DNA of 35,591 nucleotides from a virus, in IMG/VR virus record IMGVR_UViG_3300030098_005293, positions 1 through 35,591 of that record, one strand, 5' to 3'. Positions 1-35,591 of this stretch are shown piece after piece. Numbering within the stretch: position 1 is the first letter of the stretch; every line of letters begins with the position of its first letter. The notes beneath the pieces are model-generated. The model was given only the letters and a program-made list of their open reading frames with translations. It was not told the DNA's origin and made no database searches. Made by a program: the position numbers and the translations under genes.

Positions 1-212
1 ATAATGCTGGACTTAATCTTAGCATGGCTATGAAGGAAGGTTATGGTTGCAATGTGGTAAATGGTACATTTGTTAAGATGATTGATGAAGGTATTATCGA
101 TCCGGTTCTTGTGACTAAGTCTGCACTTAAAAATGCTGTAAGTGTAGCATTAACTGTTATGTCAGCGGATTGTGTAATTTCAAATATAAGAGTAGAAAAT
201 GCAAGCAATTAA
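1..212 (+). CDS. groL: Chaperonin GroEL (Cpn60), C-terminal fragment cut by the window start
   Basis: The reading frame is open from base 3 and ends with TAA at 210-212, giving the last 69 residues of a protein that begins upstream. The string matches the C-terminal equatorial domain of GroEL: 'GYGCNVVNGTFVKMIDEGI' corresponds to the YGYNAATGEY-DMI-AGI segment, followed by 'IDPVLVTKSALKNAVSVA', the IDPTKV-R-ALQNAASVA helix. The Gly-Met-rich GroEL tail is absent; it ends in 'ENASN'. The family folds other proteins inside an ATP-driven double-ring cage. The ATG at base 24 is internal, not the start. It overlaps the following groES by 14 bases, so the pair is probably co-translated. The order groEL-groES is the reverse of the usual bacterial operon. 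Identification is firm; whether the full gene is intact cannot be seen. Confidence 0.9.
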   Translation, partial: NAGLNLSMAMKEGYGCNVVNGTFVKMIDEGIIDPVLVTKSALKNAVSVALTVMSADCVISNIRVENASN

Positions 213-456
213 CGATTACGTCATAGTAGACAAAATAAAAGAAGGACCAAAGAAAGTTAGTGGTTTAATCTTAACAGATGAAACAGACGAAACAAATAGA
301 TATAGAAAAGCTAATATAGTTTCAGTTGGTAATATGGTAGAGATAGTAACAAAGGGAGATGTTATATACTACGATGGAGTCGCTGGACATGATATTGCTT
401 ACAATAACGAACTGTATAGAGTTATACGCATGAGAGACATAGTACTAGTAGAATAG
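199..456 (+). CDS. groS: Co-chaperonin GroES (Cpn10)-like protein
   Basis: This 85-residue protein is the likely partner of the GroEL encoded just upstream. It has GroES landmarks in order: an N-terminal strand 'NDYVIVDKI', a mobile loop at about residues 15-31 containing 'SGLILTD', whose Leu23-Ile24-Leu25 matches the hydrophobic tripeptide (IVL in E. coli) that docks into GroEL, then 'ANIVSVG', 'KGDVIYYDGVAGHDI' like the GDKV-Y-KYAG segment, and 'NNELYRVIRMRDIVLVE' like the GEEYLILRE-DILAV ending. It is shorter than the roughly 97-residue bacterial GroES, mostly around the roof region. The ATG overlaps the groEL stop by 14 bases, indicating translational coupling. Phage Cpn60/Cpn10 pairs are known from marine virioplankton. 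A role in folding phage capsid or tail proteins is inferred. Confidence 0.88.
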   Translation: MQAINDYVIVDKIKEGPKKVSGLILTDETDETNRYRKANIVSVGNMVEIVTKGDVIYYDGVAGHDIAYNNELYRVIRMRDIVLVE

Positions 457-543
457 TTACTATTTCTAAAAAGTATGTAATATCTATTAAAGTAGATTAA
501 CCGTAAAACATATTCCATAATCCATAATCTAAAAAATTTATAT

Positions 544-557
544 AACTGAATTATTAA
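544..557 (+). repeat. 14-bp leader repeat, copy 1 (AACTGAATTATTAA)
   Basis: The 14-mer ends 19 bases before the start codon of the first paralogous small gene (577) and recurs exactly at 1007-1020 before the second. Matching spacing suggests either an expression signal or a leader duplicated with the gene. Confidence 0.6.
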
Positions 558-576
558 TCTTTTAAAATAACAACAA

Positions 577-996
577 ATGAAATTATTGTATTTTAGAGTA
601 GGAACAGCCGCTGCATCAGAGGATGATGAAGCAACTGGATCAAACGTGTATCCTGTAGAGAATTTTATGGGAGCTGTGTCTGGTACTTCAAATGCCGCTG
701 GTACAATTACTGACGACGATGATGCTATTAGTATTTTTCTAAAACCTATTAGAAAAACTCAGACAGCAGAAGTTGATAATGCTGATGCTAATCCTGATGT
801 GATTGTATTAGCTTGCGCTCAGTATGGTCAAAAAGTTCTACTTAAAAAGTTATTAAACAAAATCAACGGAGGACCGCATGATGATAATTTAATAACTCTT
901 TATGATGGTTACACTAATATAGCTGCTGGAGAACCAGTTAGTGATATTGGCGCAACCGGAATAACAGTAGTATCTGCGCTTGCTGCAGCTGACTAG
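577..996 (+). CDS. Small acidic protein of unknown function, paralog A of a tandem pair
   Basis: This 139-residue acidic protein has no family I can name. It begins 'MKLLYFRVGTAAASEDD' and contains an Asp run ('TDDDDAIS', about residues 46-53), a central 'PDVIVLACAQYGQK', a Lys-rich helix 'LLKKLLNKI', and 'GGPHDDN'. About three quarters of its residues are identical to the next gene, with differences concentrated near the C-terminus. There is no signal peptide or membrane segment. It follows groES after 120 AT-rich bases, and its leader carries a 14-bp sequence repeated before the paralog. The position at the edge of the structural block suggests an abundant small virion or capsid-decoration protein, but that is only inference. 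A start inside the A/T-rich leader 'caacaaATG' with no Shine-Dalgarno fits the rest of the window. Confidence 0.75.
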   Translation: MKLLYFRVGTAAASEDDEATGSNVYPVENFMGAVSGTSNAAGTITDDDDAISIFLKPIRKTQTAEVDNADANPDVIVLACAQYGQKVLLKKLLNKINGGPHDDNLITLYDGYTNIAAGEPVSDIGATGITVVSALAAAD

Positions 997-1006
997 TAGT
1001 GTAATC

Positions 1007-1020
1007 AACTGAATTATTAA
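1007..1020 (+). repeat. 14-bp leader repeat, copy 2 (AACTGAATTATTAA)
   Basis: Exact second copy of the 14-mer at 544-557. It lies in the short gap between the two paralogs and ends 18 bases before the ATG at 1039, one base nearer than in copy 1. Confidence 0.6.
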
Positions 1021-1038
1021 CAAAAATAAATTATTAAA

Positions 1039-1461
1039 ATGGAAAAATTTTTATATTTTAGAGTAGGTACTGCTACTGCTTCAGAAGATGATAACACTAC
1101 TGGGTCAAATGTTTATCCAGTAGAGAATTTCATGGGAGCGTGTTCTGGAACTTCAGATGCTAATGGTGCTATCACAGATGATGATGATGCTATATCTGTA
1201 TTTTTGAAACCAATCATGAAGACTCAAACTGATGAGGGTAATGCAGCTGATGCTGATCCAGATGTTATCGTATTAGCTTGTGCTCAATACGGACAGAAAG
1301 CTCTTATAAAGAAATTATTAAGTAAAGTTAATGGTGGACCACACGATGACAACTTTATAGTTCTTTATGATGGTTATCTAGATAAGCCAGCTACTGATGT
1401 ATCTAGTGACGTAGGTGCAACTGGCATTACAGTTGTTGCTCAACAAGTTGCTGCTGACTAA
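1039..1461 (+). CDS. Small acidic protein of unknown function, paralog B of a tandem pair
   Basis: This 140-residue protein is the tandem copy of the preceding gene. It keeps 'LYFRVGTA', 'GSNVYPVENFMGA', 'TDDDDAIS', 'PDVIVLACAQYGQK', 'NGGPHDDN' and 'GATGITVV'. Most substitutions lie in a linker around residues 65-72 and in the last 30 residues. Codons for the shared residues differ widely (for example GGAACAGCC versus GGTACTGCT), so the duplication is not recent or has been under long purifying selection. It could provide a second copy number or a variant surface of the same structural component. No enzymatic motif is visible. The next gene starts seven bases after its stop. Confidence 0.75.
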   Translation: MEKFLYFRVGTATASEDDNTTGSNVYPVENFMGACSGTSDANGAITDDDDAISVFLKPIMKTQTDEGNAADADPDVIVLACAQYGQKALIKKLLSKVNGGPHDDNFIVLYDGYLDKPATDVSSDVGATGITVVAQQVAAD

Positions 1462-1468
1462 TCTTAAT

Positions 1469-1909
1469 ATGAGATTAACAGCTCACGACTTGCGTGACCT
1501 ACAAATCCTTAAGTATTACAGGCTCGTTAGAAAATGGGCCTGTAAAACTTACGGGTTGACTGACGCGGATTTAGAACTTCTTATTTATTTAGATTGTAAA
1601 GGAAGATTCACGCGTCAAGAATTTATAGACGGTACTTACACAATGAGTTGGGATAAGAACCGTTGGGAAAAACTAAGGAGGAATGGTTGGATAGAAGCTT
1701 GGAGACATAGAAATAGAACAACCATCAAATACTCTGTATTCAAAACCTCTTTTAAGTGCTCACACTTAATTAGTAGAATATATCGAATATTATTAGGAGA
1801 AGAAGATATACCTACATCAGAAAAAAGTGTGTTTTATAATAACAAATCATACACCGATAAGGTAATGAATAAGTCTATCGATGATATGGTAAAAGATAAT
1901 AATAGATGA
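1469..1909 (+). CDS. Winged-helix-like (MarR-like) DNA-binding protein
   Basis: This is a 146-residue basic protein. I chose the ATG at 1469 ('MRLTAHDLRDLQ') over the in-frame ATG at 1415, because the latter would overlap the previous gene by 47 bases and add a low-complexity Leu-rich tail. The layout fits a winged helix: helices at about residues 7-27 and 29-43 ('LTDADLELLIYLDCKG'), a short 'FTRQEF' turn, a basic recognition-like helix ('WDKNRWEKLRRNGWI', about 59-73), then a wing hairpin with 'RHRNRTTIKYSVF'. The C-terminal segment 'SYTDKVMNKSIDDMVK' resembles the tail of proteins I recall from marine metagenomic phages. It ends in an ATGA overlap with the holin-like gene. It could regulate transcription or act in packaging; neither can be decided here. 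Confidence 0.65.
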   Translation: MRLTAHDLRDLQILKYYRLVRKWACKTYGLTDADLELLIYLDCKGRFTRQEFIDGTYTMSWDKNRWEKLRRNGWIEAWRHRNRTTIKYSVFKTSFKCSHLISRIYRILLGEEDIPTSEKSVFYNNKSYTDKVMNKSIDDMVKDNNR

Positions 1910-2328
1910 TAGGAAATATAATGAGTGGCTTATTCGGCAAAATTGTAGATAATGCAGAAGGAATACTTGACAAAGTTATTACAACGGACAAAGAGCGAGA
2001 TGAGGCTAAACTTGCTCTTAAACGATTACTACTCGAAGCTGAAAAAGAAGCATTCGCAAAAGAAGTCGAAGACAGAAAGAGCGCTAGAGATATGTACAAA
2101 GACGATGCGTTCATTCAAAAAATACTTGCAACGCTATTTACTGCTGCGTACTTCGGATTGAGTTTTATGATGTTTAGAGTTTTCGTAATGAAAGATTTAG
2201 ACTTGGGCGAATTCGAAATAAGTTTTATATCAACAATATTTGGCGCAATGAGCGCAAAAGTTAATACAGTTGTCGATTTCTTCTTTGGAGGATCGTCAAA
2301 GAAAAATGAACAACAAAACAATAAATAA
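1906..2328 (+). CDS. Holin-like small membrane protein (3TM/GTA-holin type)
   Basis: In this 140-residue protein an N-terminal charged amphipathic region (about residues 15-60, 'LLLEAEKEAFAKEVEDRKSA') is followed by two hydrophobic segments: about 71-94 ('ILATLFTAAYFGLSFMMF') and about 103-128 ('ISFISTIFGAMSAKVNTV'), then a short charged tail. The 'DRKSARDMYKDD' segment just before the first membrane helix is characteristic of the holin family used for gene-transfer-agent and phage release. Holins form holes in the inner membrane to let lysis enzymes out. The start at 1906 overlaps the upstream stop (ATGA); Met6 at 1921 is an alternative. No endolysin is recognisable nearby, so the lysis assignment rests on topology and the short motif alone. 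Confidence 0.65.
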   Translation: MIGNIMSGLFGKIVDNAEGILDKVITTDKERDEAKLALKRLLLEAEKEAFAKEVEDRKSARDMYKDDAFIQKILATLFTAAYFGLSFMMFRVFVMKDLDLGEFEISFISTIFGAMSAKVNTVVDFFFGGSSKKNEQQNNK

Positions 2329-2331
2329 ATT

Positions 2332-3150
2332 ATGGCATTATTAAATAAATACCACTTGGCTACAGTAAGACCAGTAATAGATACACTACCTAACGTGCAG
2401 TTTACTGCTGACGATGTTCTTTTTGATTGGACAGCGTTTGAAGTTCCAAGAGGGGGTTGTGCTTTGAGATCAATAAGTGCGATTATACCTGGTACTGATG
2501 CGACAGCTACTAACGGTGGATTACAAATGGATTTGTATTTTGCAACAACGTTTAACGGTACTGCTCCAACAACCCTAGGTAACACGAACGCTGCTATGAA
2601 CGTTATAAGCGCAACAGCTAATAAAAATCATATAACTCATATGGTTTCACTATTAGGTTCTGAAATGGAAGATGCGGGAGATGGTATGGTTGGTTTTAAC
2701 GTTCTTGGAAAAGGAGCGGTTACTTCAGCTACGACTAGTGGTCCAACTGGTTTAGTTATATTGCAAGGGGATACAGAATATACTGGAACAACAAAAGGTT
2801 ATCAAACGATATGGGTCGCTGGTGTGGCTCAAGGTACATATAATTTTGGAACAAATTGTCTTCTTGATGGCGCAATAACTAGTGGTAGTGCAGGAGCTCA
2901 AACACTTGATGTTTCTGAAGATGCTGATGCTGATGATTTATTCGCAATAGGTGATGAACTTCTTGCTGCGGCCAATGATGGTAGCAGTGTTCAGACTATT
3001 GGAACGGTTACAGCTCTAACTGCCGATACGATTACGGTTGATGCAAAAGATATAAATGGAACAAATGTGTGGTCATCAGGCGCTTTAGCAGATGATGATG
3101 AAATATGTTATAGACGACCAATAACTCTTCGTTTAGGATTAGAATACTAA
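2332..3150 (+). CDS. Putative virion structural protein, beta-rich
   Basis: This 272-residue protein has no named domain. It is rich in Gly, Thr, Ala and Asp, lacks a signal peptide, and reads like a beta-structured virion protein: 'NVQFTADDVLFDWTAFEVPRG' near the N-terminus, 'MDLYFATTFNGTAPTTLG' around residue 65, and an Asp-rich C-terminal half ('SEDADADDLFAIGDELL') ending in 'RPITLRLGLEY'. I recall similar proteins, always of unknown role, in uncultured marine phage genomes. It sits three bases after the holin-like gene and 11 bases before the next structural-type gene, so it is probably expressed with them. A head decoration or fibre-associated role is possible. Confidence 0.6.
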   Translation: MALLNKYHLATVRPVIDTLPNVQFTADDVLFDWTAFEVPRGGCALRSISAIIPGTDATATNGGLQMDLYFATTFNGTAPTTLGNTNAAMNVISATANKNHITHMVSLLGSEMEDAGDGMVGFNVLGKGAVTSATTSGPTGLVILQGDTEYTGTTKGYQTIWVAGVAQGTYNFGTNCLLDGAITSGSAGAQTLDVSEDADADDLFAIGDELLAAANDGSSVQTIGTVTALTADTITVDAKDINGTNVWSSGALADDDEICYRRPITLRLGLEY

Positions 3151-3161
3151 AAAATTAAATT

Positions 3162-3569
3162 ATGCCAATAAATTCAACAGAAGTATCATATGGTTTTGGA
3201 CAATTAGGATCAATGTTTATAGACGCGTCTGGAGCAGCAAGTCCACCAGATGGAAAAGTGTTTGTTGCTATAACATTTTTAGCAGATACTAAATTTGACG
3301 CTTCAGGCGGATTAGTTCCTCAAACCAAAGAAGTTGTTGCAGATGGAGCTAACACTGGTAAGGTTTTAGCTACTGAATATGGTTTAGAATGGGCTAACAC
3401 GGAGACTGCTGCTCACAATTTGACTGATGGAAATGAAACTACAATATCCGGTTCTGGAGGTTTACAAATTGACGCTAGCAATGTATTTCCAAGAGGTGTT
3501 ACTATTTACGGTAGATATATCGAGATAGATATAACATCTGGTGCATTAATCGCTTATATAGGAGAATAA
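3162..3569 (+). CDS. Putative virion structural protein
   Basis: This is a 135-residue beta-rich protein. It starts 'MPINSTEVSYGFGQLGSMF' and ends 'TIYGRYIEIDITSGALIAYIG', a strongly patterned pair of strands typical of small phage surface proteins. It contains a middle 'VFVAITFLADTKFDASGG' segment. There are no catalytic motifs, cysteines or hydrophobic anchor. Its stop codon shares one base with the next start (TAATG), so translation is coupled to the lectin-like gene. This coupling suggests the two products may assemble together. Function is unknown beyond a probable virion location, which is inferred from composition and context. Confidence 0.6.
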   Translation: MPINSTEVSYGFGQLGSMFIDASGAASPPDGKVFVAITFLADTKFDASGGLVPQTKEVVADGANTGKVLATEYGLEWANTETAAHNLTDGNETTISGSGGLQIDASNVFPRGVTIYGRYIEIDITSGALIAYIGE

Positions 3570-4573
3570 TGTTAGGTTTATCCACGGGTTTAGTATGGGA
3601 TAGTGGTATTAAATCATTAGAAGAACCACCACAAACTAATTTAGTTGGACACTGGGATTTTACTGATGTAACTCAATTAATTGGTAGTTTATCTGGAGAT
3701 TTTACTGGAAGTATTCTTTCCGGTACAGACCCTATAGGTAGATGTAGAAATAAAGCACCAGTTTTAACTGTGGGTTCTAAATTAGGAAGTTGGGTTAGAG
3801 CGATATCTAATGACACTAGACCAACATGGGTTACTGGCGGAGCGAATGGAAACGCTTATGCTAGATTTGACAACTCATCTTATACTCAAGCTTTAGTGTG
3901 TCGATCTACAGACGCTGCAAATTGGGGTGCTAATGGAACAGATAATTTGAGTAGTACTAGATTGTTTGCTGAAAACATAAGTATATTTATAGTTGGTGAA
4001 CCACTTGATGATGACACAGACGGTACAGTAGAAAACGCATTCTCTTACTACGGTTATTATGATAATCCATCAGGATTTAGCAGCGGAGCACATGTAACTT
4101 TTGATTTAGAAAGAGACGACGATGATGATGTTCACGCTAAGTTTACAATAGGAGGTGGGTCTGTTAATCCAAACACTATAAATGCAACGCAAGCTGATAG
4201 TCATTGGAGTTCAGGTGGAGTTAGTATTATAAATATACAAACATCTATGGATATTGGTGGAAGTTATATATATACAAATAATACCCCTGACGTTGGACAA
4301 AATATTTATCACCCACTTTCTGGATCTTTTGCTCAAAATGCTTGGGCTGATCTTGATCCAGTAAATTATGATGACAGTTTAACAGCTTCGATTGGAATTG
4401 GAGGATCAGTTAACTCAAGTGGAGAAATAGGGTCTGATAGTTTTGAAGGTAAAATATATGAAATTTTAGTTTATAGTGCTAGTGGACCTTTTGTAGCCCC
4501 ACTAAGTGAAAGCGATAGAGCAGCATTAACCTACTATTTAGGATATAAATATAACGCAACTATAAGTGCGTAA
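3569..4573 (+). CDS. LamG/concanavalin A-like lectin-fold virion protein
   Basis: This 334-residue protein has features of a concanavalin A-like (LamG) jelly roll. An opening strand 'NLVGHWDFTDV' (residues about 24-34) starts the fold. Alternating beta segments follow, with 'YARFDNSSYTQALV', 'NISIFIVGEPL' and 'GVSIINIQTSMDIG'. The usual closing element is 'FEGKIYEILVYS', then a helix 'ESDRAALTYYLGYKYN' at the C-terminus. Such domains bind glycans or pack as trimeric fibre parts. An Asp cluster ('DDDDD', about 190) could hold a metal ion. The start overlaps the previous stop by one base. Position among virion genes suggests it is exposed on the particle and touches host surface polysaccharide. 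Carbohydrate binding itself is inference. Confidence 0.65.
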   Translation: MLGLSTGLVWDSGIKSLEEPPQTNLVGHWDFTDVTQLIGSLSGDFTGSILSGTDPIGRCRNKAPVLTVGSKLGSWVRAISNDTRPTWVTGGANGNAYARFDNSSYTQALVCRSTDAANWGANGTDNLSSTRLFAENISIFIVGEPLDDDTDGTVENAFSYYGYYDNPSGFSSGAHVTFDLERDDDDDVHAKFTIGGGSVNPNTINATQADSHWSSGGVSIINIQTSMDIGGSYIYTNNTPDVGQNIYHPLSGSFAQNAWADLDPVNYDDSLTASIGIGGSVNSSGEIGSDSFEGKIYEILVYSASGPFVAPLSESDRAALTYYLGYKYNATISA

Positions 4574-4602
4574 CAATTAATAATCAAATAAAATAAAATA
4601 AA

Positions 4603-4881
4603 ATGGCAAAAGAAAAAACGGTTGAATTAAAACCAAAAGCAGAAAAAATATCTGAAGAACACTTAAAGCAATTACAACAAATTGTAAATAATATAAATGG
4701 AATTCAATTTAACATTGGAAAAATAGAGTCACAGAAACATACATTACTACACGATCTGGTTAAGAATCAAGATAGAATCACCTTAATGCAAGATGTGTTA
4801 ATGAAAGAATATGGCAACTATGATGTTAATCTAACTGATGGTACGATAAATTGGCCAAAAGAGAAAGAAGATGAAAAATAA
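4603..4881 (+). CDS. Small coiled-coil protein of unknown function
   Basis: This 92-residue, Lys/Glu-rich protein is probably helical over residues about 15-67, with heptad-like hydrophobics ('HLKQLQQIVNNINGIQFNIG', then 'LLHDLVKNQDRITLMQDVL'). A short compact end follows ('YGNYDVNLTDGTINWPK'). It has no enzymatic motif. It opens a five-gene block that runs without gaps into the large terminase, overlapping the next gene by 11 bases. That context suggests a minor assembly or packaging accessory, but the sequence does not show what it does. Three AAAAT-type repeats precede the start in place of a Shine-Dalgarno. Confidence 0.65.
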   Translation: MAKEKTVELKPKAEKISEEHLKQLQQIVNNINGIQFNIGKIESQKHTLLHDLVKNQDRITLMQDVLMKEYGNYDVNLTDGTINWPKEKEDEK

Positions 4882-5095
4882 TATCATCAGAAAAATCACT
4901 GTTGGTAAGGATTACAAGAATGACTCCATGCACTACGCTGTAAACCAAGAAGTGTATGGAGGTCATAAAATTTGTGATATAATAGAAGAAGAAGATAAAT
5001 ATTCTATTTATATTAGAAAAGATGAAGTAGTTATACCTTGGAAAGATTTTAATAAAAATATGGCTATATCAGTTGAGTATAATCTAGAATACTAA
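4871..5095 (+). CDS. Small conserved-type protein of unknown function in the packaging operon
   Basis: This 74-residue protein I do not recognise by family. It contains 'IRKITVGKDYKNDSMHYAV', followed by 'YGGHKICDIIEEEDKYSIYI' and an ending 'ISVEYNLEY', giving a pattern of five or six short beta strands like a small barrel. It overlaps the upstream gene by 11 bases and shares one base with the next start (TAATG), so it is translationally coupled on both sides. The company of a GroES-like gene and the terminase suggests a role in head assembly or packaging, which is inference only. Confidence 0.6.
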   Translation: MKNNIIRKITVGKDYKNDSMHYAVNQEVYGGHKICDIIEEEDKYSIYIRKDEVVIPWKDFNKNMAISVEYNLEY

Positions 5096-5673
5096 TGAAA
5101 GCTTATAAAGATTTTATTATTTCACCAATAGGTGAAAGATATAATAATTCTAAAAAAGTTGGTGATAAAGAGTTGGTACTAAACACAGAGGTTTACAATC
5201 ATCAATATGTGAATAGAAGAGCAAAAGTAATCGCTACTCCACTATTATTTCAATCACCTATTAATGTGGGTGATGAAGTAATAGTGCATCATAATGTATT
5301 TAGAAGATGGCATGATGTTAAAGGTAGAGAAAAGAATAGTAGATCTTACTGGAAAGAAGATAAATATTTAGTATCAGAAGATCAAATATTTTTATATAAT
5401 AAAAATGCTATGCCAGGTTTTAGTTTTGTTAAACCGTTAGAAGCTATTGATGATTTTAATATAAAACGCGAAAGACCTCTAATAGGTGTAATTAAATATT
5501 CTGATGGAACCTTTAATAAAGAAGAACTTATTGGTTTTGATCCAGTGAGTACATATGAGTTTGTTATTGATAGTGAAAGATTATATCGAGTTTTAAATAA
5601 ATTTATTACAATTAAATATGAATATCAAGGAAACGAAAAAGAATATAATCCAAGCTGGGCACAAAGCAGTTGA
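5095..5673 (+). CDS. Second GroES-like (Cpn10-fold) candidate co-chaperonin
   Basis: The first two thirds of this 192-residue protein can be laid on GroES: an initial strand 'AYKDFIISPIG', a loop with 'GDKELVLNT' whose Leu27-Val28-Leu29 corresponds to the GroEL-docking tripeptide, then 'NRRAKVIATP', 'INVGDEVIVHHNVFRRW' (the GD-V strand and an enlarged roof-like loop of about 20 residues) and 'YLVSEDQIFLY'. A C-terminal extension repeats the pattern in part ('RPLIGVIKY', 'YEFVIDSERLYRVLNKFITI'). T4 gp31 shows that phages use enlarged Cpn10 proteins to fold the capsid protein, so location in the packaging operon fits. It is separate from the 85-residue GroES at 199-456. The last 56 bases also encode the start of the next gene. 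Assignment is by motif order and needs structure prediction. Confidence 0.5.
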   Translation: MKAYKDFIISPIGERYNNSKKVGDKELVLNTEVYNHQYVNRRAKVIATPLLFQSPINVGDEVIVHHNVFRRWHDVKGREKNSRSYWKEDKYLVSEDQIFLYNKNAMPGFSFVKPLEAIDDFNIKRERPLIGVIKYSDGTFNKEELIGFDPVSTYEFVIDSERLYRVLNKFITIKYEYQGNEKEYNPSWAQSS

Positions 5674-5893
5674 AGAATTAATTAAAGTAGCTAGAGAAGA
5701 AATAGTTGACTCAGATGAAGATATATCAGCAGATAGATTAAAGAATGCTGCTGCTACAAAGAAACTAGCTATATTCGATGCGTTCGAGATATTAAACAGG
5801 ATTCATGAAGAAGAGAACATGCTTGAAGGAAAACCTATTGAAGAGGAAAAGAAAAGCACTTTTAAAGGATTCGCAGAAGGAAGATCTAAGTAA
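5618..5893 (+). CDS. Small helical protein immediately before the terminase, possible small terminase
   Basis: This 91-residue protein is charged and nearly all helical ('HKAVEELIKVAREEIVD', 'ISADRLKNAAATKKLAIFDA', 'FEILNRIHEEENML'). It lies between the GroES-like gene, which it overlaps by 56 bases in another frame, and the large terminase, with which it shares one base (TAATG). Small terminase subunits are often short helical proteins encoded directly before the large subunit, so this is the best candidate in the window. However, no helix-turn-helix DNA-recognition motif is evident and the length is below the usual 100-200 residues. The start at 5618 gives a complete N-terminus 'MNIKETKKNII'; later ATGs would remove most of the helix. 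Confidence 0.6.
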   Translation: MNIKETKKNIIQAGHKAVEELIKVAREEIVDSDEDISADRLKNAAATKKLAIFDAFEILNRIHEEENMLEGKPIEEEKKSTFKGFAEGRSK

Positions 5894-8127
5894 TGTACGA
5901 ACAAACACTATATAAGGTTGTAGAACCTATTAAATCAAATACCATCAAGAGACTTAATAAGTCTAAGAAATGGGAGTATGGTTATAATAAAGAAAATGAT
6001 ATTGTTGTGATATCAAAAACCGGAATGATAGGAGAAATACTTGAAATTCAAGGTTTTCAAATAGCTTTACCAAAACAACCTAAAGAAGTTTATTCTTGTA
6101 GTAAAAATAAATCAGAGCAAAAATGGAGACAATTCCCTGCTAACCCTGATTTTAAGAGAATTAAAACAGTATTTGAATGGCAAGAATATCCAGATGATTT
6201 TAAAGAAAAACATTACGGATATATAGACGAAGAATTTAGAAGAAGAGAAGAAGGATTTTGGTTTATGAATAACGGTACACCAACCTATTTAACCGGCGCG
6301 CACTATATGTATCTACAGTGGAGCAAGATAGATGTTGGAGCTCCTGATTTTAGAGAAGCAAATAGATTGTTCTTTATATTTTGGGAAGCCTGTAAAGCTG
6401 ATAGTAGAAGTTATGGAATGTGCTATTTAAAAAATAGACGTTCTGGTTTTTCATTTATGAGTTCAGCTGAAACAGTGCATCAAGCTACATTAGCTAGTGA
6501 TAGTAGATTTGGTATACTATCTAAAACAGGTGCTGATGCTAAGAAGATGTTCACAGATAAAGTAGTACCGATTAGTATTAATTATCCATTCTTCTTTAAA
6601 CCAATACAAGATGGTATGGATCGTCCAAAATCTGAACTTGCTTATAGAGTACCAGCTAAAAAGTTTACTCGTAGAAAAATGAGGGAACGAGAGGAACAAG
6701 ATGATATGGAAGGTCTTGATACAACTATTGACTGGAAAAATACAGGTGATAATAGTTATGATGGTGAGAAGCTTTCTCTATTAGTGCATGATGAGAGTGG
6801 TAAGTGGGAGAGACCTGATAATATAAAAAATAACTGGAGAGTTACAAAAACTTGTTTGAGGTTAGGTAGTAGAATAATAGGTAAATGTATGATGGGATCA
6901 ACATCCAATGCGTTAGATAAGGGTGGTGATAATTTTAAAAACTTATATTATAATTCAGATGTTACAAAAAGAAATCGTAATGGACAGACTAAGTCAGGAT
7001 TATACTCTTTGTTTATTCCTATGGAATGGAATTACGAGGGATTCATTGATGAATTCGGAAGACCTGTGTTCAATACTCCTAAGCAACGAACATTTGATCC
7101 ACATGGAGTAGAGATAGATTATGGAGTAATAGATCATTGGAATAATGAAGCTGATGGATTAAAAGATGATCAAGATGCTTTAAATGAATTTTATCGTCAA
7201 TTTCCTAGGACAGAAGAACATGCATTCAGAGATGAAACAGGAAATAGTTTATTCAACTTAGTAAAAATATATGAACAAATAGACTACAACGAGGGAAATA
7301 GAAACTCCTCTGTGTTAACATCTGGAAACTTTCAATGGACAAATGGAGTTAAAGATACTCAAGTAACTTTCAACCCAGATCCAAAAGGAAGATTTAAAGT
7401 TAGTTGGGTTCCAGGACAAAAACTACAAAATAACGTTATATTAAAAAATGGCGTAAAATATCCAGGTAATGAACATATGGGTGCATTTGGTTGTGATTCG
7501 TATGATATATCAGGAACAGTAGATGGTAAAGGATCGAAAGGAGCTTTACACGGATTAACTAAGTTTTCAATGGAAGATGCTCCAGCTAACACATTCTTTT
7601 TAGAATACATAGCAAGACCTCAAACAGCTGAGGTATTTTTTGAAGACGTACTAATGGCCTTAGTATTTTACGGTATGCCACTATTAGCAGAGAATAATAA
7701 ACCTAGATTATTATACTATTTACGAAGAAGAGGTTATAGAGGTTTTAGTATGAATAGACCAGATAAAATTTGGAACAAATTATCTGTAGCAGAAAAAGAA
7801 GTTGGTGGTATACCTAACTCAAGTGAAGACATAAAACAAGCTCATGCTGCCGCAATTGAAATGTATATCAATGATCATATTGGTTTACTAAATGATGGTA
7901 CGTATGGTACAATGTATTTTAACGAAACGTTAAATGATTGGTCTAAGTTCGATATAACTAAAAGAACAAAGCATGATGCTTCAATAAGCTCTGGTTTAGC
8001 TATTATGGCTTGCAATAGACACTTATATAAACCAAATCCAAATAGAGAAAAAACTCCATTAAACCTTAATATATCAAAGTACAATAACAAAGGATTTCAA
8101 TCAACAATAATAAAAAATAAAGCATGA
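5893..8127 (+). CDS. terL: Terminase large subunit (packaging ATPase-nuclease)
   Basis: This 744-residue motor protein cuts and pumps phage DNA into the prohead. ATPase motifs are visible in order: a deviant Walker A, 'KNRRSGFS' (residues 180-187), Walker B 'LLVHDE' (296-301, Asp300-Glu301), and the coupling motif 'GSTSN' (about 339-343). The C-terminal RNase H-like nuclease has an acidic first strand 'GAFGCDSYDI' (Asp535), a middle 'FFEDVLMALVFYG' segment and a final acidic motif 'KHDASISSG' (Asp695). The protein is longer than the typical 450-600 residues, with an N-terminal extension of about 120 residues before the 'GFWFMNNGTPTYLTGAHY' segment. The stop overlaps the portal start by four bases (ATGA). 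The RRSG-type Walker A and length resemble terminases of crAss-like and related marine phages. Confidence 0.88.
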   Translation: MYEQTLYKVVEPIKSNTIKRLNKSKKWEYGYNKENDIVVISKTGMIGEILEIQGFQIALPKQPKEVYSCSKNKSEQKWRQFPANPDFKRIKTVFEWQEYPDDFKEKHYGYIDEEFRRREEGFWFMNNGTPTYLTGAHYMYLQWSKIDVGAPDFREANRLFFIFWEACKADSRSYGMCYLKNRRSGFSFMSSAETVHQATLASDSRFGILSKTGADAKKMFTDKVVPISINYPFFFKPIQDGMDRPKSELAYRVPAKKFTRRKMREREEQDDMEGLDTTIDWKNTGDNSYDGEKLSLLVHDESGKWERPDNIKNNWRVTKTCLRLGSRIIGKCMMGSTSNALDKGGDNFKNLYYNSDVTKRNRNGQTKSGLYSLFIPMEWNYEGFIDEFGRPVFNTPKQRTFDPHGVEIDYGVIDHWNNEADGLKDDQDALNEFYRQFPRTEEHAFRDETGNSLFNLVKIYEQIDYNEGNRNSSVLTSGNFQWTNGVKDTQVTFNPDPKGRFKVSWVPGQKLQNNVILKNGVKYPGNEHMGAFGCDSYDISGTVDGKGSKGALHGLTKFSMEDAPANTFFLEYIARPQTAEVFFEDVLMALVFYGMPLLAENNKPRLLYYLRRRGYRGFSMNRPDKIWNKLSVAEKEVGGIPNSSEDIKQAHAAAIEMYINDHIGLLNDGTYGTMYFNETLNDWSKFDITKRTKHDASISSGLAIMACNRHLYKPNPNREKTPLNLNISKYNNKGFQSTIIKNKA

Positions 8128-10508
8128 GAGATTCTCACATTAATTTTCCATCTCAAGCGGTAAGCGATCTTGAGAAGATGACCAAAGAGTATGGAGAAAA
8201 AGTCGCGAAAGCTATTAAACACGAATGGTTTGATGGGACAACTAATAAATTTGATGGTAATATAAATAGTTTTCATAAGTTAAGACTATATGCTAGGGGA
8301 GAACAACCTGTTGAAAAATATAAAAACGAATTATCAATTAATGGTGATTTGTCTTATCTTAATTTAGATTGGAAACCTGTTCCAATTATTCCTAAATTTG
8401 TTGATATCGTTGTTAATGGTATGGCACAAAGAAATTATGAGATAAATTGTTTTTCTCAAGATCAATTTGGTATTAGTAAAAGAACTGAGTATATGGAGTC
8501 TATACTTAGAGATATGCGAGCTAAGTTTTATAAGGAAAAAGTTTTTTTAAATACCAATATAAATTTATTTGAAAACAACCCAGAAGAACTACCTGACACA
8601 GAAGATGAGTTAGCGTTACACATGCAGCTTAATTATAAACAGGCTGTTGAAATAGCTGAAGAACAAGCATTAAATGTTTTATTAGAGAATAGTAATTATG
8701 ATTTAATTAGAAGAAGAACATTGTATGACATAGCGACAATAGGTATGGGTGCTACGAAAACAACATTTAATTGGAGTGATGGTGCTAAAGTTGAATATGT
8801 TGATCCAGCTAATTTAGTTTATTCCTATACTGAATCACCTTATTTTGATGACATATATTATGTTGGAGAAGTTAAAGATATTCCGATAAATGAATTAGTT
8901 AAAGAATTTCCTGAATTAACAGAAAGTGAAATTAAAGAGATAACTGAAAACAAAGGTGGTTATGAGAGTCACTATAGACAAGACACTGACAAAAATAAAG
9001 TAGAGGTTTTATATTTTAATTACAAAACACACTCTAATGATGTTTACAAATTAAAAGAAATGGGGACTGGTGCGGAGAAAGTTATAGAAAAAGATGATAC
9101 ATTTAATCCTCCAGAAGATATGGAAGGAAACTTTAGTAGATTAGATAGAGTTGTCGAGGTATTATATGAAGGAGTTTACGTTGTTGGATGTGGAAAGTTG
9201 TTGAGATGGAAGATGGCTGAGAATATGATGAGGAGTGATTCTGATTTTAATAGAGTTAAAATGAGTTATCAAATAGTAGCTCCAAGAATGTATAGAGGTA
9301 GAATTGAGTCTTTGGTTGGTAGAATAACAGGTTTTGCTGATATGATTCAATTAACTCATTTAAAGTTACAACAAGTAATGGCAAGGATGGTGCCAGATGG
9401 TGTTTACTTGGACGCTGACGGTATTGCCGAGATAGATCTTGGAAATGGTACAAACTACAATCCACAAGAAGCCTTAAACATGTTCTTCCAAACTGGTAGT
9501 GTTATTGGTAGAAGTTTTACATCTGAAGGAGATATGAATCCTGGTAAAGTACCAATTCAACAAATACAAAATGGAGCTGGTGGAAATAAGATACAAAGTT
9601 TAATTACAACTTATAATTACTACTTGCAAATGATTAGGGATGTGACTGGACTTAATGAAGCTAGAGACGCAAGTACTCCAGATAGAGACGCTTTAGTTGG
9701 TGTGCAAAAGTTAGCTGCTGCTAATTCAAATACAGCAACTAGACACATACTTCAATCAATGTTGTTTTTAACAGCTGAAGCTGCAGAGTGTTTATCACTT
9801 AGAATATCAGATATAATAGAGTATTCACCAACGAGAGATGCTTTTATTCAAGCTATAGGTTCACATAATGTTGCTACACTAGAAGAATTAAAAGAATTAC
9901 ATCTTTATGATTTTGGTATATTTATCGAATTATTACCAGATGATGAAGAAAAAGCTTTATTAGAAAACAATATTCAGCAATCATTAGCACAGCAATCAAT
10001 TGATTTAGATGACGCTATTGATCTTAGAGAAATTAGGAATATTAAATTAGCTAATCAATTATTGAAAGTTAAAAGAAAAAGAAAAGCAGAGAGAGATCAA
10101 CAAATGCAACAGCAGAATATTCAAGCACAGGCTAGAGCAAATGCTGAACAACAACAAGCCGCTGCTCAAGCTGAGACACAAAAGAATCAAGCTAAAACTC
10201 AAGCTGAAGCACAATTAGAACAAACTAAAAATCAACTTAAAACAGAATTCTTACAAGCTGAAGTTCAAGCGAAAAAAGATTTGATGCAATTTGAGTTTGA
10301 ATTAAATTCTCAAATAAAAAGTATGGAAAGAGAGATTACTGAAAAGAATGAGGCTAAAAGAGAGGATAGAAAAGATTTAAGAGTTGATAGACAAGCAATG
10401 CATCAAAAAGAAATGATCGATCAAAGAAGTGGGGGTGGTTCACTTAAAAACTTTGAATCATCAGGTAATGATATAATTACAGGAGGAGTGGATATTGATC
10501 GATTCTAA
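8124..10508 (+). CDS. Portal protein
   Basis: This 794-residue protein follows the terminase with a four-base overlap and precedes the scaffold-like and capsid genes, the standard place of the portal, the dodecameric ring through which DNA passes. The body has expected features: an N-terminal region with 'FHKLRLYARGEQPVEKY', a mid segment 'YDIATIGMGATKTTFNWSDG', a beta-rich wing ('VEYVDPANLVYSY') and a long stem/crown helical part ('YYLQMIRDVTGLNEARDAS', about residues 503-521). After about residue 640 it changes to a Gln/Ala/Lys-rich coiled coil of some 100 residues ('QQQAAAQAETQKNQAKTQAE'), probably the barrel or an internal extension. The size matches portals of crAss-like and similar short-tailed phages. 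Identification relies on context plus this architecture. Confidence 0.82.
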   Translation: MRDSHINFPSQAVSDLEKMTKEYGEKVAKAIKHEWFDGTTNKFDGNINSFHKLRLYARGEQPVEKYKNELSINGDLSYLNLDWKPVPIIPKFVDIVVNGMAQRNYEINCFSQDQFGISKRTEYMESILRDMRAKFYKEKVFLNTNINLFENNPEELPDTEDELALHMQLNYKQAVEIAEEQALNVLLENSNYDLIRRRTLYDIATIGMGATKTTFNWSDGAKVEYVDPANLVYSYTESPYFDDIYYVGEVKDIPINELVKEFPELTESEIKEITENKGGYESHYRQDTDKNKVEVLYFNYKTHSNDVYKLKEMGTGAEKVIEKDDTFNPPEDMEGNFSRLDRVVEVLYEGVYVVGCGKLLRWKMAENMMRSDSDFNRVKMSYQIVAPRMYRGRIESLVGRITGFADMIQLTHLKLQQVMARMVPDGVYLDADGIAEIDLGNGTNYNPQEALNMFFQTGSVIGRSFTSEGDMNPGKVPIQQIQNGAGGNKIQSLITTYNYYLQMIRDVTGLNEARDASTPDRDALVGVQKLAAANSNTATRHILQSMLFLTAEAAECLSLRISDIIEYSPTRDAFIQAIGSHNVATLEELKELHLYDFGIFIELLPDDEEKALLENNIQQSLAQQSIDLDDAIDLREIRNIKLANQLLKVKRKRKAERDQQMQQQNIQAQARANAEQQQAAAQAETQKNQAKTQAEAQLEQTKNQLKTEFLQAEVQAKKDLMQFEFELNSQIKSMEREITEKNEAKREDRKDLRVDRQAMHQKEMIDQRSGGGSLKNFESSGNDIITGGVDIDRF

Positions 10509-10538
10509 CTTATTTTTAATATTTTATAAAATTTTATT

Positions 10539-11726
10539 ATGGCAGAAGAAAATGACAACATAGTTGAAGAGGTAACTGATGAAGTTACTGAACAACCAAC
10601 TGAACAAGTTGAAGAAAAACAAATAGACGAATCTAAATTTAATAGTGCTGGAGATGATAGTGTTATTAAAGTAGATTTAAGTAAACCACCAATTCAAGAA
10701 AGCGAAGAGGTTGAACAAGAAGAACCCGCTGAAGAAGAAAAAGTGGACGTAGTTGAGGAACCAGAAGCTGAAGAAGAGATTGCTGAAGAACAAGTTGAAG
10801 AACAACCTGTGCTTCAAGAAATTACAGAAGAAGAGGAAGTTGAAGAAAAGATTGAAGAATTTGTAACTGAAACAAAAGAAACTGGAAAATCATTACCAGA
10901 AAATATACAGAAGTTAATGGACTTCATGAAGGAAACTGGTGGTGATTTACAAGACTACGTGAATTTAAATAGAGACGTATCTAAAATGGATGACTCTGAA
11001 ATATTAGATGAATATTATAGAGCAACCAAATCTCATTTAACACCAGAGGAAAGAAGCTTCTTATTAGAAGATAGTTTTGGTTATGATGAAGATGAAGACG
11101 ATCCTAGAGATATACGTAAAAAGAAAATAGCCCTCAAAGAGCAAGTTGCCGAGGCTAGAGCCCACTTAGACGGGCAAAAGTCTAAATACTATGAAGATAT
11201 CAAGGCTGGGTCAAAGTTGACCGAAGAACAACAAAAAGCTATTGATTTCTTTAATAGACACAATAAAGAATCTGAAGAACAGAATAAGATATCTGAAGCA
11301 AATAAAAGAAAGTTTAAACAAAGAACTGAAAATGTTTTCAATGATAAATTCAAAGGTTTTGATTATAAAGTTGGAGATAAAAAATTTCGGTTTAATGTTA
11401 AAGACGTTGAAAGTGTAAAAACAGAGCAGAGTGATCTTAGTAATTTTATCAACAAGTTTGTTGGTAAGGACTCAACTATTGAGGATGCTAAAGGTTACCA
11501 TAAGTCTTTATTTACAGCCATGAACGCTGATGCTATTGCTAATCATTTTTATGAGCAAGGAAAAGCTGATGCTATCAAAGGGCAAGTTGCTAGAGATAAA
11601 AACATCAATACAAATCCTAGACAGACACACAGTGAGTTTAATGCTGGTGGAGTTAAGTTTAAAGTATTAGGTGAATCTTCTTCTGATATGAAAAATAGAT
11701 CCTTTAAAATTAAAAAGAAAAATTAA
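10539..11726 (+). CDS. Scaffold-like acidic protein between portal and capsid genes
   Basis: This is a 395-residue protein. The first 110 residues are an extremely acidic, low-complexity region (Glu/Val/Gln repeats such as 'EEEVEEKIEEFVTE'). A helical part follows with 'GDLQDYVNLNRDVSKMD', a basic patch 'DPRDIRKKKIALKEQVAEAR' and a C-terminal section ending in 'SFKIKKKN'. Location between portal and major capsid, length, acidic coiled-coil character and a basic C-terminus all match head scaffolding proteins, which fill the prohead and leave before packaging. No protease catalytic residues are evident. A minor capsid role cannot be excluded. I recall related proteins at the same place in uncultured marine phages. 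Confidence 0.68.
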   Translation: MAEENDNIVEEVTDEVTEQPTEQVEEKQIDESKFNSAGDDSVIKVDLSKPPIQESEEVEQEEPAEEEKVDVVEEPEAEEEIAEEQVEEQPVLQEITEEEEVEEKIEEFVTETKETGKSLPENIQKLMDFMKETGGDLQDYVNLNRDVSKMDDSEILDEYYRATKSHLTPEERSFLLEDSFGYDEDEDDPRDIRKKKIALKEQVAEARAHLDGQKSKYYEDIKAGSKLTEEQQKAIDFFNRHNKESEEQNKISEANKRKFKQRTENVFNDKFKGFDYKVGDKKFRFNVKDVESVKTEQSDLSNFINKFVGKDSTIEDAKGYHKSLFTAMNADAIANHFYEQGKADAIKGQVARDKNINTNPRQTHSEFNAGGVKFKVLGESSSDMKNRSFKIKKKN

Positions 11727-11745
11727 CTTAAAAAAATTATAAATT

Positions 11746-13266
11746 ATGGCAATTTCATATGGAAGCGAAATCAATGCTGTGGTTACTCCTGGAAAACAAG
11801 TTCTTTCCACAAACTACGTTGATTTAGCTAATTCAGGTTGGGCGCAACAATACCTTCCTGATTTAATGGAAAAAGAAGCTGAGGTGTTTGGTAACAGAAC
11901 AATCTCTGGTTTCTTAGCTCAAGTAGGGGCTGAAGAATCTATGGCATCTGATCAAGTAGTTTGGTCTGAGCAAGGTAGATTACATTTATGTTACAAAGGA
12001 AGAATGAAGAGCGCTACTGACGTGGCATCTGCAGGTAGTTTAGGTGGTACAACAAATTTTGGTGGTCATATTGAAATAGAAAAAGATATTGATGGTAACG
12101 CGTTAGGTACTGATTCTTATGGTAATGGTGATCATGGTATTCGACCAGGTGATATTATTATCGTAGCAGATTCACAAGCTACTGTAAAATGTTATGTAGA
12201 TACTATTGAATCTGACGGTGATCTTAACGTTACTCCTTATGACGCGGGTGGTGCTACTACCACATTAGGTGCAGCTGGTTTAGCTACTGGTGATGTTTCT
12301 GAAGCATTAAGAATTTTAGTTGTTGGTTCTGAGTTTAAAAAAGGAGCTGACGCTAGATCATCTGCTAATGAGCCAAAATTCAAATCTTTTTCTAACAAAC
12401 CTATTATCCTAAAAGATTTCTACGAAGTATCAGGTTCTGATGCTACTGCAATCGGTTGGGTAGAAGTTTCTGGAGAAGATGGACAAAGTGGTTATATGTG
12501 GTATCTCAAAGCTCAAGGCGATACAAGACAAAGATTCTCTGATTACGTTGAGATGACAATGATTGAAGCTGTTAGAGCTGGTGGTGATGATTATACTGTT
12601 GCTAATACTAGAGTTGATGCTGCTTTAGGACAAACTAGAGCGGGTACTGAAGGTTTATTTGCTGCTATCGAAGATAGAGGTAATTTAACTTCTGGTGTTA
12701 CAGGTGTTAACGCTGCTACTGACTTAGCGGAATTTGATGCTATTTTAGCTGAATTTGACAAGCAAGGTGCTATTGAAGAAAACATGATGTTCGTAAATAG
12801 AGCTACTGCTCTTGCTATAGATGACATGCTTGCTTCAATGAATTCTTACGGAGCTGGAGGTACTTCTTATGGAGTATTCGACAACGACGAAGATATGGCA
12901 TTAAATTTAGGTTTCTCAGGATTTAGAAGAGGTTCTTATGACTTCTATAAATCTGACTGGAAATATCTAAACGATAATGGTACAAGAGGTGCTATTAACG
13001 CTATAGATACAGCTAATGCTATCAGAGGTGTTATTGTTCCTGCTGGAGTTTCTTCGGTTTATGATCAAAATATGGGTAAAAATATGAAGAGACCATTCTT
13101 ACATGTTAGATATCGATCTTCTCAAACAGAAGACAGAAAGATGAAAACTTGGGTTACGGGTTCTGTAGGTGCTATGACATCTGGAAAAGACGTAATGGAA
13201 GTGCATTATTTATCTGAAAGATGTTTAATTGTACAAGGTGCTAATAACTTCTTCTTAATGAACTAA
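11746..13266 (+). CDS. Major capsid protein (HK97-fold expected)
   Basis: This 506-residue protein follows the portal and scaffold genes and is the most capsid-like in the window. It starts 'MAISYGSEINAVVTPGKQVL', contains 'YLPDLMEKEAEVFGNRTISG' (N-arm and spine-like helix), 'YVEMTMIEAVRAGGDD' and ends with 'VHYLSERCLIVQGANNFFL'. A glycine/aspartate-rich segment around residues 135-190 may be an inserted surface domain. The DNA is followed 12 bases after the stop by a strong hairpin terminator, a common way of ending a highly expressed capsid transcript. Motif-level proof of the HK97 fold cannot be read from sequence, so assignment rests on order, length and resemblance to capsid proteins of marine and crAss-like phages. 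Confidence 0.82.
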   Translation: MAISYGSEINAVVTPGKQVLSTNYVDLANSGWAQQYLPDLMEKEAEVFGNRTISGFLAQVGAEESMASDQVVWSEQGRLHLCYKGRMKSATDVASAGSLGGTTNFGGHIEIEKDIDGNALGTDSYGNGDHGIRPGDIIIVADSQATVKCYVDTIESDGDLNVTPYDAGGATTTLGAAGLATGDVSEALRILVVGSEFKKGADARSSANEPKFKSFSNKPIILKDFYEVSGSDATAIGWVEVSGEDGQSGYMWYLKAQGDTRQRFSDYVEMTMIEAVRAGGDDYTVANTRVDAALGQTRAGTEGLFAAIEDRGNLTSGVTGVNAATDLAEFDAILAEFDKQGAIEENMMFVNRATALAIDDMLASMNSYGAGGTSYGVFDNDEDMALNLGFSGFRRGSYDFYKSDWKYLNDNGTRGAINAIDTANAIRGVIVPAGVSSVYDQNMGKNMKRPFLHVRYRSSQTEDRKMKTWVTGSVGAMTSGKDVMEVHYLSERCLIVQGANNFFLMN

Positions 13267-13278
13267 ACACTATTATTT

Positions 13279-13310
13279 AAAAAGGGTGGAGATTAAACTC
13301 CACTCTTTTT
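13279..13310 (+). terminator. Rho-independent terminator after the major capsid gene
   Basis: The arms AAAAAGGGTGGAG (13279-13291) and CTCCACTCTTTTT (13298-13310) pair over 13 positions with one G-U, closing a six-base loop (ATTAAA) and running into a further T-rich tract. It lies just after the capsid stop codon. Because the next gene begins only 30 bases later without an obvious promoter, some read-through is likely. Confidence 0.88.
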
Positions 13311-13339
13311 ATTTTTATTAATTTATATTATATTATATT

Positions 13340-14182
13340 ATGGCAAAGAAAAAGAAAAAAACTATAGAAGAACCTATAGTTGAAGAAACGGTTATTGTGG
13401 AAGAACCGGTGGTTGAAACTCCTAAAATAAAAAAAGAAGTAAAACCACAAGTAAAAAAAGATAATTGGGAAATAAAAGACAGAACGTATTGGTTGACTAG
13501 AAAAAGAAGACCATTGTCTTATATGATTAGAACAGCTAATATACATTGGTTTGACGAAGAGAAAGGTTATGAAAGAGAATTAAAGTATTGTTCAAATCAA
13601 AGAACGTGTTTTGTTGATGAGATGCAAGGTGATCAGAGATTAGAACATGTCACATTCAGAAATGGCGCACTTTTTGTTCCTAAAAACAAAGTAGTTTTAC
13701 AAAAATTATTATCTCTATATCATCCCCAAAAAGATAAATTATATTATGAGTGGAAACCGCAAGCTGTTGCCGCTAGTCAATTAGATATTATTGAATTAGA
13801 AATAGATGCTTTAACATCTGCTAGAAATCTGGACATAGATATGGCTGAAGCTGTTATGAGGGTAGAAAAAGGTTCTGAGGTATCTAAGATGAGTTCTAAG
13901 GAATTAAAACGAGATTTGCTTATATTTGCTAAAAGTAATCCCGCTTTGTTCTTAGATTTAGTTAATGATGAAAATATTGTTCTTAGAAACTTTGGTATTA
14001 AAGCTACAGAAATGGGAATATTAAAATTATCATCAGATCAAAGGACGTTTAGTTGGGGCTCTAACGATAGAAAACTAATGACTGTTCCATTTGATGAGCA
14101 TCCATATTCAGCGCTAGCCGCTTGGTTTAAAACTGATGAAGGTATGGAAATATATTCAAATATAGAGAAGAGATTAAACTAA
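13340..14182 (+). CDS. Conserved-type phage protein of unknown function, bracketed by terminators
   Basis: This 280-residue protein has a Lys-rich start 'MAKKKKKTIEEP' and a Val/Glu low-complexity segment to about residue 40, followed by a compact domain: 'DRTYWLTRKRRPLSYMI', 'GYERELKYCSNQRTCFVDE', 'QKLLSLYHPQKDKLYYEW', then a helical half with 'SSKELKRDLLIFAKSNPALF' and a final 'YSALAAWFKTDEGMEIY'. I recall similar proteins directly after the capsid gene in marine phages, with no known role. No enzyme motif or membrane segment is seen. The gene sits between two intrinsic terminators with only about 30 bases upstream, so it is probably read by leakage past the capsid terminator. A head-completion or internal head protein is conceivable. 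Confidence 0.65.
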   Translation: MAKKKKKTIEEPIVEETVIVEEPVVETPKIKKEVKPQVKKDNWEIKDRTYWLTRKRRPLSYMIRTANIHWFDEEKGYERELKYCSNQRTCFVDEMQGDQRLEHVTFRNGALFVPKNKVVLQKLLSLYHPQKDKLYYEWKPQAVAASQLDIIELEIDALTSARNLDIDMAEAVMRVEKGSEVSKMSSKELKRDLLIFAKSNPALFLDLVNDENIVLRNFGIKATEMGILKLSSDQRTFSWGSNDRKLMTVPFDEHPYSALAAWFKTDEGMEIYSNIEKRLN

Positions 14183-14198
14183 CAATCTTTTAACTGAT

Positions 14199-14231
14199 AA
14201 AGATAGCCACCCGAAAGGAGTGGCTATTTTT
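14199..14231 (+). terminator. Rho-independent terminator with GAAA-capped stem
   Basis: The arms 14199-14210 (AAAGATAGCCAC) and 14220-14231 (GTGGCTATTTTT) pair over 12 positions with one G-U. The loop CCGAAAGGA can extend the stem as CC-GAAA-GG with one bulged A, giving a GNRA-type cap. A T-rich tract follows. It ends the transcript of the 280-residue gene and separates it from the promoter-like motif at 14259. Confidence 0.88.
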
Positions 14232-14258
14232 ATTTAAATGCTAACCTTTCTACTTCTT

Positions 14259-14275
14259 ATGTAACTATATTATAG
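14259..14275 (+). promoter_or_regulatory. Promoter-like 17-mer, copy 1 (ATGTAACTATATTATAG)
   Basis: This sequence lies 28 bases after a strong terminator and 17 bases before the ATG at 14292, where a new transcript must start. It matches 16 of 17 bases of a sequence at 27465-27481, also upstream of a gene. The core CTATATTATAG includes a -10-like element. Confidence 0.5.
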
Positions 14276-14291
14276 TAAAATATATATTATT

Positions 14292-14456
14292 ATGAAATCA
14301 CGAGGATTAGGCGATTCAGTAGAAAAATTTACAAAAGCTACTGGACTAAAAACATTAACGGAGATAGCTATGAAAGCTACAGGCTATAAAAAAGATTGTG
14401 GATGCAATAAAAGAAAAGCTTGGTTGAATAAACAATTTCCATATAAAAGTAATTAA
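14292..14456 (+). CDS. 54-residue protein with a Cys-x-Cys motif
   Basis: This short gene, below the length of most ORF calls, encodes a basic protein of 54 residues. It reads 'MKSRGLGDSVEKFTKATGLK', then a helical centre, then 'KDCGCNKRKAWLNKQFPY' and TAA at 14454-14456. The N-terminal 'GLGDSVEKFTKATG' and C-terminal 'DCGCNKRK-WLN--FP' pattern strongly resembles small proteins I recall in many marine and Bacteroidota phages, which supports it being real. The two cysteines could bind a metal, perhaps in an oligomer. It is followed after two bases by the connector-like gene and preceded by the promoter-like motif, so it leads the tail operon. Function is unknown. Confidence 0.7.
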   Translation: MKSRGLGDSVEKFTKATGLKTLTEIAMKATGYKKDCGCNKRKAWLNKQFPYKSN

Positions 14457-14458
14457 TA

Positions 14459-15142
14459 ATGGCAATAAGTATTGATACAGTGTATCAAAAGGTTTTAGTT
14501 TTAGCTAATAAAGAACAAAGAGGATACATAACTCCACAAGAGTTTAATTTGTTAGCTGATAAAGCTCAAAATGATATATTTGAAAGTTATTTTAATTTAG
14601 ATTCTAGAAAAATAGATAAGAAAAATTTGGATGGTGATAATCTTGATTTACTACCAGAAAAACTAGACAAATTCTATCAGGAAAGTTCTACAATTACTGA
14701 CTCTATTAGTTTAAATATACCAACAGCGTTGTATAAATTAAGATATATTAAAAAAGATAATATCATATTAACAGAAATTAGTAAAGAAGAAATATTCTAC
14801 GTAAATAGTCACCCGTTAACAAAACCCACAACAACTAGACCTGCTTTTGTTAGATACAACGATAGTTTGGTTTACTTATATCCAGCACCATCAACAAACA
14901 CATCATACATGTTTGGTTATTGGAAGCGTCCGAGCAGTGTACCTAATTGGAGTTATGTCGTAGTTAATGGGAAAGCTTTATACAATGCGAACACATCAGT
15001 TAATTTCGAACTACATGACTCTGAAGAAGAAATGCTTGTTACTAGAATACTAGAGTTGGCCGGTATTGTGATAGAAAAACCTCAATTACACCAAACAGCT
15101 ATGGTAGAAAAAGCGCAACTTAAACAAGAACAAATTAGATAA
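14459..15142 (+). CDS. Head-tail connector / ring-like protein
   Basis: This 227-residue protein has a helical start 'MAISIDTVYQKVLVLANKEQ', then 'RGYITPQEFNLLADKAQNDIF', which I recall as the conserved opening of connector-type proteins in marine phages. A beta-rich middle follows ('TALYKLRYIKKDNIILTEIS', 'PAFVRYNDSLVYLYPAP', 'YMFGYWKRPSSVPNW') and a helical end ('EEEMLVTRILELAGIVIEK'). Alternating helix-beta-helix organisation with amphipathic ends is usual for head-tail adaptors under the portal. The gene sits directly before a second connector-like gene and the giant tail protein, as ring proteins do in crAss-like phages. The precise ring number cannot be assigned. Confidence 0.65.
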   Translation: MAISIDTVYQKVLVLANKEQRGYITPQEFNLLADKAQNDIFESYFNLDSRKIDKKNLDGDNLDLLPEKLDKFYQESSTITDSISLNIPTALYKLRYIKKDNIILTEISKEEIFYVNSHPLTKPTTTRPAFVRYNDSLVYLYPAPSTNTSYMFGYWKRPSSVPNWSYVVVNGKALYNANTSVNFELHDSEEEMLVTRILELAGIVIEKPQLHQTAMVEKAQLKQEQIR

Positions 15143-15144
15143 TT

Positions 15145-16044
15145 ATGGGATTACTAGATAATCAAACTCAAAAACAGTGGTATGATAGTTCTTCAAAAGG
15201 AGATTATCAGTTTGTGTCACTAGATAATATTATAAATGCTTTTATGGTGGCTTATGTTGGTGAAGGAAAAATATTAAACAAGGTAAGTAGAACTGATGTT
15301 CAATTCCATGCGATGCGAGCAATACAGGAATTATCATACGATGTATTTCGTTCTATTAAGTCTCAAGAAATAGAAGTACCAAATACGTTGTTAATGGCGC
15401 TACCTCAAGATTATGTTAATTATGTTAAATTAGTTAGATCTGATTCTAATGGTATAGAAAGAGTATTATATCCAACAGGTAAAACTTCCAATCCTTTTGC
15501 TATAGAACAAGATAGTGATGGTGTATATAAATTTACTGATACAGATTTAGACGCAATAGAAGACACAATATCTGAACAAGGTGAAACATCATTTGAAAGT
15601 GATACATGGAAAAATTATAAAGATCAAACAGAAGTAGATGTTTATTCTGAAGACTCAACTGATTTAGACATAGATTACAGAGGAAGAAGATATGGATTAG
15701 ATCCACAATACGCTCAATCTAATGGTACATTTTTTATAGATCAAAGAACAGGTTATATACATTTTGGTTCAACACTTGCTGGGCAAACAGTAATACTTAA
15801 ATATATAAGTGATGGTCTTGGTACTGATGGAGAAATGTTGGTTCATAAATTTTGTGAAGAAGCAGCATATAAGTGGATAGCTTATGGTATATTATCTACA
15901 AGATCTAATATACCTCCATTTATAACAGCTAGATTTAAAAAAGAAAAGTTTGCAGAAACTAGAAAAGCAAAAATTAGATTATCTAATATTAAAATAGAAG
16001 AGTTTGCTCAAATTCTAAAAGGATTGGGAAAACAAATAAAATAA
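15145..16044 (+). CDS. Ring / tail tube-like connector protein
   Basis: This 299-residue protein starts with 'DNIINAFMVAYVGEGKIL' and 'RTDVQFHAMRAIQELSYDVF', a helical bundle as in short-tailed phage gatekeeper/tubular proteins. It continues with 'QEIEVPNTLLMALPQDYVNY', an acidic insertion (about residues 125-180), 'TGYIHFGSTLAGQTVILKYI' and a helical end 'RFKKEKFAETRKAKIRLSNI'. The 'IEVP..L...LP.DYV.YVK' part is a hallmark of connector proteins I recall from marine and crAss-like phages. It lies two bases after the previous gene and four before the stabilization-like gene, so they form one transcription unit. A role at the head-tail interface is likely; the exact counterpart of T7 gp11 or crAss ring protein 1 is inferred. 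Confidence 0.68.
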   Translation: MGLLDNQTQKQWYDSSSKGDYQFVSLDNIINAFMVAYVGEGKILNKVSRTDVQFHAMRAIQELSYDVFRSIKSQEIEVPNTLLMALPQDYVNYVKLVRSDSNGIERVLYPTGKTSNPFAIEQDSDGVYKFTDTDLDAIEDTISEQGETSFESDTWKNYKDQTEVDVYSEDSTDLDIDYRGRRYGLDPQYAQSNGTFFIDQRTGYIHFGSTLAGQTVILKYISDGLGTDGEMLVHKFCEEAAYKWIAYGILSTRSNIPPFITARFKKEKFAETRKAKIRLSNIKIEEFAQILKGLGKQIK

Positions 16045-16048
16045 TATT

Positions 16049-19000
16049 ATGTCAGAAATTAAACGTACCTTTCAGGGTGGGAAAATGAATAAAGATCTCG
16101 ACGAGAGAATCGTTCCCAATGGTGAATATAGAGATGCTTTAAATATACAGATAAGAACTTCTGATGGAGATGCTGTTGGCACTGTTCAAAATCTAAAATC
16201 AACTTATAGGGTATGGAACGGTGTGGACAAAAACGATCCTGACAAAAGTTACTATAGGGATTGGATGGGTGACACCAATCTTAACATTAATGGTGAAAAA
16301 TCTTTACCCGAGATAATAGGTAGTGTAACTGACGAAAAAAACGATAAAATATATTTTTTCATAAAAGCCCCTCATTTAGAAGATACTATTAAAATTTTTG
16401 AAGATGGTAACTATGATGCAGTTACTATGATTACTTCAGAGAGAAAATTCAACGACTGTATATTAGAATACAATGTTAATACTAATAGCGAGAAGGCAAT
16501 CGCTGTTGATAATTTCGCTATAATAAATACATTCGCAGAAATAAATCCAACACATCCCCTGGGAGATACTTTTCTTAATGGTGATGAGGTAGAAACCTAC
16601 ACTAGAATTGATGTTAGTACTAGTACCGGTGGAGTAAATAAGTACAGACCTGGTATGACAATTAAAGCTGTGAAAAGTAATGGAACAAATGTGTTTCCTA
16701 ATGGTGAAGTTGTTAGAATCAAAAGCTATAAAGATGGAGCAATAACACTTTATGGTGAACATACAAAAAATATATTTAATTCTAACATTCACGATATAAC
16801 TCACTTTATTTTTGAGCATGATGATAGGCCGTTAAATTTTTCAAATGGAGATGTAAATAATAGCATCAACGCGATTAATGTTATTGATAATTTATTATTT
16901 TGGACAGACAATACGAGCGAACCAAAAAAAATAAATATTGATAGAAGTAGAGAGGGATCAGATGGTTTTTACACGCACACGAAACTATGTGTAACAAATC
17001 CAGCAACTAACAACTATCAAGTTGTAACCACACAAGTTGATAGTGGTTTACTTGATTATCGAAATTCTCCGTGGCTAAAAGAAGAGCACGTTACTGTTAT
17101 AAGGAAAGCCCCGACATATGCTCCAACTCTACACATGAAAAGAACTCACAGAGAGGGACTTAATAATAGTTTTTTAACCGAAACTTATATTGGTATCAAT
17201 AGTGAGGGTAATGACACTGCTGTAGACGACATAATAGTTATAACCAATGACATTTGGTTAGAAACCGTATTTTTCTTTAATGACATAATAGTGTTTAATC
17301 AATTTAACAATAGTTTGGAAGAACCACCTGTTCAATTGAAAGCCAAGTTTTTATGTTACGAAGATACAGATGGAAATTGTACTTGTAGTGACGAAGGTGA
17401 TATTGACGATAGTGACAATTGTGAAGTTACAAATAGAGTTAGATTTCAAATGATAGCTATCGATCCAGGATTAACAGAACATATACATGAGTGGAAGTTT
17501 CATTTAGAGTTAGAAAAACCATTGTATGAATTGAAGATGGGTAGATTTGGTTTAAGATACAAATATGAAGATGGAGAATATTCTAGTTTTGGACCTTGGT
17601 CGGAATTAGCTTTTTTACCAGATGATTATGATTATCAATCAAGAAGAGGATATAATCTAGGAATGGTTAACTCATTAAGAGAGTTGGTTATAAAAGATTT
17701 TATTCCTTATCCAAGACCATTAGATGTGGTAGGTGTTGATATATTGTGGAAAAGTACTGATTCTCCTAGCGTATATGTTATGTCAACTGTTGAAAGAGCT
17801 AAAGATTCAGAATGGGAGGAATTTACCACTGATACATCTAGTAATGATATTAAGACAGGAGAACTACATATAACTTCTGAGATGATACACAAAGTTGTTC
17901 CATCTGATCAAATATTGAGATCTTGGGATAATGTCCCTAGAAGAGCGTTAGCACAAGAGATTGTTGGTAATAGACTTCTATATGGTAACTATGTTCAAGG
18001 ATATGATTTTAAATATCCTGTATCTTTAACTCAAAATATAATAAGTGACACTACACCTTCTTTAAGTAATCCCCAGAAATCTATTAAGACTATTAGAGAT
18101 TATAAATTTGGAATGGTATTTGGAGATAAATATGGTAGAGAAACACCTGTAATGACATCTGGATATGTATTGTCACAAAATGATATAGATAATCCTTACA
18201 TTGCGTTAACTGGTGATGTATCTGTACCGAAAATTTTATCAGCAAAGAAAAACTCAATAGAATTAAGACAAGTGTGGACTAACACAATTAACTCTTTAAA
18301 CGTACCACACGATTGGATTGATTATGTAAAATACTATGTAAAAGAACCTACTAATGAGTATTATAATTTAATAATGGATCATTGGTATTGGGCTGAAGAT
18401 GAACAAAGAAATGTTTGGTTATCATTTAATTCTGCTGATAGAAATAAAGTTGACGAAGAAACACATTTAATATTAAAAAATAAACACAACTCCCAACGAG
18501 CTGTATTAGAGAAAGCTAGATATAAAATTTTAGCTATTGAAAATGATGTACCAGAATACGTTAAAAATGTTCAGCTTGATTTAGGTAAGTGTCCAATGAC
18601 TGAGGCTGCGAATGGAATTACAGTAAATAATCTTATCAATTCTATTAGTTTGGAAACAGTTATGTGGGATCAATGTAGTCAAAGCGTGGGGATTTCAACA
18701 TGTTCATCTCCTACTGATGGACTAACTACTAAAAAATTATATGTCGGTGTTGAACAGTGGAATATTTTTACTGGAACAGTATTGTATGATTGGGATTCAG
18801 GTGAGTTTCATGAATCAGGACAAATTCTTCATCCTCTTGGTAAAGAAATAGAAGGTACTATAAAACTTAGAATTCGTGGAAAACATAATAATAAATATCT
18901 ATATACAAGATGGCAAAATGTTAGTAGTTGGAGAGTTATAAACGCGGACATGGAGTACGCTCAAAGTGGTGAATGGCAGTGGCTAACTCTACCTGTTATT

Positions 19001-22000
19001 GAATTTTCTTTTTCTGAACCATTTGGAGAAGAAATTGACATGTATACTAGGTGGAAAAACATTGTTGGAGAAGAAAATCTAGAAACTGGTAGTCTTTGTT
19101 GTGCTGGTAATTTTGTGATTCCAGATTTAGAATATTTTATAGAACTAAGAGAAGATATACCAGAACACAAAGCACAATATGATGGAAAATTTTTTGCTAA
19201 AGTTGAGGCGGACGGAGTTATGCTATCTAATATTATCGGTTCTTCATCTCAATCTCAACAGTATGTTGTCAAAAGATCTTATCCAGTACATTACGTAAGT
19301 AGCAATAGAAATGGTAATTTAGGACAAGAAATTTCGGGAACGTATACTGGATTCGGCGATGGATGGAATAATGCCGATTTTGATAGTGGTAATCCGGTAC
19401 CATTTTTTGGAATGTTTCCAAGTAGTGATAATGGAATTACCGTAGAAAATATCCAATCAGAGTTTGGTGGAATTAGTGATGGCGAAGGTGAAGGTAGCTG
19501 TCTTAATTTTTTTCAAGATGGGCTGGAGTATCCTGAAGCGGTACAAACTAAAGAGTACTGGGAGTATTTTAGAACACAAGCTTCTGAAACTCATGGAGGA
19601 GGTGACACTTTCAATAACATTGTTGATACTACATTTTTAGATGATGCTAGAATGGTGTATGGTCATTTACCAACTAGTGATTGGGTAGATGAGGATAATT
19701 CAACACCTGAAGGTGGTGGTCCATATACTCCAACTTCTTTTGATACGGGTATTTTGGAAAATAATGATGGTACATTCGGTGCTCAATCAGGAGTTGGTCG
19801 AATGACATTATCTTACTTGGGAGATGAAGAAAATGGCCAACCTCATCCAGGTGCTTTAAAAAATGATCTTAAACAAGTTGGAGCGCTCTTTAGATGGGCT
19901 GGTGATCCATATAATGAAGAAAATATATATCAAGTAATAGCCGTGGATGATGATGATTCTGATTTATCAGGTGAAGATATTAATGGTTATGGTGCTAACT
20001 ATGTAGATAGTGATTGTAGTAATTGCAACACGGCTAATATGTCTGACGGTAATGTTGGGGCATGTCATAGACGAACATATCAGGTTGAATTTAGAAAAAT
20101 TGAACTATTCACAAATGAACTTACTAGTGAAGGTATGCCAATTACACAGTGGGATCCAAGATCAAATATGGATCATTGGGGAGGAGAATATCAAGTGCTT
20201 GATATTGTAGAACTTAGATCAGTGAACTCATATAGTTCTGGAGAAATTAGAGATGGTGCTGTTTGGGAAACTGAACCAAAAAAGAGTACAGAATTAGATA
20301 TATATTACGAAGCTTCAGATGCTATACCAGTTACATTAAATGAAAACAATATATACAATTTTGCTCCAATCGATAGTTCAATTGGTGCTTGGAGATCTTC
20401 TAGTGATGGATGGACTAACTTAAATATTGGTAATGCATATAATTATAGAAGTTGGATTGGTGATGAAAATAAAGATCAAGCTTTTGTCCATATTAGAAAA
20501 TTTGATAGTGATGCGGACGCATGGGTTAATTGTGGTGATTTAGAAGAATCAGATGAAGTTACTTTCACTCATAACAACGGAACGATAACAAGGACTAAAA
20601 TTACTGGGGTTGGTAAATACTCTATTGATTCGTATGATGAGGATAGTTTGAATAGCACTCTTGTTGTGGAACCACAATGGATTGAAGTCGAGAATTCTGC
20701 AAGTTATAGTGATATAGGAACTGAATTTGATGTACAACTATACTTTAGTGGTAGTCAGAGTGAAACAACTACTGTTGTAAATCCAAACGACAGTTCTCAA
20801 ACAAAAGTTGTGCCAAAAATATACATAACGAGACAATCAGTCAAGTGGCCTAAAGGTGGTGGTGCACAAGAATGTGTCGCGGCAGGTCAAGATGAACTAG
20901 GAGAACTACCTATAACTTCCTATGAGGTCTACGATGACGCAGAGGGTGATTTTTCGTCATATGCTCTATCTAATGGATACAACAATGGATTACCTCTTGA
21001 CACTAAAGTCACTATAACTGAAGTAGTGACAGATGTAGCGAGTGGTAGTTTTATAACAACAGATGATGATGGCGTTATTGTAGCACCTAATGCAACTGAT
21101 CAAAACCAATTTGATCCAACAAATACTTTCAGTTTTACGAATGCCGCTTGGCTAGAAGTAAAATTATCATATAATGATTACGATTTATTTCCTACAGATA
21201 CTACTGGTAGTCCGGATCCGGAAGCTGACGATTACAATTCTAATTATGGAAATTATAGAGGTGTCATATGGAATTTATCGCGATTTTCTACTGCTCCAAC
21301 TGGTATATACGCTATTGATACAAAAGTTTGGAAATATCCAATTATACTTGGATGGCATAATTGCTATTCATTTGGTAATGGTGCTGAATCTGATAGAATA
21401 AGAGATGATTACAATGCTCCACAGATAGATAACGGGGTTAAGGTTTCTACAACATTCTCTGGTTATAGTGAAGAAACCAAAGGAAGTGGAATGATATATT
21501 CTGGTTTGTATAATTCTATATCAGAAGTTAATGATCTTAATGAGTTTAATATATCTCAAAAGATTACAAAAAATTTAAATCCTGCCTATGGCTCTATTCA
21601 AGCTTTAAAAACAAGAGATACTGATGTGGTTGTATTAGCTGAAGATAAAGTTTTAAAAGTTTTAGCGAGTAAAGACGCTCTTTATAATGCTGACGGTAAT
21701 CCGCAATTAACAGCAACAGACAAAGTTTTAGGTACAGCAGTACCATTTGTTGGTGATTATGGAATATCACAAAATCCTGAATCATTAGCTTGGGATCAAT
21801 TTAGATTATACTTCACAGATAAGCAAAGAGGTGCTGTATTAAGATTGTCAAGAGACGGTTTAACACCAATTTCAAATGTCGGTATGCGAACTTGGTTTAG
21901 AGAAAATCTTCCAAATGCTCAAAGTTTATTAGGGACATTTGACACTGTAAATGGTGAGTATAATTTAACACTTCATACTAATAGTGAAGATGACGATAAA

Positions 22001-23200
22001 ACAATATCATTTAACGAAGGTGCAAAAGGATGGATTAGTTTTAAATCGTTTATTCCTAATGCGGGTGAATCTGTTTCTGGTAAATATATAACAGCATATA
22101 AATATGAAATATGGGATCATTATAATAAGTTAGAAGATACGTATAGTACATTTTATGGGACAGAATACGAATCTAGCATTAAGTTAATATTCAATGATTT
22201 ACCTGGATCTATTAAATCATTTAAAACTATAAACTATGAGGGTAGTCAATCAAAGATTGATGAATTTGCAACAATTAATCAAGATGATTTAGATTATACT
22301 GATGGCGAATATTATAATATATCCGGAAAAAAAGGTTGGTATGTTGATTCGTTTGAAACAGACTTGCAAAGCGGTAGTGTTCCAGAGTTTATAAATAAAG
22401 AAGGTAAGTGGTTTAATAAAATAAATGGAATAATAACTGAGACAAGTAATATAGATACTAGTGAATTTACCGTACAAGGTATTGGTGATGTAACTTGGAT
22501 ATACAACTACGATGTTGATAGTGGTGATGATGGAGTTATACCAGATGCTACAATTCCTGGTTGCACAGATCCAACAGCATGTAACTACGATAACCAAGCA
22601 ACAATTACTGATTACTCATGCGTGTATCCGGAAGCAGGGTATGATTGTGATGGTAACTGCCTAAGTAATTATAACGACTTTGATGATGGAAATGGATGCG
22701 TGGAAATTGTCTATGGTTGCACAGATAACACATATGTAGAGTACAACCCACTAGCTAACACATGCACACCTCTTGATACAGATGGTGATGGTGTAATAGA
22801 TGTACAAAGTGGAGATGCAGATGGTGATGGTGTTTGTGATGACTGTGTTACTCCAATAACGTATGGTTGTATGGATCCTAACGCGTGTAACTCTGGAGAT
22901 TATTTATATCCCGAAAACACTTTATGTTTCTATGAAGCTGATTGTAATGGGGATTGTGGTGGAACCGCGGTAGAAACGAATTGTGGTTGTGGTCAGCCAG
23001 AAGCAGAAACGGGATATAATTGTGACGGTACTTGCGCATCAGGATATCAACTCGACGAGTATGGTATTTGCGTTGAAGCACCTGATGATCAAATTTGGAG
23101 TATTAGTAATTACACGGATGATTCATTAGCAACAATAGAAGGTGTTTGTCCAGAAGGTCAAGTTTGGGATGCTGATCAAGGAATTTGTGTTGATGGTTAA
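16049..23200 (+). CDS. Giant tail stabilization-like protein with Cys-rich C-terminal extension
   Basis: This 2383-residue protein opens with 'FQGGKMNKDLDERIVPNGEY' and 'RDALNIQIRTSDGDAVGTVQ', which I recognise as the start of 'stabilization protein'-type tail proteins of crAss-like and related marine phages. The domain resumes near residues 1830-1990 with 'YGSIQALKTRDTDVVVLAED', 'LTATDKVLGTAVPFVGDYGI' and 'SRDGLTPISNVGMRTWFREN', a propeller-like pattern. Between them lie more than 1400 residues of beta-rich, Asp/Ser/Tyr-rich sequence with scattered Cys clusters (about 435-455 and 1315-1335). The last 213 residues (from about 2171) hold 22 cysteines, two 'GCxDPxAC' units, 'DTDGDGVIDVQSGDADGDGV' Ca-binding-like repeats, and 'YDCDGNC/YNCDGTC' motifs resembling secreted marine Bacteroidota proteins. 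It probably forms the tail nozzle or fibre-bearing complex; host contact by the extension is inference. Confidence 0.78.
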   Translation: MSEIKRTFQGGKMNKDLDERIVPNGEYRDALNIQIRTSDGDAVGTVQNLKSTYRVWNGVDKNDPDKSYYRDWMGDTNLNINGEKSLPEIIGSVTDEKNDKIYFFIKAPHLEDTIKIFEDGNYDAVTMITSERKFNDCILEYNVNTNSEKAIAVDNFAIINTFAEINPTHPLGDTFLNGDEVETYTRIDVSTSTGGVNKYRPGMTIKAVKSNGTNVFPNGEVVRIKSYKDGAITLYGEHTKNIFNSNIHDITHFIFEHDDRPLNFSNGDVNNSINAINVIDNLLFWTDNTSEPKKINIDRSREGSDGFYTHTKLCVTNPATNNYQVVTTQVDSGLLDYRNSPWLKEEHVTVIRKAPTYAPTLHMKRTHREGLNNSFLTETYIGINSEGNDTAVDDIIVITNDIWLETVFFFNDIIVFNQFNNSLEEPPVQLKAKFLCYEDTDGNCTCSDEGDIDDSDNCEVTNRVRFQMIAIDPGLTEHIHEWKFHLELEKPLYELKMGRFGLRYKYEDGEYSSFGPWSELAFLPDDYDYQSRRGYNLGMVNSLRELVIKDFIPYPRPLDVVGVDILWKSTDSPSVYVMSTVERAKDSEWEEFTTDTSSNDIKTGELHITSEMIHKVVPSDQILRSWDNVPRRALAQEIVGNRLLYGNYVQGYDFKYPVSLTQNIISDTTPSLSNPQKSIKTIRDYKFGMVFGDKYGRETPVMTSGYVLSQNDIDNPYIALTGDVSVPKILSAKKNSIELRQVWTNTINSLNVPHDWIDYVKYYVKEPTNEYYNLIMDHWYWAEDEQRNVWLSFNSADRNKVDEETHLILKNKHNSQRAVLEKARYKILAIENDVPEYVKNVQLDLGKCPMTEAANGITVNNLINSISLETVMWDQCSQSVGISTCSSPTDGLTTKKLYVGVEQWNIFTGTVLYDWDSGEFHESGQILHPLGKEIEGTIKLRIRGKHNNKYLYTRWQNVSSWRVINADMEYAQSGEWQWLTLPVIEFSFSEPFGEEIDMYTRWKNIVGEENLETGSLCCAGNFVIPDLEYFIELREDIPEHKAQYDGKFFAKVEADGVMLSNIIGSSSQSQQYVVKRSYPVHYVSSNRNGNLGQEISGTYTGFGDGWNNADFDSGNPVPFFGMFPSSDNGITVENIQSEFGGISDGEGEGSCLNFFQDGLEYPEAVQTKEYWEYFRTQASETHGGGDTFNNIVDTTFLDDARMVYGHLPTSDWVDEDNSTPEGGGPYTPTSFDTGILENNDGTFGAQSGVGRMTLSYLGDEENGQPHPGALKNDLKQVGALFRWAGDPYNEENIYQVIAVDDDDSDLSGEDINGYGANYVDSDCSNCNTANMSDGNVGACHRRTYQVEFRKIELFTNELTSEGMPITQWDPRSNMDHWGGEYQVLDIVELRSVNSYSSGEIRDGAVWETEPKKSTELDIYYEASDAIPVTLNENNIYNFAPIDSSIGAWRSSSDGWTNLNIGNAYNYRSWIGDENKDQAFVHIRKFDSDADAWVNCGDLEESDEVTFTHNNGTITRTKITGVGKYSIDSYDEDSLNSTLVVEPQWIEVENSASYSDIGTEFDVQLYFSGSQSETTTVVNPNDSSQTKVVPKIYITRQSVKWPKGGGAQECVAAGQDELGELPITSYEVYDDAEGDFSSYALSNGYNNGLPLDTKVTITEVVTDVASGSFITTDDDGVIVAPNATDQNQFDPTNTFSFTNAAWLEVKLSYNDYDLFPTDTTGSPDPEADDYNSNYGNYRGVIWNLSRFSTAPTGIYAIDTKVWKYPIILGWHNCYSFGNGAESDRIRDDYNAPQIDNGVKVSTTFSGYSEETKGSGMIYSGLYNSISEVNDLNEFNISQKITKNLNPAYGSIQALKTRDTDVVVLAEDKVLKVLASKDALYNADGNPQLTATDKVLGTAVPFVGDYGISQNPESLAWDQFRLYFTDKQRGAVLRLSRDGLTPISNVGMRTWFRENLPNAQSLLGTFDTVNGEYNLTLHTNSEDDDKTISFNEGAKGWISFKSFIPNAGESVSGKYITAYKYEIWDHYNKLEDTYSTFYGTEYESSIKLIFNDLPGSIKSFKTINYEGSQSKIDEFATINQDDLDYTDGEYYNISGKKGWYVDSFETDLQSGSVPEFINKEGKWFNKINGIITETSNIDTSEFTVQGIGDVTWIYNYDVDSGDDGVIPDATIPGCTDPTACNYDNQATITDYSCVYPEAGYDCDGNCLSNYNDFDDGNGCVEIVYGCTDNTYVEYNPLANTCTPLDTDGDGVIDVQSGDADGDGVCDDCVTPITYGCMDPNACNSGDYLYPENTLCFYEADCNGDCGGTAVETNCGCGQPEAETGYNCDGTCASGYQLDEYGICVEAPDDQIWSISNYTDDSLATIEGVCPEGQVWDADQGICVDG

Positions 23201-23212
23201 AATAAATATAAA

Positions 23213-24247
23213 ATGACTTTAGTAAATTGTAAAATATCTAACTATCCACTTGGTGAACCGGATAATCAGAATCCAAGCTATGCCATGGGTTTTGGCAATT
23301 CTGTTATCAATAATAGTCTACCAAGTCATGTTAAATTGATTATAAAGCCCAACAATGATGTTGAGGATCTAGAAGGATTCTATGCTGTTAGAGCAACTGA
23401 CTTTTGGATAGGTGGTAGAGAAAATTACTTAGATCAAGCTACCCCACTAGATACTAGTTTGAGTACGCATAGTGGATATTTTTATGAATATAATAACTAT
23501 GGTGCTCAACCTTGGTTTGTATATGAGATATCGAATGCGTCATATTTTAGTACAGATTCAGATCTTGCTATTTCTCAAGTTAGCATAGATAACTACTTAA
23601 GTAGCAATAATATTGGCACATATCACCAATGGAAATATAATTTTGGTCTTGGATACTCTCCCTTATCTACTAATAGAAATGGAAAATCTATAGAATTATT
23701 TGGTGAAATTACACAGCAATCTCCAGGAAGAATTTACCACTATTGTGGGCATGATTCTTCATTTGACGATATAGCTATGGACGACTTGGATTTTATGGAG
23801 TCAAGTGATTGGGGAATAACACCTCTTCGAAAGCCACCATTCTTAGTTGGAAATAATCCTCAATATTGGGATGCAAATATATTTTCGGAGGAAGGTATAG
23901 GAACCAATAATATCCAACGCTGGGAATTATATCTTGGTAAAACTTGGCCATCAGATGCAGCATGGCCACCAACACTTGATGATATTCAACAAAATAAAGG
24001 CTATGAAAAAACAACCAGCTGGACACATATCAACAGGATTATGATTTGTGATAGCTTACCAAGTTTAGGTGAAGCCCAAGATGAAGATGGTATACAAATA
24101 GACGAAAATTACCCTATAAATAATGAGGTTCACGTTTGGATTGAGTTTAAAGATGATTACGCATTAGATATTTTACCAGAAAATAATCCTGAAACATGGG
24201 ATATCAAGGTTGATATAGATGGAGCTGCAAAATATATTGAATACTAA
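23213..24247 (+). CDS. Putative receptor-binding/tail protein, paralog A
   Basis: This 344-residue protein has no named family. The first 75 residues ('MTLVNCKISNYPLGEP', then 'PSHVKLIIKPNNDVEDLEGF', 'WIGGRENYLDQ') and the last 89 ('QQNKGYEKTTSWTHINRIMI', 'NNEVHVWIEFKDDYALDILP', 'WDIKVDIDGAAKYIE') match the next gene closely. The middle is much more diverged but keeps landmarks such as 'GRIYHYCGHDSS'. Aromatic- and Gly-rich composition suggests beta structure with ligand-contact loops. It follows the giant tail protein after 12 bases. A conserved frame with a variable centre is the pattern expected of receptor-binding or fibre-tip proteins; nothing here proves binding. No signal peptide or membrane segment is present. 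Confidence 0.7.
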   Translation: MTLVNCKISNYPLGEPDNQNPSYAMGFGNSVINNSLPSHVKLIIKPNNDVEDLEGFYAVRATDFWIGGRENYLDQATPLDTSLSTHSGYFYEYNNYGAQPWFVYEISNASYFSTDSDLAISQVSIDNYLSSNNIGTYHQWKYNFGLGYSPLSTNRNGKSIELFGEITQQSPGRIYHYCGHDSSFDDIAMDDLDFMESSDWGITPLRKPPFLVGNNPQYWDANIFSEEGIGTNNIQRWELYLGKTWPSDAAWPPTLDDIQQNKGYEKTTSWTHINRIMICDSLPSLGEAQDEDGIQIDENYPINNEVHVWIEFKDDYALDILPENNPETWDIKVDIDGAAKYIEY

Positions 24248-24258
24248 TAAATATTTAT

Positions 24259-25284
24259 ATGACTTTAGTAAATTGTAAAATAAGTAATTATCCATTAGGT
24301 GAACCAAACAATCAAGATCCAAGTAATGTTATGGCGTTTGGTAGTTCTGTTAATTTAAATACTTTACCTAGTCATGTTAAGTTAGTTATTAAACCGAATA
24401 ACGATAGTCTTGATGATACCGGATATTACGCGGTGAGAGCAGAAGATTTTCATATAGGTGGTAGAGAGAATTATCTAGATCAATCTTCTATAATAAGTGA
24501 TGGACCAACTGGAGCTTATTCTGATTCACCATGGTATGGCCCCATGCCCTGGTATGTATATACCACATATTATTCCTGTAGTTATTTTGGGGAAGTTGGT
24601 GGAGATCTTGCTAGTAGTCAGAGTGATATTTCTTCTTATCTAAGCGCGATGGATGTGGGACCATATGATGTTAGTCATGAATCTGGATTTTACGGTTTAG
24701 CATACTCTCCTATAAGAGTTATAAGAAATCAAGTGTCTATGGATTTATTTGGTAGTATTCCTGATACTGGAGTAGGAAGAGTGTACCATTACAGCGGATT
24801 TGATTCTTCGGTAACAAGTTTGAGTGATTACCCAAGTTGTGCGAGCGCAGGGATATGGGGAAATGTAGCACAAATGAGGCCAAATTTCTTATATGGCGTT
24901 TCTATTTACAATCCAGCATCTAGTGAACCGATTATATTTTTCGGCAACAGTTTTTGGTGGATTCAATTTATTGGCAACACAATTTCACCTAACGCGTCGG
25001 ACCCACCAACGGACGATGATGTTCAACAAAATAAAGGTTACGAGAAAACAACCAGCTGGACATACATTAATAGAATTATGATTTGTAATAGTATGGCAAA
25101 CTTGGGCGATGCACAAGACGAGGATGGTACACAGTTAGATGATAATTATCCTATAGATAACGAAGTTCACGTTTGGATTGAGTTTAAGAATAATTATATC
25201 CTTAATGCTACACCAGAAAATAATCCCGAACTATGGGATATTAAAGTGGATATAGACGGTGAAGCTAAATTTATTGAAACTTAA
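24259..25284 (+). CDS. Putative receptor-binding/tail protein, paralog B
   Basis: This 341-residue tandem paralog of the previous gene repeats 'MTLVNCKISNYPLGEP', 'GGRENYLDQ', 'QQNKGYEKTTSW', 'NEVHVWIEFK', 'PENNPE-WDIKVDIDG' almost unchanged. Between about residues 76 and 250 the two diverge through substitution and small insertions (for example 'DSPWYGPMPWYVYTTYYSC' here). 'LAYSPI' and 'GRVYHYSGFDSS' are retained. Nucleotide identity is low even in the conserved ends, so the duplication is old. Having both copies would allow a hetero-oligomeric tip or two receptor specificities, which is inference. The junction 'TAATAAATATTT' between stop and start is shared with the next junction. Confidence 0.7.
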   Translation: MTLVNCKISNYPLGEPNNQDPSNVMAFGSSVNLNTLPSHVKLVIKPNNDSLDDTGYYAVRAEDFHIGGRENYLDQSSIISDGPTGAYSDSPWYGPMPWYVYTTYYSCSYFGEVGGDLASSQSDISSYLSAMDVGPYDVSHESGFYGLAYSPIRVIRNQVSMDLFGSIPDTGVGRVYHYSGFDSSVTSLSDYPSCASAGIWGNVAQMRPNFLYGVSIYNPASSEPIIFFGNSFWWIQFIGNTISPNASDPPTDDDVQQNKGYEKTTSWTYINRIMICNSMANLGDAQDEDGTQLDDNYPIDNEVHVWIEFKNNYILNATPENNPELWDIKVDIDGEAKFIET

Positions 25285-25296
25285 TAAATATTTAAA

Positions 25297-26829
25297 ATGA
25301 AAAGAAGAATACTTAGAAATATTTATAGTACATTTGAACTGCAAGGTTTTAAATCAAATATTGGAACTGAAACTGTTACAGCGGCAACTGGATTTAAAGT
25401 TAAAAAGACAACTCATACTAATGAATATTATGACGAAAATATACCTAGTAAATATGTAATAGTTGGAAGAGTAAAGCGCAACGTACCGCAAACAATTGCT
25501 ACAATAAAAGTTGAAGCTGAAACAGATAAGTATTTTAAAAAACCACCCACATTAAATACATCTTTTGGTAACAATATAAGTTTATCAATAACTAATATTG
25601 AAAAATCAAATAGCAATATAATATCGTATACATTAAATTTAATATACGTTAACTCTAAGAGATCCTCTAAATTAGATGGATTATCGGCTTCGCTAAGATA
25701 TCAGTGTGGTGCGTTATATACGAGAGAGATTGCTATAGATAGTTTTCTTGTAGGACCAACGCAAGTTAGTGCAGATGGAGAGAGTAGACCTATAACTATA
25801 AAAGGTGATAAAGATGCTGTGTTTGCGTTGGCTATAAACGATGACGATGGTAATTCTATATTAAATTCAAGTTTAACTAATTCAACAATCGTCAATGACT
25901 ATGGTGTAGAAATACCTATAATAAAACGTAAAATTGGTAAAGGTGGTGTATATCAGTTTGTTCAGAAATTTCCAAGTATAAGTGCGGTTAATACATCGCT
26001 TAGTGCTAATGTAAGTGCTGATAGAACCGTCATTGTTAAAAATGGAACTGGTATAAAGCTTGACGACAAGGTTATAATGAAAAAAATAAATAAAGAAACT
26101 ACTGTAACTGTTAGTGAAATAAATCCTGCTGGTGGAACAGATAGTATTAATGAATTACTTTTATCTAGTAACGTAACAGCATCATCTGGGGATGGTATAT
26201 CGTTCCAAAGACAAAGAACATATACCGCAAGTTTAATACCCAGTTTAAGTTCTACTTTTGGTTCTAATATACCAACAACATACCCAACATACACATTTAA
26301 TCAATATATAGATCCAATATTGACATTAAAAGTTTCAACAGGAGAAACTTCGTTTAAAATTAACGGTGGTGCGGCTGGTGCAGAATATTATCAATATATA
26401 CAAGGTAGAGCAAACTCTACTAAACGTAGTGGAGCTAGAGGTTTATCTATTATTGATACTGCTAAAGAAAATGATTTTAACTACACCAATGCCTTTAAGG
26501 TAACATTAAGTTTAGCTGTAGTTAATACTGGTTCACATACTTTTACGGCTATTAGAAAACCTGTTTTTTCTCGCAGAATAGAGGCTGGAGATCATAATAA
26601 TAATGTCGCGGTGGGAACACCAGCAGCTGCTCAAGTGGATGGAGGATCTGACTGGACAAATACTATTCCAGGTGATAATGGTGGAACTAAAATTAGAATA
26701 AGTAATATTACAGCTGGAAGTAGTGGAGCGACAACGTTAACCATAACATATGATGTTAAAATACTGCAATATGGAAATGAAGACGTAACAATGGAATTAG
26801 ATTTAGATAAAATATTAACAGTTGGATAA
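25297..26829 (+). CDS. Putative beta-structured virion (tail) protein
   Basis: This 510-residue protein is rich in Ser, Thr, Asn and Ile with regular alternation of hydrophobic residues, pointing to stacked beta domains. Examples are 'KYVIVGRVKRNVPQTIATIK', 'SADRTVIVKNGTGIKLDDKV' and the end 'TTLTITYDVKILQYGNEDVT'. It has a basic start 'MKRRILRNIYSTFELQGFKS' but no real hydrophobic stretch, so this is not a signal peptide. An Ig-like or fibre-shaft organisation is possible; no exact domain can be named. It lies 12 bases after the paralogous pair and 10 bases before the next gene, within the tail-tip/fibre region. It is likely virion-located, function unknown. Confidence 0.62.
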   Translation: MKRRILRNIYSTFELQGFKSNIGTETVTAATGFKVKKTTHTNEYYDENIPSKYVIVGRVKRNVPQTIATIKVEAETDKYFKKPPTLNTSFGNNISLSITNIEKSNSNIISYTLNLIYVNSKRSSKLDGLSASLRYQCGALYTREIAIDSFLVGPTQVSADGESRPITIKGDKDAVFALAINDDDGNSILNSSLTNSTIVNDYGVEIPIIKRKIGKGGVYQFVQKFPSISAVNTSLSANVSADRTVIVKNGTGIKLDDKVIMKKINKETTVTVSEINPAGGTDSINELLLSSNVTASSGDGISFQRQRTYTASLIPSLSSTFGSNIPTTYPTYTFNQYIDPILTLKVSTGETSFKINGGAAGAEYYQYIQGRANSTKRSGARGLSIIDTAKENDFNYTNAFKVTLSLAVVNTGSHTFTAIRKPVFSRRIEAGDHNNNVAVGTPAAAQVDGGSDWTNTIPGDNGGTKIRISNITAGSSGATTLTITYDVKILQYGNEDVTMELDLDKILTVG

Positions 26830-26839
26830 AATATAAAAT

Positions 26840-27454
26840 ATGGATACTGCAAGTAATTTTTTAATATTAGTTTTTGGAGGAAAAAATTCGGACAATGTTA
26901 CTACCAAGGTACAACTACATCCAAATCCATCTATGCAAGTTGGGGATACGGTTTATAAAATTACATCTCCAGGAATTGTTGGGGGTATTACCACGGCAGA
27001 TAGCGGTGGTTCATCTACTCTTGTAAAAATAGGTGAAATAAAACAAATTCACGATTGGAATAATGGGAATGGAGCAGGTAGTGGAAACTATGGTAATATT
27101 AATGGTGACACGACTAGCAGCATAGCTGCAGCTATATTTCCAATTGATTTAGATGGAGATGGTAATAATGAAGTTGGAGACAGTAATGTTTATTGGTCTA
27201 ACAACTCGAATATAAGTTGGGAAGGTAATGAATTTCAAACAAGCGGGTATGGTAGCTATGCTGTTGTTATAGATAATAATTGCTGCACAAGTGTAACACT
27301 AACCACTGATGATTATTATTTTTTCGCCAAAGATAATTCCGTAAATGCATCTTCAATGACAGGATACTACGGGGAAGTGGAATTTAAAAATAATTCAACA
27401 AAGAAGGCTGAATTGTTTTCTACAGCTTGTGATATAGTAGAAAGTAGTAAATAG
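26840..27454 (+). CDS. Putative minor virion protein of unknown function
   Basis: This 204-residue beta-rich protein starts 'MDTASNFLILVFGGKNSDN' and contains 'IDLDGDGNNEVGDS' (about residues 100-113), an Asp-rich loop like Ca-binding DxDxDG repeats, and a Cys pair 'NNCCTSVTL'. It ends 'YFFAKDNSVNASSMTGYYGE', 'VEFKNNSTKKAELFSTACDI', the last part being recognisable to me from other marine phage tail-region proteins of unknown role. It closes the putative receptor/fibre block. The following 49 bases hold the second promoter-like motif, so the transcription unit may change here. No hairpin terminator is seen after it. Confidence 0.62.
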   Translation: MDTASNFLILVFGGKNSDNVTTKVQLHPNPSMQVGDTVYKITSPGIVGGITTADSGGSSTLVKIGEIKQIHDWNNGNGAGSGNYGNINGDTTSSIAAAIFPIDLDGDGNNEVGDSNVYWSNNSNISWEGNEFQTSGYGSYAVVIDNNCCTSVTLTTDDYYFFAKDNSVNASSMTGYYGEVEFKNNSTKKAELFSTACDIVESSK

Positions 27455-27464
27455 TGGTCAAAAA

Positions 27465-27481
27465 ATGTAACTATATAATAG
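27465..27481 (+). promoter_or_regulatory. Promoter-like 17-mer, copy 2 (ATGTAACTATATAATAG)
   Basis: Differs from the motif at 14259-14275 by a single base and contains a TATAAT hexamer. It lies in the 49-base gap before the ATG at 27504 (23 bases from motif end to start). Recurrence in one of the few non-coding gaps supports a phage or host sigma-factor promoter driving the internal virion genes. Confidence 0.5.
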
Positions 27482-27503
27482 AAACAATAATAAAGTAATA
27501 ATT

Positions 27504-28205
27504 ATGTCAACATCAAAATCATCACCATTTAAAATAGATCCAATAACTATTGGGGCAGTTAGTTGGGGTATTGGTGCACTCGGCACAATAATAACTGGTA
27601 TAAACTCATCTAAGAAAGCTAAAGCAGCAGCAGAGGAAGCTCAAAGAAAAGAAGAGCAAGCTAGAAGAGAGATGCAGAGGATGAAAAATATATATGCGAG
27701 TGTTGATACTAGTAATCCATACTTAAATATGGAAAATAAAATGGAAGACTTGACTATTAATCAAAAGCAAGCTGAGTTTCAAGCACAGCAATTTCAACAA
27801 AGTCAAGCAAACATCTTAGACACAATGAGAGGTGCTGCTGGTGGATCTGGTATTGCTGCTGTCGCACAGGCATTAGCACAACAAGGACAACTCGCCTCAC
27901 AACAAGCATCAGCCTCAATAGGTGCTCAAGAAGCTAGAAATCAAACGTTAAGACAACAAGAAGCTTCTAAAATACAAGCTATGCAGAGACAGGGTGAATT
28001 ACAATCTAGACAAATGCAAATGCAAAAACATGGAACGTTATTAGGTATGGCTGCGCAAGAAGCTGGCGCGTATCATGCGCAGAGAATGCAAGCCGAACAA
28101 CAGGCTAACGATGCTGCAGCTAGTGGATTTCAAGGAGTTTTAAATAGTATAACTAGTGGTGTACAAACTGCTGGTCAACTTGCCGCTAGTGGCGCATTCG
28201 GTTAA
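27504..28205 (+). CDS. Putative internal virion (ejection) protein, Ala/Gln-rich helical
   Basis: In this 233-residue protein a hydrophobic Gly-rich segment at about residues 14-34 ('IGAVSWGIGALGTIITGINS') precedes a long charged and then Gln/Ala-rich helical region ('KKAKAAAEEAQRKEEQARRE', 'MRGAAGGSGIAAVAQALAQQ', 'LQSRQMQMQKHGTLLGMAAQ'). The combination of one membrane-inserting segment and an Ala/Gln-rich amphipathic rod is common in small internal or ejection proteins of short-tailed phages that help form the DNA channel across the cell envelope. 'DTSNPYLNMENKMEDLTINQ' in the first third is a segment I recall from marine phage homologues. It is followed 14 bases later by a second helical protein. 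Confidence 0.65.
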   Translation: MSTSKSSPFKIDPITIGAVSWGIGALGTIITGINSSKKAKAAAEEAQRKEEQARREMQRMKNIYASVDTSNPYLNMENKMEDLTINQKQAEFQAQQFQQSQANILDTMRGAAGGSGIAAVAQALAQQGQLASQQASASIGAQEARNQTLRQQEASKIQAMQRQGELQSRQMQMQKHGTLLGMAAQEAGAYHAQRMQAEQQANDAAASGFQGVLNSITSGVQTAGQLAASGAFG

Positions 28206-28219
28206 AAAATTATTTATAT

Positions 28220-29563
28220 ATGAGTACTAAAGCAGATGCAGGTATATTGAGCGCATATGGAGATTATGCAAGCGAACTTTCTAAAACAATAGATTATACT
28301 ACCCCAGCGAAAGCGGTTGCACAAGGATGGAGCAATCTCGGTGGAGCTGGAATGAATTTTGCTATTATAGAGCAACAAAGAATAGAAGCGGAGAGGCGTG
28401 CAGAAGAAAAAAGAAAAAAAGAAGAACAACTCAAGAAGATAAAAGCGTGGAAACAATCTATGAAAGGTCTCCCAGCTGAAGTCCAGAAACAACAAGAAGA
28501 TCACTATTCTCAAGTGGCAGATTTAATTTATAAAGGTGAGATTACTGAAGAAGAAGCTAATCAAGATTTAGACGCAAGAACTATATCAAATGATAACATA
28601 AATGCTTTTAAAGATGAAATAGCTGAAATATATGAAGCTGAACAGAGAGATGGAGGTGTAACTGATAGTTTTAGATTAGGTAATCCTGATGATATTTATG
28701 AAAATCAAACTGAAGAAATTCTTGGTATATTTGACGGTGAAACTGAGATGATGTGGAATGACGAAACTAACACATATGGATTCATGATGAATAGTAAGGA
28801 GAAGAAAATTGAGAATGAAACAGAGATTGAAAATTTAAATGCTCAATTAAATGAACTTCACGATGAGTATGATTTCGGCGGTATCATGAGTCATGAAGAT
28901 TACATTAATCAATGGCAAGAGATAGAAAATAGAGTGGTAGAACTTAAAGATGATATAAATGACGGTAGTAAAGTGTGGACAAGTCATCATGATATTAGAG
29001 AAATGGTGATTGAAAATAGTTTTGACAAATCAATTAATAATACTATAACTAAGATTTCTAGCGACATGTATAAGATAGGCTTTAGTGGAGAGGGATTTGA
29101 TAGGGAAAGTATCCGTAACGGTATAGTTGGACAGATAATTGAAGAAGGTAGAATGAGATCGTTAAAAGAAGATCCTCATTTAAATCTTTTTGATGAAGAT
29201 GGTGAACCAAGAGTATGGAAAGATGATATGAAAGAAGCTATAGCAAAAGGACCTACTGGAGAAGGAACAACATATGAAGATTTAGGTTTAACTCCAGAGA
29301 TAATAATGGCTCTAGATCCTACACCTCCTAAAGGAGTAATAATTGGAGATGACGTAGATGTAATTTTCAATAAAATAGATAACGACGATAAGTTAAGTAG
29401 AAAGTTCTTAGCAGACTATTTCTTAAATCACTATGAGAAGCAACATCGAAAGGGTGTAAATGCTAAAAAAGCTAGAGAGAAAAAACAAGAAGAAGAGAGT
29501 AGTAGTGAAGCAGGCGGGATGACTGGAACAATAGGGCCAGATGGTTATTGGGTTCCTAACTAA
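28220..29563 (+). CDS. Putative internal virion protein, helical
   Basis: This 447-residue protein is mostly charged and helical. It has 'GWSNLGGAGMNFAIIEQQRI' near residue 40, a Lys/Glu helix ('EAERRAEEKRKKEEQLKKIK') and further long coils ('NETEIENLNAQLNELHDEYD'). An acidic C-terminal third ends in a Gly-rich tail 'GGMTGTIGPDGYWVPN'. There is no enzyme motif, cysteine or membrane segment. Between the Ala/Gln-rich protein and the giant multidomain protein, it fits the place of internal or ejected virion proteins in short-tailed phages (T7 gp14-gp16-like arrangement by position only). Function otherwise unknown. Confidence 0.65.
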   Translation: MSTKADAGILSAYGDYASELSKTIDYTTPAKAVAQGWSNLGGAGMNFAIIEQQRIEAERRAEEKRKKEEQLKKIKAWKQSMKGLPAEVQKQQEDHYSQVADLIYKGEITEEEANQDLDARTISNDNINAFKDEIAEIYEAEQRDGGVTDSFRLGNPDDIYENQTEEILGIFDGETEMMWNDETNTYGFMMNSKEKKIENETEIENLNAQLNELHDEYDFGGIMSHEDYINQWQEIENRVVELKDDINDGSKVWTSHHDIREMVIENSFDKSINNTITKISSDMYKIGFSGEGFDRESIRNGIVGQIIEEGRMRSLKEDPHLNLFDEDGEPRVWKDDMKEAIAKGPTGEGTTYEDLGLTPEIIMALDPTPPKGVIIGDDVDVIFNKIDNDDKLSRKFLADYFLNHYEKQHRKGVNAKKAREKKQEEESSSEAGGMTGTIGPDGYWVPN

Positions 29564-29597
29564 TAAATATTAACAACGGGTAACTAACGATACAGTA

Positions 29598-32500
29598 ATG
29601 ATAGAATACATATTAAATGGTCAACCTATTAAGGTTAGATTAGAAGATAGAGAATTATTTGAAAAAAATAATCCAACAGCTAAATTAAAAAGTGCCACAC
29701 AAGATGGTGCTCAAATCAATTTGCAAACCGGTAATATAAAAAAAGTCGAGCCGGGAAAGTCGCAAGGGACGAGTCAGTCCCAAAACAATCAACAACAAAT
29801 AAATACGGGATCCAATTTGGGAGATGGTTTTTTGGAATCACCAAAGAATGATTTAGAAATCAATAAAAACAAAGTAGATAGTTTAAATAATGTTATACAA
29901 AGTTTTAATTATGAAGCTAAATTAGAACAAATTGAAAAACAAATAAAAGAAATAGCAAGTGCTAATTATGAATCTGGAGATATTGATGCGCAGAACCTAA
30001 AGATAGATGATGCGAATAAAAAAATAGAAATATTAACTAAAGATTATAATAATCTATATACTGATTATTTAGATAAATATAATGAATATGATATAGCAAG
30101 AAAAAACTATAACAAATTAATAGGACAAAGCAAAGAAGAAAAAACAGAAAAACAAGAGGTTAAAAAACCTAAAATTAACTTATCAGAGGTTGGTGTTGGT
30201 TTTGCTACCAAGGGTTTAGCTGGGGTTGCTGAGGCTGTTGCAAGACCTTATTTAAAAAACAAAATACTAAGAGCTGGTGAAGGAGCTGTTTCAATGATAA
30301 ATAATTTTGTTAAAGGTTATGAAACTGGAGAAGTTGCTTGGTTAGACCCTATGATTGATGATGCTTTTCCATTTATTAAAAAAATGAAAGTAGGTGCTAA
30401 ATTATTAGAATCTAAAGGAATTGATGTGCCAGATTATCTTGGACCAATTTCACTTGATAGTCCAAGAGAAAGAAGAGAGCGATATGAATCATTTATGCTT
30501 GAAGCTATAGACAGGGGAATACCACTAGAGCAAGCTCAAAAACTAGATCCAACAAATAGAATTAAATTAGAAGGAGTACTAGATTGGTTTGATAAACACA
30601 TTTATAGGCGTGTTGATGAAAATGGAGATCCATTAGACTATATGCAATTATTTGAAAAAGCTAAATCTCCTAAAGATTATTTTGAAGCTACGGACGCGTT
30701 TGTCGATGATGTGTTCGGTGCTATGCCCTCTCTAATAGTGAGTAGAATACCCTATGGTATTGGTCCCGCTTTTATGGGTACCGGTATGTACATGGATAAC
30801 TTTGAAAGAGAACTTTATAAAAGAGGTATTAACGACGAAACAACTAGAAATCAAATTGTTAAAGATTCTTGGATAAGTGGCTCAGCTGATTTTGTTACAG
30901 AACTTTTTGGTGGTAGATTTTTAAATAAAATAATAGGGAGTGGTATTGGTAAAGAAAAAGCTAAAGACTTATTAACCCAACTACCAAAAGTTGTTGCTAA
31001 AAAATTAGGCTTTGCTGGTGTAACTGAGTTTGCGACAGAGGGTGCAGCTGGATGGTTAAATTTAAAATCTGATGAATGGTCTTATGACGAAGAGTATACT
31101 ACAAAAGAAAAATTTAGAGCATTTATAAGGGATGGATTTATTGGAATGTTTTTAGGTACTGGCGCAGCCAGCACATCTATACCTAATAAAAAAGATGTTT
31201 ACGCGTATGTGTCTCCTCAAACATTCAAACAAGATCAATTGAAGATTGAGCAAGAAATACTTGATTTAACTAGAGATGCTGATAATGCTACTGGAAAATC
31301 TAAAGATATTTTAAACAAAAAAATAAAAGATTTAAAAAATAAAAAGAAACAAAACGAGAAGAATCTTTTTGATTTCTTTGAAAATCTAACTGATAAAGAA
31401 AAACAAATATACGCCAACAATCTAGATGCACAAGGTGAACAGCTAGATATATTATTTGATAAACGACACAGTAAAAAAACAAGAGAAGAAGCTGTAAAAA
31501 AATACGACGAAGCTATAAATGCTAATAATAATTTCTTTGATGGTACTGATATTAACTACGATCCATTAGCGGAAAAATTTATAGGTACAACACTTAGAGC
31601 TAGTGAAAAAATTAGAAAAAATAAAAATTTTTTTGGTTTTAATAAAAGCAATTTAGATATAGAATATGTTGAGTCAGACGCTAGATTAAAAGAATTGTCT
31701 GAACAACTTCCCGGATTTGAAGAATCTGATGGATTATTTTTTGAACAAGAGGATGGTAAAAATAAAATATATATAAATACTAAGGTAGCATCCATGACTG
31801 GACAAACTAATGTTTTAGGTCATGAGTATTTACATGCTATTGTTTCAAATGCTTTTAGTGAGGGTATTGGTGCTAGTAATTTAAAGGGTTCTGTAACTTC
31901 ATTTAAAGAGTATTTAATTAAAACTGGTAATGAAGATTTAGTAAATAGAATAGAAAGAAGATTAGCTAGACAATATGGGGGACGTAATGCTGAAGGTGAA
32001 ATAATAAGAGATGATCATGGCTTGGTTAAAACTGAAAGATTAAAGGATCAAGAAGAATACTTTAATATATTTTCTGATATAATAAGTAAAGAAAAAATTG
32101 AAGCTGTTGAATCCAAATCAGCTGGAATTAAAAACTCTTTTAGAGCTTTAAAGAGAGGTTTTGGTTTTGGTGAAGTGGACTTTCAAAGTGGTCAGGAAGT
32201 ATTTGACTTCTTAGTTGATTACAACACTAACATGCGCAGAGCTAGTTTACTAGGAACGCTGACATCGAAGGGTATAGCTAAGGTTAGTTTAAAAGGTCTT
32301 GAAGCTCAAATAGACGAGCAAGGAAAAAGTGATGTTATAAAAGATGATACGAAAACAACAAAACCAAAAACTAAAGTAACTTCTAAAGCTGATAGAATTA
32401 AAGCTTTAGATAAAACTTTATCAAAAAAAGATAGAGCTTTTGTTGACCTTATGAGAAAGAAGGGTAAGAGTGAGAAAATGATTAATCAGAAAATAAAAGA

Positions 32501-35500
32501 TTCTGCTCAAAACACGGGAAAAGGAAATGAGTTATTAGAAAAATATAAAGCAGAAGATACGTTAGCAAATCCAGAAGGAAAATCAAAAGCTGAATTAATT
32601 TCTGCATATAGTACAGTATTTACAGATACTCATCAACCAGTACAAGTAATCAATTATGCATTAAATAACGAGCTTGGTGGTGAGCAACAAGAAAAAATTA
32701 ACCAACTCATCGCTGATTATGAAGCTTGGGCTAAAGATAAAACAAAACCTATAGTAAAAAAATCTAAATCTAAAAATCCTAAACTAGATAAACTAGGTAA
32801 AACTGATAAAGACGGAAAACCATTTAATAGACAAACTTGGGAAAGTGAAGGGTATAATAGAGCTATGACTGCTATTGAGAATGACGAGTTCGTAAAAAAT
32901 ATAATTAGAAGTAAACACAAAGCTAAATCAAAAATGTCTCCAACATTTGCTGAAGACGTTATAGCTTCCCCTGAGTTTCAAAACATGGTTAAACGTTTTA
33001 ATAGAGGTAGATGGGGAACTAAAAATGAAAACGAAAGCTTATTTGCTTATATAAATAAACAATTAGAATGGAGAGCAGGAGATGTTTATAATAGATTCAA
33101 AGATCAATTTGAAGGCAAGAAAGTTGAAGCAGATGCTGTAACTACAGAAGGACAACCAGTGGTTCAAGTTGAAGACGTAAGTGCTAACATGGAGACGCTT
33201 ACAGATAATATAAATTATTTTGAAACAGAAGTTCAACCTGAAAATACTGAAAGTAAAACTGAACAATCTAAACTTAGAAAAGAAATTGGCATAGGTAACT
33301 TAGGTAAAAGTGAAATATTTAAAAAAGTTAGAACAGCATTAGCAACTTCAAAAGCTGTAGATGAAAAAGGATTTATAAAAGATTATGAAAAAAATCTAGG
33401 AAACTTATTAGAACCTACAATAGCTAGAATACTAAATGATCCAGCGAAATTAAAGAAATTTAGAAAAGGAATATTAGAAGCTATACCAATTAAAACATTG
33501 GTTCAAATGCAGAAGTTTTTACCTGAAAAAATATTTATTAAAGATCACGGTAGACAAACTAATTTAACTAACCTATCTAAGTTTGTTGAAAAGGGTTTGT
33601 TGCCAGCTGATATACTAAATAATACTCCTGAAAGTAAAAAGAGAAGAGCGGCTGGTGTTAAAGTTTATGAGAGATTAGATACAACAACAAAACAATTTGA
33701 AAACTATATTGATGCTGAAGCTATAAATCCTAAGACAGGTAAACGATCTGGCACTAGGGGAAATAATAGAGCTAAAGTAATTAGTGAGGTTTCTAAAGCA
33801 ATAGGTAAAGATGCTACACCAGAAACATTGACTCCAGAGTTTGTTGAAGATTATTTAAACATAAAAGATTTAAAAGGTAAAATAACTCCAGAAAAAGTTA
33901 TTGAAAACATTAATGAACAAATTGAAAGAAGTGCTAATTTAAAGTTTAGTAAAAGTGCTGAGGTGGTTAATGAGATTATTGCTCAAGTTGATCCCAACTT
34001 TGAGCAAGATGGTATAAGTCATATTGACAAGATTATTGAGACGGTGTTGGGTGAAGGAGAAGGAATATATAGACACGCAACTAAAGGAGAAATTGATAAT
34101 TTTTTCTATGATGTGGAAAATGTATTGATTCCTAATTTACCACCAGATCTTATTACAAGAACAGTCATAAGACCTAGTAATAGAATTTTTGGTAAAAATA
34201 GAGGTAGAGATAAAATAATTGTAGATGGTAAAGAAACAACTATAAATGATTATTACAATAAAAAAAGAGCTGACATATTTGAGGACAAACATGGTGGAGG
34301 TTACTTAACGCCGGAACAAAGAAGAGATAAGGGACTAGAACCTTTAAAGGTTGGAAAAGAATTTACTGGCAAAGGTAAGAATTATAAATATGGAAAACCA
34401 TATGGTGATATATTTGGTAGGACTGAGGCAGAGATTTTAAGATCTGAAAAAGATGGTACAGTTGATCGAGTGAACGAAATGCATGAAAGCATGCATTATC
34501 AATTATGGCGAATAATACATAATTCTATTCAACAAGATCCTAATAACGCCAAGGTGTGGGGTAATTATTTAAGTTTAGTTGGACAAGACACAGAGCACCC
34601 TCATAGGATGGGAGCTGAATATGTAGGTCATTCAAAAAATCCTAAAGGCTACAAAGGGAAGGTGTATGAGTGGGAGCACTCTATGCAAGCAACTAGATCT
34701 TATTTATATCTATTACATTCTTCTTTAGGGGGATATGATTTTGATACAGCTTACGAGCTTGTGATGAAAAATTTTAAACTAATGGCTTTAGATAACTATG
34801 ATAATCAAAAATTAAATAATGCTGGTAGAGGAAAAAGTATGGGTCCAAATTGGGATTTATTAAGTGACTCTTTTCTTGATAGGTATTTTCATCCAGATGT
34901 TGCTAAAGTAAGAAACGGGATAGATCCTAAAAAACAAATACACATAAGCGGTAAGACATTCGCTGAAGAATATAACATAAACTCAGATGGTAAACCTGCT
35001 ATAATTAAAAAGTCTCAATCAGAAATAAATAATATTAATAATGCTATAAAAGCTAAAAATAATATTATTAAGTTTAGTAAAAATGGTAAAGCTAAAGGTA
35101 TGTCAACGTTTGATTTTGACGAAACATTAATTATTGATGGTGAGAATTTTGTGATAGCTACCAATCCTAAAACTGGAGAAAAAGTAAATATAAAATCTGG
35201 TGATTGGCCTATTAAAGGTCCTGAACTTGATGCCCAAGGATATGAGTTTAACTTTAATGATTTTGTTAATGTTAGAGGTGGAGTTGATGGACCACTGCTT
35301 CAAAAAATGAAAAATCAAATAAAGAAATATGGATCAGAAAATGTTTTTGTATTAACAGCTAGACCTCAAAGTGCTGACGTAGCTATACACGAATGGTTGA
35401 AATCTAAAGGTATAAATATACCATTTAAAAATATAACTGGATTAGCGGATAGTAAAGGTGAAGCTAAAGCTGATTGGATGTTAGAAAAGTTTGCAGAAGG

Positions 35501-35591
35501 ATATAACGACATGTACTTTGTTGATGACGCTTTATCAAATGTAACAGCAGTTAGAGAGGTATTAGATCAATTAGATATTAAATCAAAAGTT
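29598..35591 (+). CDS. Giant multidomain virion-type protein: HExxH peptidase-like and HAD-like domains (3' end outside window)
   Basis: Open for 1998 codons from the ATG at 29598 to the window edge with no stop, so the C-terminus is missing. Visible order: helical Asn/Lys-rich N-terminus; hydrophobic Gly-rich region about residues 365-530 ('IPYGIGPAFMGTGMYMDNF', 'FIRDGFIGMFLGTGAAS'), possibly membrane-active; HExxH motif 'LGHEYLHAIV' (His742, Glu743, His746) with downstream 'QEEYFNIFSD' (Glu819/820), a possible gluzincin-type metallopeptidase; Lys-rich linkers; a second HExxH, 'NEMHESMHYQLW' (His1629-His1633); and a HAD-like domain with 'TFDFDET' (Asp1839, Asp1841), 'VFVLTARPQ' (Thr1920) and 'YFVDDALSN' (Asp1976-Asp1977). 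I recall similar giant proteins in uncultured marine phages. Being last in the internal-virion block, it may be packaged and ejected. Catalysis is inferred from motifs only. Confidence 0.82.
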   Translation, partial: MIEYILNGQPIKVRLEDRELFEKNNPTAKLKSATQDGAQINLQTGNIKKVEPGKSQGTSQSQNNQQQINTGSNLGDGFLESPKNDLEINKNKVDSLNNVIQSFNYEAKLEQIEKQIKEIASANYESGDIDAQNLKIDDANKKIEILTKDYNNLYTDYLDKYNEYDIARKNYNKLIGQSKEEKTEKQEVKKPKINLSEVGVGFATKGLAGVAEAVARPYLKNKILRAGEGAVSMINNFVKGYETGEVAWLDPMIDDAFPFIKKMKVGAKLLESKGIDVPDYLGPISLDSPRERRERYESFMLEAIDRGIPLEQAQKLDPTNRIKLEGVLDWFDKHIYRRVDENGDPLDYMQLFEKAKSPKDYFEATDAFVDDVFGAMPSLIVSRIPYGIGPAFMGTGMYMDNFERELYKRGINDETTRNQIVKDSWISGSADFVTELFGGRFLNKIIGSGIGKEKAKDLLTQLPKVVAKKLGFAGVTEFATEGAAGWLNLKSDEWSYDEEYTTKEKFRAFIRDGFIGMFLGTGAASTSIPNKKDVYAYVSPQTFKQDQLKIEQEILDLTRDADNATGKSKDILNKKIKDLKNKKKQNEKNLFDFFENLTDKEKQIYANNLDAQGEQLDILFDKRHSKKTREEAVKKYDEAINANNNFFDGTDINYDPLAEKFIGTTLRASEKIRKNKNFFGFNKSNLDIEYVESDARLKELSEQLPGFEESDGLFFEQEDGKNKIYINTKVASMTGQTNVLGHEYLHAIVSNAFSEGIGASNLKGSVTSFKEYLIKTGNEDLVNRIERRLARQYGGRNAEGEIIRDDHGLVKTERLKDQEEYFNIFSDIISKEKIEAVESKSAGIKNSFRALKRGFGFGEVDFQSGQEVFDFLVDYNTNMRRASLLGTLTSKGIAKVSLKGLEAQIDEQGKSDVIKDDTKTTKPKTKVTSKADRIKALDKTLSKKDRAFVDLMRKKGKSEKMINQKIKDSAQNTGKGNELLEKYKAEDTLANPEGKSKAELISAYSTVFTDTHQPVQVINYALNNELGGEQQEKINQLIADYEAWAKDKTKPIVKKSKSKNPKLDKLGKTDKDGKPFNRQTWESEGYNRAMTAIENDEFVKNIIRSKHKAKSKMSPTFAEDVIASPEFQNMVKRFNRGRWGTKNENESLFAYINKQLEWRAGDVYNRFKDQFEGKKVEADAVTTEGQPVVQVEDVSANMETLTDNINYFETEVQPENTESKTEQSKLRKEIGIGNLGKSEIFKKVRTALATSKAVDEKGFIKDYEKNLGNLLEPTIARILNDPAKLKKFRKGILEAIPIKTLVQMQKFLPEKIFIKDHGRQTNLTNLSKFVEKGLLPADILNNTPESKKRRAAGVKVYERLDTTTKQFENYIDAEAINPKTGKRSGTRGNNRAKVISEVSKAIGKDATPETLTPEFVEDYLNIKDLKGKITPEKVIENINEQIERSANLKFSKSAEVVNEIIAQVDPNFEQDGISHIDKIIETVLGEGEGIYRHATKGEIDNFFYDVENVLIPNLPPDLITRTVIRPSNRIFGKNRGRDKIIVDGKETTINDYYNKKRADIFEDKHGGGYLTPEQRRDKGLEPLKVGKEFTGKGKNYKYGKPYGDIFGRTEAEILRSEKDGTVDRVNEMHESMHYQLWRIIHNSIQQDPNNAKVWGNYLSLVGQDTEHPHRMGAEYVGHSKNPKGYKGKVYEWEHSMQATRSYLYLLHSSLGGYDFDTAYELVMKNFKLMALDNYDNQKLNNAGRGKSMGPNWDLLSDSFLDRYFHPDVAKVRNGIDPKKQIHISGKTFAEEYNINSDGKPAIIKKSQSEINNINNAIKAKNNIIKFSKNGKAKGMSTFDFDETLIIDGENFVIATNPKTGEKVNIKSGDWPIKGPELDAQGYEFNFNDFVNVRGGVDGPLLQKMKNQIKKYGSENVFVLTARPQSADVAIHEWLKSKGINIPFKNITGLADSKGEAKADWMLEKFAEGYNDMYFVDDALSNVTAVREVLDQLDIKSKV

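What the first reader, a model, noticed from the sequence alone, without database searches (positions are those of the whole stretch)
35085..35591. HAD-phosphatase-like domain fused to a putative ejected virion protein
Motif I 'DFDET', motif II 'LTARP' and motif IV 'VDDALSN' are in correct order and spacing for a HAD hydrolase, similar to small nucleotide/polynucleotide phosphatases. Fused at the end of a giant peptidase-like virion protein, it could act on host nucleic acid ends or nucleotides, for instance as an anti-defence or RNA/DNA end-repair activity delivered with the genome.
Basis: partly seen in the sequence, partly recalled or inferred. Interest (0 to 1): 0.68.

Follow-up and report, generated by a model that had tools for sequence, protein, structure and literature searches.

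The report
Phosphatase module in phage ejection protein
A marine crAss-like phage carries an intact HAD phosphatase domain inside a giant protein probably injected into bacteria with its DNA; in relatives a kinase is inserted into the same phosphatase, which suggests a delivered enzyme that edits phosphate groups, perhaps on nucleic-acid ends.

Summary
In detail: the window's last ORF (29598 to the contig end, 1998 aa visible) carries a HAD phosphatase domain at aa ~1833-1995. Motif I (D1839, D1841, T1843), T1920, R1922, K1957, D1976 and D1977 are invariant in 80 close homologues; motifs I, II, IV and the lysine also in 188 more divergent ones. dN/dS is 0.03-0.1.

Two corrections. The domain is not at the protein's end: all 66 complete homologues (2258-3939 aa) continue 682-1049 aa past it into a conserved C-terminal module. 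The phage is crAss-like: 96 of 100 sampled contigs with this domain encode a related portal. The HAD is the most widely shared part of the visible giant protein, which has exactly one HExxH motif in 66/66.

New: in many relatives a complete P-loop kinase (zeta-toxin/polynucleotide-kinase type) sits inside the HAD, in its cap hairpin. Of the best 80 kinase loci, 62 are nested so, 3 are cut there, 2 have it just behind the HAD; in 5 giants it replaces the HAD. This favours a phosphate-editing module on nucleotides or nucleic-acid ends. Substrate unproven: no RNA ligase was found, though most larger contigs encode a DNA ligase. Virion packaging rests on synteny only.

The parts
29598..35591 (+). 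Giant multidomain protein, first 1998 aa; open at the contig 3' end. Complete homologues are 2258-3939 aa.
31821..31835 (+). HExxH zincin-type metallopeptidase motif (HEYLH, aa 742). Exactly one HExxH per protein in 66/66 complete homologues, against 1.2 expected in total from shuffles, 832-1195 aa before HAD motif I.
   Evidence: no Pfam zincin match for the window protein
34344..34817 (+). Conserved domain of unknown function just before the HAD (aa 1583-1740; H-P-H-R-M-G-A-E ... Y-E-W-E-H pattern). The second HExxH of the window (aa 1629) is not conserved in homologues.
35073..35084 (+). FSKN linker (aa 1826-1829) immediately before the HAD; one case of the FS[KRE][STNKG] linker motif enriched at module borders of these giants.
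35094..35582 (+). HAD-superfamily phosphatase domain (aa ~1833-1995), with the flap hairpin after motif I where relatives carry a kinase insert.
35112..35126 (+). HAD motif I DFDET (nucleophile D1839, acid/base D1841).
35352..35366 (+). HAD motif II LTARP (T1920, R1922).
35466..35468 (+). HAD motif III-type lysine K1957 (GEAKADW).
35523..35540 (+). HAD motif IV DDALSN (D1976, D1977) in GYNDMYFVDDA.
27504..28205 (+). T7 gp14-like/internal virion protein-like gene (233 aa) directly upstream; similar genes precede the giant in relatives (by eye).
28220..29563 (+). Charged coiled-coil-like protein (447 aa) between the gp14-like gene and the giant; same place as 352-514 aa proteins in relatives.
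16049..23200 (+). crAss muzzle-type tail protein (2383 aa; Pfam crAss_MUZ_C, phrog_14478).
8124..10508 (+). crAss-like portal protein (phrog_6547); 52-80% identical portals in 96 of 100 sampled contigs carrying this HAD.
5893..8127 (+). Terminase large subunit (phrog_6681).

Best explanation
The feature is a functional HAD-superfamily phosphatase domain, one module of a giant polyvalent protein of an uncultured marine crAss-like clade. The giant is most likely packed in the head and ejected with the DNA (inferred), folds or is processed in the host cell (inferred; the single zincin motif is the obvious candidate processing enzyme), and the HAD then removes phosphate monoesters through an aspartyl-phosphate intermediate (D1839 nucleophile, D1841 acid/base, T1920 and K1957 phosphate binding, D1976/D1977 for Mg2+; inferred from the superfamily). 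The most likely substrates are nucleotide-type phosphates, above all 3'-phosphates on nucleic-acid ends. Where the phosphatase is joined to the P-loop kinase inserted in its cap or placed behind it, the two would make a kinase/phosphatase pair like T4 Pnkp. In the window only the phosphatase half is visible, and the contig ends where relatives may carry the kinase.
For: Invariant catalytic set in 81 and 188 sequences; purifying selection; the HAD is the most shared part of the visible giant, about 209 relatives at 54% identity against at most 58 at 23-44% elsewhere. The AF2 model is of good confidence; Foldseek finds viral HADs including Pnk/Pnkp phosphatase domains, and among the top 50 PDB matches a Pnkp1 entry (4xru) has the highest TM-score over the query (0.49). 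phrog_415 'polynucleotide kinase' is matched by 40/57 members. A kinase of AAA_33/zeta type (E 9e-10 to 4e-16) is joined to the HAD in all 15 giant ORFs of the first set that carry it and in 64 of the best 80 kinase loci, plus 3 cut by contig ends. The nested model matches T4 polynucleotide kinase/phosphatase over about 350 columns and Clostridium polynucleotide kinase at TMt 0.74. Gene order beside gp14-like genes and a syntenic giant deposited as 'structural protein' in Elemovirus fit an ejected protein.
Against: No biochemical or proteomic data. PDB matches of the HAD model alone are all above E 0.01 and profile matches to PDB are not significant. Pfam PNK3P is not matched. The best fold match of the nested model is zeta toxin, and the kinase lacks the Arg three residues after the Asp that T4 Pnk uses (recalled, not tested). 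No RtcB and no RNA ligase distinct from the DNA ligase was found. Most close homologues, as far as seen, have the HAD without the kinase, and some giants have the kinase without the HAD, so they are not an obligate pair.
Confidence: 0.45

Rival explanations
1. The HAD is a small-molecule nucleotidase: it dephosphorylates nucleotides or nucleotide signals made by host defence or stress systems, delivered with the genome as an immediate counter-signal, with no role on polynucleotide ends.
For: Same catalytic anatomy; acid phosphatase, Ceg4/Lem4 and 5'-nucleotidase structures are also among the weak PDB matches; a single member matches Acid_phosphat_B; delivered signal-degrading enzymes are proposed for polyvalent proteins (PMC5512222, PMC7824862).
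Against: The largest phage-family signal is to polynucleotide kinase families, and the partner domain is a P-loop kinase of the PNK/zeta group.
Confidence: 0.27
2. The kinase insert is a zeta-type UDP-GlcNAc kinase and the HAD acts on the same sugar-nucleotide or cell-wall pathway; the module weakens or reprograms the cell wall during DNA entry.
For: Zeta toxin is the best Pfam match for one kinase and the top Foldseek match; zeta-like kinases are reported in polyvalent proteins and fused to phage MuF domains (PMC5512222); a related uncultured-virus giant is annotated UDP-GlcNAc kinase.
Against: The HAD occurs without the kinase in most close relatives, so it needs its own substrate; its family matches point to polynucleotide kinase, not sugar phosphatases, apart from phrog_1238 in 13 of 57.
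Confidence: 0.15
3. The domain is an ordinary late or structural module: it acts on phage proteins or DNA during assembly, or has only a scaffold role, and is not active in the newly infected host.
For: The gene lies in the late structural block; no proteomics shows delivery. In two relatives (ctfjg026, Elemovirus) the giants in the same place lack the HAD, so it is not needed for ejection as such.
Against: A scaffold role does not explain full conservation of all catalytic residues, strong purifying selection and linkage with an intact kinase (Walker A, lid arginines).
Confidence: 0.13

Closest known systems
T4-type polynucleotide kinase 3'-phosphatase (T4 Pnkp; Pnkp1 of the Capnocytophaga Pnkp1-Rnl-Hen1 complex, PMC4411300)
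   Same: HAD phosphatase combined with a P-loop kinase of the AAA_33 group in one polypeptide; fold matches of the nested model and phrog_415 matches.
   Different: Here the HAD comes first and the kinase is inserted in its cap hairpin or follows it, all inside a 2300-3900 aa zincin-motif protein; sequence similarity is marginal; no RNA ligase was found.
Polyvalent proteins of phages (Iyer et al. 2017, PMC5512222)
   Same: Giant multidomain phage protein with a zincin-type motif and exchangeable enzymatic modules, thought to be delivered with the DNA; zeta-like kinases are on the known list.
   Different: The main text of that survey has no mention of phosphatase, crAss-like phages or HAD domains; a kinase nested in a HAD was not found in the papers searched.
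Crassvirales ejected cargo (phi-crAss001 gp45-gp50, PMC10172136) and Elemovirus giant 'structural protein' (MT497118)
   Same: Same order of phage (portal, muzzle); very large cargo proteins proposed to be ejected ahead of DNA; Elemovirus has a syntenic giant of at least 3667 aa with one HExxH.
   Different: The largest phi-crAss001 cargo proteins are RNA-polymerase related; the Elemovirus giant has no detectable HAD, kinase or the C-terminal module.
HAD families PHROG 415 'polynucleotide kinase' and Pfam DUF2608
   Same: Significant sequence matches, mainly over motifs II-IV or III-IV.
   Different: Weak and partial; neither family fixes a substrate for this domain.

Membership tests
HAD superfamily phosphatase | Motif I DxD(x)T, motif II S/T, motif III K, motif IV DD in order | tested here: met
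   invariant in 81 close and 188 wider sequences
HAD superfamily phosphatase | Rossmann-like core with squiggle/flap after motif I | tested here: met
   AF2 pLDDT 86.6, alternating alpha/beta order and a hairpin after motif I; significant Foldseek matches to viral models; PDB matches weak, E above 0.01
HAD superfamily phosphatase | Mg2+-dependent phosphatase activity | not testable with these tools
   needs biochemistry
PNKP (polynucleotide kinase 3'-phosphatase) | Match to the Pfam PNK3P phosphatase family | tested here: not met
   not among window hits up to E 5 nor in 57 members at E 0.01
PNKP (polynucleotide kinase 3'-phosphatase) | Kinase and phosphatase domains in one polypeptide | tested here: inconclusive
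   met in many relatives, nested or in tandem; not visible in the truncated window protein; kinase type PNK versus zeta not resolved
PNKP (polynucleotide kinase 3'-phosphatase) | RNA ligase partner, for the RNA-repair reading | tested here: inconclusive
   RtcB absent with a working control; T4 Rnl1 search rang nowhere, so absence not shown; the RNA_ligase hits lie at the same places as DNA-ligase hits and score higher there
Phage polyvalent protein | Giant multidomain protein with zincin-type motif encoded in the structural block | tested here: met
   one HExxH in 66/66 proteins versus 1.2 expected in total; gene order. Zincin domain itself not recognised by Pfam
Phage polyvalent protein | Packaged and delivered with the genome | not testable with these tools
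   only synteny and a depositor's 'structural protein' label in Elemovirus
Crassvirales (host phage of the module) | crAss-type portal, terminase and muzzle protein | tested here: met
   phrog_6547, phrog_6681, crAss_MUZ_C; related portal in 96 of 100 contigs

The most novel reading that the evidence does not exclude
A marine crAss-like clade delivers, inside its giant ejection protein, a nucleic-acid end-healing enzyme in which a 5'-kinase has been inserted into the cap of a 3'-phosphatase, so that one ejected module can restore ligatable ends in phage DNA or cleaved tRNA in the first moments of infection.
Probability: 0.25. Interest if true: 0.8.

Novelty: new variant of a known kind. Interest (0 to 1): 0.5.

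Why it matters
If right, it adds a phosphatase, and a kinase grown into the phosphatase's cap, to the enzymes phages may deliver with their DNA, in an uncultured marine crAss-like clade. The cap position gives a clear structural hypothesis (a kinase acting as the lid of a phosphatase) and the module is small enough (about 190 aa alone, 373 aa with the kinase) to express and assay directly.

Tried and rejected
tblastn of the HAD, the rest of the visible protein and the C-terminal module against 50,697 phage records: no match. HMM search of ctfjg026 and of 50 kb of the 77 kb Maribacter phage Panino record: no HAD or C-terminal module; same for the Elemovirus giant. PDB sequence search with two profiles: only chance matches to ResA and, at E about 2, mammalian PNKP. 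The idea that the window's second HExxH (aa 1629) is a second peptidase: rejected, not conserved. The idea that the RNA_ligase hits are RNA ligases: rejected, the same loci score about twice as high as DNA ligase. The idea that nested HADs with no 'DFD' had lost motif I: rejected, they read DLDDT, DLDGT or DADDT. The idea that kinase and HAD are an obligate pair: rejected, HAD-only and kinase-only giants exist. The FS[KRE] motif as a conserved processing site: enriched at borders but present in only 16-32% of them, kept as a lead.

Full report
Observation. The last ORF of the window runs from 29598 to the contig end (1998 aa, no stop). A scan of IMG/VR with this stretch gave 219 relatives, the best 80 kept, and with the alignment 272. 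In the window and 80 loci the residues D1839, F1840, D1841, E1842, T1843, T1920, A1921, R1922, K1957, D1976 and D1977 never vary. In 188 full-length domains, the most divergent selected pair 36% identical, the D.D.T, TAR, K and GYND.YF.DDA signatures are still invariant. dN/dS in six pairs is about 0.03-0.1. This is a real, intact HAD domain under purifying selection.

Where it sits. It is not at the end of the protein. All 66 homologues with both ends present (2258-3939 aa) continue 682-1049 aa after the HAD into a conserved module, and the window is simply cut there. Each of the 66 has exactly one HExxH motif, against 1.2 expected in all 66 together, 832-1195 aa before motif I; its surroundings vary widely and Pfam recognises no zincin domain in the window protein, so 'peptidase-like' rests on the motif. 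Along the visible window protein the HAD is by far the most shared stretch: about 209 relatives at 54% identity, against at most 58 at 23-44% elsewhere.

Host phage. The window has a crAss-type terminase, portal and muzzle protein. A related portal (52-80% identical) is present in 96 of 100 sampled contigs that carry the HAD, so the module belongs, in this sample, to a marine crAss-like clade. Cultured crAss-like phages have the portal at 40-46% but gave no tblastn match to the HAD, the visible protein or the C-terminal module. The giant follows a gp14-like gene and a charged coiled-coil-like gene, as in relatives, and Elemovirus has a syntenic giant with one HExxH deposited as 'structural protein' but without the HAD. 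crAss001 packs giant cargo proteins that are proposed to be ejected ahead of the DNA (PMC10172136). Delivery into the host is therefore likely but inferred.

Family of the HAD. The AlphaFold2 model has pLDDT 86.6 and pTM 0.79. Foldseek against viral models finds uncultured-phage giants and, further down, Pnk/Pnkp phosphatase domains and a 'Swiss Army Knife' HAD; against PDB all matches are weak (best E 0.019), with a Pnkp1 entry highest in TM-score over the query among the top 50 (0.49). PHROG 415 'polynucleotide kinase' is matched by 40 of 57 diverse members and Pfam DUF2608 by 37. Pfam PNK3P is not matched. So it is a HAD phosphatase nearest to phage polynucleotide phosphatases, but not a member of a named PNKP family.

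The kinase. In some relatives a complete P-loop kinase of about 200 aa (Pfam AAA_33 and Zeta_toxin, E 9e-10 to 4e-16; aligned) sits inside the HAD, in the hairpin after motif I where HADs carry caps, or directly behind it. A search led by the kinase instead of the HAD removes that ascertainment: of the best 80 loci, 62 are nested (57 by script, 5 more on inspection, with motif I spelt DLD or DAD), 3 are cut by the contig end at that point, 2 are in tandem, 1 has the kinase elsewhere in a HAD giant, and in 5 giants (L298, L304, L305, L306, L308) the kinase alone stands directly before the same C-terminal module; the other 7 are smaller separate genes. The model of the nested form has modest confidence (pLDDT 75.6, pTM 0.51) and matches zeta toxin, T4 Pnkp over about 350 columns and Clostridium polynucleotide kinase. 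Kinase and phosphatase are thus repeatedly combined, but each also occurs alone.

Function. I take the HAD to be a delivered phosphatase acting on nucleotide-type phosphates, most likely nucleic-acid 3' ends, with the kinase adding the 5' activity where present. The conserved catalytic set, the nested architecture and the family matches are shown; activity, delivery, processing and substrate are inferred. An ATP-dependent DNA ligase is encoded in 23 of 37 contigs, including most of those above 60 kb. RtcB is absent from 26 contigs with a working control; the T4 Rnl1 search found nothing but had no positive control. A DNA-end role is therefore at least as likely as tRNA repair.

Linkers. The motif FS[KRE][STNKG] occurs 271 times in 194 giants against 94 in shuffles, but 46 against 45 in other ORFs of the same loci. 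It is found within 60 aa after HAD motif IV in 61 of 188 proteins (random windows 3.9%) and within 45 aa before motif I in 27 of 172 (3.2%). These may be processing sites for the zincin or plain module joints.

Novelty. Polyvalent proteins, zeta-like kinases in them, HAD end-repair enzymes in phages and crAss cargo are all known. A HAD phosphatase as the most conserved part of a crAss-like giant, and a kinase nested in its cap, were not found in the papers searched, which does not prove they are undescribed.

Noticed in passing
L111:7544-8662 (and L141, L147, L178, L196, L197, L109, L155, L171, L209): P-loop kinase inserted inside the HAD after motif I, between the flap strands; part of the main argument but not of the finding as given.
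   Followed up: yes
L298, L304, L305, L306, L308: Giants in which the same kinase stands alone before the conserved C-terminal module, with no HAD detected.
   Followed up: partly
L122 and L188, between HAD and C-terminal module: Extra module of about 130-150 aa, followed by a repeat of the HAD's C-terminal border sequence, as if inserted by recombination at the border.
   Followed up: no
34344-34817: Conserved domain of unknown function before the HAD (HPHRMGAEYVG ... YEWEHSMQATR), shared with some relatives.
   Followed up: no
L001 giant, C-terminus (aa ~2657-2685): Short Cys/His stretch with a sub-threshold match to the NCBIfam HGG_STG domain at the very end of the giant.
   Followed up: no
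G012 (contig of L027), 32937-33695 and 20328-21908: ORFs that look like a sigma factor and GroEL; no giant RNA-polymerase ORF apparent among its long ORFs, judged by eye.
   Followed up: no
577-1461: Two adjacent similar small ORFs (139 and 140 aa), apparently a tandem duplication.
   Followed up: no
23213-25284: Two adjacent paralogous ORFs (344 and 341 aa) of unknown function after the muzzle gene.
   Followed up: no
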